Positions 1-64,000 of a stretch of 64,000 nt of DNA are shown piece after piece. Where the stretch lies: NCBI GenBank assembly GCA_017446095.1, contig JAFSRN010000008.1:186001-250000 (forward strand). Reading direction: 5' to 3'. The first letter of the stretch is position 1, and every line of letters begins with the position of its first letter. The notes under the pieces are model-generated. The model did not search any database. It had not been told where the DNA came from and saw only the letters and a list, made by a program, of their open reading frames with translations. The DNA is from Eubacterium sp. (GTDB lineage Bacteria; Bacillota; Clostridia; Oscillospirales; Acutalibacteraceae). A program made the translations under genes and the position numbers.

Positions 1-1
1 T

Positions 2-115
2 CGCCTGACCATTGAGAGACTTTACAGAGATTATCTACTTGTGAAAACACATTCTAATTTTCAAGCATTAAATTTTTTGTTGTATCTAAGGATATTTCAT
101 ATTATAATGGAATAA
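2..115 (+). CDS. possible 3' end of a gene cut by the window edge
   Basis: An open frame runs from the first bases for 37 codons to a TAA at 113-115. No family can be recognised from so short a tail (it begins RLTIERLYRDYLL). It may be the C-terminus of a gene entering from the left, or chance in AT-rich DNA. The KAP NTPase gene starts 60 bp downstream on the same strand. Confidence 0.3.
   Translation, partial: RLTIERLYRDYLLVKTHSNFQALNFLLYLRIFHIIME
80..108 (+). promoter_or_regulatory. putative sigma-A promoter for the KAP NTPase gene
   Basis: TTGTAT (80-85), a 17-bp spacer and TATAAT (103-108) lie about 67 bp upstream of the KAP gene start. The -10 is perfect and the -35 is weak. Confidence 0.4.
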
Positions 116-174
116 AACAATAGTAATATTAATTTGGGATTGAATTTTGTAGAGTTAAAAAAGAGGATATAAGA

Positions 175-1590
175 ATGAAATCAAATGAATTGTTGCCAAC
201 AGCTGAAAACTTAATTAAGGCTTTTGACGGTGATTTAGTCGGCAGAAATAAGAGTCTTTATGATTTTGTGACCCTTCTTAATTCTATTGAATATGATTGT
301 TCCATAGCGTTAGAAGGATATTGGGGTTCAGGAAAAACATTTTTTGTAAAACAAACACAAATGTTATTGAATGCTTTAAATCCGTTCACGGATTTAGAAG
401 ACGATGAAAGAGAACGGTTTATAAATTATCCTCATGCAGTTCAAGATAGTTCGTGGGGATTTTGTTTTGATGGGTTACGCAATCAAGTTCCAATTTATTA
501 CGATGCATGGATTAACGATAATGACAGCGACCCAGTATTATCTCTTGTTTTATCTATACTTTCAGAATTTGAAAGCGAATTTGATTTCAAAGATGTACAA
601 TTTAATTCTGATGCTCCAAGACAGTTGTTAAATAGTCTAATCTCTATTGGAGGTTTAGGAAATATTAAACTACAAATACCGCAAATACTAAAAAGCGAAA
701 ACTGGCTATCTGAAATAAGTCATAACAAAAATATACATAACGAAGTAAAAGCATTTTTAGATTCTTTGCTTGCAGAACGTGGGGATAGATTAGTTATATT
801 TATAGATGAATTAGATAGGTGCAGCCCAACTTATGCTGTAAAACTTTTGGAAAGAATAAAGCATTATTTTGATAATGACAGAATTACCTTTGTTTTTTCA
901 ATAAACACAGAACAGTTGCAGTACACAATAAAAAAGCATTACGGTGAAGGGTTTAATGCTTCCAGATATCTTGATCGGTTCTTTAATCTGCGGTTATCCT
1001 TGCCTCCAGTTAATATGAGTCGTTATTATAAAAGCATCAATTATTATGCTAGCAGTGATTGGAGTAGTTTAATTAACGAAGCGGTTATAAAAACATTTAG
1101 ATTTGAGTTACGGGAAATTGCGAGATACTTAAATACAGTCAAAATGGCAGCATCAAAATCAATTAACAAATTTAATAGAGGTGTAAGCCTTGATTCCGAT
1201 GGAGGAACAATCGCTACTGTTATTTTTATTCCAGTATTAGTAGCTCTAAGAATTTATGATGCAAAAACATATAGAGAGTTTATTAATGGTAATAACCCTC
1301 AACCATTATTAGATGTATTTAATAATTGTGCCGATGCACAAAGCATTTTAGAGTGGTTTTTAAAGAAAAATGAGAGTTTTGAACCTCTATCCATAAATGA
1401 TACGGAGTATAGTGAGGTGTCTGTTAATGAAGTATTAATGAGGTTATACAATTTGATAATAAAAGAAGAATATACTCCTCGATATTCCAGAGAATTAATT
1501 GGAAGAGTTGTTATATATAGGAACACTAAAGAATACTTGCTTAAACAAATAAGCCTTATATCAAACTTGATAGAATTAGAAGTTGATTAA
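175..1590 (+). CDS. KAP-family P-loop NTPase
   Basis: This 471-residue protein has a Walker A motif GYWGSGKTF (about residues 48-56), the KAP-type YYDAW motif (about 108-112) and a Walker B motif with the sensor-like tail VIFIDELDRC (about 206-215), followed by an alpha-helical region. KAP NTPases are STAND-like ATPases; family members include the T7-excluding protein PifA of plasmid F and many accessory-island genes. No transmembrane insertion is obvious within the NTPase domain. It starts at ATG 175 behind GAGGATATAAG and stands alone, convergent with the integrase gene, sharing a terminator hairpin with it. Its position beside an integrase suggests cargo, possibly phage defence. The family call is firm; the defence role is inference. 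Confidence 0.85.
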   Translation: MKSNELLPTAENLIKAFDGDLVGRNKSLYDFVTLLNSIEYDCSIALEGYWGSGKTFFVKQTQMLLNALNPFTDLEDDERERFINYPHAVQDSSWGFCFDGLRNQVPIYYDAWINDNDSDPVLSLVLSILSEFESEFDFKDVQFNSDAPRQLLNSLISIGGLGNIKLQIPQILKSENWLSEISHNKNIHNEVKAFLDSLLAERGDRLVIFIDELDRCSPTYAVKLLERIKHYFDNDRITFVFSINTEQLQYTIKKHYGEGFNASRYLDRFFNLRLSLPPVNMSRYYKSINYYASSDWSSLINEAVIKTFRFELREIARYLNTVKMAASKSINKFNRGVSLDSDGGTIATVIFIPVLVALRIYDAKTYREFINGNNPQPLLDVFNNCADAQSILEWFLKKNESFEPLSINDTEYSEVSVNEVLMRLYNLIIKEEYTPRYSRELIGRVVIYRNTKEYLLKQISLISNLIELEVD

Positions 1591-1618
1591 AAACAGCCCT
1601 AAATATAGGGCTGTTTTT
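1591..1618. terminator. bidirectional terminator between the KAP and integrase genes
   Basis: AACAGCCCTA and TAGGGCTGTT form a 10-bp stem with a 2-nt loop, flanked by A-runs and T-runs, so it can stop transcription from both convergent genes. Confidence 0.85.
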
Positions 1619-2774
1619 AATCTGTATGGTTATCTTTTTCTTTGGCATATTCAGCAAGACGTTTTCTGTTTTGCTCGAAGACCTCGTCAACCATATGCGT
1701 GTAGATTTTTGAGGTAACGGATATATCGCTATGTCCCATTAACTCTTTTGCCACATTCAGCGGCACACCTGCCGCCTGACAATCTGTGCAGAAGGTGTGG
1801 CGGAGGAGGTACGGCTCAAGGTCTGGCGCAAGTGTGCTTTTGGTTATTTGATTTCTGTATACTGTTGCACCGTTGGCAATATCCATTTGGTGATAGAAAC
1901 TGTGCCATGCGTGGTAGAAGGCATTGGTGTCCATTGGTAGTTCGTAGTTTTTGTATCTTACGAATACCCATTCGTTGTTTTGTCCTTTCAGCTTGTGTTC
2001 CAGTAATGCCGTTCTAAGCTGCGGAGGTATCGGCAGGAGTCTGCCTTCACCAGCTTTTGTTTTAGATTTCGTTACTGTCAGCACATCTTTTTCAAAGTCA
2101 ATATCTGCCCATTTCAGATTGCGTATTTCTATCGGTCTGAGTCCGCAGTAGAGCATTGTAAGGAAGGCTGCACCAGCGTAATGCTTCTTCGCTGTTTCTA
2201 TTATTAACGCTCTCTCCTCGTCTGTAATCGGTCTGCGTGTGCCTTGCGTTACTTCAGGCAGTACAACATCCTCGGCAGGATTGTCGGGGATTAATTTTTG
2301 TTTTAACGCCCTTTTCAGTATTCGTCTCAACGTCATCCTTAATTTTGATACATACGGTTTGCTGTATCCTTTATATGAATTAATAAATCGCTGACAGTCA
2401 TCTTCTTGAATATCACACAGGCGGTAACTTTCAAAGTACGGAATGATGTGTGTATAAACATAACCCTTGTAATCGCTCTTGGTCTTAGCACTGACATCTG
2501 CATTTTTAATGTTCAGTTCATACCAATTATCAGCAAACTCCTTGAACGGCATATCGGAAGATACAGCCTTGTGTTTGTTCTTTTCCTGTTCCTGATAGTA
2601 GTCCTTTATCAGACCTTCCAACACCTTGCGACAGTCTTTCTCACTTTTTTTGGAGTGTGCAGTCAGCACATCGTATTCACCGTTAGCATTTTTGATTCGC
2701 TTGGTCATACGCCAACACTTAAAATTACCGTCTTTATCGTAGAGTCCGTACTTGATTCTTTTTGTTTCTGCCAT
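1617..2774 (-). CDS. int: tyrosine-type site-specific integrase
   Basis: This is a phage/ICE-type tyrosine recombinase of 385 residues. It has an N-terminal arm-binding region rich in Lys/Arg, a SAM-like core-binding domain, and a C-terminal catalytic domain with the first catalytic Arg in CGLRPIEIR, the box II LLRHTF, then MGHSDISVTSKIYTH ending in the nucleophile Tyr. I place the start at ATG 2774, not the upstream ATG at 2810, because GGAAGTG lies just before 2774. It is transcribed leftward, with an excisionase-like gene and mobilization genes upstream on the same strand. A tRNA/tmRNA-like 3' fragment lies about 330 bp upstream. Which att site it uses cannot be settled from the window: the tmRNA-like core and the tRNA-Gln repeats are both candidates. 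Confidence 0.93.
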   Translation of the reverse strand: MAETKRIKYGLYDKDGNFKCWRMTKRIKNANGEYDVLTAHSKKSEKDCRKVLEGLIKDYYQEQEKNKHKAVSSDMPFKEFADNWYELNIKNADVSAKTKSDYKGYVYTHIIPYFESYRLCDIQEDDCQRFINSYKGYSKPYVSKLRMTLRRILKRALKQKLIPDNPAEDVVLPEVTQGTRRPITDEERALIIETAKKHYAGAAFLTMLYCGLRPIEIRNLKWADIDFEKDVLTVTKSKTKAGEGRLLPIPPQLRTALLEHKLKGQNNEWVFVRYKNYELPMDTNAFYHAWHSFYHQMDIANGATVYRNQITKSTLAPDLEPYLLRHTFCTDCQAAGVPLNVAKELMGHSDISVTSKIYTHMVDEVFEQNRKRLAEYAKEKDNHTD

Positions 2775-2896
2775 TGTATCACTTCCTTTCAGCAACACAC
2801 AATACCACAAAGGGATTTGAATATCCAGACATAAAATGATATTGTTTTATTGTGTTTTTACATAAATTATGATATAATATATATGAAATAAAGTTC

Positions 2897-3076
2897 ATGA
2901 GCATAGTGGCAATAATTCTATCAAGCATATCATTTACCATTTCAAAAGAATTCAAAAACAATACAATAATTGAGTTTGAGTTTAGTTTTAAAGGAGATGA
3001 TTTGTTGAAATTAATTTCATTGGTTTTTACTGGGGCTTATACAGGTGTATGTGGGGTGGTATCAGTAAGCCTTTGA
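2897..3076 (+). CDS. small hypothetical protein, 59 residues
   Basis: An ATG-initiated frame of 59 codons, hydrophobic at both ends (SIVAIILSSISF near the N-terminus, GAYTGVCGVVSVSL at the C-terminus). The SD-like sequence before ATG 2897 is poor. An internal TTG preceded by AAAGGAG at about 2991 would give a 23-residue hydrophobic peptide instead. A TATAAT lies at about 2873. No family recognised. It sits between the integrase and the tRNA-like fragment. Confidence 0.35.
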   Translation: MSIVAIILSSISFTISKEFKNNTIIEFEFSFKGDDLLKLISLVFTGAYTGVCGVVSVSL

Positions 3077-3107
3077 TAGAGCTACTATGATTTATGAGAT
3101 ATACACC

Positions 3108-3134
3108 GAGGGTTCGACTCCCTCCGCCCTACCA
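3108..3134 (+). repeat. 3' fragment of a tRNA or tmRNA gene (relict att site)
   Basis: GAGGG-TTCGACT-CCCTC is a perfect T-arm (5-bp stem, 7-nt loop), followed by CGCCCTA and CCA. The sequence upstream does not supply an anticodon arm, a D-arm or a 5' acceptor strand (TAGGGCG expected), so this is only the 3' end. A T-rich terminator hairpin follows at once, as after a real tRNA or ssrA gene. The T-arm sequence resembles Clostridia tmRNA 3' ends, but the identity is not certain. Such fragments are left when integrases use the 3' end of a tRNA-type gene as attB. Confidence 0.6.
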
Positions 3135-3138
3135 CAAA

Positions 3139-3165
3139 GCCGAAGGTTCGCCTTCGGCGATTTTT
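3139..3165 (+). terminator. terminator after the tRNA-like fragment
   Basis: GCCGAAGG-TTCG-CCTTCGGC is an 8-bp stem with a TTCG tetraloop followed by GATTTTTATTT on the plus strand. Confidence 0.85.
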
Positions 3166-3370
3166 ATTTATACACATATTCAAGAATATCGTTGAGGTAG
3201 AATTTGCGCATTCCTTCCACCATTGCAACAGGCAAATGGGTTGTGATTTTACGCGCGGTTTCTCTGCTCACGCCTAGCACTTTGCCCACTTCGGTTACAT
3301 TCAAAAAGAAACCGTATTTCTTAGCGATGGCGTCCGCCATCTTTTCAATTTCAGATTTATTCTTTCGCAT
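3164..3370 (-). CDS. excisionase-like helix-turn-helix protein
   Basis: A 68-residue basic protein with a winged-HTH/excisionase pattern: LNVTEVGKVLGVSRETARKI forms the HTH (about residues 23-43) and FYLNDILEYVYK resembles the conserved end of HTH_17 excisionases. Such proteins bend DNA at att sites and bias integrases towards excision. It starts at ATG 3370 behind AAGGAG and lies 10 bp downstream of the relaxase gene, so it is probably the last gene of the mob operon. The usual xis-int order holds, but about 400 bp and the tRNA-like fragment separate it from int. Confidence 0.7.
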   Translation of the reverse strand: MRKNKSEIEKMADAIAKKYGFFLNVTEVGKVLGVSRETARKITTHLPVAMVEGMRKFYLNDILEYVYK

Positions 3371-3380
3371 TGTTCTCTCC

Positions 3381-4370
3381 TTACCAAATTAAACCCTGTT
3401 CCTGGTCCTGCTCATATGGCATATTGTAGGACATCTTCTTGTTGAGTTCAGACTTTGTAACCTTGTAGCCGTGCGCACGCATTTTCAGAACCAAAAGGTC
3501 CAGCACCTTGTCATCGACTTCGTAGTAATCGAAATTATCAAAGTCGGGTTCCGGCGTCGGCAGCGCTGCAAGCGTATCGAAGATTAAGTTATCCAGCCCC
3601 GTTGTGCAGTCGCCTGACTTCGGCGTTTCATAAGTTTCAATCGTTTCTGCAAGCGGAGATTCACATCCGCTAAGCCAGAAATATGTTTGCAGATTTTCTT
3701 TCAGCAACCGTTCATCAAACAGTTTCGCATCTCGTACTCTGTGACCGTTTGCGTCTGTGTAGGTCATATACTTGTAGTCGGGATTGTACTTTACATCAAT
3801 TCCGTGCAGTCTCATTTTTTCAATGAAGTCCGACATCGAATACGACTCTTTCATCATCCGCAGCGCGATTATTTTGATTTCAAACTTCCAGCGCGGTTCT
3901 CGACTTCTGTCCGTCTTTGCCTCGGTTGTTTTGAATCCGTTTTTCTCACAAAGATAATTGCTGTAATTCTTGATGGCAATTAAATCCTGCGGTGCCACAT
4001 TCATTTTCTTTCCGTCAAGCATATTGACGGAATTGATAACAAAATGATTGTGCGTATGGTGGCGGTCAATGTGTGTCGCCACTAATACCTGATACCCGGG
4101 GAAGCAATGCTCCGCCATCTGCAAACCGATTTCATGTGCTTTCTCAGGTGTGATGTCATCATCTGAAGCGAAGGACTGAATCATATGATAATATGTTCTG
4201 CCGCCGAGCTTGTTGTACTTGAGCTTTGTTATTTCAAATTCATCGAGTACGCTCTCGGGCATACAGTTTACGCCGCTGATTAACTTGTCCTCGGTTTTCT
4301 CTTTCTGCGTTACATAGTTTACGATAATGCCTACTGATATTTTTCCAGAAGTGAGTTTAATAATCGCCAT
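3381..4370 (-). CDS. mobA: MobA/VirD2-type relaxase (MOB-P-like)
   Basis: This 329-residue protein has an early Tyr region (YHMIQSFASDD) and the three-His metal motif in HIDRHHTHNHFVINSV (about residues 100-115), typical of MOB-P/MobA nickases that cleave oriT and lead the strand in conjugation. Many relaxases of mobilizable elements are 400-550 residues, so this is a compact form that ends soon after the nickase domain. It overlaps mobC by 40 bp and starts at ATG 4370 behind GAGGTGG. No type IV secretion genes are in view, so the element would be mobilizable in trans rather than self-conjugative. Confidence 0.9.
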   Translation of the reverse strand: MAIIKLTSGKISVGIIVNYVTQKEKTEDKLISGVNCMPESVLDEFEITKLKYNKLGGRTYYHMIQSFASDDDITPEKAHEIGLQMAEHCFPGYQVLVATHIDRHHTHNHFVINSVNMLDGKKMNVAPQDLIAIKNYSNYLCEKNGFKTTEAKTDRSREPRWKFEIKIIALRMMKESYSMSDFIEKMRLHGIDVKYNPDYKYMTYTDANGHRVRDAKLFDERLLKENLQTYFWLSGCESPLAETIETYETPKSGDCTTGLDNLIFDTLAALPTPEPDFDNFDYYEVDDKVLDLLVLKMRAHGYKVTKSELNKKMSYNMPYEQDQEQGLIW

Positions 4371-4639
4371 ATCTTTGCCACCTCTTTTCGTGTATCACTC
4401 AAATCAACACACTCAATCTTACCCATATTTGCAAGGCGTGTTAACTGATTCAGATTGTTACCGATTGCGTTCAGTTCTTCATCAATTCCCGTCAGACCCG
4501 GTACAACATAAATGTCCTTACCGAGCGCAGCGTCACGAAGATACGGTGCCAACGAATCATACTTAACATATGCCTTATCTTCAATGATCTGCCGTTCTTT
4601 TTCCGTCACTCTGAAATTCAAAACGATATCTCTGTTCAT
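4331..4639 (-). CDS. mobC: MobC-like relaxosome accessory protein
   Basis: A small protein of about 102 residues with an N-terminal ribbon-helix-helix-like segment (VLNFRVTEKERQIIEDKA) and a C-terminal helix with the MobC signature around NAIGNNLNQLTRLAN (about residues 58-72). MobC proteins bind oriT and assist the relaxase. I choose ATG 4639 over ATG 4645 because AGGAG is properly spaced only from the former. It is the first gene of the mobC-mobA-xis operon, directly downstream of the oriT-like region. Confidence 0.85.
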   Translation of the reverse strand: MNRDIVLNFRVTEKERQIIEDKAYVKYDSLAPYLRDAALGKDIYVVPGLTGIDEELNAIGNNLNQLTRLANMGKIECVDLSDTRKEVAKIWRLLNSLLEKYQ

Positions 4640-4682
4640 ATCCATCTCCTAAAAAAACGGGGTTTGGGGCGCCAGCCCCATT

Positions 4683-4828
4683 GGCTTTGTATCGCCGCCT
4701 CGGGCGAGCGATATACAAAGCCGAAACTCGCCATAACCAAAGCATCTGTTAACATCTGCTTTGGTATGTATTATTTTTTTGAAAGGGTTTGTATATTGTT
4801 TGTGTACTAATTTTTGAACTGGGGGTAG
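4683..4828. other. oriT: oriT-like region upstream of mobC
   Basis: Two inverted repeats lie here. The first pairs GGCTTTGTATCGC (4683-4695) with GCGATATACAAAGCC (4708-4722). The second pairs ACCAAAGCA (4736-4744) with TGCTTTGGT (4757-4765). A CTGGGGGTAG motif follows at 4819-4828. Stem-loops of this kind immediately upstream of mobC/mobA are the usual oriT layout. The nic site itself is not identified. Confidence 0.55.
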
Positions 4829-4876
4829 TATAATTTTTATACCATTATCTCAACAGCATTTCAGTACAAGTTGAAT

Positions 4877-5179
4877 TTATGATTCTTTATTCTTAAGGGG
4901 AAGATTATGATTTTTCTTCGCCTCTGCTGACAATAGCTTTTTCCTTTCGGCAGATAGTTCGGGATTAATCCTAAATGTTAAGCGGTTTTTATTGATTTCA
5001 AATTCAATCATATCCGTATCAGCGTCAACGGATATTTTACATTGTTCGGGATAGTCAGCGGCTAATTGACGAAGCTGCTTTTTCAGTTTTGTATTGTATG
5101 TTCTGCCGTACATAATGCTGTCAGCTTCATTGAAATATATCTCCGTCACTTTATCCTTTTTCTTCATTCCGGTTCTCAT
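4877..5179 (-). CDS. conserved-looking hypothetical protein of the mob region
   Basis: About 100 residues, charged, with no transmembrane segment; family not recognised. I chose ATG 5179 (MRTGMKKKDKV) over upstream starts because GGGGTG lies 6-8 nt before it and the upstream extension is hydrophobic and non-conserved in appearance. The mixture of short beta-like (KISVDADTDMIEFEI) and helical segments suggests a small alpha/beta protein. It lies just upstream of the oriT-like region on the same strand as the mob genes and may be a mobilization accessory; that is inference from position only. Confidence 0.55.
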   Translation of the reverse strand: MRTGMKKKDKVTEIYFNEADSIMYGRTYNTKLKKQLRQLAADYPEQCKISVDADTDMIEFEINKNRLTFRINPELSAERKKLLSAEAKKNHNLPLKNKES

Positions 5180-5297
5180 AATCATCACCCCGCTTTCAAT
5201 TAAAGTTATCGGAACTGCCGCCATCATAATTATATCATTCAAGATAATATTTTGTAAAGATAGCAGAACACCACTGTACAAATATTGGGACACAAAA

Positions 5298-5330
5298 AGA
5301 GCCTTCGGTTAATCCGAAGGCTGTTTACTG
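5298..5330. terminator. hairpin terminator
   Basis: AGCCTTCGG-TTAA-TCCGAAGGCT followed by GTTTACTG, between two leftward genes. On the minus strand it would end the DUF952 transcript; an A-rich flank lies to its left. Confidence 0.6.
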
Positions 5331-5353
5331 TTCTATTCAAATAATTATGCTAT

Positions 5354-5722
5354 TTACACTTCTCTTCTAAATCCATTAATAGCATATTGTTTTAGTTCTT
5401 CATTTGGAATCCATTCTCTGTCGTCACTCCATAAGTGTTCATAGACACCAATGATTGCTTCTTGACTCAATATTCCATAGATATGTGGGAAATCAACTCC
5501 GCCGCCATCTTCCCATTTTACTTCACAATTTAACCGTTCAGTATCAATCAGAAGAATTACTCTTTCAGTGTAATCATCCTTAAAGTTTGGCGCCACAAGA
5601 TAATATGTATCTAAATCAGAGCAATGAATAAAGCCGAATTTTTTAAGGCTATATGAACCATAAGTGCCTGTTTTAATCTCTTTATAAAAACCATCTTTAT
5701 TTACACTGTGAATTATATACAT
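5354..5722 (-). CDS. DUF952 family protein
   Basis: This 122-residue protein matches the DUF952 pattern along its length: a Y..HS opening, a small-residue/SL..FGFIHCS segment (about 22-35), a hydrophobic VILLIDTERL strand, VKWE, and FPHIYG (about 79-84) near the C-terminus. DUF952 proteins are small enzymes or binding proteins of unknown function, sometimes fused to or beside metabolic enzymes. The start ATG 5722 lies inside the last codons of the upstream isomerase gene (10-bp overlap), so the pair is translationally coupled. Confidence 0.85.
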   Translation of the reverse strand: MYIIHSVNKDGFYKEIKTGTYGSYSLKKFGFIHCSDLDTYYLVAPNFKDDYTERVILLIDTERLNCEVKWEDGGGVDFPHIYGILSQEAIIGVYEHLWSDDREWIPNEELKQYAINGFRREV

Positions 5723-6492
5723 ATATTCATTGCTCCTTGATACGCTTTCTGTAAGAATTCTTTGGTGTCTTTATAAAAAGAATATTTTTTCATTACTTCT
5801 AACAATAGCGGGAACTGAATATCTACCGTTTTTAATATTCCTGACATTTCATTGAAATCAATAAACCCTTCGCCGATTGTAACATGGTCTGTGAATGGTT
5901 TTATTCTGTCAGAAATATGTACCGCTATTAATCGGTGCTTCCACTTTTTCAATAGTTCCATAGGGCGTGGTCCGTCAATTTGGTCGTGTGACGAATCATA
6001 GCAAAAGCCTATATAGTCCGAATTTGCTAACGCAAGCATTTCTTCTAACACCGCTGTTGCTCTCCCGGGACAGAGGTTTTCAAGTGCAACTTTAGTATTG
6101 TACCTTAAACATAGCTTTTCAAGTTCGGCAATTGAGTTCTTTAACAACTTAATATTGCTTTCGTCAAGCGTTTCCTTGCCCATAAAAGAACTGCAATGCG
6201 CTACAATTACAGGACAGTTAAGTTCATTGGCTGCTAACATAGTTTTTTCCATTTTTGGCAGACAATCACTCGTATTAAGAGCTTGCGAAAAATGAATAGT
6301 ATCAATTCCCAAATTATTGTTTTCCAATGCGCTTTTTATTTCTGATGTTCTTCCGATTTCAAGCAATCTACTATGTTCTAAATTTGAACCAAGCGAAATA
6401 TGAGTAAAGCCCGCCTCAGCAACATACTGCATTTGTTTTTCAAGCGGAATATTATAATCAAAACAAGTTGAAATAGATATACCTTTACTCAT
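5713..6492 (-). CDS. sugar phosphate isomerase/epimerase-type TIM barrel
   Basis: A 259-residue protein of the xylose isomerase-like/AP endonuclease 2 superfamily. The sequence alternates strands and helices; metal-ligand candidates are E in VALENL (about 136-141), D/H in CYDSSHD (about 164-170), H in VHISDR, and E near the C-terminus in LLLEVMKK. Members isomerise or epimerise sugars and inositols or cleave AP-DNA; substrate cannot be assigned. It starts at ATG 6492 behind GAGGTAAAGCG and overlaps the DUF952 gene. The pair diverges from the radical SAM cluster across a 700-bp gap. Confidence 0.85.
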   Translation of the reverse strand: MSKGISISTCFDYNIPLEKQMQYVAEAGFTHISLGSNLEHSRLLEIGRTSEIKSALENNNLGIDTIHFSQALNTSDCLPKMEKTMLAANELNCPVIVAHCSSFMGKETLDESNIKLLKNSIAELEKLCLRYNTKVALENLCPGRATAVLEEMLALANSDYIGFCYDSSHDQIDGPRPMELLKKWKHRLIAVHISDRIKPFTDHVTIGEGFIDFNEMSGILKTVDIQFPLLLEVMKKYSFYKDTKEFLQKAYQGAMNICI

Positions 6493-6755
6493 CGCTTTAC
6501 CTCATAATCATATAAATAAAGACATTTAGTATTTTACCATACTAAAATCCATATTGCAAATTTCATTATCAAAAATCATTTTAAAATTTATAAGGCGTTT
6601 TTTAACTAAAAAATACTGCTCTTGACCTGATAAACATTGCAAATATTTGTTCAGTTTTTGTTTTGCGTATAACTCACCGTTAGAGGAGTGTTATCGGCTG
6701 AATTTCAAAAAATGCTGATGTAAACCAAAAGTTTTAAGATTTTGAAAAAAGTATA

Positions 6756-6812
6756 AAAATCGGCTCTTTTCGGGTATTTAAAATCACCTATCGGGAGCCG
6801 ATTTTTTGCTGC
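6756..6812. terminator. long hairpin in the 6.5-7.2 kb gap
   Basis: AAAATCGGCTC is followed 24 nt later by GAGCCGATTTTTT. The stem is about 11 bp, with a T-run on the plus strand. The rest of the 6493-7190 gap is AT-rich and carries no convincing gene. Confidence 0.5.
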
Positions 6813-6936
6813 TTTTTTCGGTTGCAAAATGCGCACATAATTTTTCAAAAACCCTTTTAAGTTGTTTATGACCATTTGCTGACCTAGGGTATATACAAAT
6901 TTTGATCACTAATCTCGTTTTATATTTTGATGGCTT

Positions 6937-7000
6937 TTATATTGTTAGAGTATAAAAATTTGTGCTGGGGGTAGCCTAAATTTTAATCCACTATTTCGTC
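6937..7000 (+). repeat. second copy of the oriT-region CTGGGGGTAG block
   Basis: CTGGGGGTAG recurs at 6965-6974, and similarity to the 4783-4850 sequence extends to both sides: a TATATTGTT run upstream and TAnAATTTT...CCAnTAT downstream. This copy lies about 220 bp before the radical SAM gene. It may be a second origin-like or protein-binding site, or a remnant of another mobilization region. Confidence 0.45.
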
Positions 7001-7190
7001 ACTGAGAACAAATGATTTTTATTTGTCAAGTCCTAATTTTCGCTTTTGAATGTCTTTTTTTGTCGTTTTTTTGTACATTTTTGCATTTCAGATTGACTAA
7101 CATCAAAAAATATGATACTTGGAAGATATATAGAAATAATTAATTATTCATTCATTACTAACGATTGTTAATAGAAAGATAAGGATTAAA

Positions 7191-8342
7191 ATGCCACATT
7201 GTAACAAAAAAATGATTTCGTTTTTTTTGACAACGAAATGCAATCTATGTTGTAGATATTGTTATAACGCAAACGAACGAAATGCAATCAAAGAACAAAC
7301 GCTTCCCATTCATATTGCCAAAGCTGGTATTGATTGGTATTTTCAAAACAATGATAGCCGACATATTAGATTTTATGGTCCTGGTGAGCCCACTCAAGAA
7401 TTTGAGAAAATGAAAGAAATTACTGAATATGCTAAGGCACATTCTAATCGAGGTAAAGATGTAACTGTAGAAATACAAACAAACGGAGTATTTACCGAAA
7501 ATGTTCGTAATTGGGCTCTTGATAATATCAACATTATGTGGGTGTCATTTGATGGGATGAGGGATATTCAGGACTATAATCGTCCACTCAACCCGAAATA
7601 TTCCGCCATTTTTGACAATAGAACGTCAGGCGAAATACTCGAAAGTAACGTCAAATGGCTGATAAAAAACACCGGTGATAGGAAACTCATGGTCGGAGCA
7701 AGAGTTACTATTACCGATAAAAACGTTGACAAGCAGCTTGAGATGGTTGATTACTTTTACAATCTCGGCATTCGCTACGTATGGACGAACCCATTATTCT
7801 ATAGCGTTGGTAAAATTCCTGTCTGTGATGATAAAAGAAAACAAAACAATTATCATTTTGATATGAATGCCTACCTTAATAACTATTTGAAAGCATACTA
7901 TTATGCAAAAGGGAAAGGACTGTTTTGGGGAAGTTTCTTAACTATTAATTTTGATGGAGAATCGGAACATCATTGCCGTTGCTGCACTCCGCTTAATGCT
8001 CCACATCTAACACCGGATGGGTATATTTCAGCTTGTGATATGGTGGTTTTAGGTTCCGAAGCATATCACATGGATCCTTTTATTGTGGGAAGATGGAATG
8101 AAGAATCCGAGTTGTTTGACTTTGATTACAAAAAAATAGATGCCTTACATAAACGAAAATCAACACTAATGAAACACTGCCAGAAGTGTCCAGCAAAAAT
8201 GCATTGTGGAGGATATTGTTTGGGAGAAACCCAAAATGAAACAGGACGACTAGATGGACAAAATTTAGTTAAATGTAATGCTGTTAGATATTTATTTTCC
8301 GAGTTGGGTTCGAGTGAACCTTATAAGTTTTTACATCCGTAA
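7191..8342 (+). CDS. radical SAM/SPASM-domain enzyme
   Basis: A 383-residue protein with the 4Fe-4S/SAM motif CNLCCRYC (C17, C21, C24), a glycine-rich FYGPGEPT strand, and a C-terminal Cys-rich SPASM-type region (HCRCCTPLN near residue 262; HCQKCPAKMHCGGYC near 335; a final C near 365). SPASM enzymes are peptide/protein modifiers: anaerobic sulfatase maturases and RiPP thioether, epimerase or crosslinking enzymes. No RRE domain or precursor peptide was found next to it. It starts at ATG 7191 behind AAGGATTAAA and is the first gene of a co-directional run to 12,751. Family call firm; substrate unknown. Confidence 0.9.
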   Translation: MPHCNKKMISFFLTTKCNLCCRYCYNANERNAIKEQTLPIHIAKAGIDWYFQNNDSRHIRFYGPGEPTQEFEKMKEITEYAKAHSNRGKDVTVEIQTNGVFTENVRNWALDNINIMWVSFDGMRDIQDYNRPLNPKYSAIFDNRTSGEILESNVKWLIKNTGDRKLMVGARVTITDKNVDKQLEMVDYFYNLGIRYVWTNPLFYSVGKIPVCDDKRKQNNYHFDMNAYLNNYLKAYYYAKGKGLFWGSFLTINFDGESEHHCRCCTPLNAPHLTPDGYISACDMVVLGSEAYHMDPFIVGRWNEESELFDFDYKKIDALHKRKSTLMKHCQKCPAKMHCGGYCLGETQNETGRLDGQNLVKCNAVRYLFSELGSSEPYKFLHP

Positions 8343-8365
8343 TGTCATATTTTGGAGGTGCTTAA

Positions 8366-9547
8366 GTGAATTATGATAACATGTCAAGAGAAGAATTGAT
8401 TAAAGTGCTTGAAAGTTTAGAACAACAAAGAGCATTCACTTATGAAGATCAAATGAAACTCAAGATTTTAGACCAATCACCGTTTACCATTTGGGCTAGT
8501 GATAGAGATTGTAAGATTACTTTCTGGGATGGTCAATGTGAACATCATTATGGATATACAAAAGAAGAAGCAATCGGTTATGACTATGTTAATTTGTTTG
8601 TTGACGAAGATGAAAAAGATGCTGCCAGAGAAGACCAGATAAAAATCATTGATTATGGCGAGGTTTTTCATAATATTGCAAATGATCATGGTAAAGATGG
8701 GAATATTCTTCATTTAATTACTAATTGCCGAAGGATTCGCGATATTAAAACTGGGGACTATTGGAATGCAGAAATGGGTCTAATAATTGATTATATCGAG
8801 GATGAGAAAGAACGTCTTAATCAAGTTGTTTCTGAAAGCAGAAAAGTTAAAGCGTGTGTTTCTCAATTCATTGCAAGTGTTAACCAAGACAAAGAACAAT
8901 TTGCTAATAGAAGGAAAGCAATAAATACATCCATTCGCTCATATGAACGTATTGCTATTTCTAAAGGCAAGCGAAAAGAATTCAAAAAAAGTGTTGCAAT
9001 TGTACGAGATGCAATAAGAAAAATCGATGAACAGTTAAATTCAACAATTGAACAATATTTTGATTCAATTCAGTTATGTAGAACATATAGCTCATGTGAA
9101 CAAACAAGATTAGACTTTATGAAAGTCTATGAAGAAATACTAGATAAATTCGAAGATGTTGTATTGGATATTGAAGAAATTGCACAGGAGCTTAATTGTT
9201 CAAGTAGTGTGGTTTCAAGTCGAGATTCTGTTATGCGTGACACTGGAGTTAAAAACAGGCTATTAATCAATTTTGCTCACGATCTATTAATGAAAGCCGA
9301 AAGTGAAATAGCAGAATACAAAGGATTAAATGTTATTCAAAACGCTAAAAGATTACAACTTCTTACAGAGAGAAGAGACAGAATCCAAGAGATCAAAAAT
9401 CAGATTGATGAATTTGTTGATTGTATCTATGAAAAACTTCTGGATGCAGAAACCGAAGATTCAATTAAATCTTTAAGAAGAGATATGGAATCTAGTCTAA
9501 CAATATTTGAAAACACATTAAAACAAATAAAGGAGGAAATGAATTGA
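8366..9547 (+). CDS. PAS-domain protein with long coiled-coil region
   Basis: A 393-residue soluble protein. Residues about 32-145 form a PAS domain (SPFTIWASDRDCKITFWD, then Y.YTKEEAIGYD). The remaining 250 residues are highly charged, predicted helical coiled coil, with no histidine kinase, GGDEF, HTH or methyl-accepting signature. It probably senses a small molecule or redox state and acts by protein contact. The start is GTG 8366, five bases after GGAGGTG. It is 23 bp behind the radical SAM gene and 4 bp ahead of the membrane-protein gene, so it is part of the same operon. Confidence 0.8.
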   Translation: MNYDNMSREELIKVLESLEQQRAFTYEDQMKLKILDQSPFTIWASDRDCKITFWDGQCEHHYGYTKEEAIGYDYVNLFVDEDEKDAAREDQIKIIDYGEVFHNIANDHGKDGNILHLITNCRRIRDIKTGDYWNAEMGLIIDYIEDEKERLNQVVSESRKVKACVSQFIASVNQDKEQFANRRKAINTSIRSYERIAISKGKRKEFKKSVAIVRDAIRKIDEQLNSTIEQYFDSIQLCRTYSSCEQTRLDFMKVYEEILDKFEDVVLDIEEIAQELNCSSSVVSSRDSVMRDTGVKNRLLINFAHDLLMKAESEIAEYKGLNVIQNAKRLQLLTERRDRIQEIKNQIDEFVDCIYEKLLDAETEDSIKSLRRDMESSLTIFENTLKQIKEEMN

Positions 9548-9551
9548 ACAA

Positions 9552-9947
9552 ATGAACTGGATATATGAAAAAATCTGTATTCCATTAATGCTGGTTAATA
9601 ACAATGTATATGCTTTTTTAAGCGGCATTCTAATTTCTCTTTCAACAAATATTTTTACAACACTGTGCTTCAAACAATTTGATTTGGCAACGCAGTGGCA
9701 CATTTATTTGACTACGTTGTTGTTTGCCGCTTCCGGAGCAATATGCATATACTTGTCCACAAAGATGACTGCTTATCAAAACTATATTATCAACAAAAAA
9801 ATATTTGACTTGTCTGATCGAAAAAGCGTTATTCGTGATGTAACATTAGAAAAGAAAAAAATATGGACGATTGCTTTTTTGATTTTGTTTTTAACATTAA
9901 TCGCTGGAACTATTCTGTTAATTGTTAACTATGCCATAATAAGCTAG
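9552..9947 (+). CDS. small three-span membrane protein
   Basis: A 131-residue protein with hydrophobic segments at about 17-40, 48-68 and 107-130, and a positively charged loop between the second and third. Family not recognised. ATG 9552 lies 4 bp after the PAS gene stop; the nearest GGAGG (9532-9536) is about 15 nt upstream, so translation may depend on coupling, or on an ATT codon at 9543. As the only membrane protein of the cluster it may anchor the PAS/coiled-coil protein, which is an inference from adjacency. Confidence 0.7.
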   Translation: MNWIYEKICIPLMLVNNNVYAFLSGILISLSTNIFTTLCFKQFDLATQWHIYLTTLLFAASGAICIYLSTKMTAYQNYIINKKIFDLSDRKSVIRDVTLEKKKIWTIAFLILFLTLIAGTILLIVNYAIIS

Positions 9948-9979
9948 TAATTAAACGATTTTTTTAGGAGGTAAATTAA

Positions 9980-10813
9980 ATGAAAAAAGCACTTGTAACA
10001 GGAGTATCATGGAAAACAGGGATTGGGTTCGCAATAACCCAGCAGTTAATTAAAGATGGTTATTATATTTATGCAATTTATCACAGTGATGATTCAACAG
10101 CAAAACAATACTATGATGAAAATCCTAACAATATAGAGTTTATTCAATGTGACCTTGCAGACAGAAATTCAATCAAAAAATTGATTGATAAACTTTCTAA
10201 TGTTACCCTTAATGTAATAATCAATAATGCCGGTGCTTTTAGTGGTGATGAAGATATTAATAACTATGATATGGATGCATGGGATACTGTATTTGCTGTT
10301 AATCTTAATGCCCCACTTATGCTCAGTATAGGATTGAAACATAATTTAGAAAAAGGTTCTGTAATCATCAATATGGTGAGTACTGATGGTTTAAAGGGTT
10401 CGTTTACAAGCATGGCTTATGCAGCAAGTAAGGCAGCACTCATCAATCTTACGGACAGTTTAGCGATAAACTTTGGATATGATGACAAAAAAATACGTGT
10501 TACAGCAATTTGTCCAGGCTGGGTTAAAACCTTTGATGAAAAAGATTCAAATTCATCAGAAATGGTTCCTTTTATATCTCGCAGTACAGGTTCTCAGCTT
10601 TGTCCGTTAGAACGATTTGCAAACCCAGAAGAAATTGCTACTGTTGTAAGTTTTCTCGTTTCTGATAAAGCCAGCTTTATATCTGGAGGTTTTGTACCAG
10701 TTCACGGCGGATATAATGGGGTTTCATTTGATATGTTAGCAGAATCTGGAAGAAAATTTGATGGTTATCATCCTGAGGAGGCAATTAAAATACAAGAATC
10801 AAAAATGTTATAG
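9980..10813 (+). CDS. SDR-family NAD(P)-dependent oxidoreductase
   Basis: A 277-residue classical short-chain dehydrogenase. It has an N-terminal Rossmann turn (VTGVSWKTGIG, with a modified TGxxxGxG), NNAG (about 83-86), catalytic Ser in NMVSTDG, YAASK (the YxxxK pair, about 150-154) and PGWV after it. It oxidises or reduces a hydroxyl/carbonyl of unknown substrate with NAD(P). It starts at ATG 9980 behind a strong AGGAGGTAAATTAA. Its place in the cluster suggests tailoring chemistry on the same product as the radical SAM enzyme. Confidence 0.9.
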   Translation: MKKALVTGVSWKTGIGFAITQQLIKDGYYIYAIYHSDDSTAKQYYDENPNNIEFIQCDLADRNSIKKLIDKLSNVTLNVIINNAGAFSGDEDINNYDMDAWDTVFAVNLNAPLMLSIGLKHNLEKGSVIINMVSTDGLKGSFTSMAYAASKAALINLTDSLAINFGYDDKKIRVTAICPGWVKTFDEKDSNSSEMVPFISRSTGSQLCPLERFANPEEIATVVSFLVSDKASFISGGFVPVHGGYNGVSFDMLAESGRKFDGYHPEEAIKIQESKML

Positions 10814-10862
10814 ATACAACACAAAACTAACTTCTATCTATTTTAAGAAGGTGAAAAACAGA

Positions 10863-11921
10863 ATGAATGGACCAATAGCTGAATACACACCTCACAAAGG
10901 CACAATCGCAATGTATCCATTTAGAAATGACATTTGGAGAGACAATGCAATACACATGCAGGAATATGTGTGTAGCTTAGTTGATATCATTTCAAAATAT
11001 GAGACAGTTTACTTTTTTTGCGAATCAAGATTTATTGAAACCCTAAGAAAAAGATACATTAATAATTCAAATGTTATAATAATTAGTGCCAGCTATGACG
11101 ATATTTGGGCAAGAGATATTGGACCGTCTTTTATTAAAATTCACAATCAGATCAAGTGTGTCGACTGGAAATTTAATGCATGGGGAGGAGTTAAAGAAGG
11201 ATCGTATTATCCTTGGGATAAAGATGATGCTTTTGCTTCTTTCGTGGCTAATTACTTTGGATTTGAGAGCAATCGTTCATCAATTGTTGTTGAAGGTGGC
11301 GGTATTATAACTGATGGTGTAGGTACAATCTTTACAACACGTAGCGTATTATTAAATCGTAATCGAAATCCTTTTAAAAAGCAAGCACATATCGAGGAAC
11401 AGTTAAAGAAATCGACCGGTGCCACCAGAATAATATGGTTAAAACAAGGTCTTGTGTTAGATGAAACAAACGGTCATATTGATAATATTATGTCTTTTGT
11501 CAGTGAAAAAGATATATGTCTAGCATGGACTGATGATAGAAACAATCCAAACTATTCAAGACTAAGAATAATAGAGGATACACTTAAAGATTTAAAGAAT
11601 TTAAACGGTGAAAGGTATTCTATTCATCATGTACCTATGCCACCTCTACAACTTATGACAGAGCATGAATCAAGAGGTCTTTGCAAAGCTAATTCAATTG
11701 ATAGGAATTCAGGTGATGTCTTGCCTGCCTCATATCTTAATTTCTATATGTTTAATAATGCTGTTCTTATTCCATCTTTTAATTGCGAAACTGACAATGT
11801 TGCATTGGAATGTTTCAATAGGATATTTTCAGGTAGGAAAATTATACCGGTGTACAGCAGAGAACCTTTGTTAGGAGGCGGCGGAATTCATTGCTTGTTA
11901 CATGAAGTTCCAACATGGTAA
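10863..11921 (+). CDS. agmatine deiminase / peptidyl-arginine deiminase (PAD_porph) family enzyme
   Basis: A 352-residue guanidino-modifying enzyme. Recognisable features are the opening AEYTPHKGTIAMYPF, the active-site DDIWARDIGP (about 78-87), WKFNAWGG (about 104-111), the VEGGGI segment, NGHIDN (catalytic His/Asp) and a C-terminal GGGGIHCLLHE whose Cys is the nucleophile. The family hydrolyses agmatine to N-carbamoylputrescine, or peptidyl-Arg to citrulline. I place the start at ATG 10863 (AAGAAGGTG upstream), not at an upstream ATG that would overlap the SDR gene. No putrescine-pathway neighbours (ptcA, aguB) are present, so the substrate may be a cluster product. Confidence 0.9.
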   Translation: MNGPIAEYTPHKGTIAMYPFRNDIWRDNAIHMQEYVCSLVDIISKYETVYFFCESRFIETLRKRYINNSNVIIISASYDDIWARDIGPSFIKIHNQIKCVDWKFNAWGGVKEGSYYPWDKDDAFASFVANYFGFESNRSSIVVEGGGIITDGVGTIFTTRSVLLNRNRNPFKKQAHIEEQLKKSTGATRIIWLKQGLVLDETNGHIDNIMSFVSEKDICLAWTDDRNNPNYSRLRIIEDTLKDLKNLNGERYSIHHVPMPPLQLMTEHESRGLCKANSIDRNSGDVLPASYLNFYMFNNAVLIPSFNCETDNVALECFNRIFSGRKIIPVYSREPLLGGGGIHCLLHEVPTW

Positions 11922-11935
11922 AAGGAATATATTGT

Positions 11936-12451
11936 ATGAAATCTGTGTTAAATAAAAAAATCGAAATTCGAGAAAGCAGTGTCGATAAGACAGGAATGTT
12001 TGCTAAAGAATTAATATGTACTGGAGAAATAGTTTACATCAAAGGTGGACATATACTTTCTAGAGATGAATTGTATTCATCAAATGTTATTAATAGTTAT
12101 CTTCCAATATCAGATAATTATTTTTTAGGTGCAATTTCCTCAGATGAAGAGGAAGCAATTAAATTATATAACAATCATTCTTGTGAACCTAATTGTGGTA
12201 TGCATGGAGAGATAACATTTGTCGCTATAAGAGATATTCAACCTGGAGAAGAGTTAACGATTGATTATGCTTTTATTGATAATGAAGACTATTCTTTTGA
12301 GTGTCATTGTGGCTCTCCAGAATGCCGTCATACAATTACAGGTTTCGATTGGAAGATAAAACGATTGCAAGATAAATACTATCCATATTTTGCACAATAC
12401 CTAAAAGACAAAATTGATAGAATTAGGGCAGATAAAACGATTAATAGTTAA
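11936..12451 (+). CDS. SET-domain protein (lysine methyltransferase-like)
   Basis: About 171 residues with a compact SET domain: KTGMFA near the start, then NHSCEPNCGM (the SET NHSCxPN motif), FVAIRDIQPGEELTIDYAF (GEELxxDY), and a post-SET-like CHCGSPECRH that could bind zinc. SET enzymes transfer methyl from SAM to lysine; they are common in eukaryotes and sporadic in bacteria. ATG 11936 follows AAAGGAAT at good spacing; an earlier ATG at 11915 overlaps the deiminase gene by 7 bp and lacks an SD. It is likely part of the cluster operon. The protein substrate is unknown. Confidence 0.88.
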   Translation: MKSVLNKKIEIRESSVDKTGMFAKELICTGEIVYIKGGHILSRDELYSSNVINSYLPISDNYFLGAISSDEEEAIKLYNNHSCEPNCGMHGEITFVAIRDIQPGEELTIDYAFIDNEDYSFECHCGSPECRHTITGFDWKIKRLQDKYYPYFAQYLKDKIDRIRADKTINS

Positions 12452-12517
12452 TTAAAAGTGTGTTTTACAATCAATTAGACTTATTTCAGCAATAAAACTA
12501 TATAAGGAGATGATATT

Positions 12518-12751
12518 ATGTCTAGAGATGAGCATCACGTGGTTCCAAACCCAAATGGAGGTTGGGATATAAAGCGAAATGGATCTAATAGAGCAAGCGC
12601 TCATACAGAAATAAAGAAAGATGCAATTAATAAAGCGCGTATTATTAGCAGAAATCAAAATACGGAGCTTATTGTTCATAACAAAGATGGAAAAATTGCT
12701 AATCCTGATAGTCATGGAAATGATCCCTGTCCACCAAGGGATAAAAAATAA
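12518..12751 (+). CDS. DUF2188 family protein
   Basis: A 77-residue hydrophilic protein with the full DUF2188 pattern: HHVVPNPNGGWDIKRNG at the N-terminus, A...A...AR.I.RNQ in the middle and VHNKDGKIANPDSHGNDP at the end. Function unknown; the family is common on mobile elements. It has its own strong ribosome site (AAGGAGATGATATT) 66 bp after the SET gene. It is the last gene before the tRNA-Gln direct repeat. Confidence 0.88.
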   Translation: MSRDEHHVVPNPNGGWDIKRNGSNRASAHTEIKKDAINKARIISRNQNTELIVHNKDGKIANPDSHGNDPCPPRDKK

Positions 12752-12840
12752 AACTTGACAACGGTGCTTTATTACACTTTGTAATCCAATGTAAGAAAAC
12801 ACTTCCTTTATAATGTTTTTTGTTTTTGAGTTTTTTTAGT

Positions 12841-12859
12841 TTAGAGACTGGTTAGAGAC
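12841..12859 (+). repeat. paired TTAGAGAC motifs (putative integrase arm site)
   Basis: TTAGAGAC at 12841-12848 and 12852-12859, 11 bp apart, 71 bp left of the tRNA-Gln repeat. The other element end has the matching pair 72 bp left of its repeat (27,012). Confidence 0.5.
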
Positions 12860-12911
12860 AAGAAAGACTCAAAACTGCTGAAAACACTCAACTAATTTTT
12901 GCCATTCTTCA

Positions 12912-12956
12912 ACTCTGACTCCGTCATTTAAGGTTCGAATCCTTATACCTCTGCCA
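12912..12956 (+). repeat. att site: 45-bp tRNA-Gln 3' fragment, copy 1
   Basis: Identical over 45 bp to 27,084-27,128. It reads as tRNA positions from the anticodon loop (CTCTGAC, anticodon CTG) through variable loop, T-arm (TAAGG-TTCGAAT-CCTTA) and acceptor TACCTCT, discriminator G73, CCA. G73 fits tRNA-Gln. The 5' half is absent, so it is a fragment. It separates two integrated elements. Confidence 0.85.
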
Positions 12957-12962
12957 AAAGCA

Positions 12963-12993
12963 GGACTATCCGCAAGGATAGTCCTTTCTTTCT
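12963..12993 (+). terminator. terminator after the first tRNA-Gln fragment
   Basis: GGACTATCC-GCAA-GGATAGTCC followed by TTTCTTTC. Confidence 0.85.
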
Positions 12994-13151
12994 CCCAAAA
13001 CGCCCGAAAACACTGCAATAAAGCCAAAATCCGCCCTATCACAAGGACGGATTTTTACCTTTTCAGTGACTCCGAGCGACTCCCAGAGACGCAAACAAAC
13101 CACAAATCGGCCCTTTTCCGAGAGCGGATCACAGCGGCTCTCGGCGGTTCT

Positions 13152-13171
13152 TTGAGTGACTCTTGAGTGAC
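13152..13171 (+). repeat. paired TTGAGTGAC motifs (putative integrase arm site)
   Basis: Two perfect TTGAGTGAC copies at 13152-13160 and 13163-13171, 11 bp apart, near the left end of the 14-kb element. Looser GTGACTC/GCGACTC copies occur at 13066-13082. Confidence 0.5.
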
Positions 13172-13189
13172 CAATGTCCTGTAAGACTG

Positions 13190-13858
13190 TTATTGTTCAT
13201 TTATTGTTTCCAATATAGGCATTGTTTTTAAAAGATCGATTGTTCCGTGTGTTCCGTCTTCACGATTAGTAAAATACCGACCATTAAGGCTACCTGGCTC
13301 AGTAAATTTGAGACTGTTCCAACCATTATGGTTTTTTGTCTTCCAATCAACTTCGTTGGAATCATTAGAATATGAGAAAGTTAGCACTGCACCTCCTGCA
13401 ACATCAGTACTAATATACGCAGAATTACTGTTAGATGATGAATTATCAAATTTTGCATATATATGGATCTTATACCAATCTTGCTTTATTGTAAAAGTAG
13501 TTCCAACTTTAATGTGTTCGTCATTTTCGTCTTTGTATGAAGACTCCAATGCACCTGTCCACTCTCCAGATAAATCTGGCACACCGTGTATTTTTTGCAA
13601 CCATTTACATTTCCAAAGGCACTTAGAAAACAAAGTGTGTAAGGCGCTAAATATCACAAGTATTGAAAAAAGATTAGTTTCAACACCTATACCGTTTAAT
13701 GTGTTCATCATATTTCCAAAAATTGAAAATTTATCACTAATACTTTCCACAAGGGTATTTAATGGCGCGTAAACAATAGAACTAATAATAACACTAATAA
13801 CAAGCATTATTATTAATGCTTTCTTACGACTATCAGTATCTATGGAATAATTATGCAT
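13190..13858 (-). CDS. cap15: CBASS effector Cap15 (2TM plus beta-barrel)
   Basis: About 222 residues: two transmembrane segments (about 13-33 and 54-75) followed by a C-terminal beta-rich domain beginning PDLSGEWTG and containing FTIKQDWYKI and a Ser/Asn-rich turn, the pattern of the SMODS-associated 2TM beta-barrel effector. In characterised Cap15 proteins the beta-barrel binds a cyclic nucleotide and the TM region then disrupts the inner membrane, killing the infected cell. ATG 13858 lies within the last codons of cap3 with GGAG 10 nt upstream. It is the last gene of the CBASS operon. Family assignment is by motif and context, and the two agree. Confidence 0.85.
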   Translation of the reverse strand: MHNYSIDTDSRKKALIIMLVISVIISSIVYAPLNTLVESISDKFSIFGNMMNTLNGIGVETNLFSILVIFSALHTLFSKCLWKCKWLQKIHGVPDLSGEWTGALESSYKDENDEHIKVGTTFTIKQDWYKIHIYAKFDNSSSNSNSAYISTDVAGGAVLTFSYSNDSNEVDWKTKNHNGWNSLKFTEPGSLNGRYFTNREDGTHGTIDLLKTMPILETINEQ

Positions 13859-14345
13859 ACTTGTCAATCTCCTCTATATTTTTACTATATAAAAACCCAT
13901 CTCCACGCGTACTATCAATCGCTCCAATAAATAAACTGCCTTCACTGCCAAGAATTATCATGAAATAATGATTAAAAGAATTCGACTGGTCTTTAAAAAT
14001 TTGTTTTACTAAGCGTTTATCGGTTTGAGATGGTGATGGCGTTATCTCACAATGAGTATGCCATTCCCCCAAATAATTGATAACTCCACCTGATTCTTGC
14101 CAACTTTTATTGATGATTCTTTGTGCAGAATCCTTACTTCGCACAAAAGAAAACAATGACGATATATCGAATTTGGATGGACGAGAGATATTAGTAATGT
14201 AATACGTGTTATCGTTAATATCTTTTTTACCCAATAATACGCCTCCCGACTCATTAGAACTCCTGGTTTGTTTGTGTTTTAATAATTCTGTAATAACGTC
14301 TTCAGTAATTATTAATCTTAATTCTTGATCAAAATCAACGACCAT
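13851..14345 (-). CDS. cap3: CBASS Cap3, JAB/JAMM isopeptidase
   Basis: A 164-residue metalloprotease-like protein with the JAMM motif: upstream Glu in ESGGVLLG (E32), then EWHTHCEITPSPSQTD giving H96, H98 and the S106..D109 pair. Cap3 removes or reverses the conjugation of the CD-NTase C-terminus that Cap2 carries out. It begins 2 bp after the cap2 stop (AAGGATAG ribosome site) and overlaps cap15. The presence of both Cap2 and Cap3 makes this a full type II CBASS. Confidence 0.92.
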   Translation of the reverse strand: MVVDFDQELRLIITEDVITELLKHKQTRSSNESGGVLLGKKDINDNTYYITNISRPSKFDISSLFSFVRSKDSAQRIINKSWQESGGVINYLGEWHTHCEITPSPSQTDKRLVKQIFKDQSNSFNHYFMIILGSEGSLFIGAIDSTRGDGFLYSKNIEEIDKYA

Positions 14346-14347
14346 TA

Positions 14348-15985
14348 TTAGCCTATCCTTTCAACATAAACAGAGTTGTCCCTTAAATGACTCCATTTCG
14401 AATTAATTTCCACTCCAAAACCATTGTTGTGGAGATCGCCGCTCCAAATAATGTGATAGTTGTTATCGAGATACCTTCCTTGCATAAAGTCTTTTACAAA
14501 AGACCCAACAAATAACTTAACATTCAATCCAGAATAGGGCATATATGTCGAGTTGCAGCCAGCTTCTCGCTTGTAGTAATTATCAGAAGATTTGATAACC
14601 GGTTCATTAAAGTTCAGTTTCACATCGTATAGTTCCGAAAAAATGTCTTGAGGTTTGTTAAGTAACACTATATGACCGCATAGTGCATAAGGTTCAACCC
14701 ACATAATAACCAACGTCTTGCACAAGCAACCTTCATTATATTTTTCAACAAGGTGCATTTCTAATGGTGCCTCTGCAACAGTACATACAATAGTATCTGT
14801 AGCATCAAAAACATCAAGTCTGTTTTCCAATAATAGATTTACGTCTTCTGTATAATCTTTGCAATTAATGTTCGGATTGTGTTGTTGAATAGTGAATTTT
14901 AACGCTTTAGATTTGTGTATACCAACTAGTTCAAAGCCACATATATGTCTAGCAATATTATCTTCGCTTAGTAATTGATTATCTATTAATGTAAAATTAA
15001 ATGTTCCGCAACTAGCAAAAGCATCAACAATATGGCTTCCTAACGAACCGCATCCTACTACCCCAATATGGGTTTCATTTATTATTCCGTCTCCTCCTCG
15101 ACTAAATAAACGACTCTGCGTTAAATTCGATACAGCAAATTTTGTAATCGGTGCTTTTCCTAATCTGACCTTTAAGGAAACACCCAGTGGTGTATGACCT
15201 TCTCTAAAGCCTGGTATTTGAGGAATTCTTTCGTGTAGAAATCCAAAATACATATACGAATTATTATACTGTTGCGATAGAATGATCAAATGACCCCTTG
15301 GGTATTCCTTAGTTAAAAACTCTTCATAATCCTTATAATAGTAACTATTACTCTTTATAATTGAATCTATTTCTTCATGGCTTTTTGGAATATGTGATAT
15401 TGGCTTGTTTAGAGGAACATAGAAGCACTTTTTAATATCCTTATCGTTATGGTTTATTTGTAGCTCATCAAGTTTTTCCTTCAGGGTTTTTATATCATAG
15501 TGAACAAAAGCAGTACTGTTGAAATTACAGTATAGAACACTACACTCTGAAGACAATTCTGACAACAAGTAGAATTGATAATCAGAACTCGAAGCATTAT
15601 GCCAATATGTGCAGAATTCATCTAGATAATCTTCATTGTTATCACCGCATAAGTCTTTCTCAACAATCTTTTTTGCTTGACAGAAGCCAGCAATTATTAT
15701 GTTTTCAGGATGAGTCGGATCTGAAAATGTTTTTGATTTATCAAAGCAACATATTCTTTCTTTTTCTTCAATGTGCGGTAGTCCTTCAAGATAATTTTGA
15801 GAGTTTAATTCTATGTGTACTATCGGAAATTCATAAGGAAACGTATCGTCTAAAATTATATATAGTTCTATAAACTTGTCATCGACTAGGAATTTAGCCT
15901 TATATTGGTTGTGATCTATTAATACTTTAATATCATGTTCACTAAGCGATTTTGTGATATATTTGTTATCCAGATCTGCCATCAT
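14348..15985 (-). CDS. cap2: CBASS Cap2, E2-E1 fusion conjugating enzyme
   Basis: 545 residues. The N-terminal 130 residues are E2-like with a candidate active Cys in ERICCFD (C79/C80). The C-terminal half is a ThiF/E1 adenylation domain with GCGSLG (311-316), LIDNQLLSEDNIARH and the catalytic Cys in REAGCNS (C477). Cap2 activates and transfers the C-terminus of the CD-NTase to a target, priming the synthase. The start overlaps the CD-NTase gene by 20 bp, with AGGGGTG as ribosome site, so the two are coupled. Confidence 0.93.
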   Translation of the reverse strand: MMADLDNKYITKSLSEHDIKVLIDHNQYKAKFLVDDKFIELYIILDDTFPYEFPIVHIELNSQNYLEGLPHIEEKERICCFDKSKTFSDPTHPENIIIAGFCQAKKIVEKDLCGDNNEDYLDEFCTYWHNASSSDYQFYLLSELSSECSVLYCNFNSTAFVHYDIKTLKEKLDELQINHNDKDIKKCFYVPLNKPISHIPKSHEEIDSIIKSNSYYYKDYEEFLTKEYPRGHLIILSQQYNNSYMYFGFLHERIPQIPGFREGHTPLGVSLKVRLGKAPITKFAVSNLTQSRLFSRGGDGIINETHIGVVGCGSLGSHIVDAFASCGTFNFTLIDNQLLSEDNIARHICGFELVGIHKSKALKFTIQQHNPNINCKDYTEDVNLLLENRLDVFDATDTIVCTVAEAPLEMHLVEKYNEGCLCKTLVIMWVEPYALCGHIVLLNKPQDIFSELYDVKLNFNEPVIKSSDNYYKREAGCNSTYMPYSGLNVKLFVGSFVKDFMQGRYLDNNYHIIWSGDLHNNGFGVEINSKWSHLRDNSVYVERIG

Positions 15986-16913
15986 GCTTTAACACCCCTG
16001 GAGCAGAAGTCCTTTGAAATGAAGATGACTTAGAATTCGATCCTTTAGGAAAACGGGAACCAAAAACTTCTCTCATAATTTCTGCAGCCTTTTCTTCATC
16101 ACTTTCAATTATTGCATTATTCAATTTCTGTCTCAATGTTTTGAGTCTTGAAATGATATTATTTTTCTTTGAATCACTAACATCTTCAAATAAGTCATTA
16201 TAAGGTAATGACGGTTTTTCACAAATAAAATCCTTTTCAAGTGTATCAATAATTTGACTAACAGTTGCGTAAATTGCTTTATCATCCCTGTTTTCAAATC
16301 CTTCAAAATTTTCGCATGCTAATATTGTTATCTCAATGCTTTCTATATCAACATTTTTATAATCTTTCCACGCTTTTAAATATCTTACAATTCGCCGTAA
16401 TTGTTCTCCGTGCTCACTAATATTATCAAGAAACCAATCAGTGAATTCTTTAGGGTCACTTGGTGTCCAACCATCAGCTTTATGTGCAAGATAGGGAACT
16501 TCATCTCTAATTATATAGATTGGTAAATCTATATGATAGTCATCTGCATAGTTTACACGAACACATGTGTTTTTATCAATTGACTCTTTTTTTGTCCTAT
16601 AGTCGGTGGCATCTTTTATCCAGTTATGCACAGTTGAAGGAACAGGAAATTCATCAATCTCATAATCCTTATAGCCCTGCAAATACACTCCGTCATCTAA
16701 GTCATATTCGTCACCGATTTGAGGATTTATCGTGGTTTTCATAGCAAATGAACCTTGAACATAGAATTTCGGCTTGGTCTTCCCTTTGTCTTCAAACCAA
16801 GACCTAATATCAGATCTTAATGCATCTCTTCCTTTAATAAGATTCTTTGCTTTATTATCATTAAGTTTAATTTCGGAATTAAAAAGACCGAATAAATAAT
16901 TTAAATTAGCCAT
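15966..16913 (-). CDS. cdn: CBASS CD-NTase (cyclic oligonucleotide synthase)
   Basis: A 315-residue nucleotidyltransferase with the GS motif GSFAMKT (54-60), catalytic Asp pair in DLDDG (D71, D73) and third Asp in YHIDLPIY (D129). On phage infection such enzymes make cyclic di- or trinucleotides that activate the effector, here Cap15. The extreme C-terminus (GVLKHDGRSG) ends in Gly, as expected for a Cap2 substrate. It is the first gene of the four-gene operon, with AGGAGGTCATT before ATG 16913 and a near-consensus promoter. The clade (CdnB, CdnE or other) cannot be assigned by eye. Confidence 0.92.
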   Translation of the reverse strand: MANLNYLFGLFNSEIKLNDNKAKNLIKGRDALRSDIRSWFEDKGKTKPKFYVQGSFAMKTTINPQIGDEYDLDDGVYLQGYKDYEIDEFPVPSTVHNWIKDATDYRTKKESIDKNTCVRVNYADDYHIDLPIYIIRDEVPYLAHKADGWTPSDPKEFTDWFLDNISEHGEQLRRIVRYLKAWKDYKNVDIESIEITILACENFEGFENRDDKAIYATVSQIIDTLEKDFICEKPSLPYNDLFEDVSDSKKNNIISRLKTLRQKLNNAIIESDEEKAAEIMREVFGSRFPKGSNSKSSSFQRTSAPGVLKHDGRSG

Positions 16914-16942
16914 AATGACCTCCTAAAAGTTTCTTGCTTATA

Positions 16943-16971
16943 ATTTTATCCCGAAATTGAAAATTTGTCAA
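16943..16971 (-). promoter_or_regulatory. sigma-A promoter of the CBASS operon
   Basis: On the minus strand, TTGACA, a 17-bp spacer and TAAAAT, 30 bp before the CD-NTase start. The remaining gap to 17,300 is AT-rich with no gene seen. Confidence 0.75.
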
Positions 16972-17263
16972 AAAATGTTAGATCTTTTTATTTGTGGATT
17001 ATGAACAAATGTTTCGAATAATATGTTTAAAAAACACACTTGAGTCCCAATATGTAGTGGTTTCGGACTTTAGCACGTTAGGGTGACAAATTGAATTATT
17101 GTTTACTTTTAGAAAAAATAATTTTAGTAAAATCTCTAATTGTAATTATTTTGACTAAAGAAGGATATAAAACACAGCATATAGTGTGATAAGCTCGTAT
17201 ATATCTACACTATATTCAATATATTGTATTTATGAATTGTAGTAAGTTTTGTGATAGAGAAAT

Positions 17264-17305
17264 AACAAAAAGGTAGAAGTTAACCCACTACCTTTTTGTG
17301 TTATT
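17264..17305. terminator. bidirectional terminator
   Basis: AACAAAAAGGTAG and CTACCTTTTTGTGTT form a long AT-rich stem with an 11-nt loop just past the excisionase stop. Confidence 0.75.
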
Positions 17306-17792
17306 TGCGACATTTTTCCATTTCACCTGTAGCACATCTATTTACCCACTTTTTCAGTTCATCTTTTGGAATTAGGCAGCGCCTGCCGATCTGGAGAACG
17401 GGGAAGGTTTTGTCCTTTTTCAAGAGGTAGTACAGGTGGTTCTGCGAAATTCGCAGTATCTCTGCTGTTTCGGGAACGGTGAGCATCGGCGGCATATCTT
17501 CAAAGCGTTTCCACATAGTTGCCTCCTTTATGTCGGTTACTTCTTCTCTGATTATCGTTGCGATGGCGAAGCCCTCCTTGAAGATTTCTTCTTCCACTAT
17601 CAGCGACATCATATCCCATTCTTTTGTATACTTATCGAACAGGAGTTGCTGAGTTTCCGTCAGTATTTCTTCAAGTTCTTTCTGCGCTTCGCTGACGCGC
17701 GTCGTTGCAGTTTTATAGTCCTTGCGTTCAGACAGCCGTTCCAATTCACACGGATTAATATTTCCGTTGTATAAGTTTTCAAGCGTAGTCAT
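17301..17792 (-). CDS. DUF6809-like protein fused in frame to an HTH_17 excisionase
   Basis: A 163-residue frame starting at ATG 17792 (AAAGGAGTGATACG before it). Residues 1-90 resemble the DUF6809 proteins often found upstream of ICE excisionases (LENLYNGNINP opening). Residues 93-163 are a complete excisionase: TVPETAEILRISQNHLYYLL HTH and IPKDELKKW wing. A perfect internal ribosome site (AAAGGAGG at 17521-17528) stands before an in-frame ATG at 17516, so a separate 71-residue Xis can also be made. Loss of the stop between two formerly separate genes explains the layout. No integrase follows; CBASS genes occupy that place. Confidence 0.8.
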   Translation of the reverse strand: MTTLENLYNGNINPCELERLSERKDYKTATTRVSEAQKELEEILTETQQLLFDKYTKEWDMMSLIVEEEIFKEGFAIATIIREEVTDIKEATMWKRFEDMPPMLTVPETAEILRISQNHLYYLLKKDKTFPVLQIGRRCLIPKDELKKWVNRCATGEMEKCRK

Positions 17793-17907
17793 CGTATCAC
17801 TCCTTTGTAACACAAACAAATACCACACCGCCACCCGAAAGTCCAGAAGAAAAACAGCCGATTCCAACGAATCGACTGTAAATCTACATTTGATATTATG
17901 CAACTAA

Positions 17908-18852
17908 CTAATCAAAAACATCATTTATTGAATATGTTATTTCTTTTCCGTAAAAATAACCTTTAGCACACGTTGCTTTAGTGTTTGCAACATCTGGATC
18001 ATCTTCAATAAACTTGTTCAAAAAAAGCTCATTTATATTGTTTAATACTATATGAATATTTTTGACTAGTAATAGTCCTGAATCAATATGATTAAAGAAC
18101 ACATCGTTGGTAATAGCCAAAATAAACGGTTTTTTCTTTCCATGTCCTTTAGGTTTGATATTTGGAAATAATAAATCAAATGGGTTTTTATCTTTGTCTT
18201 TTATAGCAATTCTTATAGCTTGTTGAGCAGCTTCACACTTATTAATATCAATTAAAGTACAGTTTGCTGATATATCGCCTTCTTTATCAACATTAATTGT
18301 GAAGATTTTTGAAGAAAAATCCAGGTACCTTTCACATAAGTTTGACGATTCACTGTATCTTCCATTTGTGAAATGTGCCACTCTATTCCTTAACATATAT
18401 ATTTCCCAAAACAAACCTGGTGTATTCCTTGAAGGAAAGAAATCATTTAATTGTTTTTCTCCAAAATTATTGCAAAGGGCAGCCTTTTGGTCGCCCTCAA
18501 TTATGACACTAAATGAAGACACAAGTGCGTCAAAATAATACGCCGCTACTTCAAGTGTTTCATTTGGCATTGTTGTAACACCATTTTCATTTAAAACATT
18601 AGAATAGTGTTCCAAACCAGAAATCATATTCTGCAAATACTTATCAATAAAATACAGAACTTTGTTTTCTTTATAAACAAAATCATTCCATATTTCGTTA
18701 ATGTCATATCTTACCCTTGTTTCTTGACCTATTGGATTATCTCTTAACTTTTTGTTCATACAAGGAATAAACATAATATGTGATTGCTGAAGTATTTTTT
18801 GATTATTGTTTAATGCTTCTTTTGCTTTATTTACATATTCATCATAATTCAA
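17908..18852 (-). CDS. hypothetical protein with HEPN-like motif
   Basis: About 314 residues, soluble, mostly helical; no family firmly recognised. The segment LRNRVAHF (near residue 180) fits the R-x4-H signature of HEPN RNases and of related helical domains in defence genes. The start is uncertain: a GTG at 18861 is too near the GAGG, while TTG 18852 is well spaced (GAGGTGAAAAGA), so I use the latter. It lies between the excisionase and TipAS genes, on the same strand, in an island rich in defence genes. The HEPN reading is tentative. Confidence 0.6.
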   Translation of the reverse strand: MNYDEYVNKAKEALNNNQKILQQSHIMFIPCMNKKLRDNPIGQETRVRYDINEIWNDFVYKENKVLYFIDKYLQNMISGLEHYSNVLNENGVTTMPNETLEVAAYYFDALVSSFSVIIEGDQKAALCNNFGEKQLNDFFPSRNTPGLFWEIYMLRNRVAHFTNGRYSESSNLCERYLDFSSKIFTINVDKEGDISANCTLIDINKCEAAQQAIRIAIKDKDKNPFDLLFPNIKPKGHGKKKPFILAITNDVFFNHIDSGLLLVKNIHIVLNNINELFLNKFIEDDPDVANTKATCAKGYFYGKEITYSINDVFD

Positions 18853-18944
18853 TCTTTTCACCTCTTGCCGTTTTGTCCTGTATAATTATTCACAGTTGTT
18901 CATATCCTTAAACAACAAAACAGTTAAGATTTGACGCTCTCCAA

Positions 18945-19322
18945 TTAATATACAATATAGTATTCAATAGCCTTTGAAACAAATTCAGCAGTGCCTTCAC
19001 CGACAGCATTATCAATGTTTGTTTTGAACTCGCCGTCGGCAACATACATTTTGCCAAGCCCTGCAAGAATTTCGTTAGGGCAAGTGTAGAAATTTTCAGT
19101 GATATAGTCCTGCAATTTCTTTACAAGCGCCTGCGCCGCCTCATCGGAAGGATAACAATCAAGCGCACCAAATTTACAGAAAATATCCATTATGCCCTGT
19201 TGCAACGCATCGTTATCCACCGCGCTGCGGCTTTTGCTTTTCTCTCTGTATTCCTGAAATGCATCGGTATCACCCCACCGCATCTCAGCTAGTTTTTCGT
19301 AATTGTTAAAATCAGGTTTCAT
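18945..19322 (-). CDS. stand-alone TipAS (antibiotic-recognition) domain
   Basis: 125 residues matching the C-terminal TipAS domain of MerR-type TipA regulators (NYEKLAEMRWGDTDAFQEY opening; GLGKMYVADGEF near the end). In TipAL/TipAS proteins this domain binds thiopeptide antibiotics; normally a MerR HTH precedes it. Here no HTH coding sequence is left upstream, yet GAGGGTATAAA stands right before ATG 19322, so the domain can be translated on its own. It may act as a drug-sequestering protein like TipAS, or be a decaying fragment. Confidence 0.75.
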   Translation of the reverse strand: MKPDFNNYEKLAEMRWGDTDAFQEYREKSKSRSAVDNDALQQGIMDIFCKFGALDCYPSDEAAQALVKKLQDYITENFYTCPNEILAGLGKMYVADGEFKTNIDNAVGEGTAEFVSKAIEYYIVY

Positions 19323-19414
19323 TTTATACCCTCATATTATCTGTTTAAATACATTTTTTGCTATATAATAAATAAAAAGGTACATATCGCTATTGTTAAA
19401 TTTTACACCTGACT

Positions 19415-20094
19415 TTATATAGAATCCCAATCTATATCTGTTCCTTTTTCTTTCCTAGTTAAAATGTCTTCTTTCATTTTACTAATTTTGATTGGCAAAG
19501 AATATAAATAATCTATAATAGTTCCTAAATATCTTATAATCTGTTCGACTTGATATGGATAATACTTAACATTGTCTGCATGTGCTGCATCATTACCAGT
19601 TTGTCTAATAATCCAACACGCATCATCTAACATATCTGGTAAAACTTTTTGTCAATTAGATATTGAATTTTTGATTCCAAATTTTTACCAACAGCATTTT
19701 TATCTTTGCAAATCATTTCAAGGGTTCGTCTTAAAGAGAGTAAACAAATCGACCAATCTATTCCCTTGGTTTTTATTGCCGATTCAAAAGCATCGCATAT
19801 TTCATCTGGCACACCAGTATAATCCGCATATTGACTTGGATATTCTATTATTTCATCATGATAGTTATCTGGCATACCGATGTCCCAACACTCTCTAACT
19901 AATGTTGGCTTATCACAAACTGGACATCTGTATAAACACCACTCATCTTTTCCAAAAACTGTCTCTCCAATAATAAAACCTTCTTCGTTTTTTTCTTCGT
20001 AAACATCTTCATGTACAGTTGAATCGACAAACTCTAACAATCCTTTATTACCACAATGATAACAAGTGTATATTTTCCCTTTTATTACATCCAT
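19415..20094 (-). pseudogene. DUF4145-type protein, interrupted by a frameshift
   Basis: Starts at ATG 20094 behind GAGGAGTAAAAATT. The first 155 codons carry two CxxC pairs (CYHCG and CPVC), probably a zinc ribbon, then an SLRRTLEMIC helix. The frame then stops, and the family's next segment (LPDMLDDACWIIRQTGNDAAH, 19415-19650 region) continues in another frame. One extra T in the TTTT run (plus strand AAAA at 19641-19644) would restore a single 226-residue DUF4145 protein. It is either a real frameshift, a slippage site (AAAAAGTTTT) or a sequencing indel. DUF4145 domains are common in defence proteins. Confidence 0.75.
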
Positions 20095-20187
20095 AATTTT
20101 TACTCCTCATTGCTCATTAAATAATCCGAATAATAGGCCTCAAAACAATTCAGCTCGTTTTTCGATATCGAGGCCAATAACTCCTAC

Positions 20188-22164
20188 CTATATTTCCTGT
20201 ATTCCAATTTCTTTAAAATAGTTATATGTTCCATCATAGAATTCTTTTGCGCGCGTTTGGTCGGTGTTGCTGCCTTCGGGAATAAAGATGGCCATACCCT
20301 GACGCGCACGTGTTAACAGAACGCGGTAAGCATTTTTAAGGTATAGAATATTATCTTCATTTCTTACAACATTCCATTTGCTTCCACTGAAATGATTATA
20401 TGTCCATTCGCCGTTGACGAATCGAAAATCTGCATCCCAAGCAACAAGGGTGTAATCAAGCTCAAGCCCTTGAATATCAAATTCAGTTACAACATCCTCA
20501 AGCATATAACTTGAGCGCACATCGTCTTTTCCGTTTAAGAACCAATTTGCAACGCTGATTTCATTTTTAACAAAGATACCTTCTGGCTTTAAACGCAAAG
20601 CACCGCTTGACGCTATCAATCCGTAACGTGTTGTGCCTTGACACTGAGCTTTTACCCATTCTTTCGCCTTTTCCAAATCGCGTGTGAGCACAACGGGATA
20701 TTTGTCCTTAATGCGCTCGCAGAGTTCTTTTGCATTTTCAGTATCGACATCAAGTATTGCTTTTACAAGAGCGGCGAGGTCTGGTGTGCGGAAGGAACGA
20801 ACAGAGGTCGCCAGATGCAGCCTATCATTTTCAATCACGTTCAGGTCCGCAATCATTTCGTCCCACTCATAATCTCTGCGATATTCAGTATCGTTGAGCT
20901 GAGGGGTAACGTAAACATCCCAATCGGGGAAGGAACGACGGAGCGAATCAAACCATTCGGGCAGTCCTGCCTCACCGCTGTTAATTTCCTGGCCGCCACC
21001 AACAAGACAAATGATTACCGCCCAGTCATCGTGCCTATCCATCGTACTGATAAGAAACTCCGGCTCGCTGTATTCAAAATCCGGAACGCCCTTTTTAGTT
21101 TTCATAAAGTTCGCTATTTGCGCATTCGTCCATGCGCGCTGAGCCTCATCAAAAATCGCAACTCTTTCGGGCGGCTTGTTGTCATTGCCGACAAACGAGT
21201 CGCGGTATTTATGAATAATCTGAATAAATGCACTTGTCTCACGGAGCGCATTGCTCTTTGTGATTTTTTCTTCTCTTGCCTTTGCTTGCGCCACTTTATC
21301 GCGCGCCAACGCTTCTTGCAAGACAGTTACAAGAGGATAATTACCTGAAAGAAAAACCGCGTGTTCACCTGCATGCGCGTCGGAACGTTCAATCGCAATG
21401 TTCAGTCCTACCAGTGTTTTGCCTGCGCCAGGCACACCAGTTACAAAGCATATAGATTTACGATTATTGGTTTTACTGTATTCAATAATCTTGTTTATTT
21501 CATCGGTGGTTACAGTCAGATTTTCAGCACCTGCGTCGCTACGAGTGATGTCGTGAACATTGTGTCCGCGGTATAGCGCTTGGGCAGCTTCAACAATTGT
21601 CGGTGTTGGGAGGCATTCTGAGTTCTCCCAAGCAACATAATCAAAAGCTGGCTCTATGTAACGGCTTGTGACCATAGCAATAGCTGTTCTGATATTATCA
21701 ACATTACACTTAATTGGCTCAATAATACGATTAACTTCTTTTACAACAATCGGAGCCGCTTCAGCGCGAGTTGAAATCATTATCGGTACAAGAAGTTTAT
21801 TATGACTTTCCTTTTGGAAGTTACGCAAATCAAGTGCGTAATCATACACTTGGTCATAGGTCGAAGCGCGATACTCGGTATCGCCACACTTAAATTCAAG
21901 CAAAAAAACTATGTTTTTAAAGAGCACCACAGCATCAACACGTTTGCCCATACGTGGAATTGTATACTCAAAAATAACCCTGCCTTCATTGAAAAAGGCG
22001 AGTTGTTCTTTCAGTATTTCTATTTCTTCTTCCCAAGTATTATTCTGCAGGATTGAAACATCGGCGGAAATGTTGTTCTCGTGAATAATGCCGAGAATCT
22101 CCTCTTTTGACTGCCTCAAAAACTGCTCAACTGAAGCGGAATAATAGCATCTCAGATTTCTCAT
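20188..22164 (-). CDS. DUF2075 superfamily-1-type helicase/ATPase with nuclease-like N-terminus
   Basis: 658 residues. The N-terminal region contains RVDAVVLF...FLLEFKCG (D77, E90, K92), which has the spacing of a PD-(D/E)xK nuclease core. It is followed by a P-loop GVPGAGKT (243-250), a Walker B AIFDEAQRAW (about 338-347), the Q-E-I motif and a C-terminal VLLTRARQGM helicase end typical of DUF2075. Such proteins are found beside restriction-modification and other defence genes. It starts at ATG 22164 behind GAGGAAAAGTAGC, 1 bp after the XRE gene, so the two form an operon. Catalytic activity of the nuclease part is inference. Confidence 0.9.
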   Translation of the reverse strand: MRNLRCYYSASVEQFLRQSKEEILGIIHENNISADVSILQNNTWEEEIEILKEQLAFFNEGRVIFEYTIPRMGKRVDAVVLFKNIVFLLEFKCGDTEYRASTYDQVYDYALDLRNFQKESHNKLLVPIMISTRAEAAPIVVKEVNRIIEPIKCNVDNIRTAIAMVTSRYIEPAFDYVAWENSECLPTPTIVEAAQALYRGHNVHDITRSDAGAENLTVTTDEINKIIEYSKTNNRKSICFVTGVPGAGKTLVGLNIAIERSDAHAGEHAVFLSGNYPLVTVLQEALARDKVAQAKAREEKITKSNALRETSAFIQIIHKYRDSFVGNDNKPPERVAIFDEAQRAWTNAQIANFMKTKKGVPDFEYSEPEFLISTMDRHDDWAVIICLVGGGQEINSGEAGLPEWFDSLRRSFPDWDVYVTPQLNDTEYRRDYEWDEMIADLNVIENDRLHLATSVRSFRTPDLAALVKAILDVDTENAKELCERIKDKYPVVLTRDLEKAKEWVKAQCQGTTRYGLIASSGALRLKPEGIFVKNEISVANWFLNGKDDVRSSYMLEDVVTEFDIQGLELDYTLVAWDADFRFVNGEWTYNHFSGSKWNVVRNEDNILYLKNAYRVLLTRARQGMAIFIPEGSNTDQTRAKEFYDGTYNYFKEIGIQEI

Positions 22165-22165
22165 G

Positions 22166-22378
22166 CTACTTTTCCTCTATGAACAGTTTATAGGTTTCTA
22201 TACCGAGCGCGTCTGCAATACGCTGTATATTTTCAAGCGAAATGCTGCGACGATAGCACTCAATCGCGCTGATGTATGTTCTGTGTAGTCCACACATCTC
22301 TGCAAATTTTTCCTGTGAAACGCCAAGCTCTGATCTATATTTCTTAACATTAGAACCAAAAACATAAAGGATGTCCAT
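22166..22378 (-). CDS. XRE-family HTH regulator
   Basis: A 70-residue Cro/C1-type HTH: RSELGVSQEKFAEMCGLHRTYISAIE carries the recognition helix, followed by LENIQRIADALGI. It is immediately upstream of and co-transcribed with the DUF2075 gene, and probably represses the pair or acts as its modification-independent controller, as C proteins do for restriction systems. A control role is inferred from the pairing. Confidence 0.9.
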   Translation of the reverse strand: MDILYVFGSNVKKYRSELGVSQEKFAEMCGLHRTYISAIECYRRSISLENIQRIADALGIETYKLFIEEK

Positions 22379-22479
22379 AAAAAATCACCACCACTAAAAT
22401 TATAGCAGCGGTGAACACAATAATTCTACATATAATAAGTATCATTTACATTGCAAATGAAGCTGGTTTTATGTTTGCT

Positions 22480-23643
22480 TTAAGTTGTTTTTCTCATGGA
22501 TTCCTTTTGTGCATTTATAGCAAGCCTTTTAATGCCTTTTTTATCAAAATTAATAGTAATGGAATTACCAATAACGTCCGTTACTGTTCCGTTCCCAAAT
22601 CGTATATGCTCAACTCTATCACCTATTTCATATCCTTGTGATAGTTCCTTTAATTCCTCTCGCTGTTTTGATTTTTCTTCTTCTTTTTTTCTTTTTTCTT
22701 CAAGTTCCGCCTTTTCGCGTTTCTCTCTTTCGGTCCTTAATCTTTCTTCGAGTTTGCGGCGCTTTTCGAGTTCTTCAGCTTCAACATTTTTATTCCATTC
22801 TTCTATTTCTTTTCTTCGTTTTTCAGCAGCCTCTATTTGTCTCTTTTCTTCATCTGCTCTTTCTTGTTTCAGTTTTTCAAATGCAGCTGCTTTTTTGGCT
22901 AAGAAGTTTTCGAATTCTTCTTTAAACTCTGGAACGGTAAGCATACCATTGACGAATTCTAATTTGCTTATAGGGTATTGGCGAGTGAAAACCTTTGGAT
23001 AGTTTGATGAATACAAAGGTCGACCATTATAAAAGTATTCTTTTGTATCCATTTTATATAAGGTAATGCTTTCTCCCTTTAAATCAATCGTTATTATTGA
23101 ATTGTCAAAAGTTTCATTAATAGAGAAGCGCTTGGCGAAATTCATTTCTGATTCATCAATAACACTATTCTCGCCCGAATCCGTTACAATCCAGATAACC
23201 GGAATAGACTCTTCTTTATACTTGATGAAAAAGTCGTCAATTCTATTAGCACTTGAAAATTTAGTAATAATTTGAACGGCATATTGTTTGTTATTTGAAT
23301 GTAATACAAGGTGCGTATAGTGTCCCTGTATTAGTTTAACATCCATTTGAACATCATAGTTTTTGCTTTTAAAACAAGAATATAGTATTCTTTTTATATT
23401 TTTAGTTGTTTCGCTTGTTGCGTTATCATATTTTTCATATGCACAATCAGAGTTGTTTAGGTGGGCAAAATATGCTTCTTTCTTTTCCCCATGGCAATAC
23501 CTTAAAACCCGATGCGTGCAATACTCATCAGGACATAAAAGTTCTTTTCTTCCGCTTGCTTTTCTTATTGCTTTCTCGAATTCATATTTTTCAGCAATAT
23601 CAAAAGCAACAATTTCTTTTCCGTTCCAAATAGCCTTTTCCAT
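22480..23643 (-). CDS. CoiA-like nuclease / coiled-coil / tudor-like fusion protein
   Basis: 387 residues in three parts. Residues 1-220 resemble competence CoiA-like nuclease proteins, with a zinc-ribbon-like CPDEYCTH...H..C segment near the N-terminus. Residues about 240-345 are a Glu/Lys/Arg-rich coiled coil. The last 45 residues (GDRVEHIRFGNGTV, INFDKKGIKRL) match the tudor-like domain at the C-terminus of PcrA/UvrD helicases, which contacts RNA polymerase. ATG 23643 is used because GGAGGCGAAAT precedes it. A plausible DNA-acting defence or repair factor; the combination is unusual. Confidence 0.7.
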   Translation of the reverse strand: MEKAIWNGKEIVAFDIAEKYEFEKAIRKASGRKELLCPDEYCTHRVLRYCHGEKKEAYFAHLNNSDCAYEKYDNATSETTKNIKRILYSCFKSKNYDVQMDVKLIQGHYTHLVLHSNNKQYAVQIITKFSSANRIDDFFIKYKEESIPVIWIVTDSGENSVIDESEMNFAKRFSINETFDNSIITIDLKGESITLYKMDTKEYFYNGRPLYSSNYPKVFTRQYPISKLEFVNGMLTVPEFKEEFENFLAKKAAAFEKLKQERADEEKRQIEAAEKRRKEIEEWNKNVEAEELEKRRKLEERLRTEREKREKAELEEKRKKEEEKSKQREELKELSQGYEIGDRVEHIRFGNGTVTDVIGNSITINFDKKGIKRLAINAQKESMRKTT

Positions 23644-23660
23644 ATTTCGCCTCCGTAATT

Positions 23661-23708
23661 GCAACGGGAACGGTGCAGGTTCCTGTTGTTGCTGCAGGTT
23701 CCCGTTGC
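23661..23708. repeat. perfect 11-bp inverted repeat upstream of the CoiA-like gene
   Basis: GCAACGGGAAC (23661-23671) and GTTCCCGTTGC (23698-23708) are perfect complements with a 26-nt loop containing a second CTGCAGG/GGTGCAGG similarity. It lies 18 bp before the CoiA-like start, in its 5' untranslated region, and may control its expression. Confidence 0.6.
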
Positions 23709-23854
23709 AAGAAAGGGTATTGCCCCGTTAGCAATATCTCTTTCTGAGGTCAATGTATCATAATTCTTGTCGATTGTAAACAGAAACTGAAACAAGGTCC
23801 AAATTATCGGACAATAGGCATAAAAATAACCGAACTCGGCTGAGTTCGGTTTCG

Positions 23855-24097
23855 TCATTCTATTTCCTGTTCAAGATTGCGGAAGGTGTCGGTATAAAAG
23901 AAGTCAACGATTGAAATTTCAAGTCCGTCGCAGATTTTCTTTATCGTTACGACGCCGGGATTCTTGCTTTGGTTATAAATAATTGATTTAACTGTCGTGT
24001 ACGGAATTCCCGAAAGCGCTGCAAGTTTGCAGGGCGTTATATTCTTCTCATAACAAAGCTCAAGAATTCTTTGCTTTGTTGCTTCTGCCATATTCAA
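23855..24097 (-). CDS. XRE-family HTH regulator
   Basis: About 79 residues: ATKQRILELCYEKNITPCKLA then GIPYTTVKSIIYNQSKNPGVVTI is a standard Cro/C1 HTH of the small Clostridial type, ending in an acidic FRNLEQEIE tail. AGGAGTG lies 7 nt before a TTG at 24097 and 13 nt before ATG 24091; I give the TTG start. It diverges in function from the neighbouring Spo0A-C-like protein, and its targets are unknown. Confidence 0.85.
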   Translation of the reverse strand: MNMAEATKQRILELCYEKNITPCKLAALSGIPYTTVKSIIYNQSKNPGVVTIKKICDGLEISIVDFFYTDTFRNLEQEIE

Positions 24098-24166
24098 AAT
24101 AATCACTCCTATCGAAATTATCATAACAATTTCAACAGGAGCGCATAGACTATATATAGTAAATTA

Positions 24167-24334
24167 TTACGATATATAGTCTTTTTTGACTTTTGCGGCG
24201 CACATTGCGATAAAGGCTGCAGGGTGCATATCAAGTCCCGCCGCTTTGATAGCCGCGCGGATTTCTCTGTCCACCTCTTTGGGCGTGGTATTTTCTTCCT
24301 TTGCTACTGCTTTGAGCAGTTTTCTGTATCCCAT
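24167..24334 (-). CDS. 55-residue Spo0A C-terminal-like microprotein
   Basis: Begins MGYRKLLKAVAKEENTTPKE (ATG 24334, AAAGGAGGTTGAAGC before it) and continues VDREIRAAIKAAGLD, ending at TAA 24167. The VxREIxxAI core resembles the piece of the Spo0A C-terminal domain seen in small proteins annotated as Spo0A-C-like in Clostridia. It lacks a receiver domain. It could compete for Spo0A partners or simply share a helix pattern. The strong ribosome site and good codon use support it being real. Confidence 0.75.
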   Translation of the reverse strand: MGYRKLLKAVAKEENTTPKEVDREIRAAIKAAGLDMHPAAFIAMCAAKVKKDYIS

Positions 24335-24498
24335 GCTTCAACCTCCTTTCGAAGCAATTGTATAATATATAGTCTATCATATTTTGTCGAAATCGGGTGG
24401 AGTTGAAATATTTTTTAGTCATGTTAATAATTACAACGGATTTCAGTTTCAAAAACGCGAAAGCAAAAAGGCTTATTTTTTCCTCCCGAAAAAGGGCC

Positions 24499-24545
24499 TT
24501 TCTTTCTTTTTGTCTACATTTGATGGGGTACGGTACTCCACGATA
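24499..24545 (+). repeat. degenerate direct repeat, copy 1
   Basis: A TTCTTTCTTT run, then TTGTCTACATTTGATGGGGT and a GTACTCCA-type end. It closely resembles 24743-24790. Confidence 0.5.
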
Positions 24546-24742
24546 TGTATGCTGTCGGCTTTTCGCTACTGAAAAGTATAAAATGTAACGCTTTTTACGC
24601 CGAATACGGCATAAGGCGAGTATTATCCTTCCTTTGCCGACTTTGCGATTCAAACCCCTTGAAAACAGTGGCTTTGAAACCCCTAAAAGCGTTACTGTAT
24701 ACCCCTTAATTGATATCGGTTTTTACGCCCTTCATTTTTTGG

Positions 24743-24790
24743 CTTTTCTTTCTTTATTGTCCACATTTGATGAGGTAAGATAGTACATAA
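24743..24790 (+). repeat. degenerate direct repeat, copy 2
   Basis: TTCTTTCTTTATTGTCCACA, then TTTGATGAGGTAAG. The two copies are about 244 bp apart in a gene-free stretch (24,335-25,103). Function unknown. Confidence 0.5.
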
Positions 24791-24889
24791 TATGGGGTAG
24801 TTTCTTATCAGACTTGCTTATTATTCAAAAATGTGATATATAAGTATTGGCAATATTATTCTTTACTGATTGAACTAGGTAAACTATAA

Positions 24890-25095
24890 ATATGCTCCTA
24901 ACCCACAGATAATAGTTAATGCAGGGTATTCTGCAAACTAATGTTCAAAAGATTTGCAGGGCATTGGCGGCTTAAATAGGTTCCTCGGTGGACGGCTATA
25001 CTGTTTGCATTGCTAATCAGGAGATGGATTCCTGGGTTACCGAAAGGTTAAATCCAACGACGCTATTGAATGTAACTTTCTGTGGAGAAAGGAGA
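24890..25095 (+). ncRNA. candidate structured RNA or leader
   Basis: This gene-free stretch directly before the 64-residue gene has several stem candidates: TGCAGGGTATTCTGCA, CAGGAGATGGATTCCTG, and GGATT closed by AATCC around a TTACC-GAAA-GGTTAA hairpin with a GNRA tetraloop. It is less AT-rich than its surroundings. It may be an independent RNA or the 5' leader of the gene at 25,104. No known class was recognised. Confidence 0.35.
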
Positions 25096-25103
25096 TATAA
25101 GCT

Positions 25104-25298
25104 ATGGCTAAGAAAAAGAATGGCGTTTCAGGTAAAACGCACACTCAGGCACAGTTAGATAATTATGCTAATCAGCATAATCCTAACAACAAAGCTTACA
25201 AAGCCAACAAGCAAAATCAGCGAGCTCAGAAAAACAAGAAAGCTCCGTATGTTGACGATTTTGATTACAGTGGTTTTGGTCCGTTTTACTGGGATTAA
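25104..25298 (+). CDS. small conserved-type hydrophilic protein, 64 residues
   Basis: Begins MAKKKNGVSGKTHTQAQLDN and is rich in Asn, Gln and Lys, ending in aromatic/acidic DDFDYSGFGPFYWD. Proteins with the GVSGKTHTQAQLDNYANQHNPNN pattern recur in Clostridia, function unknown. The ribosome site is AAAGGAGATATAAGCT. It stands alone, with a terminator after it. Confidence 0.8.
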   Translation: MAKKKNGVSGKTHTQAQLDNYANQHNPNNKAYKANKQNQRAQKNKKAPYVDDFDYSGFGPFYWD

Positions 25299-25318
25299 AG
25301 CTTAGTATCTCAAAGAGG

Positions 25319-25349
25319 ACACCTGCTTATTACGAGGCAGGTGTTTTTC
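25319..25349 (+). terminator. terminator
   Basis: ACACCTGC, a 10-nt loop, GCAGGTGT, then TTTTCTTTT. Confidence 0.85.
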
Positions 25350-25365
25350 TTTTATTTAACATTTG

Positions 25366-25381
25366 TTATCATATATGATAA
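25366..25381. promoter_or_regulatory. palindrome upstream of phd-doc
   Basis: TTATCATATATGATAA is a perfect 16-bp palindrome 20 bp ahead of the -35 box, a possible second operator. Confidence 0.45.
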
Positions 25382-25401
25382 CACGAGTCAAATAATACTT
25401 G

Positions 25402-25429
25402 TTGACAAATAGGATAAAACGGATATAAT
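25402..25429 (+). promoter_or_regulatory. sigma-A promoter of phd-doc
   Basis: Perfect TTGACA and TATAAT with a 16-bp spacer. GGATA repeats lie within and after the spacer. Confidence 0.85.
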
Positions 25430-25434
25430 ATAGA

Positions 25435-25452
25435 TAGGATATATTTATCCTA
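25435..25452. promoter_or_regulatory. putative Phd operator
   Basis: TAGGATA-TATT-TATCCTA, a perfect inverted repeat placed at the transcription start region between promoter and phd. Autorepression by antitoxin is known for phd-doc. Confidence 0.65.
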
Positions 25453-25476
25453 TACCGACTTATTGGAGATGATAAA

Positions 25477-25722
25477 ATGTTAATTGATACCAACACTATG
25501 TTTTCAATGACCCAGGCAAATCAGAACTTTTCTGCTGTTGCAAGGTCTGTTGACAGAAACGGCGAAGCGGTTGTTCTTAAAAACAACAAGCCGAAGTATC
25601 TTGTCATAGATATGGATAATGATGACTTTATTCTTGACCTCACTGATGATGAGAAGATTGATATTGTGGCAAAAAGAGTGCTTGAAAGGTACTTACCTGC
25701 TTTTAAGGAGTTGGCAAAATGA
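25477..25722 (+). CDS. phd: Phd/YefM-type antitoxin
   Basis: 81 residues with the Phd/YefM N-terminal DNA-binding fold (FSMTQANQNFSAVARSVDRN, then VLKNNKPKYLVID) and a C-terminal acidic/helical tail that would wrap the toxin (LDLTDDEKIDIVAKRVLERY). It neutralises Doc and, with it, represses the operon. It overlaps doc by the 4 bp ATGA, the typical coupled arrangement. Confidence 0.92.
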   Translation: MLIDTNTMFSMTQANQNFSAVARSVDRNGEAVVLKNNKPKYLVIDMDNDDFILDLTDDEKIDIVAKRVLERYLPAFKELAK

Positions 25723-26096
25723 TTAAATTCAGCAAAGAAAAAATACTGCTTTTACACCAGGTAATGGCTGAAGCGACGGGCGGTGACGTCGGCGTTCGTG
25801 ATGAAGCGCTTCTTGAATCCGCTATAGAAACAATTTATTCGACCTTTGACGGTGTTGAACTGTATCCGACGAAAGAGGAAAAGGCAGCAAAGCTCGGATA
25901 TTCTTTGATTTCTAATCACGCTTTCGTTGACGGAAACAAACGAATCGGTATGTACATTATGATTTCGTTCCTTGAGCTTAACGGAATAAAAATTAATGCA
26001 AGCAATGATGAGGTTTATTCACTCGGAATGTCAGTTGCAGACGGCACTGCTGGTAATGAAGATATCCTGAAATGGATTAAAGAGCACAAAGTTTAA
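25719..26096 (+). CDS. doc: Doc (Fic-fold) toxin
   Basis: 125 residues with the Doc/Fic motif HAFVDGNKRIG (about residues 67-77) and the usual N-terminal H..(V)...GG...VRDE.LLESA segment. Doc phosphorylates EF-Tu with ATP and stops translation until Phd neutralises it. The motif HxFx(D)GNKR is intact, so the toxin is probably active. The pair likely stabilises the 14-kb element. Confidence 0.93.
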   Translation: MIKFSKEKILLLHQVMAEATGGDVGVRDEALLESAIETIYSTFDGVELYPTKEEKAAKLGYSLISNHAFVDGNKRIGMYIMISFLELNGIKINASNDEVYSLGMSVADGTAGNEDILKWIKEHKV

Positions 26097-26111
26097 ACGA
26101 GGTAAAAAAAC

Positions 26112-26900
26112 ATGGCAATGATAAAATGTCCAAACTGTCAGAAAGATATAAGCGATAAAGCGACCGCCTGCCCTGCTTGTGGGTTTGTTATCACAAAATC
26201 ACAGAATAATTTCTGTTCTGAATGCGGTACGGCTTTACCGCAAGGAGTATCTGCTTGTCCGAATTGCGGTTGCCCTGTTGAGGAGACGCCTGCCCCCGTT
26301 CAGCCCCCGCAGCAAGTTGAGGCAACGCTCAATAAAAAGAAGAAAAGCAAAAAAGGTATAGTGATATGCATTATTTTGATTCTCGCAGTTGCTGCCGGCA
26401 GTTTATTCTATGTTCAGTATTCAAAACAGAAAGCGTTAAACGATTATCAAAACACTTTCAATGAAACTGTGAAGCTTATGCTTGAAGGAGCAACAAAAGC
26501 AGAAGAATCCGGCGGACTAATTCATGACGTCTGGTACAACACAATATTTGAAGAAAGTAATACAAAAACTGATAAATACACAAAACGCACCTATGGAGGA
26601 TTCAATGACGATTTTAATGATTCTCTTGAAAATCTGTTTACGGATTCTACTTTCAGCGCAAACATTGCATTAATTCAAAGCAACCAGGAATCGGTTATTG
26701 AAAAAATGAAAGAGCTTACAAATCCTCCGGATGAGTACAAGGAAGCATATGAAGTTCTGAAAAAGTGTTATGATGATTACCTTACATTTACAAATTTAGT
26801 TATTAATCCGCAAGGAAACCTCACCTCTTTTACTGAAAACTATAACGATGCTGATTCCGCAGTAGCAAAAGATATTGAATCTTTGCGCGTTTATCTTTGA
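26112..26900 (+). CDS. double zinc-ribbon, single-span membrane protein
   Basis: 262 residues. Two zinc ribbons lie at the N-terminus (CPNCQ...CPACG and CSECG...CPNCG, residues 6-57), then a Pro/Gln-rich linker, a Lys-rich stretch and one transmembrane helix (about 80-98), then an extracellular helical domain of 160 residues. Such zinc-ribbon membrane proteins are common in Firmicutes and of unknown role. It follows doc by 15 bp with GAGGTAAAAAAC as ribosome site, so it may be read with phd-doc. Confidence 0.75.
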   Translation: MAMIKCPNCQKDISDKATACPACGFVITKSQNNFCSECGTALPQGVSACPNCGCPVEETPAPVQPPQQVEATLNKKKKSKKGIVICIILILAVAAGSLFYVQYSKQKALNDYQNTFNETVKLMLEGATKAEESGGLIHDVWYNTIFEESNTKTDKYTKRTYGGFNDDFNDSLENLFTDSTFSANIALIQSNQESVIEKMKELTNPPDEYKEAYEVLKKCYDDYLTFTNLVINPQGNLTSFTENYNDADSAVAKDIESLRVYL

Positions 26901-26920
26901 TTATGAGACTTTTGAGAGAC
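26901..26920 (+). repeat. paired GAGAC motifs (putative integrase arm site)
   Basis: TTATGAGAC (26901-26909) and TTGAGAGAC (26912-26920), 11 bp apart, near the right end of the 14-kb element. Confidence 0.45.
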
Positions 26921-26974
26921 GCTGCGGAAAGTCTATTATGTTGGGAGCGTATATATTAATAAAGGATATTACAA

Positions 26975-27002
26975 AAGGCAGGCGAAATCACTCGCCTGCC
27001 TT
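26975..27002. terminator. terminator-like hairpin
   Basis: AAGGCAGGCGA and TCGCCTGCCTT are a perfect 11-bp stem with a 6-nt loop; the T-run after it is short. Confidence 0.6.
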
Positions 27003-27011
27003 GAGAATTTT

Positions 27012-27031
27012 CTGAGAGATTTTTGAGAGAC
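27012..27031 (+). repeat. paired GAGAGAC/T motifs (putative integrase arm site)
   Basis: CTGAGAGAT (27012-27020) and TTGAGAGAC (27023-27031), 11 bp apart, 72 bp left of the second tRNA-Gln repeat, mirroring the 12,841 pair. Confidence 0.5.
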
Positions 27032-27083
27032 TGCAAAACTGAAAAACGGCTTAACACCGCCGTTTCAAGACAATCGTCTATTT

Positions 27084-27128
27084 ACTCTGACTCCGTCATT
27101 TAAGGTTCGAATCCTTATACCTCTGCCA
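27084..27128 (+). repeat. att site: 45-bp tRNA-Gln 3' fragment, copy 2
   Basis: Identical to 12,912-12,956. It marks the right end of the accessory half: to its right the composition changes to the core type. Again only the 3' portion of a tRNA-Gln(CUG) gene is present, so the whole tRNA gene should lie left of the window. Confidence 0.85.
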
Positions 27129-27132
27129 CACA

Positions 27133-27165
27133 AGCGGGCGTACGAGCATCGTACGCCCGCTATAT
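27133..27165 (+). terminator. terminator after the second tRNA-Gln fragment
   Basis: AGCGGGCGTACGA-GCA-TCGTACGCCCGCT, a 13-bp stem followed by ATATTTATG; probably the native terminator of the tRNA locus. Confidence 0.8.
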
Positions 27166-27252
27166 TTATGCCCTGAAACGCAGTTATAGCAGAGTTGAAT
27201 TTTTCTAGTTCTTTTGAACAACAGTATGTGAATGGCGCGTTGCTAATTCTTC

Positions 27253-27281
27253 TTGATTGTTCGTAACGAATAGTATATAAT
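27253..27281 (+). promoter_or_regulatory. promoter at the left end of the core region
   Basis: TTGATT, 17 bp, TATAAT. The spacer holds the palindrome TTCGT-A-ACGAA. It precedes a 23-codon frame and the aldo/keto reductase gene. Confidence 0.6.
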
Positions 27282-27293
27282 ATTATCGGTGAT

Positions 27294-27365
27294 ATGATTA
27301 TCATCAAGAAAAACGCAAAAGATGTTGAAAAACTGATTGCGGAAAAGAAGCCGTCAGGCGAATAA
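27294..27365 (+). CDS. possible 23-residue leader peptide
   Basis: MIIIKKNAKDVEKLIAEKKP then SGE and TAA, 13 bp after a promoter -10. Very Lys-rich. The ribosome site is weak (CGGTGAT). It could be a leader peptide for the reductase gene or a fragment. Confidence 0.3.
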   Translation: MIIIKKNAKDVEKLIAEKKPSGE

Positions 27366-27422
27366 TATTAGCTTGTTTTACATCTTTCCGATTTGCGCCG
27401 CGGCGTAAAAGGGGGCATAAAT

Positions 27423-28337
27423 ATGAGAAGAATAACGATTGGCAACTGCATTGACGCGCCCGTTGTTGCAATGGGCTGTATGCGCCTTACCGGCGCGCAG
27501 GACAACCTCGATTCCGTAATCGGCACCGCGCTTGAGTGCGGTATTGACTACTTTGACCACGCGGATATCTACGGCGGCGGTCAGTGCGAGGAGGTTTTTG
27601 GCAAATACCTTGCCGCGCACAGCGACCTGCGCGATAAAATCACCGTGCAAACCAAGTGCGGTATACGCAGCGGCTTCTTTGATTTTTCAAAAGAGCACAT
27701 TGTAAATTCCGTTAACGCGTCGCTTAAAAGGCTGCAAACGGACTATCTGGACGTGCTGCTGCTGCACCGTCCCGACACGCTTATGGAGCCCGAAGAAGTG
27801 GCGGAAGCATTTTCGCAGCTTGAGCGCGAGGGCAAGGTTAAGCACTTCGGTGTGTCCAACCAGAACCCGTACCAGATTGAGCTGCTGAAAACCGCGGTAA
27901 CACAGCCGATTATCATAAATCAGCTGCAGTTTTCCGTGCCGGAAGCAGGGCTTGTGACCTCGGGGCTAAACGTTAATATGAAGAACCCGGAATCCGTTAT
28001 GCACGACGGCAGCTCGCTTGAGTATTCGCGCATCAAGGGCATCACAATTCAGGCGTGGTCGCCGTTCCAGCAGGGCTTTATTGAAAAGCCGTTTATCGGC
28101 GATTACGACAATTATCCCGAGCTTAACAAAACGCTTGAAGAGCTTGCGGAAAAATACGGCGTGCAGCCGATTTCCGTTGCCTCGGCGTGGATACTGCGCC
28201 ACCCCGCAAACATACAGATTATATCGGGCTCAATGAATCCCGGCAGAATCCGTGCAATCTGCGCAGGTGCGGATATCACACTCACGCGCGAGGACTGGTA
28301 CGCAGTTTACCGTGCTGCAGGTTTCCGCCTGCCGTAA
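27423..28337 (+). CDS. aldo/keto reductase
   Basis: 304 residues, a TIM-barrel NADPH-dependent carbonyl reductase of the YdhF/AKR11-like type. Catalytic Asp and Tyr lie in YFDHADIYGGG (about 44-54), the Lys in VQTKCG (about 77-82) and the His in LLLHRPD (about 109-115); the C-terminal SGSMNPGRI binds the cofactor phosphate. ATG 27423 is used (AAAGGGGGCATAAAT upstream) in preference to a TTG 30 bp earlier. First clear core gene right of the att repeat. Confidence 0.92.
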   Translation: MRRITIGNCIDAPVVAMGCMRLTGAQDNLDSVIGTALECGIDYFDHADIYGGGQCEEVFGKYLAAHSDLRDKITVQTKCGIRSGFFDFSKEHIVNSVNASLKRLQTDYLDVLLLHRPDTLMEPEEVAEAFSQLEREGKVKHFGVSNQNPYQIELLKTAVTQPIIINQLQFSVPEAGLVTSGLNVNMKNPESVMHDGSSLEYSRIKGITIQAWSPFQQGFIEKPFIGDYDNYPELNKTLEELAEKYGVQPISVASAWILRHPANIQIISGSMNPGRIRAICAGADITLTREDWYAVYRAAGFRLP

Positions 28338-28344
28338 TGCAAAA

Positions 28345-28382
28345 AATACACCCGAGCGGACGAAAGTCTGCCCGGGTTTTTG
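28345..28382 (+). terminator. terminator of the aldo/keto reductase gene
   Basis: ACCCGAGCGGAC-GAAA-GTCTGCCCGGGT with one mismatch, then TTTTTGCTTTT. Confidence 0.85.
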
Positions 28383-28394
28383 CTTTTGCGTATA

Positions 28395-28422
28395 TTGCAA
28401 AACGCGGTCAATATGGTATAAT
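28395..28422 (+). promoter_or_regulatory. promoter of the PAP2 gene
   Basis: TTGCAA, 16 bp, TATAAT, 22 bp before the gene start. Confidence 0.7.
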
Positions 28423-28444
28423 ATAGGGGATTGGAGGTCTTACT

Positions 28445-29293
28445 GTGCTAAAAAAATACAAAACCTATATTATTTTGTTTTACGTTCTTGCAGCGGCGGC
28501 GCTGGTTACGGCGGCGTTTACGGATTTAAAAATCGACATTGCACTCAACAATCCGCAAAGCCCGTTTTGCAAATGGTTTGAGGCTATGGGCGAAATGCCT
28601 GCACGCCTGATTTGCCCCGTTGCAGGCACAATGATATTCTACCTTGCGGAAAACAAGCTGCTTAAATGCTTTGGTTTTGTGTTCGATATCGGCGGTTCCG
28701 CTTACCTCGGCTGGCACATTTCGCGCTATCTGTTTATTGAGGAAAACGGCTTCGCTTTCGGCATAATCTTCGGCATTTGCGTGGGTATAACCGCGTTGAT
28801 TATCGGGCAGTATATTCACGTGGGCGGCGATTTGCGCAATGTGCTGCTGACCCTTGCAATCGCAGGCGTTATAGTTATGTTTGCGCAAAGTGGCGTTATT
28901 GAAAGCGTAAAAATGCTCTGGGGCAGAGTGCGCTTCCGCGACCTGCTTAAGAACGGCAGCTACGACCGCTTTACACCGTGGTACCACCCCAACGGAATCA
29001 ACGGCAACAAGTCGTTCCCGTCAGGTCACACGGCAAGCGCGGCAACGGCGTACCTTATGATGCTGCTTCCGTTTGCTTCGGTTAAATGGAAAAAGGCATA
29101 CCACGCGTGCTTCCTCATCCCGTTTGTGCACACCTCGGTGGTTGCGTTTACGCGTATGGTAATGGGCGCGCACTACCTCAGCGACGTTACAATGGGCGGC
29201 ACGGTTTGCTTTACGGTTGTAATCGTTACAATTTATGTGCTTGAAAAGAAGAACCTTATACCAAAAGAAATACCGCAAAACAAAACAGAATAA
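28445..29293 (+). CDS. PAP2-family membrane phosphatase
   Basis: 282 residues with at least five hydrophobic helices and the three PAP2 motifs: K-x6-R in KMLWGRVRFRD (about 156), PSGHT in KSFPSGHTASA (about 190), and R-x5-H-x3-D in TRMVMGAHYLSDV (about 240). Members dephosphorylate lipid phosphates such as phosphatidic acid or undecaprenyl-PP at the outer face of the membrane. The start is GTG 28445 behind GGAGGTCTTACT. Monocistronic with its own promoter and terminator. The first motif has RF in place of the usual RP. Confidence 0.92.
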   Translation: MLKKYKTYIILFYVLAAAALVTAAFTDLKIDIALNNPQSPFCKWFEAMGEMPARLICPVAGTMIFYLAENKLLKCFGFVFDIGGSAYLGWHISRYLFIEENGFAFGIIFGICVGITALIIGQYIHVGGDLRNVLLTLAIAGVIVMFAQSGVIESVKMLWGRVRFRDLLKNGSYDRFTPWYHPNGINGNKSFPSGHTASAATAYLMMLLPFASVKWKKAYHACFLIPFVHTSVVAFTRMVMGAHYLSDVTMGGTVCFTVVIVTIYVLEKKNLIPKEIPQNKTE

Positions 29294-29296
29294 ACA

Positions 29297-29330
29297 AAAA
29301 CGCAGTCGAGTATTCGGCTGCGTTTATTGT
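29297..29330. terminator. bidirectional terminator
   Basis: AAACGCAGTCGA-GTAT-TCGGCTGCGTTT with one G-T pair, between convergent genes. Confidence 0.8.
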
Positions 29331-29536
29331 TTGCTTGGATTATCGGTTAAACCCAGAATATAGTCAACGGAAACATTATGATAGTTTGCGATTGCAATTA
29401 ATATTTCGGGTGGAATTGTGCGTTGACCGCTTTCATAATAAGCATATGTTCGTTGCGGCAAGTTAATGTTTGCGCCCATTTCTTTTTGACTTAAGTCTGC
29501 ATCTTCACGCAAATCGCGTATTCGCTGATATTTCAT
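29324..29536 (-). CDS. XRE-family repressor
   Basis: 70 residues: LREDADLSQKEMGANINLPQ RTYAYYESGQRTIPPEIL, the classic Cro/C1 HTH, followed by DYILGLTDNPSK. ATG 29536 is preceded by ACGGTGAT; a longer frame has no SD. It diverges from the SLOG gene over an 87-bp gap that contains direct repeats, so it most likely represses both. Confidence 0.9.
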   Translation of the reverse strand: MKYQRIRDLREDADLSQKEMGANINLPQRTYAYYESGQRTIPPEILIAIANYHNVSVDYILGLTDNPSKQ

Positions 29537-29560
29537 TTTTATCACCGTTATCATTATATG

Positions 29561-29607
29561 CAAGAACAAACTGCTCTATTGACAACAAGAACAAACTGGT
29601 CTAAAAT
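29561..29607 (+). promoter_or_regulatory. promoter with direct-repeat operator for the SLOG gene
   Basis: CAAGAACAAACTGCTCTA (29561-29578) recurs with one change at 29586-29603 (25-bp period). The second copy sits between TTGACA (29579) and TAAAAT (29602), spacer 17. Binding there would block RNA polymerase. The XRE protein is the natural candidate. Confidence 0.7.
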
Positions 29608-29623
29608 ATAAACGGTGATACAT

Positions 29624-30064
29624 ATGGGCAAAATTTGTTGCGGGTTCGGTCACAGGGAAGTACATCAGGACATTACACAGTCATTAGAGCGCGCTGTTAA
29701 CAGCGCGATTGAGGTGGGTTGCACCGAGTTCCTGAATGGTGATATGGGCGCGTTTGACAGGCAGTTTTACACCGCTGTAAAAAAGGCAAAATCACAACAC
29801 CCGGAAATAAAGATTACCTGCGTAAAACCGTATATGACAAAGGCTTTGCAGCAGTATAAGGACTTTTACGCCGATGATTTTGACGAAATAGTAATCCCCG
29901 AAGAAAGCGCGTCTGCACACTACAAATCCGCAATAACAAAGCGCAATCAGTGGATGATAGACAAAAGCGAAGTCGTGCTGATATATACAGTAAGGGAACA
30001 CGGCGGCGCCTTCACCGCTCAAAAGTACGCAGCAAAGCATAACAAAACGATAATTCAGATATAG
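29624..30064 (+). CDS. SLOG-family protein (YpsA/DUF1273-like)
   Basis: 146 residues with the SLOG fold pattern: CCGFGHREV at the N-terminus, FLNGDMGAFDR (the glycine-rich nucleotide-binding turn, about 39-49), and VVLIYTVREHGGAFTAQKYA (GG..A..YA, about 119-140) near the end. SLOG/LOG domains bind nucleotides or cleave N-glycosidic bonds; YpsA affects division in Bacillus. It starts at ATG 29624 behind ACGGTGATAC and diverges from an XRE repressor, which suggests an inducible function. Confidence 0.85.
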   Translation: MGKICCGFGHREVHQDITQSLERAVNSAIEVGCTEFLNGDMGAFDRQFYTAVKKAKSQHPEIKITCVKPYMTKALQQYKDFYADDFDEIVIPEESASAHYKSAITKRNQWMIDKSEVVLIYTVREHGGAFTAQKYAAKHNKTIIQI

Positions 30065-30113
30065 CATCGCAGATATAGATCCGCGGTGCTTTTATTATAC
30101 ACTTTACAGTATA

Positions 30114-30142
30114 TTGACAAAAATATTATAAAGAGTTATTAT
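30114..30142 (+). promoter_or_regulatory. promoter of the BIG_2 surface-protein gene
   Basis: Perfect TTGACA, 17 bp, TATTAT; about 60 bp of untranslated leader follows. Confidence 0.65.
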
Positions 30143-30204
30143 TATAATAGAGAAATCTGTTTTATTTTTATATATCCACTTATACTTTGGAAGGCTGTGA
30201 TAGA

Positions 30205-33200
30205 ATGAAAAATTCGGCTAAAAAACGTTCTGCAAGTTTGATTCTGGCGTTGCTGCTTATGGTGACGTCCGTTATCGGCGCGCTGCCTGCTTTTGCTGAC
30301 GGAGGCATTGTGGAAGTTTTTGAAATGGAGATTACCTACGAGGACGGCACAACCGTTGTTCCCGATAAGGACGACGACGGCGAGGATCACATCGAGCACG
30401 TTATGGAAAGCGAGAAGCTGCAGCTTAAATACAAGCTGATCGGCTGCAATATCCCCGACGGCGGCTATGTGCGCTGGTACAGCGAAACGCCTACCCTCGT
30501 TGACGTTGATGACAACGGACTTGTTACAGCCTACGACTCGTCAAAGGGCGCAATGGTGCAGCTCTGGATTGACAATGAGGTTAAGACTATTCCGCTTATC
30601 GGCGGCGTTCTCGGCTCTATGCTTGAAAGCGCGCTGTTTAACGACACCGTGAATGTTGACACAATGGATACCGACCAGATTATCGCAGTGGTTGAAACGC
30701 TGTTCGGCGAAAATTCGCAGTACGGCGCGTACACAAGCGGCATGGTTTCCTCGCTCAAGGAATACCTTAAAAAGCTCAACACGGCAATCCATGCCGAGCT
30801 TTGCGACAGCACGGGCAAAGTGCTTTGCGAGGACGCAATAAAGGTTGTTGTTGATAAAAGCGATAAGTGGTACGCAAGCTTTTTGCCAAACGGTACGCAC
30901 ATCACAAACAAGGATTCGATTGAAACCACCGTTGCGGTTGGCTCAACCGTAAAGCTTGAGGCGCTTACCACACCAAAAAGGCTGAACTACGGCGTTACAT
31001 ATTCAATTCAGAACACATCTGTTTTCAGCCAGGGCAGCAGTATTGCTGAGGTTGACGAAACGGGTCTTGTTACGTTTAAGGCAAAGGGTACGGTTACCGT
31101 TGTTGCCTCGCCGCGCAGCGAGGACGTTACCGCAGGGGTCAGGAAGATGATGAAAACCGCGACCTCGCTTGTTGCTTCCGGCGACGTTGATGCAGACCAG
31201 CTTGCCGATATTCTGATTAACTACTTCGGCGTTAATATGAACAAAACGGTGCTTAAGGCGCTGATTAACGGCGCAATCCGTGTTTCGCAGTTTGCTGATG
31301 AAAACGCGGACACTATGGATTCGCTTGCAAGCGTAACTTCGTCTATCGCAGACCGCGCAATGAAGTACGCTTATAACGATAAAATCACGTTTACTGTTAT
31401 CGACCCCGTTGCGCTTGAGGACTTTTCTATCGACGGCCCCACAAGCGTGCAGGAGGGCTCGGCTATTCAGCTTGCAATCAAGGATATCGTGCCGAGCACG
31501 GGCGACGTTTCCGATATTACATGGACTTCGTCCGACCCGACTATCGCAAGCGTTGATGAGAACACCGGCACGGTTACAGGTCGTGACGCAGGCGGTATGC
31601 TGTCGTCAAAGACCTGCCAGATTACCGCGACTTCCGCGGCAAACAATGTGTCAAAATCCTACACCGTTAAGGTAACCGGCAAGACCACCGCAAATTATAT
31701 TTCCGACGCGGCTATCAGCGGACCGCAGGATATGAGCGTGGGCGAGAGCCATCAGTACGAATACAGCGTTTATCCTTCAAGAAATGCCGATTCAAACTAC
31801 CTCAACGTAAGCTGGGGTATTGTAACAGGCACGGACAGCGAAACCGGCGCACCCACCTACACCTGGGCGGATAGCGAAAACGATGTTTCCGACGGTATCG
31901 GCACCATCACCGCCGACGGCACCTACACCGCGGTTAAGGGCGGACTCTGCACAATCGCTCTCAGGGCTGTTACCGGCTACGACGTGGCAGGCAGCTTTTA
32001 CGAGATTGCAAGCGTTACCACCACGCTTGATATTCAAAACGACCTGCCTGTAAGCAAGATTACCCTGTCTGCTGAAAATGCGGGCTACGCAGGCACACTC
32101 ACCACTACTCAAAGCACTGTGGACGGCGAAACGGTTAAGTTCGCCACGGTTAAACTCAACGCCGTTACCGCTTACTACGGCAGGGGCGCAACCGTTACCG
32201 CAGCAATTGAGCCTGCGGGCGCAAGCAACACGGATATCAAGTGGTTTGTAAGCAACGACGGCGATTTTTATACGGAAAATGAAAAGGAAAAATCAATTCA
32301 GGTAAGGGCTCGCGCAAGCGTGCAGAGTTCCACAAGCACGCGCATCTGGTGCGAAACTGCGGACGGCAGACATAAGTCGGAAACTATGGTGCTCACCGTA
32401 ACGCGCAACAGCGCAACAGGCAACACGATTGACGGCGACGATATCGAGGTTGAGGTTGACAAGGACGTTGACGTTACCCACACCGTTACCTACGACGGCT
32501 TAATCACCGCAAACTACAACGCAAACCACGAGGCTACATGGTACTCGTCCGATGAGAATATATTCACCGTAAGCGTGCTTGACGACAAGTCTGGCAACGC
32601 GGTTATCACGGGTGTTGATGTCGGCACGGCTACCGTTTACTGCGTATCGGCAGACGGCGGCATCACCGATTCCAAAACCGTTACCGTTTACCCGAACAAG
32701 GATTACTTAAAGCGCGTTATTGAACTCTGCGACGAAACGGTTATCCTTAAAACTGCGGAGAATAAAACGCTCTACAGCAAGTATATGAAGAAGCTCGACA
32801 AGGCTTACTACGTGCTTTACGAAGAGCCTATGGCTGCGCAGGCGGTTTGCGACACCGCTGCGGATAATCTGCTTGAAGCATTTGTCAAGCTCGGCGGTTA
32901 TGTCGGCGTGGGCAACATCATTATGCTTGATAAGAATAACGAGGAACTTGACAGCAGGTACATCACTGTAAACGTTGGCACTTTAAGCAACTACAAAAAC
33001 AGCAACTACACCTTCGGCTACAAGGTTATGCCGGAAAATTCGATGTACTCTCGCGTTGCGTGGACTTCGGATAACGACAAGATTAAGGTCGACGCTCACG
33101 GCAAGTGCACGCCGACTGATAATAACCCCTGCTCTGCAAAAATCACCTGCACAATCAGGGATTACCTCGGCAACGAAACAAGCGACTATGCTTACATCAC

Positions 33201-36200
33201 CTTTGCGCGCACACCTGCAACGGGCGTTACGCTCAACAAAACAAGTATTGAGGGCGGCGGAATCGGCGACAGCGAAAAGCTTACTGCAACCGTTCAGCCC
33301 AGCAGCGTTACAAATAACGCAAGCGTGGACGACGTTACATGGTCGTCAAGCGACAGCAGCGTTGCAAGCGTGGACAGCGACGGTACGGTTCACTTCCTGC
33401 GCGGCGGCGACTGCGTAATCACGGTTAAAACCGTAGACGGCGGCTACACTGCAGAATGTGCGGTTAACGTTGTTACAAACTTCAACGCACTCAGCGCGCT
33501 TATTACTTCATACGAAAATATGGGACTTCAGGCAGCGGATTACTATCCCGATACCTTTAACGCTTTTGACGGCAAGATGACCGAAGCAAAGCAGATGGTT
33601 GAGGATAAGACTGCGTCGCAGGACGAGGTTGATTCAATGTACACCGCGCTTGAAAACGCATACAACTCACTTAAAAAATACGTTTACCTTGATAAGGTTG
33701 AGATTTACCTCGACGGCGAAGCTGCATCCGATTACTATCAGTGCGATCTCGGCGCACTTTCAAGCTACTCAAACGCAAAGCTCAACCTCAACGTAAGGCT
33801 CTACCCGAACAACGCTTCCTACGAGAGTGTTGAATGGGAAAGCTCGACCTCGTTCATTAAGGTTACATCCGACGGCGTATGCTCACCGTCAGAGAACAAG
33901 TCGGGCTACGGCAAGATTACCTGCACGGTTACAGACCACTTCGGCAACGCGCACAGCGACTATGTCTGGGTATCGTTTGCCAAAACACCTGTTACGGGCG
34001 TAACGCTCAACAACAGCATTGTCACAGGCGAAATCGGCAGCACCGCACAACTCACGGCAACAGTTCTGCCAAACAGCCTGCTTTCAAAGGCGGATATCAA
34101 GGCGGTTAACTGGAGTTCAGCTAACGAGGATGTTGCAACTGTTGACGAAAACGGACTTGTTACCTTCGTTTCCGCAGGCATGACGGATATCACCGTCACA
34201 ACTTACGACGGCGGCTACACCGCAACCTGCGTTGCAACCACGCTCGGCGACAGAACTGCGCTTGAAGCAGCGCTCGAACAGTACAAGGATATCGACTTTA
34301 CGGAATACGAATACGCATACGGCGAGCCTTTCCACGAGGCTTATGCCGCTGCCGAGGACGCTATGCAGAACATGGCGCTCACGCAGGAACAGATTGACGA
34401 CGCAACCGCAAATCTGCTCGAGGCGGCAACAGACCTGTACGCGCATCCGTTCATTAAGATTGAAACTATTAACTTCAGCTGGGTTGCATCAAACCTCACT
34501 ACCGACAGGCAGAGCGGTACCGTGGGCGATAACGATTCAATCCAGGTTATCTCAAGCGATATCGCAAGCATTTCAACCAATGCAAAGGTTAAGATTACGC
34601 CGTCCGTTGAGCCCGAAACCGCTATGTACAGCACCATTGACTGGACTACGGTTAAGTCGAGCAATATGAACGTTACCAAAAATAACGACGGCACGGTTAC
34701 CGTTAAGCCGTCAAGGAATATCGGCAGCGCGGGCAACGCGTTTGCAGTGCTCACCGCGGTTTACACCGACGGCTACGGCAGAGAGTACACAAGGAACGTA
34801 AGTGTGCTTATCGGCGACGCATACGTTACTGGCTTCCGTATCGACACAGAGGATTACACCTGCAAGGCTACCGACGAGCCAAGGCAGCTTGAGTACACGT
34901 TTGAAAGCTCAAACGGCAACGTTAACAGTCTTGACAATAAGGATATCGACTGGACTTCGAGCGACGACACTATTGCAAGCGTTGACGAAAACGGCGTTGT
35001 TACACCGCTTGACGAGGGTACTGCAACCATCTCCGCGCGCACCGCGGACGGCGGCTTTACCGACAGCGTAACAGTAACAATCACCGCCGATTACGACGTG
35101 CTGATTAACGCTATTGCGGAAAATGAAGAGCTTATTGCAAACAGCCGCGGTAAGTACATCTACACAGAGGAATCGCTTGATGTGCTTGAGGCTGCAGTTA
35201 ACGACGCAAGACCTGTTGCAGAGGCGCAGACCGACCGCCAGGCAGTGGTTAACGAAAAGCTTGCCGCTATCCTTGAAGCGCACGACAACCTTGAACTTTA
35301 CATCAAAGCAGAGGGACTTACCCTCGGCATCAGCGATGACGAAACGGTTGCCGCAGTGATTAACGAGGGCTATATCCGCTACACGGGTACCTCGCTCAAC
35401 GGCAAGAGCTTCAAGCTCAAGGTCAATACAATTCCTGCAGGCTCAAGGTACGAGCAAATCAGCTACACAAGCGATAATTCAAATATAACCGTTGCAAGCG
35501 ACGGCACGGTCAAGAGCACAAACTCAACCTCAAAGGTTGCAAAAATCACCTGCACAATCACTAACTACGACGACACGTCTTACAGCTACGATGCTTATGT
35601 ATCCTTTGTAAGATACGGCGTTACGGACATTGCGTTTGACAGCGGCGACAGATACTTCGGCTACAACGGCGAAACCGCTACCCTGCAGCCGCAGATTACC
35701 TACACAAGCAGCACAAACACATCGTCCTACTATGTAAGCAAATGCAAGTATTCGTCAAGTGACGAAAGTGTTGCAACCGTTGATTCAAAGGGCGTGGTTA
35801 CCTTTGTATCCTACGGCAAGGCTACCATCACCGCAACAACGCTTGACGGCGGCTACACCGCAACGGTTGATGTTTACACCACTAACGACACACGCGCCCT
35901 GCGCGAAACTATAAGCACCGCAAGGTCACTTTCCTACACCGATTACGCATACGAATACGGTATGGCGTTTAAAGAGAAGTACGAAAACGCCGGTCGCGTT
36001 TGGGAAAATCCGACTGCTACACAGGACGAGATTGACACGGCGAACAGCGAACTGACCGCAGCAATGGCAGCGCTTGAAGGTCATCCGTTCATCGCGCCTG
36101 CACCGCAGATTACCGCAAACGATAAGGTGCTTGAAAATAACGACGCTGTTGAAACTGACGACGACGCAAAGGTTACCCTTAATCCGCAGTTTGCAGACGG

Positions 36201-36708
36201 CGCTATGATGAAGTCCTACACCTTCACCTACAGCGACCTTGAAAATGCAACGGCTGTTAAAAATGAGGACGGCAGCATTACGTTCACCCGCACGGCGGAA
36301 AACGGCGCGGCAACCGTAACGCTCACCACAGTTGACGATTACGACCGTACGGACACGGTTGAGCTGCGCATCAAGCTTGTAGAAAAGCTTGTACCATGCA
36401 CAGACCTTGTGCTTATGGCAAACGGCGAGCAGCTTGGCGACAGTTACACATATTCCTGCGGCGGCAGTTACTCGAACATCGACCTCACAATCGGTTATGT
36501 TCCCGTTCCGTCAAACGCCAATATGATTGAAAGTGTAACCTATTCAGGCTCAACAAGCTTTGTAAAAATTGACTCTTCAACAGGCAAGGTAACAATGGGC
36601 ACGCTTGCTCTGCTTTCAAGCTACAAGGCAACTATTACCTGCACAGTTACAAATACTGACGGCAGCACGGTTAAAAAATCCGTATCGCTTACCGTTAAAA
36701 GGAATTAA
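30205..36708 (+). CDS. giant secreted protein with BIG_2 Ig-like and FIVAR-type repeats
   Basis: 2167 residues. A Sec signal peptide (KRSASLILALLLMVTSVIGA, cut near AFA-DG) is followed by about a dozen bacterial Ig-like (BIG_2) domains, recognised by repeated WSSSD..VASVD..G.V...GG...IT tails. Four or more helical FIVAR-like spacers (for example about 1110-1170, 1400-1460 and 1900-1960) lie between them. Such proteins form long stalks for adhesion or matrix binding. There is no LPXTG motif, transmembrane anchor or SLH domain at the C-terminus (ends VKRN), so attachment is unexplained. ATG 30205 (GGAAGG upstream) is used rather than an earlier ATG. The next gene follows after 12 bp. Confidence 0.9.
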   Translation: MKNSAKKRSASLILALLLMVTSVIGALPAFADGGIVEVFEMEITYEDGTTVVPDKDDDGEDHIEHVMESEKLQLKYKLIGCNIPDGGYVRWYSETPTLVDVDDNGLVTAYDSSKGAMVQLWIDNEVKTIPLIGGVLGSMLESALFNDTVNVDTMDTDQIIAVVETLFGENSQYGAYTSGMVSSLKEYLKKLNTAIHAELCDSTGKVLCEDAIKVVVDKSDKWYASFLPNGTHITNKDSIETTVAVGSTVKLEALTTPKRLNYGVTYSIQNTSVFSQGSSIAEVDETGLVTFKAKGTVTVVASPRSEDVTAGVRKMMKTATSLVASGDVDADQLADILINYFGVNMNKTVLKALINGAIRVSQFADENADTMDSLASVTSSIADRAMKYAYNDKITFTVIDPVALEDFSIDGPTSVQEGSAIQLAIKDIVPSTGDVSDITWTSSDPTIASVDENTGTVTGRDAGGMLSSKTCQITATSAANNVSKSYTVKVTGKTTANYISDAAISGPQDMSVGESHQYEYSVYPSRNADSNYLNVSWGIVTGTDSETGAPTYTWADSENDVSDGIGTITADGTYTAVKGGLCTIALRAVTGYDVAGSFYEIASVTTTLDIQNDLPVSKITLSAENAGYAGTLTTTQSTVDGETVKFATVKLNAVTAYYGRGATVTAAIEPAGASNTDIKWFVSNDGDFYTENEKEKSIQVRARASVQSSTSTRIWCETADGRHKSETMVLTVTRNSATGNTIDGDDIEVEVDKDVDVTHTVTYDGLITANYNANHEATWYSSDENIFTVSVLDDKSGNAVITGVDVGTATVYCVSADGGITDSKTVTVYPNKDYLKRVIELCDETVILKTAENKTLYSKYMKKLDKAYYVLYEEPMAAQAVCDTAADNLLEAFVKLGGYVGVGNIIMLDKNNEELDSRYITVNVGTLSNYKNSNYTFGYKVMPENSMYSRVAWTSDNDKIKVDAHGKCTPTDNNPCSAKITCTIRDYLGNETSDYAYITFARTPATGVTLNKTSIEGGGIGDSEKLTATVQPSSVTNNASVDDVTWSSSDSSVASVDSDGTVHFLRGGDCVITVKTVDGGYTAECAVNVVTNFNALSALITSYENMGLQAADYYPDTFNAFDGKMTEAKQMVEDKTASQDEVDSMYTALENAYNSLKKYVYLDKVEIYLDGEAASDYYQCDLGALSSYSNAKLNLNVRLYPNNASYESVEWESSTSFIKVTSDGVCSPSENKSGYGKITCTVTDHFGNAHSDYVWVSFAKTPVTGVTLNNSIVTGEIGSTAQLTATVLPNSLLSKADIKAVNWSSANEDVATVDENGLVTFVSAGMTDITVTTYDGGYTATCVATTLGDRTALEAALEQYKDIDFTEYEYAYGEPFHEAYAAAEDAMQNMALTQEQIDDATANLLEAATDLYAHPFIKIETINFSWVASNLTTDRQSGTVGDNDSIQVISSDIASISTNAKVKITPSVEPETAMYSTIDWTTVKSSNMNVTKNNDGTVTVKPSRNIGSAGNAFAVLTAVYTDGYGREYTRNVSVLIGDAYVTGFRIDTEDYTCKATDEPRQLEYTFESSNGNVNSLDNKDIDWTSSDDTIASVDENGVVTPLDEGTATISARTADGGFTDSVTVTITADYDVLINAIAENEELIANSRGKYIYTEESLDVLEAAVNDARPVAEAQTDRQAVVNEKLAAILEAHDNLELYIKAEGLTLGISDDETVAAVINEGYIRYTGTSLNGKSFKLKVNTIPAGSRYEQISYTSDNSNITVASDGTVKSTNSTSKVAKITCTITNYDDTSYSYDAYVSFVRYGVTDIAFDSGDRYFGYNGETATLQPQITYTSSTNTSSYYVSKCKYSSSDESVATVDSKGVVTFVSYGKATITATTLDGGYTATVDVYTTNDTRALRETISTARSLSYTDYAYEYGMAFKEKYENAGRVWENPTATQDEIDTANSELTAAMAALEGHPFIAPAPQITANDKVLENNDAVETDDDAKVTLNPQFADGAMMKSYTFTYSDLENATAVKNEDGSITFTRTAENGAATVTLTTVDDYDRTDTVELRIKLVEKLVPCTDLVLMANGEQLGDSYTYSCGGSYSNIDLTIGYVPVPSNANMIESVTYSGSTSFVKIDSSTGKVTMGTLALLSSYKATITCTVTNTDGSTVKKSVSLTVKRN

Positions 36709-36720
36709 GGGGGCGGTAGT

Positions 36721-39700
36721 ATGAACAAAAAGACTAAACGTATATCGCTCTTTACGGTGATTGCGCTGTTTGCGGCTTCGCTTTTTGCAGGCGCAATCGC
36801 TTATGCGGATGATGATGTGGATATCAGCACCGCGTTCCCCGATCCTGTGTTCAGCGCGGCAATTGCGCTGCATTACGATACAAATGGCGACGGCAAGCTC
36901 AGCCCTGACGAGCGCAGCGCGGAAAAGATGATGGTTTCCGGCATTGTTGATGAACTTGCCGAGAGTACGGGCGACGACCCTGACGATTTAACAATCTCAA
37001 GCCTTGAGGGTATTGAGCATTTTGCAAACCTCAAAACGCTGTACTGCAACAACGTCGGCATGCTCGATTCGCTCGACGTGTCCGCACTGACTGAACTTGA
37101 GGTGCTCAACTGCTCGGACAACGGGCTTACAGACCTTGATCTGAGCGCAAACACCGCGCTTAAAAGGCTGCACTGCTGTTCAAACGAGTTCACAAGCCTT
37201 GATTTTACGGCTAACGAAAATCTGGAATTTTTGCACTGCTACGCAAACCTTGAGCTTACAAGCCTTGACGTTACGGGGCTTACAAACCTTGAGGAACTGC
37301 GCTGCGACGGCTGCCAGATCACAGAGCTTGATTTAACCACAAACACGTCGCTTTACTCGCTCAACTGCTCGCACAACAAGCTGGCGCAGATTGATCTTAG
37401 CAACACTTCTGCAAATTCGCTCACCGATTACCACCTCGGCTTCCAGAACATCACGCTTGAGATGATTTATGCCGACGGCAAAATTCAGGCGCCCCTTGCG
37501 CTTGATAGCGATTCGGTTTATTCCACCAGCCTTGACGATGGCGAAACGGCGTATGCAAACGGCGCGTTTTACACCACTGATTACTCAAAAATCAGGGACG
37601 GCTTCACCTACCTGTACTCAACAGGCAAAAGCGGCTGCGCGGAAATGAAGGTTAACGTTGCCGTTTACCACACGCACGACTACGCGGTTACTGCAGCGGA
37701 TTATGAGAACAAAAAGCTTACAATCAACTGTCAGATCTGCGGCGAGGATGAGCATATTCTTGATGCCGACCTTGCAACGGTTACGGTTGATCCCGACTGC
37801 ACCACAGCCGGCAAAACCACCAACACGCTGACCGCGGAATACGACAGCAAGCCGTATACCGATGTTACGGAAATTGATATTCCTGCACGCGGTCACGATT
37901 ATAAAGCAGTTGTAACCGCACCAACCTGTACCGCGCAGGGCTACACAACTTACACCTGCACGCGCTGCACGGACAGTTACGTTGCAGATTACACAGATGC
38001 AACAGGTCACACCAACGGCGCACCTGTTCAGGAAAACAAGATTGATGCAACCTGCACCGCTGCAGGCTCATACGACGAAGTAATTTACTGCACAGTCTGC
38101 ACAGCCGAACTCTCACGCGAAGGCAAAACAATTAACGCGCTCGGTCACAACTTCGGTGACTGGACTCAAACAACAGCAGCAGTAGCACCCACCTGCTCGG
38201 CAGACGGCGCAACTGCAATTGAAACACAGTATTGCTCACGCTGCACCGCAACCAATACCCGCGGCGGCGAAACTGTTGGCAAACTCGGTCACAATTACAA
38301 TGCAGTTGTAACGGCACCCACCTGCACCGCGCAGGGTTACACAACTTACACCTGCACGCGCTGCACGGACAGTTACGTTGCAGATTACACAGATGCAACA
38401 GGCCACACCAACGGCGCACCTGTTCAGGAAAACAAGATTGACGCAACCTGCACCGCTACAGGCTCATACGACGAAGTAGTTTACTGCACAGTCTGCACAG
38501 CTGAACTTTCACGCGAGGGCAAAACAATTAATGCACTCGGCCACAACTTCGGTGACTGGACTCAAACCACAGCAGCAGTAGCACCAACCTGCACGGCAGA
38601 CGGCGCAACTGCAATCGAAACACAGTACTGCTCACGCTGCACAGCAACCAACACACGCGGTGGCGAAACTGTTGGCAAACTCGGTCACAATTACAATGCA
38701 GTTGTAACAGCACCAACCTGCACCGCGCAGGGCTACACAACTTACACCTGCACACGTTGCACGAACAGCTACGTTTCAGATTACACGGATGCAACAGGCC
38801 ACACCAACGGCGCACCTGTTCAGGAAAACAAGGTTGATGCAACCTGCACCGCAGCAGGCTCATACGACGAAGTAGTTTATTGCACAGTCTGCACAGCCGA
38901 ACTTTCACGCGAAGGCAAGACTATTAATGCACTCGGCCACAACTTCGGTGACTGGACTCAAACCACAGCAGCAGTAGCACCCACCTGCACAGCAGACGGT
39001 GCAACTGCAATCGAAACGCAGTACTGCTCACGCTGCACCGCAACCAATACCCGCGGCGGCGCAAATGTTCCGGCAACAGGCCACACCAACGGCGCACCTG
39101 TTCAGGAAAACAAGATTGATGCAACCTGCACAGCAGCAGGCTCATACGACGAAGTAATTTACTGCACAGTCTGCACAGCCGAACTCTCACGCGAAGGCAA
39201 AACAATTAATGCGCTCGGTCACAACTTCGGCGACTGGACAGAAACCACAGCAGCAGTAGCGCCCACCTGCACGGCAGACGGCGCAACGGCAATCGAAACG
39301 CAGTACTGCTCACGCTGCACAGCAACCAATACACGCGGCGGCGAAACTGTTGGCAAACTCGGTCACAATTACAACGCAGTTGTAACCGCACCCACCTGTA
39401 CCGCGCAGGGCTACACAACCTACACCTGCACGCGCTGCACGGACAGTTACGTTGCAGATTACACAGATGCAACAGGCCACACCAATGGCGCACCTGTTCA
39501 GGAAAACAAGATTGATGCAACCTGCACGGCAGCAGGCTCATACGACGAAGTAATTTACTGCACAGTCTGCACAGCCGAACTCTCACGCGAAGGCAAAACA
39601 ATTAACGCGCTCGGTCACAACTTTGGCGACTGGACTCAAACCACAGCAGCAGTAGCACCCACCTGCACCGCAGACGGCGCAACAGCAATCGAAACACAGT

Positions 39701-40860
39701 ATTGCTCACGCTGCACCGCAACCAATACCCGCGGCGGCGAAAATGTTGGCAAACTCGGTCACAATTACAACACTGTTGTAACCGCACCAACCTGCACCGC
39801 ACAGGGCTACACCACACACACCTGCACGCGCTGCACGGACAGTTATACCGATAGTTATGTTGACGCCACAGGTCACACAGACGGCGAGCCTGTTAAAGAG
39901 CACGTTGTTCCTGCAACCTGCACGGCAGACGGCTCGTACGACGAGGTTGTGTACTGCAAGGTTTGCCACACAGAACTTTCAAGAGATGAAAAGACTACCT
40001 ACAAACTCGGCCACAACTACAAAACTGTTGTAACCGCTCCTACCTGCACCGCACAGGGCTACACCACGCACACCTGCACACGCTGCCACGACAGTTATAA
40101 AACTGATCCCACCGCGGCGCTCGGCCACAGCTGGAACAGCGGCGTTGTTACGGAAGAGCCCACCACGCAAACCGAGGGCAAAACAAAGTACACCTGCACG
40201 CGCTGCGGCACCGAGAGGTTTGAGTCCATACCCAAGCTCAAGGTTGCAGAGGTTACGCCTACGGAAAAAGAGGCGGATTCCGCCAAGGTCAACAAGCAAA
40301 TCAAAAAACCTACCAAAATCCACACAATTTCCAACAATAAAAAGAAGCAGCTTTATATCTACTTCAGCCCTGTTAAAAATGCGCAGAACTACAGAATTAT
40401 GTACCGCAAGCACGGCGATAAAAAGTGGAAAAAGTCGTGGACAAAGGGCAAAACGGAGTTCACTATCAAAAACCTTAAGGCTAACGGTCTTTACGAGTTC
40501 AAATTTGCCGCTTACAAAAAGAATGCAAAGGGCAAGTGGGAACGCGGCGACTACTCAACAACGAGCTACAGGTATTACTACAAAACCACAATCACCAAGA
40601 CAAAGGTGACTAAAAACACGGTTGACCTCAGCTGGAAGCGCAACAAGTCCGCTACCTACTACACGGTTGAATACGCAACCAACCGCGATATGAAGGGCAG
40701 CAAAAAGGTCAACGTCAGTCCCAACTCAAAGACCTCTTACAAAATCAAGGGGCTCAAAAAGGGCAAAAAGTACTTTATCCGCGTACGCGCGGTTAAAAAG
40801 GTCGGCGGCAAAGCCTACATCGGCGAATTTTCAACCCGCAAGACCGTAACAATCAAGTAA
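36721..40860 (+). CDS. secreted LRR protein with Cys-rich tandem modules and FnIII-like end
   Basis: 1379 residues. Signal peptide (ends AIAYA-DD), then an EF-hand-like DTNGDGKLSPDE (53-64), then a short Cys-containing leucine-rich repeat array (about 95-230; LTNLEELRCDGCQITELDL type). About 780 residues of tandem modules follow, each with paired Cys (TCTRC, YCTVC, YCSRC), and the last 180 residues are two FnIII-like domains rich in Lys. Probably a calcium- and perhaps metal-binding surface adhesin. It shares its module type and C-terminal domain with the protein at 52,205. Likely co-transcribed with the BIG_2 gene (12-bp gap, GGGGGCGGT ribosome site). Confidence 0.88.
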   Translation: MNKKTKRISLFTVIALFAASLFAGAIAYADDDVDISTAFPDPVFSAAIALHYDTNGDGKLSPDERSAEKMMVSGIVDELAESTGDDPDDLTISSLEGIEHFANLKTLYCNNVGMLDSLDVSALTELEVLNCSDNGLTDLDLSANTALKRLHCCSNEFTSLDFTANENLEFLHCYANLELTSLDVTGLTNLEELRCDGCQITELDLTTNTSLYSLNCSHNKLAQIDLSNTSANSLTDYHLGFQNITLEMIYADGKIQAPLALDSDSVYSTSLDDGETAYANGAFYTTDYSKIRDGFTYLYSTGKSGCAEMKVNVAVYHTHDYAVTAADYENKKLTINCQICGEDEHILDADLATVTVDPDCTTAGKTTNTLTAEYDSKPYTDVTEIDIPARGHDYKAVVTAPTCTAQGYTTYTCTRCTDSYVADYTDATGHTNGAPVQENKIDATCTAAGSYDEVIYCTVCTAELSREGKTINALGHNFGDWTQTTAAVAPTCSADGATAIETQYCSRCTATNTRGGETVGKLGHNYNAVVTAPTCTAQGYTTYTCTRCTDSYVADYTDATGHTNGAPVQENKIDATCTATGSYDEVVYCTVCTAELSREGKTINALGHNFGDWTQTTAAVAPTCTADGATAIETQYCSRCTATNTRGGETVGKLGHNYNAVVTAPTCTAQGYTTYTCTRCTNSYVSDYTDATGHTNGAPVQENKVDATCTAAGSYDEVVYCTVCTAELSREGKTINALGHNFGDWTQTTAAVAPTCTADGATAIETQYCSRCTATNTRGGANVPATGHTNGAPVQENKIDATCTAAGSYDEVIYCTVCTAELSREGKTINALGHNFGDWTETTAAVAPTCTADGATAIETQYCSRCTATNTRGGETVGKLGHNYNAVVTAPTCTAQGYTTYTCTRCTDSYVADYTDATGHTNGAPVQENKIDATCTAAGSYDEVIYCTVCTAELSREGKTINALGHNFGDWTQTTAAVAPTCTADGATAIETQYCSRCTATNTRGGENVGKLGHNYNTVVTAPTCTAQGYTTHTCTRCTDSYTDSYVDATGHTDGEPVKEHVVPATCTADGSYDEVVYCKVCHTELSRDEKTTYKLGHNYKTVVTAPTCTAQGYTTHTCTRCHDSYKTDPTAALGHSWNSGVVTEEPTTQTEGKTKYTCTRCGTERFESIPKLKVAEVTPTEKEADSAKVNKQIKKPTKIHTISNNKKKQLYIYFSPVKNAQNYRIMYRKHGDKKWKKSWTKGKTEFTIKNLKANGLYEFKFAAYKKNAKGKWERGDYSTTSYRYYYKTTITKTKVTKNTVDLSWKRNKSATYYTVEYATNRDMKGSKKVNVSPNSKTSYKIKGLKKGKKYFIRVRAVKKVGGKAYIGEFSTRKTVTIK
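37891..40239 (+). repeat. tandem repeat array inside the LRR protein gene
   Basis: Three module types of about 38, 46 and 48 codons alternate as A-B-C: GHNYNAVVTAPTCTAQGY (A), GHTNGAPVQENKIDATCT (B) and GHNFGDWTQTTAAVAPTC (C). The order is ABC ABC ABC BC ABC AB A then a divergent end, so one A is missing before the fourth B. Near-identity at DNA level points to recent duplication or conversion. Confidence 0.9.
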
Positions 40861-40863
40861 CGT

Positions 40864-40898
40864 AAAACCGAACAGAGCTATTCTGTTCGGTTTTATTC
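40864..40898 (+). terminator. terminator of the surface-protein operon
   Basis: AAAACCGAACAGA-GCTA-TTCTGTTCGGTTTT. Confidence 0.9.
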
Positions 40899-40924
40899 TA
40901 ACAATAAAAGACAGGTAAATTATT

Positions 40925-41896
40925 ATGAAGAATTACAACTGGGCGTGCATCGGCTGCGGCAGCATTGCAAACGAGATGGCGCAGGCGATGGCGCAAAAGG
41001 GCAAAAGGTTTTACTGTGTTGCCTCAAGAACAAAGTCAAATGCGGCGTCGTTTGCAGAGCGTTACGGCATTGAACGTGTTTACGACAGTGCAGAAGATGT
41101 TTTTGCCGACGAAAATGTGGACATTGTTTACATCGCAACACCGCACAACAGGCACGTTGAACACATAATCAAGGCGGCAAACAGCAAAAAGCACATTCTT
41201 TGCGAAAAGGCGATTACATTAAACAGCGACGAGCTTGAACTTGCAGTTCAGGCGTGCCGCAAAAACGGCGTAATTCTTGCCGAGGCGATGACTATCTACC
41301 ATATGCCCGTGTATAAAAAAGTGTACGAGCTTATGCAAAACGGCAGGCTCGGGCAGCCCAAGGTGGTTGAAGTTAACCTCGGCAGCAACAAGGAATACGA
41401 TATGACCAACCGCTTTTTCAACCCCGATTTGGCAGGCGGCGCAATGCTTGATATCGGCGTGTACGCGCTGTCGTTTGCGTGCTGCTTTGCGCATTTTGCC
41501 CCTGTGGACAAAAAGTCAACCGTCACTCTTGCACCGTCCGGTGTTGACGAGCAGGAAACAATTTTGCTTGCAGATGACAGCGGCAAAATCGCAAACGTCA
41601 CGCTGTCGCTCACGGCAAAACTGCCTAAACTCGGCATTGTGTCGTTTGAAAACGGCTACGCTGTTTTTGATAACTACAACCGCGCGCACCGCGTAACAGT
41701 TCAGTTTAACGACGGCACGCAAACCGTGGCAGAAAGCGACCCCGAGGTGTCGCCCCTCGTTTACGAAATTGAGGATATGGAAACTGCGGTAAGCGGCGGC
41801 GAAAACAAGATGATGCTTGATAACACCGTATGGGTTATGGCGCAGATGACCAAGCTGCGCCGCGAGTGGGGCATAGTCTACCCTGAAGAAAAATAA
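40925..41896 (+). CDS. Gfo/Idh/MocA-family oxidoreductase
   Basis: 323 residues. N-terminal Rossmann fold with GCGSIA (about 11-16), NVDIVYIATPHNRH (about 60-73) and CEKAITLN (about 90-97), the place of the EKP motif, here EKA; the C-terminal alpha/beta domain includes GGAMLDIGVYAL. The family oxidises or reduces sugars, inositols or related compounds with NAD(P). Pro to Ala in EKP is common in the dihydrodiol-dehydrogenase-like branch. ATG 40925 has ACAGGTAAATTATT upstream. Confidence 0.9.
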   Translation: MKNYNWACIGCGSIANEMAQAMAQKGKRFYCVASRTKSNAASFAERYGIERVYDSAEDVFADENVDIVYIATPHNRHVEHIIKAANSKKHILCEKAITLNSDELELAVQACRKNGVILAEAMTIYHMPVYKKVYELMQNGRLGQPKVVEVNLGSNKEYDMTNRFFNPDLAGGAMLDIGVYALSFACCFAHFAPVDKKSTVTLAPSGVDEQETILLADDSGKIANVTLSLTAKLPKLGIVSFENGYAVFDNYNRAHRVTVQFNDGTQTVAESDPEVSPLVYEIEDMETAVSGGENKMMLDNTVWVMAQMTKLRREWGIVYPEEK

Positions 41897-41913
41897 TGCC
41901 CGCAGAATAATCG

Positions 41914-41942
41914 TTGTGTTAAAACAGGTTATATGATATAAT
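41914..41942 (+). promoter_or_regulatory. promoter of the GH26 gene
   Basis: TTGTGT, 17 bp, TATAAT; 31 bp before the chosen start. Confidence 0.65.
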
Positions 41943-41973
41943 TATATAAATAACCTTGCGCTGGATGATGCAT

Positions 41974-44367
41974 ATGAAAACAAAGAAAAAAACTAAAGTT
42001 ATAATTTCCGCAGTAGTTGTGCTTGCGCTTATCTGTTCTGTGCTCGCAGGGCTGGGGCTCAATGCTTTTGCACGCACAAGCGGCACCTCGGGCGCGCTTA
42101 CGTGGACGCTTGATAACGGCGTTTTCACCGTTGAGGGCAGCGGCTACGGCGATAATTACAGCACGTCGTCGCGCCCTGCGTGGTACAGCGAACGCGAAAG
42201 TATCAATATGGTTATTGTTAATTCCGGCGTTCAGGCGCTCGGCGATTACTGGTTTGACGGCTGCACGCAGCTCACCTCCGTTGATTTGCCCGGCTCGCTT
42301 GTAAAGCTCGGCGCAAACTGCTTCAGCGGCTGTACTGCGCTGCCGAACATCACAATGCCCGATAACTGCTGCGAATACTATAACAACGTTTTTTACGGCT
42401 GCACATCGCTCAAGTGGGCGGTGCTTGGCCGCGACAATACAAATAACTCGCACAAAATCCCTAACTACACGTTTTACGGCTGCACAAATCTTGAAAATGT
42501 TATGGTCGGCAAGGACTACACGGGGCTTGGAACGCAGGTGTTTAGGAACTGCAGCAAGCTCACTGCCATTGTGTGGTCAGGCAGCACAATTTCCACAGTG
42601 CCCACGCTGTACTTCCCGTCAAACGCAAAGTTTGTCGGCAACGATGATGTCTGCAACTGGTGCAGCAGCAAGAGCAGAGGCTACATAAATATTAACGCAA
42701 GCTGTGGCAGCAGCCTCAATTATTCCTACAATCCGTCTGCAAGGTCGCTCACCCTTTCCGGCAGCGGCGCAATGACCAGCGCACCGTGGAACAACTGGCA
42801 CTATTTTATTGAGGATATCGAACTCGGCAGCGCGACTTCCGTCTGCGACGACGCCTTTAAAAACTGCGAGTTTTTAAGCGGCGAGGTTACAGTTCCCGCA
42901 ACCGTTACCTCAATCGGTGCAAATGCGTTCAGCGGCGCAGGCGCAACACAGTACGCAATTGAGGGGCAGAGCGTCAGCGTAAATTCTTCGGCGTTCAGCG
43001 GCAACAACCTGATTTTCTACGGCAAGCGCGGCAGCGGTGTTTACGACTATGTGCTGTCAAAGCGAGGCGACAATAACGATATTAACTGGAAATACTACTG
43101 CCTCGGCAGCCACGTTTTCGGCAATAACGACAAATGTGCGTACTGCGATAAATACAACAGCTCAAAGGTTATTGAGGACTGCGGCGAGCACAATTTTGTG
43201 TACCAGTACCGACTCGGCAAAAAGCTGTATTACAAGTGCTCGCATTGCGAAACTGCAGATTACGCCGTCAACGCACGCGAGCTGCTGCTCGACTTCGGCT
43301 GCGCGCTTACAAGCGACAGCACATCGTACCAGCAGAGCAACTACGACGGCAGGTTTGACGTCTACCGCGACGGCTACATCAACGGCAAGGACTACAAGAT
43401 AATCCGCGATATCAAAAACGGCACGCCTACCGATTTTGATATGACGCTTACAAATGAAAACGCCACAGCGGAAACCAAGGCGCTGTACAAATACATCGTT
43501 TCCACCTACGGCAACAACATTATTTCCGGTCAGCAGGAATCCACCTGGATGGGCAGCGTTGACTACGAGATGAATTATATCTACAACAACACAGGCAAGT
43601 ACCCTGCAATCCGCGGACTTGACTTTATGAACGACGATTTCAGCGGCTGCGTTCAGCGTGCAAAGGCGTGGAAAAACCGCGGCGGCATTGTTACAATCTG
43701 CTGGCACTGCGGCACCTCGTTTAACGGCAGCTTTAACGAAAGTCAGAGCGAGGAGTTAACCGACGCGCAGTGGGAAGCAGTGCTTACCGAAGGCACAACG
43801 GAAAATAAAAAGTTCATCAAGGCGATGGACAAGGCAGGCAACGCCCTGCTTGAGCTGCAAAACGAAGGTGTTCCCGTGCTGTGGCGACCGTTCCACGAGT
43901 TCGACGGCGCATGGTTCTGGTGGGGCAAGGGCGGCAGCGACAGATTCATACGCCTGTGGAAAATGATGTACAACCACTTCACCTACGACCTCGGGCTTAA
44001 CAACCTCATCTGGGTGCTCGGCTACTGCCACAACGGCACGGACTACGGCACGGACCTTGCCGAATGGTACCCCGGCAACCGCTACTGCGACATTGTGGGC
44101 GCGGATACCTATGAGGTTGCTCAGAACGGCGCGGAAGCAAGGCTGTATGAGCCGATATACAAAATCGTCGGCGACGCAAAGCCGATGGCTATGCACGAAA
44201 CGGGACTTATCCCCACTGTCGGGCAGTATGAGGACGTGCCGTGGTGCTACTTTATGACCTGGCACACAACCTATATCACGGACGAAAATACTACCGACCA
44301 CATCAACGACATCTACAATAGCGACTACGTTATAACGCTTGACGAGCTGCCCGATGTTTACCACTAA
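41974..44367 (+). CDS. secreted GH26 glycoside hydrolase with LRR_5 and dockerin-like segment
   Basis: About 797 residues: signal peptide (VIISAVVVLALICSVLAGLG), BspA-like LRR_5 repeats (about 50-380; LTSVDLPGSLVKLG and FYGCTNLENV types), a Cys/His-containing linker, one dockerin-like calcium repeat (RFDVYRDGYINGKDYKII, about 460) and a C-terminal GH26 domain. Catalytic residues are the Glu in WRPFHEFDG (acid/base) and in AMHETG (nucleophile). GH26 enzymes are mainly beta-mannanases, so it probably degrades plant mannan. ATG 41974 lies 7 nt after GGATG; 41965 is an alternative. The complete dockerin would need a second repeat, which is not clear here. Confidence 0.9.
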   Translation: MKTKKKTKVIISAVVVLALICSVLAGLGLNAFARTSGTSGALTWTLDNGVFTVEGSGYGDNYSTSSRPAWYSERESINMVIVNSGVQALGDYWFDGCTQLTSVDLPGSLVKLGANCFSGCTALPNITMPDNCCEYYNNVFYGCTSLKWAVLGRDNTNNSHKIPNYTFYGCTNLENVMVGKDYTGLGTQVFRNCSKLTAIVWSGSTISTVPTLYFPSNAKFVGNDDVCNWCSSKSRGYININASCGSSLNYSYNPSARSLTLSGSGAMTSAPWNNWHYFIEDIELGSATSVCDDAFKNCEFLSGEVTVPATVTSIGANAFSGAGATQYAIEGQSVSVNSSAFSGNNLIFYGKRGSGVYDYVLSKRGDNNDINWKYYCLGSHVFGNNDKCAYCDKYNSSKVIEDCGEHNFVYQYRLGKKLYYKCSHCETADYAVNARELLLDFGCALTSDSTSYQQSNYDGRFDVYRDGYINGKDYKIIRDIKNGTPTDFDMTLTNENATAETKALYKYIVSTYGNNIISGQQESTWMGSVDYEMNYIYNNTGKYPAIRGLDFMNDDFSGCVQRAKAWKNRGGIVTICWHCGTSFNGSFNESQSEELTDAQWEAVLTEGTTENKKFIKAMDKAGNALLELQNEGVPVLWRPFHEFDGAWFWWGKGGSDRFIRLWKMMYNHFTYDLGLNNLIWVLGYCHNGTDYGTDLAEWYPGNRYCDIVGADTYEVAQNGAEARLYEPIYKIVGDAKPMAMHETGLIPTVGQYEDVPWCYFMTWHTTYITDENTTDHINDIYNSDYVITLDELPDVYH

Positions 44368-44373
44368 AAAATC

Positions 44374-44410
44374 AAAAGCTGTATCGCAATTATCTGCGAT
44401 ACAGCTTTTT
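44374..44410. terminator. bidirectional terminator
   Basis: AAAAGCTGTATCGCA-ATTATC-TGCGATACAGCTTTTT, between convergent genes. Confidence 0.9.
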
Positions 44411-44422
44411 GTTATGTGTATT

Positions 44423-45766
44423 CTATTTTGCTTTCCACTGTTCAACGGTAATCTGGTCGCCGTCGAAGATGAACGCGTTAATGCGGTCTGTGTTTTCAGA
44501 GTCTGTTTCAAAGAAAATGCTAAGGTCGCTGTCTGTAAGGTAGAAGTGGTAAACATCCTCGTGCAGACCGGAGCCGCTCATATTGCTTTCACTGTAATAC
44601 TCGCCGTCTGTGTAGAATGCAAGCGTTTTTTCGTCCTCGTCAACCTCGCCGAATACAGATTCGTTAGTGCCGTATTTGTCCTCAAAGTATTCGGAATACC
44701 AGACGTAATTTGAAAGGATTGAATAGTCGTTGCAGCTGCTGTCGCACTTTGAAGCTCTGCAGATTATGCCCTTGTAATTGTCGCTCTCGTAGGTGAAAAC
44801 GTTGTTCGAATACTCGTTGTTGTAAACGTAAAATGTGTCTGTGCCGTCGTTCCAGGTTGCGCAGTCTGCACCGTCTGCGTAGAAGGTGTAGGTGTTTTCG
44901 ATAGTTTCGCTCTCTCCCTCAAGGCGCTCGATTACTGTGCCGTCCTCGGAAAATTCAAACGAGAATCCGCCGCAGCCGCCGTTGATGATTGTGTTCATAT
45001 ACCACTTTTCAGAGCAAAGGTTCTCACGGAATGCGCTGTCAAGATCGTCGATGTTGCTGTCGTTTTCTTCGCTCTCTTCGGTTTCCTCGGTTTCTGCTGC
45101 TTCGCTGTCGTCTGTGTCTGTATCGTCAGTGTCGTCTTTTGCGTTGCCGTCGTTATCAACTACGCCCGACTGACCGTTTTTGCCCGGGAAGTGTCTGAAA
45201 ATAGTGTCGTCGTCAATAATGCAGTCAATTGTTTTTTGTGCGTCGTTAATTTTAACGTCCTCAAAAATGTGGTGAGTTTCGTTATAGTTGTAAATGTAGT
45301 TGTACTCATCCTGCAGAAGCACGTCGATTTTATCGTCCAGCACATTGCCGTCCTCGTCAAGGCTTTCCTCTTCCATATCGTCAAAGGTGTTTTCAAATTC
45401 TGTGTACTGAACATACGCGCCGTTGAAGTTGGGCAGGTTGCTCGTCGTGCTGTCGTCTGTGTGCCAGTTGGTTGCAATAAGCACAATGATTACCGCAAGC
45501 ATTACTATGCCTACCACGCCGCCGATGATGCCGAGGATAAGACCTGTGTTGCTCTTTTCCTGAACTGCAGCCGCGCCTGCGTAAGGCTGCTGCGCATAGC
45601 CCTGCGGGCGCTGCGGATACGGTCTGTTGTAGCCCTGCGGCATTGGTCTTTGCTGCGGATTGGGGCGGTTAACGTATGCGTTGCTGTACTGGTTGTTCTG
45701 CGGTCTGTTTGCAGGATAATTTGGTCTGCGGTCGTAGGGGTAATTGTTGTTTGGATAGTTGTTCAT
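44423..45766 (-). CDS. single-span membrane protein with Pro/Asn-rich cytoplasmic tail
   Basis: 447 residues. Residues 1-75 are Asn, Pro, Tyr, Arg and Gln rich (MNNYPNNNYPYDRRPNYP), then one transmembrane helix (about 85-110, TGLILGIIGGVVGIVMLAVI), then an acidic extracellular region with a Glu/Asp/Thr/Ser-rich linker near 235-260. The first 120 residues after the helix (VQYTEFENTFDD, DDKIDVLLQDEYNY, HFPGKNGQS) are homologous to the neighbour at 45,993, but the distal parts differ. Start ATG 45766 has AAAGGAAAGAG. Function unknown. Confidence 0.75.
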   Translation of the reverse strand: MNNYPNNNYPYDRRPNYPANRPQNNQYSNAYVNRPNPQQRPMPQGYNRPYPQRPQGYAQQPYAGAAAVQEKSNTGLILGIIGGVVGIVMLAVIIVLIATNWHTDDSTTSNLPNFNGAYVQYTEFENTFDDMEEESLDEDGNVLDDKIDVLLQDEYNYIYNYNETHHIFEDVKINDAQKTIDCIIDDDTIFRHFPGKNGQSGVVDNDGNAKDDTDDTDTDDSEAAETEETEESEENDSNIDDLDSAFRENLCSEKWYMNTIINGGCGGFSFEFSEDGTVIERLEGESETIENTYTFYADGADCATWNDGTDTFYVYNNEYSNNVFTYESDNYKGIICRASKCDSSCNDYSILSNYVWYSEYFEDKYGTNESVFGEVDEDEKTLAFYTDGEYYSESNMSGSGLHEDVYHFYLTDSDLSIFFETDSENTDRINAFIFDGDQITVEQWKAK

Positions 45767-45936
45767 TTTTCTCTTTCCTTTCATATATACCAAAAAGTAA
45801 ACTCTCAATTTTTCGCTCTCGGGATTGCCTCCCTTTGTCTACGGCTACATCATAGCACAAAGTTTGCATAGCAATTCAGATTTGTAAAAATTGGACGTTT
45901 TTATGTAAAATTTGGTAAAAACAGCCGCAAATCTCC

Positions 45937-45975
45937 CAAAAAAACAACCCCCCGCCTGTAAACAGGTAGGGGGTG
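45937..45975 (-). terminator. terminator of the second membrane-protein gene
   Basis: On the minus strand ACCCCCTACCTGT-TT-ACAGGCGGGGGGT, then TTGTTTTTTT. Confidence 0.85.
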
Positions 45976-45992
45976 TAATGCTTTGTTCTGTA

Positions 45993-47627
45993 TTAATAGC
46001 CGCCCATAGCATAGTTGCCCGAGTAGATTTCCGTCACCTTATTTGTGTCAAGGTCAACATAGCTGATAACTGCCTTTTGGCCGTCATTTATGCGTTTGCA
46101 AAAATATGCGCGGTCGGGTGTAACGCAGTAAAGCACGTCGCAGTCAATGCCTATAACATCTTCTGCGGTGTAATCGCTGCCCGTGGTGTCCATGCACTTC
46201 AACATACCGTCGTCCATAAAGTAGAACTTGCCGTCGTCAATATAGTAAACGCCGTCAAAGTCAAACAGAATTTCCGACTTTTCGCCCTCAAGCTTTACAA
46301 GCTTGCTCTGCGAGTTATCGTCGGGGTTGAAAACGCCGAACATATTGCCGTCGGACGTAAACACTTTTGCAAGGTGGTAATTGTCGCCCAGATCAGGCAA
46401 ATCGCGCTCTGCAACAAATACTATATCGGAATTACCTTCGCCGTTGCTGTTAACGCTCACGGCGTCAATCTGGTTAACCGGCTCGCTGTAACCGTCGTAG
46501 CAGTAGAGGTAATCGCCGTCAAATTCGCCGGTGTACAGATTAACGTTTTTGGAAATATCTGTGCCGTCATAGGCGTAACCCGACTTGTGCTCGGAACCCT
46601 CAACAGTCTGAAAATCGTTGTCCTCACAGTACTGATAAATCATGCAGCCCTTCTCGCCAAGCGAAACAAGGCACATCACATAATTGGTGAGCCCAAGTTC
46701 TTTGGCGGATTTAATGTTAAACTCTTTATTTATTTTATCATTAGTAAAGTCGTACGAATAAATGCCTGTCGGCTGATAGTCGTGGTCGTAGTAGTAAATC
46801 TTGCCGTCAACTCCGCGGAATTCCATACAGCAGCCAACGATGTCGGGTGCTTTTTTTACAAGCATTTTTTCAAAGTTGGCGTAGTTGCCTGTTTTTGGAG
46901 TGGTGTCGGCTTCTTCGGTGGCTTCCTCGGTTGGCTTTTCCGTCGTTTCCTCTGTGGTTTCTTCCTCAATCACCGTGTCGTTCTCATCAACCACGCGCGA
47001 CGGTGTGTTCTTTCCGGGGTAGTGCTCGTAAATGTTGCCGTTATTTAAAACGCACTCAATAATATGCTTTTTCTGATTAATCGAAAAGCTGCTGAACAAA
47101 TCGTAAATGCCGTCGTAATTTACAAGGTAATTGTGTTCTTCCTCAAGCACAACGTCAATCTTGTCGTCCTTAACGTCGCCGTTGTTATCAAGGTACGGCT
47201 CTTCAATCGTGTCAAATTCAGATTCAAACTCGGTCATCTGGAACACCGCGCCTGAAACGTTTGGCGTTACGGTTGTAGTGTCGCCCGATTTGCTGAACGC
47301 GATTACAAGCACAATCACGGCAATCACAAGCAGCCCCAAAACGCCGCCTATAATTCCCAGTATAACGCCAAGGTTGCTCTTCTTTTTTGCAGCCGCGTCG
47401 CCCTGTGGCATCGGCGGGCGCTGCATATTGGGCGGATACGCGCCGTTTGGCATTTGCTGTTGCGGCGGATACGGCGGTCTGCCCTGCATATTGGGCGGTG
47501 GCGGCTGTATCGGTCTTTGCGCCTGATGATACTGCGGCTGCCGCGGCTGGTTGCCGTTTGCAGGTCGTCCCTGTTGGTTTGCAGGGTTTGGTCTGCGGTT
47601 GTTTGGATAATTAGGATTGCCGTTCAA
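45993..47627 (-). CDS. single-span membrane protein, paralogue of the neighbour
   Basis: 544 residues starting at TTG 47627 (AAAGGAGGAATACAT before it; no better ATG). Same plan: Pro/Asn/Gln-rich tail of about 85 residues, transmembrane helix (LGVILGIIGGVLGLLVIAVI, about 90-115), a shared membrane-proximal domain (FQMTEFESEFDT, DDKIDVVLEEEHNYL, HYPGKN), a Glu/Thr linker, and then a 320-residue beta-rich domain with repeated YYxDDGKFYFMDDG-like units that may be a propeller. A sensor or surface-receptor role is possible but not shown. Confidence 0.75.
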   Translation of the reverse strand: MNGNPNYPNNRRPNPANQQGRPANGNQPRQPQYHQAQRPIQPPPPNMQGRPPYPPQQQMPNGAYPPNMQRPPMPQGDAAAKKKSNLGVILGIIGGVLGLLVIAVIVLVIAFSKSGDTTTVTPNVSGAVFQMTEFESEFDTIEEPYLDNNGDVKDDKIDVVLEEEHNYLVNYDGIYDLFSSFSINQKKHIIECVLNNGNIYEHYPGKNTPSRVVDENDTVIEEETTEETTEKPTEEATEEADTTPKTGNYANFEKMLVKKAPDIVGCCMEFRGVDGKIYYYDHDYQPTGIYSYDFTNDKINKEFNIKSAKELGLTNYVMCLVSLGEKGCMIYQYCEDNDFQTVEGSEHKSGYAYDGTDISKNVNLYTGEFDGDYLYCYDGYSEPVNQIDAVSVNSNGEGNSDIVFVAERDLPDLGDNYHLAKVFTSDGNMFGVFNPDDNSQSKLVKLEGEKSEILFDFDGVYYIDDGKFYFMDDGMLKCMDTTGSDYTAEDVIGIDCDVLYCVTPDRAYFCKRINDGQKAVISYVDLDTNKVTEIYSGNYAMGGY

Positions 47628-47657
47628 ATGTATTCCTCCTTTATATACTATATACCT

Positions 47658-47686
47658 ATTGTATCATAGCAAACAGGCAAGGTCAA
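47658..47686 (-). promoter_or_regulatory. promoter of the 45,993 gene
   Basis: On the minus strand TTGACC, 17 bp, TACAAT, 31 bp before the TTG start. Confidence 0.7.
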
Positions 47687-47735
47687 TCTTAAGTGCGGCG
47701 CACAACACAAAACTTACAAAAAATCACACGCCCTA

Positions 47736-47764
47736 TTGAAAAAACGTCTGTAATGAATTATAAT
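47736..47764 (+). promoter_or_regulatory. promoter of the NAD-salvage operon
   Basis: TTGAAA, 17 bp, TATAAT, 29 bp before pncA. Confidence 0.75.
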
Positions 47765-47792
47765 ATTAGTATTATACGAAAGGAAATACGGT

Positions 47793-48317
47793 ATGAAAAA
47801 GTTTTTGGTAGTTGTTGATATGCAAAACGATTTTGTTGACGGCGCGCTCGGCACACCCGAAGCGCAGGCGATAGTCGGCAACGTCGTGCGTGAAATTGAG
47901 AATTTTGACGGCGAGGTTTTTGCAACGCTCGACACACACTATGAAAATTATTTGTCCACCGCCGAGGGTAAAAAGCTGCCCGTGCCGCACTGTATTAAGG
48001 GCACAGACGGCTGGCTGCTCAACGCCGATGTGCAAAAAGCGCTTGAGGCAAAGGGCTTTACCCCTGCGGAAAAAGGCACCTTCGGTTGCGTTGCGCTGCC
48101 GAATATGCTTGCGCAAAAGGTCGGCACAGAAGATTTTGCGGTCGAACTTGTCGGTCTTTGCACGGATATCTGCGTTGTGTCAAACGCGCTGCTGCTCAAA
48201 GCAATTTTCCCGGAAAGGGCAATAAGCGTTAAAGAAAGCTGCTGCGCAGGCGTAACGCCCGAATTGCACAATGCGGCAATCGCAACTATGAAAAGCTGCC
48301 AGATAGATATTATTTAG
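47793..48317 (+). CDS. pncA: nicotinamidase (isochorismatase fold)
   Basis: 174 residues, converting nicotinamide to nicotinate and ammonia. VVVDMQNDFVDG (catalytic Asp, about 7-18), the metal-binding D.H in LDTHYENY, and VGLCTDICVVSNA with the nucleophile Cys (about 130-142) are all present. The following genes complete the salvage route, which supports the assignment over other isochorismatase-fold hydrolases. Ribosome site AAAGGAAATACGGT. Confidence 0.93.
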   Translation: MKKFLVVVDMQNDFVDGALGTPEAQAIVGNVVREIENFDGEVFATLDTHYENYLSTAEGKKLPVPHCIKGTDGWLLNADVQKALEAKGFTPAEKGTFGCVALPNMLAQKVGTEDFAVELVGLCTDICVVSNALLLKAIFPERAISVKESCCAGVTPELHNAAIATMKSCQIDII

Positions 48318-48337
48318 CAAACAACGGAGGACTCATT

Positions 48338-49063
48338 ATGTTTGATGCACAAAAAGTTAAGGACGGTTGCGTAAACTGGATAAGGGATTTTTTTGAAGAA
48401 AACGGCAAGGGCTGCAATGCGGTAGTCGGCATTTCCGGCGGTAAGGACAGTTCCATTGTTGCCGCACTCTGCGTTGAAGCGCTCGGCAAGGACAGGGTAA
48501 TCGGCGTGCTTATGCCAAACGGCGAGCAAAGCGATATTGATATGGCAAAGCTGCTCGTTAGCCACCTCGGCATTAAGCACTATATTGTCAATATCAAGGA
48601 CGCATACGACGGCGTGGTCAACAGCCTGCCGTTTGAACTCAGTCAGCAGAGCCGCGAAAATCTTGCGCCGCGCATCCGTATGGCGACGCTTTACGCCGTG
48701 TCGCAAAGCCACAACGGCAGGGTTGCAAACACCTGCAATCTGTCCGAGGACTGGGTAGGCTATGCCACGCGCTACGGCGATTCCGTGGGTGATTTCAGCC
48801 CGTGTTCAAATATCACGGTTGCCGAGATGAAGCAAATCGGCAGACTGCTCAACCTGCCCGACGTTCTTATTGACAAGGTACCGTCGGACGGACTTTGCGG
48901 CAAAACGGACGAGGACAAGCTCGGCTTTTTGTACGAGGAACTTGACAGATACATTCGCACGGGCGAGATTGACAACCCCGTTTCAAAAGAGCGTATTGAC
49001 CGCCTGCACAGGATTAATCAGTTTAAACTCGAACTAATGCCTGCGTTTGAGCCCGAAATTTAG
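48338..49063 (+). CDS. nadE: NAD synthetase, ammonia-type
   Basis: 241 residues, amidating nicotinate adenine dinucleotide with ATP and ammonia to NAD. The PP-loop SGGKDSS (about 33-39) and VLMPNGEQSD, then RMATLYAVSQ, NLSEDWVGY.TRYGDSVGDF and KVPSDGLCGKTDEDKLGF are the family landmarks. There is no N-terminal glutaminase domain, so ammonia is the nitrogen source, possibly supplied by PncA. 20 bp after pncA, 12 bp before pncB. Confidence 0.95.
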   Translation: MFDAQKVKDGCVNWIRDFFEENGKGCNAVVGISGGKDSSIVAALCVEALGKDRVIGVLMPNGEQSDIDMAKLLVSHLGIKHYIVNIKDAYDGVVNSLPFELSQQSRENLAPRIRMATLYAVSQSHNGRVANTCNLSEDWVGYATRYGDSVGDFSPCSNITVAEMKQIGRLLNLPDVLIDKVPSDGLCGKTDEDKLGFLYEELDRYIRTGEIDNPVSKERIDRLHRINQFKLELMPAFEPEI

Positions 49064-49075
49064 CGAGGTTACACT

Positions 49076-50269
49076 ATGAAATTTGCACCCATTGTTGAGT
49101 CCCTGCTCGACACGGACTTATACAAATTCAATATGGATCAGGTGATTTTTCACAAGCACACCGATTTGTGCGGCGAATACTACTTTAAGTGCCGCAACAA
49201 CAATGTTGTGTTCACCAGAGAAATGGCGGACGAAATCTGCGCGCAGATTGACCACCTCTGCACCCTGCGCTTTACAAAAGAGGAGCTTGACTACCTGCGT
49301 TCAATCCGTTTTATCAAAAACGACTATGTTGAGTTTTTGCGCCTGTGGCGCCCGATACGCGAGTATGTTACTGTGGAACTTGACGGCGACGGAAAACTCG
49401 ATATCGTTGTAAGCGGTCCGCTGTTTTCCGCCATGCAGTTTGAGATTTACCTGCTCGAAATTGTTAATGAAGTCTACTTCCGCATGAAGTACGACTACAA
49501 CGAGCTGCTTGAATCCGCAAAGGAGAGGCTTGATAAAAAGATTGCCGATTTCAACTCCGGCAAATACACCTTCAAGTTTGCGGAATTCGGCTGCAGGCGC
49601 CGCCTGTCGCGCGAGTGGGAGGATGTTGTTGTTAAGCGCCTCGCGCAGGAAACATCAAACTGCGTAGGCACGTCAAACGTATACCTTGCAAAAAAGTACA
49701 ATCTCACCCCAATCGGCACCTACGCGCACGAGTTTGTGCAGATGTATCAGGGCATCGATTCCATTCCGCTTTCGTACACAAACCACTATGCAATGGTGGA
49801 CTGGTACGATGAGTACGACGGCGACAACGGCACAGCGCTTACCGACACAATCACAACCGATTTGTTCCTGCTCGACTTCAACCGCTCGATGGTCAACAAC
49901 TATTCGGGCGTGCGCCACGACAGCGGCGACCCCTACGAGTGGGGCGAAAAAATGATAACGCACTACCAAAAATACGGCGTTGACCCCAAGAGCAAGCAGC
50001 TTCTGTTCAGCGACAGCCTTGATTTTGACAAGGCGCAGGCGCTTTACGATTACTTTAAGGACAGAACAAGGGTGTCCTTCGGCATAGGCACGTTCTGCTC
50101 AAACGACACCTGCGAAAAATCGCTCAACATCGTAATCAAACTGCAGTACGTCAATGGCAGACCCGTTGCCAAGCTGTCGGACAATCCGTCCAAGGCAATG
50201 TGCCGCGACGAGGATTACCTCGAATACCTCAAGCGAGCCGTAGTTTTCAGAATAGACAGGGAACAGTAA
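49076..50269 (+). CDS. pncB: nicotinate phosphoribosyltransferase
   Basis: 397 residues, making nicotinate mononucleotide from nicotinate and PRPP with ATP. Landmarks: LLDTDLYKFNMDQVIF near the N-terminus, FGCRRRLS (about 165-172), GTSNVYLAKKY, GTYAHEFVQMYQ with the catalytic His (about 214-225), GVRHDSGDPYEWGEK (about 281-295) and SFGIGTF. The order pncA-nadE-pncB puts nicotinamide salvage in one operon; a nadD step must be elsewhere. Confidence 0.95.
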   Translation: MKFAPIVESLLDTDLYKFNMDQVIFHKHTDLCGEYYFKCRNNNVVFTREMADEICAQIDHLCTLRFTKEELDYLRSIRFIKNDYVEFLRLWRPIREYVTVELDGDGKLDIVVSGPLFSAMQFEIYLLEIVNEVYFRMKYDYNELLESAKERLDKKIADFNSGKYTFKFAEFGCRRRLSREWEDVVVKRLAQETSNCVGTSNVYLAKKYNLTPIGTYAHEFVQMYQGIDSIPLSYTNHYAMVDWYDEYDGDNGTALTDTITTDLFLLDFNRSMVNNYSGVRHDSGDPYEWGEKMITHYQKYGVDPKSKQLLFSDSLDFDKAQALYDYFKDRTRVSFGIGTFCSNDTCEKSLNIVIKLQYVNGRPVAKLSDNPSKAMCRDEDYLEYLKRAVVFRIDREQ

Positions 50270-50308
50270 AAAAATCTCAAGGATGTTTGTCCTTGAGATT
50301 TTTTGTGA
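50270..50308. terminator. terminator of the NAD operon
   Basis: AAAATCTCAAGGA-TGTTTG-TCCTTGAGATTTTTT, serving both converging genes. Confidence 0.9.
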
Positions 50309-50349
50309 GCATTGCCCGTTTGAGCAATGTGAAAAGAGGGCGTGTTCAT

Positions 50350-51114
50350 TTACATCGCCTGCGACGGCAAACGGTAGCCGAGGCTGATTTTATCCGCAAT
50401 CATTGCAATAAACTCGCTGTTTGTGGGCTTGCCGCGCTCGGCTTGTATCGTGTAGCCGAAAAAGGACGACAGCACCTCAACGTCGCCGCGGTTCCACGCC
50501 ACTTCAATCGCGTGGCGTATTGCGCGCTCAACCCTGCTGGCGGTAGTCTGGTACTCCTTTGCAACGGTAGGGTACAGAATTTTCGTTACAGAGCTTAGCA
50601 TACTTTTGTCGTTAACGCAAAGGATAATCGACCTGCGCAGGTACTGGTAACCCTTGATGTGCGCCGGAACACCGATTTGCCGCATAATGTCGGACACAAG
50701 CGTTTCCAGACTGTTCGGGATTGTTATCATACTGCCGCCGTTTTGCGTAATAAGCTGGTCAATCCGCTTTGCCACAACGTCGGGTCTGATTGGTTTGATA
50801 AAGTGAAAATCGGAACCGCACTTCATAATCTGCTCTTCAAATTTGGGTGCGGTTATTCCTGCCATGGTAAAGATAACCGGCGGCTTTGCCAAGTTCTCTT
50901 TTATGTACTGCATAACCTCTATGCCGTCGCAGCCTGCCATAAATACGTCAAGCAGCACCGCGTCGTAGTGGCAGGCTTCAAGCTTTTTAATAACCGTTTC
51001 GCCCTCGCGGCTGCACACGGTTGTGTTGTATCCAAGTGCCTGCAATTCCTTTTCGCAAGCCTTTCCTATCTCCTCAGTATCATCCGCAACAAGAATTGTT
51101 TTGTTGCTGTTCAT
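50350..51114 (-). CDS. spo0A: stage 0 sporulation response regulator Spo0A
   Basis: 254 residues. Receiver domain with ILVADDTEE (D10, D11), phospho-acceptor Asp in AVLLDVFMAGCDG (about 56) and Lys in FIKPIRP (about 109); C-terminal Spo0A DNA-binding domain with HIKGYQYLRRSI, RVERAIRHAIEVAW and AERGKPTNSEFIAMIAD, the Spo0A signature. Master regulator of sporulation entry. ATG 51114 (GGGGAGGTAAGT upstream) is preferred to a longer frame. It is monocistronic, with a hairpin in its leader and a 0A box upstream. Confidence 0.96.
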   Translation of the reverse strand: MNSNKTILVADDTEEIGKACEKELQALGYNTTVCSREGETVIKKLEACHYDAVLLDVFMAGCDGIEVMQYIKENLAKPPVIFTMAGITAPKFEEQIMKCGSDFHFIKPIRPDVVAKRIDQLITQNGGSMITIPNSLETLVSDIMRQIGVPAHIKGYQYLRRSIILCVNDKSMLSSVTKILYPTVAKEYQTTASRVERAIRHAIEVAWNRGDVEVLSSFFGYTIQAERGKPTNSEFIAMIADKISLGYRLPSQAM

Positions 51115-51137
51115 ACTTACCTCCCCGGCAACACTTA

Positions 51138-51162
51138 CCAAAGCCCTGTATCTCGGGCTTTG
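51138..51162 (-). promoter_or_regulatory. hairpin in the spo0A leader
   Basis: CAAAGCCC and GGGCTTTG pair over 8 bp about 10 nt before the ribosome site, so it could affect translation. Confidence 0.4.
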
Positions 51163-51202
51163 CTGTGTGCCTGATTAAAAACTTGTAGCGCTACTGTTAC
51201 AA

Positions 51203-51231
51203 ATAATACCATATGTCGCTTCAAAATGCAA
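51203..51231 (-). promoter_or_regulatory. sigma-A promoter of spo0A
   Basis: On the minus strand TTGCAT, 17 bp, TATTAT, about 90 bp before the start codon. Confidence 0.6.
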
Positions 51232-51290
51232 CAAATTTACACAAAAAAGAACGCACAATGTACACATTTGGTTAATGTGCCACATTTTTG

Positions 51291-51297
51291 TGTCGAA
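51291..51297 (+). promoter_or_regulatory. 0A box upstream of spo0A
   Basis: TGTCGAA, the exact 0A-box consensus, 60 bp upstream of the -35. Spo0A controls its own gene in Bacillus. A related TATCGAA follows at 51,301. Confidence 0.5.
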
Positions 51298-51410
51298 TTT
51301 TATCGAATTCGCGCCCTGTTTAATGTAAAATCACCATAAGTTTTGCAGCAATTGTCAAACCCTGCAACCTTTTAATTATTCTTGTACAATTTGCAAATCT
51401 GCCGCCGACG

Positions 51411-51439
51411 TTGCGCAGGCTGAATAATTGTGTTATAAT
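51411..51439 (+). promoter_or_regulatory. promoter of the HD-domain gene
   Basis: TTGCGC, 17 bp, TATAAT, 19 bp before the start. Confidence 0.65.
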
Positions 51440-51458
51440 CACAGCAGAGGTGGCAGAT

Positions 51459-52103
51459 ATGAACGATTTTGAAATTAATTTCAGGGACAGGCTGTTCAAC
51501 GAAGATAATATGTACACCCGCGTAAAAACTATGGCGCAGACGGAAAATATGAGCAACACGCTCGCCGCCCTCACCTTTATGTGCGAAAAGCATCAGGGGC
51601 AGTTCCGTAAGGGCTACAGGTATTCTGCAGAGCAGGTTAAGTACATCAACCATCCGCTTATGATGGCGTGCCACGCGCACGCAATGGGCATAAGGGACGA
51701 CGTAATTATGGCGGCAATCCTGCTGCACGACGTTGTTGAGGACACAGGCACCTCGCTTGACGAGCTGCCCGTAAACGACGAAATCAGGCAGCTTGTAGAC
51801 CTGCTCACATTTAAAATGCTGCCCGGTAAAACAAAGGCGGAAAGTAAGGCGGCGTATTTTGAAGCAATTGCCGGCAGCGAAAAAGCAAGCGTTGTTAAGG
51901 TGATTGACAGGTGCAACAATGTTTCAACCATGGCAGGCTGCTTCAGCCGCGAAAAGCTGATTGAATATATTGCGGAAACCGAGGAATACGTTATCCCTCT
52001 ACTTCGAACAATTAAAAACAAATACCCCGAGCACAGCGATATCGCCTTTATGGTCAAGTACCAGATTATCAGCCTGCTCGAGAGTATAAAAGCTTTACTG
52101 TAA
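51459..52103 (+). CDS. HD-domain protein, RelA/SpoT-type ppGpp hydrolase-like
   Basis: 214 residues with the RSH hydrolase pattern: HQGQFRKGYRYS, YINHPLMMACHAHAMG, then ILLHDVVEDTGTS (the HDxxED box, about 89-97) and KVIDRCNNVSTM later. No synthetase or regulatory domains are present, so it resembles small alarmone hydrolases that cleave (p)ppGpp. ATG 51459 is preferred (AGAGGTGGCAGAT) over a frame opening 48 bp earlier. Substrate not proved; other HD phosphohydrolases share part of this pattern. Confidence 0.85.
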   Translation: MNDFEINFRDRLFNEDNMYTRVKTMAQTENMSNTLAALTFMCEKHQGQFRKGYRYSAEQVKYINHPLMMACHAHAMGIRDDVIMAAILLHDVVEDTGTSLDELPVNDEIRQLVDLLTFKMLPGKTKAESKAAYFEAIAGSEKASVVKVIDRCNNVSTMAGCFSREKLIEYIAETEEYVIPLLRTIKNKYPEHSDIAFMVKYQIISLLESIKALL

Positions 52104-52107
52104 ACAA

Positions 52108-52146
52108 AAGCACTTTGCAAAACACATTGTTTTGCAGGGTGCTTCT
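52108..52146 (+). terminator. terminator-like hairpin
   Basis: AAGCACTTTGCAAAACA pairs with GTTTTGCAGGGTGCTT with internal mismatches; the T-run after it is short. Confidence 0.5.
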
Positions 52147-52174
52147 TGATATCGGGCAAATAATATGTTAAAAT
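52146..52174 (+). promoter_or_regulatory. promoter of the 52,205 gene
   Basis: TTGATA, 17 bp, TAAAAT, 30 bp before the gene. Confidence 0.65.
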
Positions 52175-52204
52175 ATTATCAATAAGCAGTATGGAGGTAT
52201 ATTT

Positions 52205-55200
52205 ATGAAAAAAGTCATTAGTTTGTTTTTATCGTTAGTTATGCTTATTAGCATAACCGCAGGAATTGACTTTAATTCTTACGCTAAAGACGAAATAAGG
52301 GATAAAAACTTTGCAGAGTTTGACGCGAAGGTTAAAAATCTTATGGAAACCGTGTCGCCGTCAATATTCAAAACACTTGCACAGGATGGCGACAAAAGCG
52401 CCGTTATCGCCGAACTCAAGGGCTCGGCGTACGACAAGCTTGACGATTACTATTTCTCGTTCCTAAACAGCGGCGATGACGCAGACGTAAGTTTTTATGC
52501 GCTGTATAATTTCTGCGAACAGAACAAAAACGCAGAGGGCGAGCTTGGCACTTACGCGCAGGACACTCTGGCAAAGCTTAAGGCGCTCGGCGCGCAGTAC
52601 AACACCGCCGCAAACGCCCTTGCAACAGAACTGGATACGGCGTACAACGCATTGGGCGAGGACTACGGCGCATATCTCCCGACGGAAACCACGCTCACCA
52701 AGTCCGAAACAAGGAACATCAACGTAAACGGCACACCGCTTGCGGAATGCCCTGCAGGCAAGGCGCAGTTCCTCATTGACTATATCAACGCTATGTTCGA
52801 GACTTACGGTTCTCCCGAAAGGGCGGAAAATGTTGCGGACGTCGTTTACTACTTTATGATGGACGAGGGCGGAATGCAGATTGTGCTTGCAAGATATTTC
52901 GGCACTGCGCTTCTTGGCGGCGCGCAGGTTAAAGCCGACGGCTCGAACACCGTAATCACCTGGAATAATTACGAAGATGTGTTTAAGGACATATACCCGT
53001 TTGCCGTGTATCTCAGCGACAGCGGTATGTCCGAGGCGGATTATAACGTGCTTACCGACGATGATAAAGCAATAGTTAACGAGCATTACAGGACTTATTT
53101 AGGCACCTATTTGCTTATGACTCTGTTCCCGTCGGAAAGCAGCGAAGGCTCGGTTCGTTCCAGGTACTATGTTGAAATGTGCCTTGGTCTTATGGTGCTC
53201 ACTGGCTCATTCGGCGACCTTGACGCCTGCAAAGAATATGTTAACGCGCAAAAGATTACAGACGCACAGTTCACCGAATTTTGCAGATATCTCAAGGAAG
53301 AGCTTAAGCTTACAGGCTACAACAAGAGCAAGATTACAAATTATCTTCAGACTAATTCGCCGTTCTCGCCGCTTGCAACAAAGTACTTCCTCGGCTATAT
53401 TACTGACAGCGGCTCGGGCGACTACGTTTCGCTGTTTTTTGAGGCTTGCCTCAAGGACGATCTGACCGAAGCAAAGAGCTACGTTCTTAACGATACCGAC
53501 TACAGCAAGGTATACATTTTCCTCCACGGCTTCGACGGCAATCCGCTGCCTATGATTGACAGGCTTAACGCTATGATGGCGTCCGAAGTGCTTGTTGACA
53601 GATTCGGCACACAGCTTACAAGCAAGGGCATTAAAGCGCGCGACGCCGCAGAGCCTGCACTCTGTTCGGAGGACTTTTTCAACTACAACTACGGCATTAA
53701 GCCAGGCATTAAGAATAAGTATTCTTACAGCAACTATGCGCCCGATAAGGCGCTTATGATTGCTGTTGCCAATGCTCAAATCAACACAACGCTCGACAGT
53801 TATCTCAGCCCAACCTCAACCTACGGTTCGATGATTAACATCGTTATCTCCGGCTTGATTGAAAGCGAGCTTGATATTTACACTACGTTCCACGATGTGT
53901 GGTCGCGCCTTTACGCCACCCCGACGGAAACTGCAATGTCGCTCACACCTGCGCTCACAATTCTCGCGGATGAGCTTGTTGCGCCTGTATTTTTCAACAG
54001 GTCGGGCGACGCGTTTTACGGCTTGCTTGACGGCTTCCTGCTTAATAAAAAAGACGCCGCGCTGTATCCTTACTCGCAGGCGGCAGGCGATACTAAAATC
54101 GGTATCGGCTCCCTCAGCATCGACCTCAACAAGGCAGTTCCTGCAATCAACGCATGGCTTATGGCAACAACCGACAGCGCGAAAAACGCCGCTGCCTCTG
54201 CCGTAGGCTACTACAAAGCACCGTACGACACAACCGTGCCGCGCTTTACAAATATCTATATTGCCGACAGAATTATTGCAAAATCAAGTATCGGCACGGA
54301 CAAAGACGCAAGGAAGAGATTCGGCTACTTCAAGACCGCTGTTGACGAGTATGTTGCAAACCACGGCGACGACGCAAGGCTGCACAAAGAGGGTGCGCAG
54401 CTGCAAACAGGTCTTAACAACGTTTTTGTTGCCCTGCCGCAGATTATCGACAGAACGCTCGAGCTTATGGGCGCAGATAATATTCACTTCTCAACCGTCA
54501 AAACTGTTGACGGCAAGCAGGTTAACACGTTTGCGCAGAGCCTCAAGGCGGTTAACAACAAGCCCGTTGACGAAATCATTGACGTTGTTGACACAAGCTA
54601 TGTTCGGTATCAGCGCACAATCTCAATGTTTGCTTACGGCAATCAGGAACACACAATTTCCGATATGCTCAAGCTGTCAAAAGAACTCGGTCTGTTTATG
54701 TTCTTCACTTCGTACGACAGCTATTATGCGGAAAAATATAACTACAACGCGTTTGAAGCAAACCACGTTCACACACCTGCAAAGGTTGCGGTTAAGGAAA
54801 AGATTGTTCCTGCAACCTGTACCAAAGCAGGCTCTTACGATGAGGTTTATTACTGTACTGTTTGCGGCAAGGTTACAAAGCGAACCAAAAAGACAATTGC
54901 AAAAACGGCGCACATCGCAGTAGCGGTTAAGGCTGTTCCCGCAACGTTCAACAAGGCGGGCAAAACCGCGGGCAAGCGCTGCAAGGTATGCGGCAAGGTT
55001 CTCACAAAGCAGAAGGTGGTTAAAAAGCTTGTTTCGCCTTCAATCACCAAAACCAAAGCGGACAAAAGAGCCTTTACCGTCAGCTGGAAAAAGGCGCCCA
55101 CGGTTGCAGGTTATCAGATTCAGTACTCATTAAAATCCAACTTCAAAAGCGCTAAAAGTGTAAGGATTACAAAGGACACCACCACAAGCAAAAAGATCAA

Positions 55201-55312
55201 AAACCTTAAAGCCGGCAAAAAATACTATGTTCGCGTTCGCGCTTACAAAAAGATAAACGGCAAAACGCAGTACAGCAAATGGTCCGCAAAAAAGGCTGTT
55301 ACTACCAAGTAA
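52205..55312 (+). CDS. large secreted protein with Cys-module and FnIII-like C-terminus
   Basis: 1035 residues. Signal peptide (MKKVISLFLSLVMLISITAG), then about 850 residues of largely helical sequence with no recognised family, then a module VPATCTKAGSYDEVYYCTVC with a degenerate second copy (about 875-940), and a final FnIII-like domain (FTVSWKKAPTVAGYQIQYS, about 950-1035). The module and the domain are those of the 36,721 protein, so the two belong to one surface family. An enzymatic function of the large N-terminal part is possible but not recognisable. Confidence 0.8.
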   Translation: MKKVISLFLSLVMLISITAGIDFNSYAKDEIRDKNFAEFDAKVKNLMETVSPSIFKTLAQDGDKSAVIAELKGSAYDKLDDYYFSFLNSGDDADVSFYALYNFCEQNKNAEGELGTYAQDTLAKLKALGAQYNTAANALATELDTAYNALGEDYGAYLPTETTLTKSETRNINVNGTPLAECPAGKAQFLIDYINAMFETYGSPERAENVADVVYYFMMDEGGMQIVLARYFGTALLGGAQVKADGSNTVITWNNYEDVFKDIYPFAVYLSDSGMSEADYNVLTDDDKAIVNEHYRTYLGTYLLMTLFPSESSEGSVRSRYYVEMCLGLMVLTGSFGDLDACKEYVNAQKITDAQFTEFCRYLKEELKLTGYNKSKITNYLQTNSPFSPLATKYFLGYITDSGSGDYVSLFFEACLKDDLTEAKSYVLNDTDYSKVYIFLHGFDGNPLPMIDRLNAMMASEVLVDRFGTQLTSKGIKARDAAEPALCSEDFFNYNYGIKPGIKNKYSYSNYAPDKALMIAVANAQINTTLDSYLSPTSTYGSMINIVISGLIESELDIYTTFHDVWSRLYATPTETAMSLTPALTILADELVAPVFFNRSGDAFYGLLDGFLLNKKDAALYPYSQAAGDTKIGIGSLSIDLNKAVPAINAWLMATTDSAKNAAASAVGYYKAPYDTTVPRFTNIYIADRIIAKSSIGTDKDARKRFGYFKTAVDEYVANHGDDARLHKEGAQLQTGLNNVFVALPQIIDRTLELMGADNIHFSTVKTVDGKQVNTFAQSLKAVNNKPVDEIIDVVDTSYVRYQRTISMFAYGNQEHTISDMLKLSKELGLFMFFTSYDSYYAEKYNYNAFEANHVHTPAKVAVKEKIVPATCTKAGSYDEVYYCTVCGKVTKRTKKTIAKTAHIAVAVKAVPATFNKAGKTAGKRCKVCGKVLTKQKVVKKLVSPSITKTKADKRAFTVSWKKAPTVAGYQIQYSLKSNFKSAKSVRITKDTTTSKKIKNLKAGKKYYVRVRAYKKINGKTQYSKWSAKKAVTTK

Positions 55313-55325
55313 ATTAATACCTTTA

Positions 55326-55362
55326 AATCACCGCAGGCGTTCAGGTCTGCGGTGATTATTTA
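55326..55362 (+). terminator. terminator
   Basis: AATCACCGCAG and CTGCGGTGATT with a 10-nt loop, then ATTTAT. Confidence 0.85.
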
Positions 55363-55479
55363 TACCGATATAAAAATAAATGTTGCAATATAAAAATAAA
55401 ATAGTATAATGTAATTAATTTAGGTTAATATGCCCTATGCTTATTAATGCTATATTATTTTTGTTATGAGGTAATTTTT

Positions 55480-56709
55480 ATGGCACAGGATTTTGACAAG
55501 AAGGACAAAAAGACTATCCTTATGGTGGACGACAGCACTGTTTATCTTGAGATGATGTCTGTCACAATCGGCAACGATTACGAGTTAAAATTCGCCACCG
55601 ACGGTCAGAAAGCGCTGCATATGCTGGAAAACGAAAAGGATATTTCCCTTATCCTGCTCGCGCTTCAGATGCCGTATATGAGCGGCATTGAGTTCCTTAT
55701 GGAACTTAAGAAGAACGATGCAATCAAGGATATCCCCGTTATTGCGCTTACTACTGCGGAAGATAATGAGGCTGCCTGCCTCTGCCTCGGCGCGGTTGAT
55801 TATGTTAAGAAAAAGCCCTTCCCGATGCGCTCCGTTCTTGTGGAAAAAATTGAAAAAGCGCTCAACTCAAACCGCGGCTTGCAGGAAGTTGACCTCGACT
55901 CATATATCAACTCGCTGTTTTCGGAATACTCAACTGTGTTCCTCATTGATGCTCAGGATTTTTCTTTCGACTCCTTCTCGGAGGACGAGAATTATCGCCC
56001 GCTTCACTTAAAGCAAAGGGGCTCAAACTTCTTTGATTTTATCAACAATACGATTGCCGAGTATGTTTTTGAGGAAGACCGCGCAAAGCTTTACGACATT
56101 TTTGATAAGGACAAGTTTGAAGCTGATATGCACGCACAGAAGAGCCTGTCCACGGATTTCCGCCTTTGCATCAAGGGCAAGCTTCTGCACTATCATATGA
56201 AAGCGATGCTCGTTCCTGACGAAAAGCAGCAGATTATGATCGGCATCTCCGACGCGGAGGAAACTGCAATCGCTATGGAAACGCTTCACGCTTTCCGCGA
56301 GGATAAGGGCAGCTATGCGCGTGTGGCGCAGGCGCTCGCGGCGGACTATATGTGCATTTACTACGTGCACCTTGCAAGCAACAGCTTTATCGAATACAGC
56401 TCAATTCCCGCGTACTCAACGCTCAGGCTCGCAAAAAGCGGCGAAAACTTCTTTACCTTCGCCCTCAAGAGCTTTATTGAAGGCGTTAACCCGATTGATA
56501 CCGAGCGCGTGGCTCGCCAGTTCACAAGGGAAAACGTGCTTGAAACCATTAACAAGTACGGCGCGTTCACAATTTCGTTCCGCTTAACCTTTGAGGATAA
56601 CGACGCTTACGTTGCGCTCAAAGCAACCAAGCTGGTTAACGACGGCGCAGAGTATCTGGTAGTCGGCATCAGCAATATCGACGCACAGATGAACGCCCAG
56701 CTTCACTAA
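55480..56709 (+). CDS. response-regulator-like protein with degenerate receiver
   Basis: 409 residues. The N-terminal 125 residues are a CheY-like receiver (ILMVDDSTVY, then LILLALQMPYMSG, LTTAED, VKKKPFP). The Asp that normally accepts phosphate is Ala (A61; codon GCG at about 55,660), although the acidic pair, Thr and Lys are kept. The remaining 280 residues form two similar PAS-like or GGDEF-adjacent-like sensory segments (about 135-260 and 265-405) without GGDEF, EAL or HTH motifs. It may signal by binding rather than phosphorylation. ATG 55480 has GAGGTAATTTTT. Confidence 0.8.
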   Translation: MAQDFDKKDKKTILMVDDSTVYLEMMSVTIGNDYELKFATDGQKALHMLENEKDISLILLALQMPYMSGIEFLMELKKNDAIKDIPVIALTTAEDNEAACLCLGAVDYVKKKPFPMRSVLVEKIEKALNSNRGLQEVDLDSYINSLFSEYSTVFLIDAQDFSFDSFSEDENYRPLHLKQRGSNFFDFINNTIAEYVFEEDRAKLYDIFDKDKFEADMHAQKSLSTDFRLCIKGKLLHYHMKAMLVPDEKQQIMIGISDAEETAIAMETLHAFREDKGSYARVAQALAADYMCIYYVHLASNSFIEYSSIPAYSTLRLAKSGENFFTFALKSFIEGVNPIDTERVARQFTRENVLETINKYGAFTISFRLTFEDNDAYVALKATKLVNDGAEYLVVGISNIDAQMNAQLH

Positions 56710-56816
56710 ACAAATTCGACACGCTGTGAGGATGAACGAAAAAGATGCAGAATCCCGTTTTCTTGCGAACTTTGCTGTACGACGGTACCGCTTGTGAGCA
56801 AAAAACGGGAAACGCC

Positions 56817-56851
56817 AAAACCCGCAGGAACTCAATGTTACTGCGGGTTTT
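56817..56851 (+). terminator. terminator
   Basis: AAAACCCGCAG, a 13-nt loop, CTGCGGGTTTT. Confidence 0.8.
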
Positions 56852-56962
56852 CATAGATATTATTTATCAGGTGCTTCGCACGCGGAGCGTCGGGGTCGCC
56901 GCTCCCTACTGTTTCTCCAAAATAGTATTTCGGCGTGGTTATGCACTTTTTCGACAGCCTCA

Positions 56963-56995
56963 AACAGGCACTCACCGAGTGCCTGTTAATCTTTT
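56963..56995. terminator. terminator
   Basis: AACAGGCACTC-ACC-GAGTGCCTGTT, then AATCTTTT, just left of the next leftward gene's stop. Confidence 0.75.
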
Positions 56996-57008
56996 GCGTG
57001 TTAACTTG

Positions 57009-58730
57009 TTATGCATCAATACTGTCCAGCATTGTGTTAAGATACTCTGCCATTTCTTCGGCATCTTCTTCACTTATGCCTAATTCATTCATATAACGCT
57101 CTTTGAGTTGATCGGTAAAGTCCGATTCATAATTATTTAAACACTTCCAAGTCGCTTCTGTTAATCCAAGCTTATTTAACAAATAGTCGTTAGCTTCTTT
57201 ATCGAGCCTTTTTAACAAATCTGCGTCGTAGATGTTAAAGTATCTTTGGAAAACAAATTCATTTATGATGTCTTTTGTTATTCTAAATATTGACTTAGAT
57301 ATATCTCCCAGCTTAGCATAATAATCTATAAAATATGGAGCAGAAGGAGCCTCCCTAACAGGATCAATGCCAAAAGTTTCAGGATCTGCACCATCTAAAG
57401 CGGTGCAAAATTCATCGAATTTCGGAAGCATATCACAAACAACTGCACTTGTTTCTTTGCAAATAATACTTATGTCCACGTTGTTAATATAGGCAAAAAT
57501 AACATTGTAGATTGATTCACGGGTTTTTGGTTGAATAAATGGAACAAGTTTAAATTTATAAGACTTTTCTTTTCCTAATGAGCGTTTTATTCCATATACT
57601 TTTTCAGCATATTGACAAACGAGATACAGTTTTACGGTCATATATAAAATTTCTGTATCAAGTTTTGCATTTTCATCAAAAAACGCAGTATTGTGGCGCT
57701 TGTCTATTAATGCATTAATAGCCTTGACACAGGGCAATTCATCAAACTTGTCTTTATCAAATTCGCTTTCACCAAAAACACCAATTTTAGTTTTTAAATT
57801 TTCACAAGCTTTGGCTTGTTCTTTCAAAAAATCTATGTCTTTTACTTTTTCTTTCGCATCTTCATAGTTAACAACGGGCAATGTTTCAAACCCTTTAGGG
57901 TCAGGAATAACTTGACTAAATAATTTAGCAATACCGGTTATTGTTTTATTGTCATAAAAGCTCTTTACAATTTCGCACAGCTTTTCGGTAACGCCTTCTT
58001 CGTTACCCCATATTCCAAACAGTTCATCATAAGCATCAAGGTTTTTTGACACAGTATAATAATCGCCGTCTACATACGCTTTGTTTGTATATCGCAAAAA
58101 GTCTTCAAATAGTTTTTCTATTTTATCCTCATTGCCATCTATTATTGTTTTTTTACCGTCTTCAAGAACTTTTTTCTCTTCTTCGTCATCTTGATAATAG
58201 CAACTTATCATAATGTACGTTAGTCTGAACAGGCAAATAACATTAAGCGCAATAACAGATATAAATGCAAGCTTTGAGCCGGAAAGCAGACAGATTACCG
58301 CGTACATCTGCAGAAATACAGTATAATAAAAATACGCTTTAAAACAAGTTGCAGGCGGCTCAATAAGCCGTTCCTTAACCATGTTTACCCAATAAATAAT
58401 TTCTTCATTGTCGGAAAAAATGCTCAGCACGGTAATGGTAATAAAGTTGATTGAAAGTTGTGCTAAAAGTATTTCTATTCCGTGACCGTTAAGCGCCCCA
58501 ACAGGACAATTCGGCTGATGCAAAAAAATGCGCAAACCCACATCAGCAATAATTGCAATAATGGGAATTCCGATATAGGAGCGTATTATCCATTTATCTT
58601 TTGACTCAAGTGCCTTTATGCTTTTTAGCTCTTTTTTAAACGTTTTGCGCCAAACTACTACTATTGCCACAGCAAGTATTATTATTCCAATAATATAGTA
58701 TAGGGTATCAGTTGCTAAATATTCTTTCAT
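57009..58730 (-). CDS. multi-span membrane protein of unknown function
   Basis: 573 residues. About four or five hydrophobic helices lie in the first 190 residues (for example 10-27, 50-68, 88-104, 130-175), then a soluble region of about 380 residues rich in Lys/Asp/Glu with helical character. No catalytic motif or known family seen. Codons are more AT-rich than the neighbouring genes (compare GC-rich 55-56 kb), a sign that it may be acquired. It stands alone, ended by a terminator. Confidence 0.7.
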   Translation of the reverse strand: MKEYLATDTLYYIIGIIILAVAIVVVWRKTFKKELKSIKALESKDKWIIRSYIGIPIIAIIADVGLRIFLHQPNCPVGALNGHGIEILLAQLSINFITITVLSIFSDNEEIIYWVNMVKERLIEPPATCFKAYFYYTVFLQMYAVICLLSGSKLAFISVIALNVICLFRLTYIMISCYYQDDEEEKKVLEDGKKTIIDGNEDKIEKLFEDFLRYTNKAYVDGDYYTVSKNLDAYDELFGIWGNEEGVTEKLCEIVKSFYDNKTITGIAKLFSQVIPDPKGFETLPVVNYEDAKEKVKDIDFLKEQAKACENLKTKIGVFGESEFDKDKFDELPCVKAINALIDKRHNTAFFDENAKLDTEILYMTVKLYLVCQYAEKVYGIKRSLGKEKSYKFKLVPFIQPKTRESIYNVIFAYINNVDISIICKETSAVVCDMLPKFDEFCTALDGADPETFGIDPVREAPSAPYFIDYYAKLGDISKSIFRITKDIINEFVFQRYFNIYDADLLKRLDKEANDYLLNKLGLTEATWKCLNNYESDFTDQLKERYMNELGISEEDAEEMAEYLNTMLDSIDA

Positions 58731-58817
58731 AATATCCCCCTTAACATTTCATTAATTATACTTTATCACAACGCAAAACTTACGTCAAGCCTTCACAAAC
58801 TGCCCTGTGCATTTTCG

Positions 58818-58846
58818 TTGCCTTTTTGCTTGAGTTATGGTATAAT
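58818..58846 (+). promoter_or_regulatory. promoter of the desulfoferrodoxin gene
   Basis: TTGCCT, 17 bp, TATAAT, 33 bp before the start. Confidence 0.7.
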
Positions 58847-58878
58847 GATAAAAAATAATTCAAAGGGGAGGTAAATTT

Positions 58879-59253
58879 ATGGAAATGAAGTTTTACAGAT
58901 GTGAGCACTGCGGTAACATCATCGCAATGGTTAAGAACAAGGGTGTGCCCGTAATGTGCTGCGGTCAGAAGATGACCGAAATCGTGCCCGGCACAACCGA
59001 TGCTGCGGTTGAAAAGCATGTTCCCGTATACGAAATCAAGGGCAATATGCTTTACGTAACAGTCGGCGAGGTTGAGCATCCGATGCTTGAAGAGCATTAC
59101 ATCGAATGGATTGCTGTTCAGACCGCATCCGGCAATCAGCGCAAAATCCTTAAGCCCGGCGATGCACCAAAGGCAACCTTCGCCCTCGTAGACGGCGACG
59201 AGGTAAAAGCGGTATACGCATACTGCAACCTTCACAGCCTCTGGAAGGCATAA
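58879..59253 (+). CDS. dfx: desulfoferrodoxin (superoxide reductase)
   Basis: 124 residues with both iron sites: the N-terminal Dx rubredoxin-like site (C8, C11, C27, C28 in CEHCGN and MCCGQKM) and the C-terminal center II with EKHVPVY, VEHPMLEEHYIEW and YCNLHSLW. It reduces superoxide to peroxide in anaerobes. It has its own promoter and terminator, and AAAGGGGAGG is its ribosome site. Confidence 0.95.
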   Translation: MEMKFYRCEHCGNIIAMVKNKGVPVMCCGQKMTEIVPGTTDAAVEKHVPVYEIKGNMLYVTVGEVEHPMLEEHYIEWIAVQTASGNQRKILKPGDAPKATFALVDGDEVKAVYAYCNLHSLWKA

Positions 59254-59262
59254 CCCATCCCA

Positions 59263-59300
59263 AGCAAAGGCAGCGGTTCTTCCGTTGCCTTTGCTTTTGC
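59263..59300 (+). terminator. terminator of desulfoferrodoxin
   Basis: GCAAAGGCAGCGG-TTCTT-CCGTTGCCTTTGC, then TTTTGCG. Confidence 0.85.
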
Positions 59301-59313
59301 GTTGTGGTATAAT
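59285..59313 (+). promoter_or_regulatory. promoter overlapping the terminator
   Basis: TTGCCT, 17 bp, TATAAT. Nearly the same sequence as the desulfoferrodoxin promoter 470 bp upstream. Confidence 0.6.
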
Positions 59314-59348
59314 AAAACGGGCAACTAATTTGAGAAAAGGCAAAAATT

Positions 59349-59405
59349 ATGGTACTTTATATTAACGCCTGTGTGCGCAGTGAAAAACGAGAGTTACGAG
59401 GTTGA
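59349..59405 (+). pseudogene. N-terminal remnant of a flavodoxin-fold NAD(P)H oxidoreductase
   Basis: MVLYINACVRSEKRELRG then stop: the opening of the azoreductase/NAD(P)H dehydrogenase (quinone) type, whose members continue for about 180 residues. Here 18 codons are left, followed at once by the ribosome site of the acetyltransferase gene. A deletion is the simple explanation. Confidence 0.55.
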
Positions 59406-59419
59406 ATAAAGGAGAAGTT

Positions 59420-60034
59420 ATGACACATTACGAAAGAATGTTAAAAGGCATGCTCTACGATCCGAGAGTTGACGAAATACTGGATGAGCAGTTTCCGTTT
59501 CAGGACAAACTGTGGGAATTCAATCAGCTAAAGCCATCGGATGTGGAGAAAAAAGAGCAGTATATGAAAGAAGTCTTTGCCGAGTGCGGCGAGAACTGCT
59601 ATATTGAGCTGCCGTTTAACGCAAACTGGGGCGGCCATCACGTGCATTTCGGATCTGATATTTATGCAAATTCAAATCTCACGCTTGTTGACGACGGGCA
59701 TATTTATGTTGGCGACAAGGTGATGTTCGGACCGTATGTAACCATTGCAACCGCCAACCACCCGATTGACCCCGAGCTGCGCGCAAAAGGTCTGCAGTAT
59801 AACAAGGACGTATATATCGGCGAAAACACGTGGATAGGCTCGGGAGTCGTTATCGTACCCGGTGTTAAGGTCGGCAAAAACGTCGTTATCGGCGCAGGCA
59901 GTATCGTAACAAAGGATATCCCCGATAACGTTGTAGCGGTGGGTAATCCCTGCAGAGTTTTGAGGGAAGTATCCGAACACGACAGAGAATACTACTATAA
60001 ATCCGATAAAATAGACTGGAACGAGATTGACTGA
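59420..60034 (+). CDS. sugar O-acetyltransferase (maltose/galactoside type)
   Basis: 204 residues. N-terminal Mac domain (ERMLKGMLYDPRVDEIL) and a left-handed beta-helix of hexapeptide repeats with the catalytic His in NHPIDPELR (about 112-120) and GSGVVIVPGVKVGKNVVIGAGS at the end. Transfers acetyl from acetyl-CoA to sugars such as maltose or galactosides. ATG 59420 with AAAGGAGAAGTT. First of a run of four tightly linked genes (stop and next start overlap). Confidence 0.92.
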   Translation: MTHYERMLKGMLYDPRVDEILDEQFPFQDKLWEFNQLKPSDVEKKEQYMKEVFAECGENCYIELPFNANWGGHHVHFGSDIYANSNLTLVDDGHIYVGDKVMFGPYVTIATANHPIDPELRAKGLQYNKDVYIGENTWIGSGVVIVPGVKVGKNVVIGAGSIVTKDIPDNVVAVGNPCRVLREVSEHDREYYYKSDKIDWNEID

Positions 60035-60513
60035 TGAATATTAGAAACGCGGAAAATAAAGATGCAAAACGCATTGTAAGCCTGCTCAGTCAGGTGCTTG
60101 AACTGCACGCAGAAATACGCCCCGATATTTTTCAAACGGGTACAACAAAATATACCGAAAATGAGGTTGAAGGGCTTATCAAAAGTGAAAACAGGCGTAC
60201 ATACGTTGCGGTTGATGGCAACGGCAGCTTAATCGGATTTGCGCTTTGCGAAGTCAGGAATATTAATTCCCATAATATGGTTCCCCGCAAGGAAATGTAT
60301 ATTGACGATATATGCGTGGACGGAATCGCAAGAGGTCAGCATATCGGCAGCCGGTTGTTTGAGCACGTTAAGCAAGAAGCAAAGGAACTCGGTTGCTATG
60401 AGATAACGCTGAACGTCTGGGAAGGCAACGACAGCGCGAAAGCTTTTTACGATAAAATGCAAATGAAACCGAAATCAACAACAATGGAATTCATACTGCA
60501 GTCTGATTTGTGA
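60034..60513 (+). CDS. GNAT N-acetyltransferase
   Basis: 159 residues. GNAT fold with YIDDICVDGIARGQHIGSRL (the acetyl-CoA-binding RxxGxG-like loop) and the C-terminal VWEGNDSAKAFYDKMQM. Substrate unknown. The start overlaps the previous stop (TGATG), coupling the two. Confidence 0.9.
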   Translation: MNIRNAENKDAKRIVSLLSQVLELHAEIRPDIFQTGTTKYTENEVEGLIKSENRRTYVAVDGNGSLIGFALCEVRNINSHNMVPRKEMYIDDICVDGIARGQHIGSRLFEHVKQEAKELGCYEITLNVWEGNDSAKAFYDKMQMKPKSTTMEFILQSDL

Positions 60514-60521
60514 GGCTAAAA

Positions 60522-61088
60522 ATGGAATTGTTTTATACGGACAAAAGAGAAGAATGGCGCGAATATCTGAGCAGTCGTTTTGAAACTGCGGACGAAATAT
60601 GGTTCGTGTTTCCAATGAAGGAATCGGGCGAAAAAAGCCTTTCGTATAACGATGCCGTAGAAGAGGCGCTATGCTTCGGCTGGATAGACAGCACCATTAA
60701 GCATATTGACGAGCTGCACAGAGCGCAGCGTTTTACGCCGAGGCGTAAGGGGAGCCCGTATTCTCAACCGAATATTGAGAGGCTGATTTGGCTTGATGAG
60801 AATAATCTTATCCATCCCAAAGTGCGCGAGAGCGTTCTTCCACTCATTGAAACACCGTTCGTTTTCCCCGAGGACATTATTGACGAAATCAAGAAGGACG
60901 AAATTGCATATCGGAATTATCTGAATTTCTCCGACCCCTACAAACGCATACGCGTTGCGTATATCGACGCGGCAAGGAATCGCCCCGAAGAATTTGAAAA
61001 GCGGCTTAAAAATTTTATTGCAAAAACGCGTCAGAACAAAATCATTAAAGGCTACGGCGGCGTGGATAAATACTATTCTCAGAGGTAA
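60522..61088 (+). CDS. YdeI/OmpD-associated family protein
   Basis: 188 residues. The family landmarks are WFVFPMKESG, then SYNDAVEEALCFGWIDSTIK (about 40-60), FTPRRKGSPYSQPNIERL and a Lys-rich C-terminal helix ending in KYYSQR. Function unknown; some members are linked to bacteriocin or stress tolerance. ATG 60522 (GAGGCTAAAA) is preferred to a GTG 12 bp upstream. 8 bp after the GNAT gene. Confidence 0.85.
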   Translation: MELFYTDKREEWREYLSSRFETADEIWFVFPMKESGEKSLSYNDAVEEALCFGWIDSTIKHIDELHRAQRFTPRRKGSPYSQPNIERLIWLDENNLIHPKVRESVLPLIETPFVFPEDIIDEIKKDEIAYRNYLNFSDPYKRIRVAYIDAARNRPEEFEKRLKNFIAKTRQNKIIKGYGGVDKYYSQR

Positions 61089-61090
61089 TT

Positions 61091-61747
61091 ATGAACTACA
61101 AGATTATTGATAAAGAAACATATTACAGAAAAGGCGTTTACCGTCATTTTACAGAGGACTGCAAGTGCTCAACTTCCATGACGGCGCGCATTGATGTAAC
61201 CGAACTTGTTGAATATTCAAAAAAGACGGGCACAAAGTTTTATCTTAACTTTTTGTACCTTCTTTCAAAGGTGCTCAATTCGCGCGACGATTATAAAATG
61301 AACTATCTGTATAAAACGGATGAACTTATCTGCTATGATGTAATCAACCCGTGCCACTATGTTTTTCATGAAGATACGCAGACCTGCACAACGGTTCACT
61401 CCGAATATTGCGAAGATTACAAAACCTTTTATGAAAATGCCCTGCGCGATTTGGAAAATGCAAAAAACACCCGCGAGTATGTGTATGACAACGGCGAGTA
61501 CCCCAACTGGTTTGACGCTTCCTATGTTTCGTGGATATCCTACGATTCGCTGAACGTTGAGCTGCCCGACGGCTATCTGTATTTTCCGCCCATTATTAAC
61601 TGGGGCAAGTACCGTGAAGAAAACGGAAGACTTATGATGCCCCTTACGGTCCGCCTCAACCACGCGATTGCCGACGGTTATCTCGTTGCAAATGTGTACC
61701 GCCTGTTGGAGCAGGAAATTGCGGCTTTTTGTAAGGTAGAAAAATAA
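61091..61747 (+). CDS. chloramphenicol-acetyltransferase-like protein
   Basis: 218 residues matching type A CAT proteins: RKGVYRHFTEDCKCSTSMTA, PCHYVFHEDTQTCTTV, WISYDSLN and NHAIADGYLVANVYRL with the catalytic His and the HxxxDG motif near residue 190. The usual first His of HHAxxDG is Asn here. Chloramphenicol resistance is possible, but many Clostridia carry CAT-fold proteins of unknown substrate. 2 bp after the previous stop. Confidence 0.85.
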   Translation: MNYKIIDKETYYRKGVYRHFTEDCKCSTSMTARIDVTELVEYSKKTGTKFYLNFLYLLSKVLNSRDDYKMNYLYKTDELICYDVINPCHYVFHEDTQTCTTVHSEYCEDYKTFYENALRDLENAKNTREYVYDNGEYPNWFDASYVSWISYDSLNVELPDGYLYFPPIINWGKYREENGRLMMPLTVRLNHAIADGYLVANVYRLLEQEIAAFCKVEK

Positions 61748-61914
61748 TGAAAACTCAACATACGATCTCGACTTCATCAACGCAGCAAAAGAAGATTTAT
61801 ATCAACAAAATAGCGAACCCACTGTTTTCAAAGCGGTTCAATAAACTTGTTACGGATACGCAAGAAAACTGAAACAAAACGGTTTAGCAAAGAGGAATTT
61901 AACAAGGTAATAAT
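61743..61914 (+). other. degraded coding remnants before the DUF3990 gene
   Basis: One frame reads STYDLDFINAAKEDLYQQNS and on to a stop at 61,844; another reads YGYARKLKQNGLAKRNLTR to a stop at about 61,909. Neither has a start with a ribosome site. They look like the tail pieces of one or two former genes, possibly a lost partner of the DUF3990 protein. No intact gene is seen. Confidence 0.35.
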
Positions 61915-62496
61915 ATGACGGATATGAAACTATATCATACAAGCAATCTTGAATTGAAGAATCCCGACGTGAATTACGGCAGAAGAAATGCGGATTTCGG
62001 CGGCGGATTTTATCTTTCTGACAATCCTGAATTTTCACAAAAATGGGCAAGCGACCAAAAATCAATCGTTAACGAATACACACTTGATTTAACAGGGCTT
62101 GCGGTAAAGCGCTTTTCGCTGGACGCAGAGTGGTTTAAATATATTTCACAAAACCGCGCAGGCTTCCCCGATGCTTACGGCGATACGGATGTTATTATCG
62201 GCCCGATAGCTAACGACACGCTTTATGACACCTACGGCATCATCACAAGCGGACTCGTAAGCAGCGAGGATTCATTAAAACTACTTTCAGTCGGCAAGCG
62301 ATATGTGCAGCTTAATATAAAAACCGAAAAGGCTGCCGCTCAACTCAGGTGGGAAGGTGCAAAGCAGTTAAGCACAGAGGAAATTGCAGCGTCGCAAAAC
62401 GCCTTGAGAGCAGAGGAAAAAGAGTTCAGAGAAGCCTTTTGGTCTGCGCTCAGCGAACTTGATAATTTCGCGGAAATCGAAGCTATTTTAAGCTGA
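61915..62496 (+). CDS. DUF3990 family protein
   Basis: 193 residues. Family pattern: MKLYHTSNLELKNPDVNYGR (from residue 4), NADFGGGFYLSDN, VNEYTLDLTGL, GPIANDTLYDTYG and LKTEKAA-like KTEKAAAQL. DUF3990 proteins have an ADP-ribosyltransferase-like fold (HxS and G.GFY motifs), and in Firmicutes they sit with small DUF3791-type partners, perhaps as toxin-antitoxin. Here no intact partner is found. ATG 61915 behind AAGGTAATAAT; ATG 61924 is an alternative. Confidence 0.85.
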   Translation: MTDMKLYHTSNLELKNPDVNYGRRNADFGGGFYLSDNPEFSQKWASDQKSIVNEYTLDLTGLAVKRFSLDAEWFKYISQNRAGFPDAYGDTDVIIGPIANDTLYDTYGIITSGLVSSEDSLKLLSVGKRYVQLNIKTEKAAAQLRWEGAKQLSTEEIAASQNALRAEEKEFREAFWSALSELDNFAEIEAILS

Positions 62497-62589
62497 TAAA
62501 GTACAAATTCGCTATGTTGTGCAACAGCACTACATATATAAGACAAAGATAAAAACGCAACGTGTATTCTTTGAATATGCCAGAGCAGT

Positions 62590-62865
62590 TAGGCGCCAGC
62601 TAACGAAACCAATACGGTTTTCATTGACTAATTTGCCCTTATATTTTGTTAAAAATACTCGGAATACGCAAAGTATTCCTGCGTTTTTTGTCTCATCTAA
62701 GACCAAATCAGCCTAATGAAAACTGCAAGCACTTAAAATGCAGATAGTTAAGATGAGATTTGGTGCTTGAGATTGCAGCTTGGCTGACGCCAAGCAAAAG
62801 CGAAAACGCCAAATATCGCTTAAATAACGCATTTTAAGCGTATTGGATTCGTCAGTTGGCGCCTA
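62590..62865. mobile_element. MITE-like element with 27-bp terminal inverted repeats
   Basis: TAGGCGCCAGCTAACGAAAC plus CAATACG (62590-62616) is mirrored by the complement of 62839-62865 with 24 of 27 matches. The interior of about 222 bp has no open frame; it holds a hairpin GGAATAC-GCAAA-GTATTCC with a T-run (62,661-62,689) and a second inverted pair (ACCAAATC / GATTTGGT). No target-site duplication is evident. It ends at the yjdF leader. Confidence 0.5.
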
Positions 62866-62957
62866 GGGTAGCCCGGCCGTCTCGCTTTTGCGAGGTAAGT
62901 AACCTGCCCCTCCGGGTTGTCCGTTCTTTGTCCCAAACGCAAAAGGGAGGGATTTAT
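62866..62957 (+). promoter_or_regulatory. candidate yjdF-type riboswitch leader
   Basis: The leader has TCTCGC-TTTT-GCGAGG as a hairpin enclosed by CCCGG/CCGGG. CTTTTGCG of that hairpin can instead pair with CGCAAAAG, which is joined to the ribosome site AGGGAGGG, giving two exclusive folds. yjdF genes in Firmicutes are known to be preceded by the yjdF riboswitch that senses aza-aromatic compounds. The class call rests on gene identity and fold, not on a matched consensus. Confidence 0.45.
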
Positions 62958-63368
62958 ATGGACAAAACGGAGTTTACTGTATTCTTTGAAGAACCGTTCT
63001 GGATAGGCGTATTCGAACGGGTGGAAAACGGAAAACTGTCCGTGTGCAAAGTCACTTTCGGCGCAGAGCCAAAGGACAGCGAAATATGGGCGTTTATCCT
63101 GAAACACTACTATGAACTTAAGTTCAGTCCGGCTGTTAAGGTCGCAAAAAAGCAGAAGGCGGATAATCCGAAACGCCGTCTGCGCAATGCTGCAAAGCAG
63201 ATGAAGCATACCGGCATCGGTACAAAATCACAGCAGGCTCTGCAGCTTCAGCGCGAGCAGATGAAAACCGAGCGCAAGCAGCAAAGCCGCGAGCAAAAGG
63301 AAGCCGAAAAGCAACGACTTTTTGACCTGAAACAGCAAAAGCGAAAAGAAAAGCACAGGGGGCATTAG
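62958..63368 (+). CDS. yjdF: YjdF family protein
   Basis: 136 residues: MDKTEFTVFFEEPFWIGVFE, then CKVTFGAEPKDSEIWAFILK and a very basic helical C-terminus (KKQKADNPKRRLRNAAKQMK, further Gln/Lys/Arg/Glu-rich). YjdF is of unknown function and is controlled by an aza-aromatic-sensing riboswitch in Bacillus and others. ATG 62958 follows AAAAGGGAGGGATTTAT; a longer frame runs back through the leader and is rejected. Confidence 0.88.
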   Translation: MDKTEFTVFFEEPFWIGVFERVENGKLSVCKVTFGAEPKDSEIWAFILKHYYELKFSPAVKVAKKQKADNPKRRLRNAAKQMKHTGIGTKSQQALQLQREQMKTERKQQSREQKEAEKQRLFDLKQQKRKEKHRGH

Positions 63369-63414
63369 CCCCTTGCTTTTCTGACGTACACAATGGCATT
63401 AAGGAGCAATAAAA

Positions 63415-64000
63415 ATGTTAAATGAAGATTATAAAATCCGCGCTGAAAAGGCGGAGGATTACAGAGAGGTTGAAAACCTTGTCAGGGAATCATTCTGGAA
63501 CGTTTACCGTCCCGGTTGCAGCGAGCATTATGTGATTCACGTTCTGCGTGATGATCCTGCTTTCGTTAAAGAACTTGACTTTGTTATGGAACAGGACGGC
63601 TGTTTAATCGGGCAGAATATGTTTATGAAAACCGTTATCAATTCGGATGACGGAAAAGATATCCCCGTCCTAACTATGGGGCCAATTTGCATCACGCCCG
63701 ACCTCAAACGCAAGGGCTACGGCAAAAAGCTGCTTGACTATTCTCTGGAACAGGCGGCAAAGCTCGGCTTCGGTGCGGTTCTGTTTGAAGGCAATATCGA
63801 TTTTTACGGCAAGAGCGGTTTTGATTTTGCCCGCAAGTTTGGCATCCGCTATCACGATTTGCCCGATGGCGCGGACGATTCGTTCTTCTTGTGCAGGGAG
63901 CTGATTCCCGGCTATCTTGACGGCATCACCGGCGTTTACCAGACACCGCAGGGATACTATGTAAATGACGAAGACGTTGACGAATTCGACAAAACCTTCC
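63415..64000 (+). CDS. GNAT N-acetyltransferase, cut by the window end
   Basis: Open from ATG 63415 (AAGGAGCAATAAAA) to the last base, at least 195 codons. EDYREVENLVRESFWNVYRP, then LTMGPICITPDLKRKGYGKK (acetyl-CoA loop RKGYGK) and FEGNIDFYGKSGFDFARKFG place it with the GNAT N-acetyltransferases of the predicted YhbS type. Stop codon lies outside. Confidence 0.88.
   Translation, partial: MLNEDYKIRAEKAEDYREVENLVRESFWNVYRPGCSEHYVIHVLRDDPAFVKELDFVMEQDGCLIGQNMFMKTVINSDDGKDIPVLTMGPICITPDLKRKGYGKKLLDYSLEQAAKLGFGAVLFEGNIDFYGKSGFDFARKFGIRYHDLPDGADDSFFLCRELIPGYLDGITGVYQTPQGYYVNDEDVDEFDKTF

Follow-up and report, generated by a model that had tools for sequence, protein, structure and literature searches.

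A recurrent radical SAM–SDR–SET gene set with a changing membrane partner, beside a CBASS operon in one of three loci

What might a radical SAM/SPASM enzyme, a PAS protein, a small membrane protein, an SDR, a PAD_porph enzyme, a SET-domain protein and a DUF2188 protein do together, when their genes lie in one short row on a mobile island? The question arose from the 64,000-nt stretch of DNA analysed here, which we call the window. The original prediction treated the seven genes as a unit that either modifies a peptide or places protein modification under the control of a PAS protein and its membrane partner, and knew of no described system with this set. We found none in the open-licence literature either, nor any paper there joining radical SAM, SPASM and anti-phage. 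Among the matches listed from the same literature, none joined agmatine deiminase, SET domain and radical SAM, and those listed for SET domain, anti-phage and defence island did not name the SET domain.

Organization of the cluster

ORF analysis of the 64,000-nt window confirmed all seven ORFs on the plus strand, from 7191 to 12751 (Table 1). Their intergenic gaps are, in cluster order, 23, 4, 32, 49, −7 or 14, and 66 bp, close to the 4–75 bp claimed originally. The fifth gap depends on the start of the SET gene; position 11936 is more likely than 11915, and the SET proteins of both related loci described below begin at the corresponding Met. The longest frame of the PAD gene starts at a TTG at 10758 and would overlap the SDR gene. 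Six products (radical SAM, PAS, SDR, PAD_porph, SET and DUF2188) score above the Pfam gathering score. A single, weak terminator-like site on the plus strand was found within 7191–12751, at 8306 within the 3′ end of the radical SAM gene, and the next one on this strand follows at 12962. Promoter-like matches in the cluster scan did not rise above shuffles (29 versus a mean of 31.6). The genes sit in a low-GC island that carries an integrase and a relaxase, so the mobile-element context proposed for them stands.

Table 1. Positions of the cluster genes and of the features around them in the window.
Feature	Position	Strand	Remark
Tyrosine integrase	1617–2810	−	Pfam; mobile-element context
MobA-type relaxase	3381–4370	−	Pfam; mobile-element context
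Radical SAM/SPASM enzyme, 383 aa	7191–8342	+	core gene
PAS protein, 393 aa	8366–9547	+	GTG start
Small membrane protein, 131 aa	9552–9947	+	three TM segments by hydropathy
SDR, 277 aa	9980–10813	+	core gene
PAD_porph enzyme, agmatine-deiminase-related, 352 aa	10863–11921	+	accessory gene
SET-domain methyltransferase with post-SET cysteines, 171 aa	11936–12451 (11915 start possible)	+	core gene
DUF2188 protein	12518–12751	+	neighbour, probably outside the system
CBASS operon: DncV-like cyclase, E1-E2, JAB, 2TM effector	13190–16913	−	PADLOC, Pfam; context only

Conservation of the gene set

Conserved co-occurrence, which the original prediction had named as a check, was found in two further loci, L050 and L120. 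In L050, from Petralouisia muris, the PAS, TM, SDR, PAD and SET genes follow each other in the same order and on the same strand, behind a radical SAM remnant that is the counterpart of the last 24 residues of the window enzyme. This copy looks damaged, and its upstream side is cut off. L120, a short contig of a third genome, carries radical SAM, SDR and SET genes followed by a different membrane protein of 272 aa with two N-terminal TM segments; no PAS, small TM or PAD match was found on this contig. In all three loci the SET gene has an SDR gene beside it, and the radical SAM gene or its remnant heads the set. Chance would not account for an unchanged order of five genes in L050, with the sixth as a remnant, and for three genes in L120.

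From the gene content of L050 and L120, the core consists of the radical SAM/SPASM, SDR and SET genes; PAD is optional, the membrane module varies and DUF2188 is a neighbour. The DUF2188 protein (70.1 bits in Pfam) has no match at either related locus and matches a separate PADLOC candidate, PDC-S16, at 114.9 bits; it was rejected as a cluster member, and the conserved unit here is thus one of six genes rather than the seven first proposed. The proposed PAS protein and membrane partner are part of the cluster in two of the three loci, L120 being without them. Between loci the enzymes are 53–75% identical, with the L120 SDR at 33%. The window and L050 enzymes share 58–75% identity and the PAS and TM proteins 25–28%: the latter diverge faster. 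The neighbouring genes differ between these two loci.

L050 was retrieved from a genome collection by exact matching of six patterns, each of eight residues, taken from a PAD fragment. The scan matched 88 stretches and yielded 61 confirmed loci. Some neighbourhoods are cut, as 39 of these loci span at least 15 kb and four less than 8 kb; L050 was the sole locus with the cluster. Two others gave weak hits, L091 to the SDR and L109, over 6 kb away from the PAD gene, to part of the radical SAM enzyme. Since the queries were PAD patterns, the scan is blind to clusters that lack this gene, as L120 does, or whose PAD is distant.

Defence surroundings

At E ≤ 1e-5, 9 of the 22 island proteins scanned match PADLOC; leaving aside the partial radical SAM and Fic matches, the figure is 7 of 22, and four of these seven form one CBASS operon. 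None of 10 hand-picked ORFs in the adjacent higher-GC part matched. For the six cluster genes, PADLOC-DB 2.0.0 gave no full defence-model match, the radical SAM enzyme alone scoring in part, and no CD-NTase cyclase was found among them with Pfam or PADLOC, the cyclase of the window (15966–16913) belonging to the separate minus-strand operon. Three proteins scanned at L050 gave no PADLOC match better than E 0.004; of five scanned at L120, only a regulator matched, via its HTH part. Defence surroundings are therefore established for the window copy only.

Radical SAM enzyme and search for a precursor

The first enzyme scores 33.8 bits with the Pfam Radical_SAM family. Its SPASM domain falls below the Pfam score (14.1 versus 21.5 bits) but above the NCBIfam domain cut-off (30.5 versus 27). 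The cysteine pattern is complete, with CX3CX2C at residue 17, CX9-15GX4C at 262 and CX2CX5CX3C at 330; a script found the core and SPASM auxiliary-cluster cysteines expected of a radical SAM/SPASM RiPP (ranthipeptide) enzyme in both the window and the L120 enzymes, which are 55% identical in the alignment. The best NCBIfam match of both is PapB (NF047865), at 99.6 and 112.2 bits respectively, far below the equivalog cut-off of 340 bits, and the best named families of the window enzyme are peptide or protein maturases. Only 16 residues precede CX3CX2C, too few for a peptide-recognition domain at the N-terminus. Viperins are radical SAM enzymes that make a small antiviral molecule and are not known to have SPASM. 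The likeness to prokaryotic viperins is weak and partial: the PADLOC pVip model gives 36.5 bits over residues 9–125 only, and the NCBIfam viperin model 34.8 bits against a cut-off of 180.

A modified-peptide pathway had been put forward, with a search of relatives for a short conserved ORF as a check. We compared 40 stop-to-stop frames of at least 20 aa from either side of the window cluster (21 upstream, 19 downstream) with 35 frames beside L120 and downstream of L050, whose upstream side is cut off. No short ORF was shared and no match was better than E 0.57. A precursor peptide next to the cluster was thus rejected, though one may lie farther away; with no room for an N-terminal recognition domain either, the proposed pathway found no support.

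SDR, PAD_porph and SET enzymes

The SDR matches adh_short_C2 (Pfam, 144.9 bits) and has the YAASK motif; the best SDR match of genome G589, like that of G983, lies at the cluster.

The PAD protein scores 317 bits with PAD_porph in Pfam. It keeps the agmatine deiminase active-site motifs WxRD, NGHID and GGxIHC, which are catalytic and include the cysteine. Around this cysteine it reads GGGGIHCxLHE, whereas the stretch ends in (T/S)QQ in 48 of 48 other readable loci and has GGGN in 43 of 48. Among solved sequences, the best five matches (208–223 bits) are agmatine deiminases and one PAD-named relative; chains named simply peptidylarginine deiminase, which we take to be the Porphyromonas enzyme, reach 35–40 bits. 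Scores against AguA (TIGR03380) are 334.7 bits for the window protein and 350.4 bits for its cluster relative, under the equivalog cut-off of 381.8. In a tree omitting two of the 60 other PAD loci (L109 and L110, with fewer than 200 residues aligned), the window and L050 proteins form their own clade with support 100/100 on a long stem of 1.86. The window's own genome holds no other agmatine deiminase relative. Judged by sequence, the PAD protein is a diverged relative of the agmatine deiminases, a small-molecule family.

The SET domain scores 54.7 bits in Pfam, and the motifs NHSCEPN, ELTIDY and CHCGSPEC are present; aligned, the protein is 74% identical to its L050 and 68% to its L120 counterpart. 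At full length, the histone lysine methyltransferase KMT2A (47.8 bits) ranks above BurB (40.9). With the last 112 residues, BurB is the best solved match (42.2 bits versus 38.5 for KMT2A), the match being confined to 57 residues. According to two reports, BurB, from the DMSP/malleicyprol pathway of Burkholderia thailandensis, is a SET methionine S-methyltransferase that acts on free methionine, which it contacts through main-chain atoms (PMC12542666, PMC7496086). Because the contacts are main-chain, the sequence alone cannot decide on methionine S-methylation by the window enzyme. Like the latter, BurB is a small stand-alone SET protein in a multi-enzyme cluster. Its partners include a decarboxylase, a transaminase, the dehydrogenase BurE and a thiotemplate assembly line (PMC7496086), which have no Pfam counterparts here except possibly the SDR. 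Given a SET enzyme on a free amino acid (PMC12542666) and a PAD protein nearest agmatine deiminases, the claim that protein side chains must be the targets of PAD and SET found no support.

In plasmids, four of seven SET homologues, hand-picked from 35 records, have small-molecule genes as neighbours: PGM1 ligase and lysine aminomutase in the first case, aminotransferase/HAD/SDR in the second, speD/speE in the third and GHMP kinase/PLP enzyme/alanine racemase in the fourth. The other three contexts showed no such genes.

PAS protein and membrane protein

The PAS domain scores 26.9 bits in Pfam and 39.6 bits with the NCBIfam sensory_box model. Hydropathy revealed no TM segment in this protein, which has a further C-terminal part, and no kinase domain was matched. 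It is 25% identical to the L050 copy in the alignment. The 131-aa membrane protein matches no Pfam or NCBIfam family above cut-off; it is 27% identical to the L050 copy, with FxSGIxxSLSxNIFTT common to both. The PAS and TM genes overlap in L050.

Occurrence outside the three loci

The co-occurrence samples each include the query's own genome or that of a row of alignment A2. The radical SAM enzyme matched in 324 of 398 genomes, the best other match being 68 bits at 24% identity; we take these matches for other radical SAM enzymes. The PAS protein matched in 2 of 197 genomes (its own and one at 18.8 bits) and the SET protein in 7 of 398 (best other match 36.4 bits). The L050 SET protein matched in 3 of 397, namely its own genome, that of L120 (245 bits) and a third with 20.6 bits. 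Alignment A2 matched in 1 of 5, 1 of 150, 2 of 291 (one at 19.4 bits) and 1 of 60 genomes.

Plasmids yielded 50 and 64 records of radical SAM homologues, with none above 31% identity among the 30 and 10 listed, two weak PAS records and 65 agmatine deiminases. With tblastn, no other cluster gene was found beside three of the plasmid radical SAM homologues (Methylocystis, Salmonella, Caballeronia). Phages gave nine partial radical SAM matches. Viral contigs held no relative of the radical SAM, PAS, SET or PAD proteins, nor any found with alignments A1 and A2.

Possible functions

Tentatively, and short of calling it probable, we read the cluster as a module that produces a small molecule and is coupled to a membrane partner that varies, possibly serving defence. 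The radical SAM/SPASM, SDR and SET core would make or remodel a small molecule, to which the diverged agmatine deiminase relative may add an optional tailoring step. The membrane module (PAS and three-TM proteins here, the 272-aa protein in L120) would sense the trigger or the product and act at the membrane. The setting of the window copy suggests that the role may be one in defence or stress. We favour small-molecule chemistry because BurB, which methylates free methionine, is the best match of the SET protein's C-terminal 112 residues, and because four of the seven plasmid SET contexts, the PAD family and the short N-terminus of the radical SAM enzyme point the same way. Recurrence at three loci, the different membrane protein of L120, the faster divergence of PAS and TM and the PADLOC matches across the island also count in favour of the reading as a whole. 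The closer full-length resemblance of the SET protein to KMT2A, the other three plasmid contexts and the maturase affinities of the radical SAM enzyme argue against it, as do the lack of a full PADLOC match, the small number of known loci (three, with L050 damaged) and a defence context for the window alone.

The radical SAM–SDR–SET set, with its intact motifs, is a pathway not described in the open-licence literature searched. Should the core be a biosynthetic module whose membrane partners are interchangeable, this would be non-nucleotide signalling or immune chemistry and would give a bacterial SET enzyme a natural role that is rare. The weaker reading still leaves a conserved set that can be tested with three small enzymes.

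It is rather unlikely that the cluster is instead a protein-modification switch, in which a protein, for instance the PAS protein, the membrane partner or one of the host, would be modified by the SET enzyme on lysine, by the radical SAM enzyme on other side chains or by the PAD-like enzyme on arginine, with the effect of switching the sensor or its membrane partner. A built-in target would be at hand, since only 4 bp separate the PAS and TM genes here and the two overlap in L050; however, the two are unlikely to be the common target because the L120 contig keeps the enzymes without a match to either. In favour of a switch, protein lysine methyltransferases are the closest match of the full-length SET protein, and peptides or proteins are the substrates of the best named radical SAM/SPASM families; against it, the PAD protein is agmatine-deiminase-like and no short target ORF is shared.

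Unlikely too, though it would extend the favoured reading, is a new class of small-molecule immune or stress system on the pattern of CBASS, which swaps effectors around a conserved cyclase. Its radical SAM/SPASM, SDR and SET enzymes, optionally joined by the guanidine-hydrolase-like one, would build a non-nucleotide signal or toxin to which rapidly diverging, exchangeable membrane modules would respond. CBASS and other second-messenger systems are alike in form, with conserved enzymes and a membrane component that varies between loci, and in the window a CBASS operon adjoins. They differ in that the six genes include no nucleotide cyclase and the enzymes are unrelated.

We also consider it unlikely that the genes are antagonism or natural-product cargo whose peptide or metabolite product is secreted, with immunity provided by the TM protein and regulation by the PAS protein. 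Although the best named radical SAM relatives belong to modified-peptide pathways and SET homologues occur in biosynthetic-looking clusters, no precursor is shared between the loci, no transporter or peptidase family was found among the six genes with Pfam and NCBIfam, and the radical SAM enzyme has no room for an N-terminal recognition domain and stays far from the PapB cut-off. Finally, separate-function genes brought together by chance on the mobile island are improbable: only three loci are known, one damaged, the membrane and PAD genes come and go and SET relatives of this kind are missing from nearly all sampled genomes, yet L050 keeps five genes in order and on one strand, plus what is left of the sixth, with its enzymes still 58–75% identical to those of the window despite differing neighbours.

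Organization of the cluster and of related loci

The seven ORFs of the window are real, lie on one strand and occupy the positions assigned to them in the original prediction, with successive gaps of 23, 4, 32, 49, about 14 and 66 bp. Pfam and NCBIfam assign them, in order, to radical SAM with SPASM, PAS, no family (the 131-aa membrane protein), SDR, PAD_porph, SET and DUF2188. A script was run with the key motifs of these enzymes. The CX3CX2C and SPASM cysteines of the radical SAM protein are intact, YxxxK is present in the SDR, the PAD_porph-family (PAD) protein keeps WxRD, NGHID and GGGIHC, and the SET protein keeps NHSCEPN, ELTIDY and the post-SET cysteines. No SDR sequence matched the strict TGxxxGxG pattern in this script, although inspection by eye shows a more widely spaced glycine motif.

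A fragment of the PAD protein, used as the query for a scan of the genome collection that detects close PAD relatives only, returned 61 loci. One of them, L050 from Petralouisia muris, has PAS, TM, SDR, PAD and SET genes, ordered as in the window. Identity to the window is 28% by tblastn (25% by alignment) for PAS, 27% for the TM protein, 60% and 75% for two pieces of the SDR, 58% for PAD and 74% for SET. Directly before the PAS gene, at the contig edge (positions 1-160), 24 codons match the end of the window radical SAM protein (48% identity over a 33-residue match, E 2.3e-4; terminus CEPYKYLHP against SSEPYKFLHP in the window). Since stop codons precede this remnant, as does a short inverted repeat seen by eye, the radical SAM gene of L050 is interrupted or was cut by the assembly. 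The L050 SDR is split over two frames, with the change near a run of seven A (1985-2010), reflecting either a sequencing or assembly error or a decayed gene. Further along this contig, from 13 kb on, translations inspected by eye include prophage-like replication and packaging ORFs, which begin about 9 kb downstream of the cluster.

With the L050 SET protein as query, 397 genomes of the L050 family yielded one further strong match (245 bits), on a 7.3-kb contig (L120) of genome G983 where radical SAM, SDR and SET genes are adjacent. Their identities to the window are 53% by tblastn (55% by alignment), 33% and 67-68%, respectively. In spite of its 33% identity, this SDR scores highest among the four SDR matches of its genome (104.5 bits, the next having 84.8). 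The gene after SET encodes a protein of 272 aa, for which hydropathy gives two TM segments at the N terminus and neither a family match nor a PDB match was found. PAS, the 3-TM protein, PAD and DUF2188 had no match on this contig at E<=0.01. Upstream and divergent from the core is a regulator gene, accompanied by a protein that combines a TGS domain with a weak HD match and resembles part of RelA/SpoT; both may or may not belong to the core.

Conserved co-occurrence, proposed as a check on the cluster, was borne out for its core enzymes: in all three loci the SET gene is accompanied by SDR and by a radical SAM gene, or what is left of one. DUF2188 was dropped from the unit, having no match in L050 or on the L120 contig. 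The system is rare within the genomes sampled. Samples of 150 genomes from the window's family and 60 from its genus each gave one strong SET match, in the window's own genome; among 291 genomes of the L050 class there was again one, L050 itself. A full-text search of open-licence papers gave no earlier description of the gene set among the matches listed.

PAD and radical SAM proteins

The window PAD protein matches agmatine deiminases and a PAD-named relative at 208-223 bits (best five), versus 35-40 bits for chains named peptidylarginine deiminase, which we take to be the Porphyromonas enzyme. By these scores it is close to the former and far from the latter. Both cluster PAD proteins nevertheless score below the cut-off (381.8 bits) of the agmatine deiminase model AguA (TIGR03380), with 334.7 (window) and 350.4 (L050). 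In a tree of 60 rows they form one clade with 100/100 support, on a stem that is 1.86 changes per column long, in a bootstrap that is not fully settled and with an unusual composition of the window row. Their cysteine motif is GGGGIHCxLHE. A readable motif was present in 48 of the 58 other rows; all 48 end in TQQ or SQQ, 43 carry GGGN and one carries GGGG. We infer from the sequences that the cluster proteins may have a changed substrate.

For the radical SAM protein, the top NCBIfam model is the maturase PapB (99.6 bits for the window and 112.2 for L120, cut-off 340), and no maturase equivalog in the lists of 25 models per enzyme reached its cut-off. In the window protein the first cluster cysteine is residue 17. 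The short conserved ORF that the original prediction proposed to look for did not emerge: comparison of short frames between the loci gave no sharing beyond chance.

Genomic setting

In the window, G+C per kilobase is 29.6-43.8% up to 27 kb and 41.4-54.8% from 27 to 57 kb, followed by two more low values at 57-59 kb. The low-GC part carries an integrase and a relaxase. A CBASS operon directly adjoins the cluster, and the DUF2188 protein matches PADLOC PDC-S16. PADLOC matches at E<=1e-5 were obtained for 9 of 22 island proteins versus none of 10 ORFs of the adjacent part, both sets being hand-chosen and the 22 excluding the integrase, relaxase and some other island ORFs. Without partial radical SAM and Fic matches the count is 7 of 22, four of them from the CBASS operon.

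Features in the window and in other loci
Locus	Feature	Coordinates	Strand	Remarks
Window	KAP NTPase/ATPase	175-1590	+	PADLOC PDC-S20, 166 bits; beyond integrase; low-GC stretch
Window	PAD protein	10863-11921	+	
Window	CBASS operon: DncV-like cyclase, E1-E2, JAB, 2TM effector	13190-16913	-	Pfam, PADLOC; orientation opposite to cluster
Window	317-aa protein	17908-18861	-	Defence-rich island; unmatched in Pfam (E<=0.001) and in PADLOC (E<=1e-5)
Window	Schlafen-type helicase	20188-22164	-	PADLOC PDC-S41, 923 bits; low-GC stretch
Window	394-aa protein	22480-23664	-	Sole Pfam match above gathering score: PcrA/UvrD-type tudor domain at the C terminus (28.9 bits); no helicase
Window	Two adjacent very large ORFs	30187-40860	+	2173 and 1379 aa; higher-GC part
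L120	XRE-type regulator, with TGS/HD protein	4996-6438, with 3971-5014	+	Upstream of and divergent from core
L128 (Leptospira interrogans plasmid p1)	SET-like stretch	3956-4822		Part of a gene with S-adenosylmethionine decarboxylase annotation; speD and speE on either side

Possible function and the SET protein

The three enzymes that are comparable between L050 and the window diverge by 25-42%, and PAS and TM by about 72-75%. This contrast in rate and the different membrane protein of L120 are our main reasons for distinguishing an enzyme core from a variable membrane module, in a sample of three loci of which one is damaged (L050) and one lies on a short contig (L120). Relaxed constraint would yield the same contrast. 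The most economical account, which we put forward tentatively, is that the enzyme core would make a small molecule and would be accompanied by a membrane partner differing between lineages, in a defence-rich setting known from the window, the sole locus with well-known surroundings. A somewhat less probable but serious alternative is that the enzymes modify a protein target; PAS or the small TM protein would be an improbable common target, since the L120 contig carries neither. Slightly less probable again, yet also to be taken seriously, is that the cluster makes a product for secretion and that the TM protein confers immunity to it.

Over its full length the SET protein is nearest to KMT2A (47.8 bits; 40.9 for BurB from Burkholderia thailandensis), whereas its last 112 residues place BurB first (42.2 bits versus 38.5 for KMT2A). 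The substrate of the SET enzyme BurB is free methionine, which it methylates (PMC12542666, PMC7496086) and holds mainly via main-chain atoms (PMC12542666). Small-molecule genes lie beside four of seven plasmid SET homologues that were picked by hand from 35 records, and are absent around the other three; one of the four is the SET-like stretch on the Leptospira plasmid (Table). Given identities of no more than about 28-36% to the window SET protein, we take the surroundings of these homologues as a hint only.
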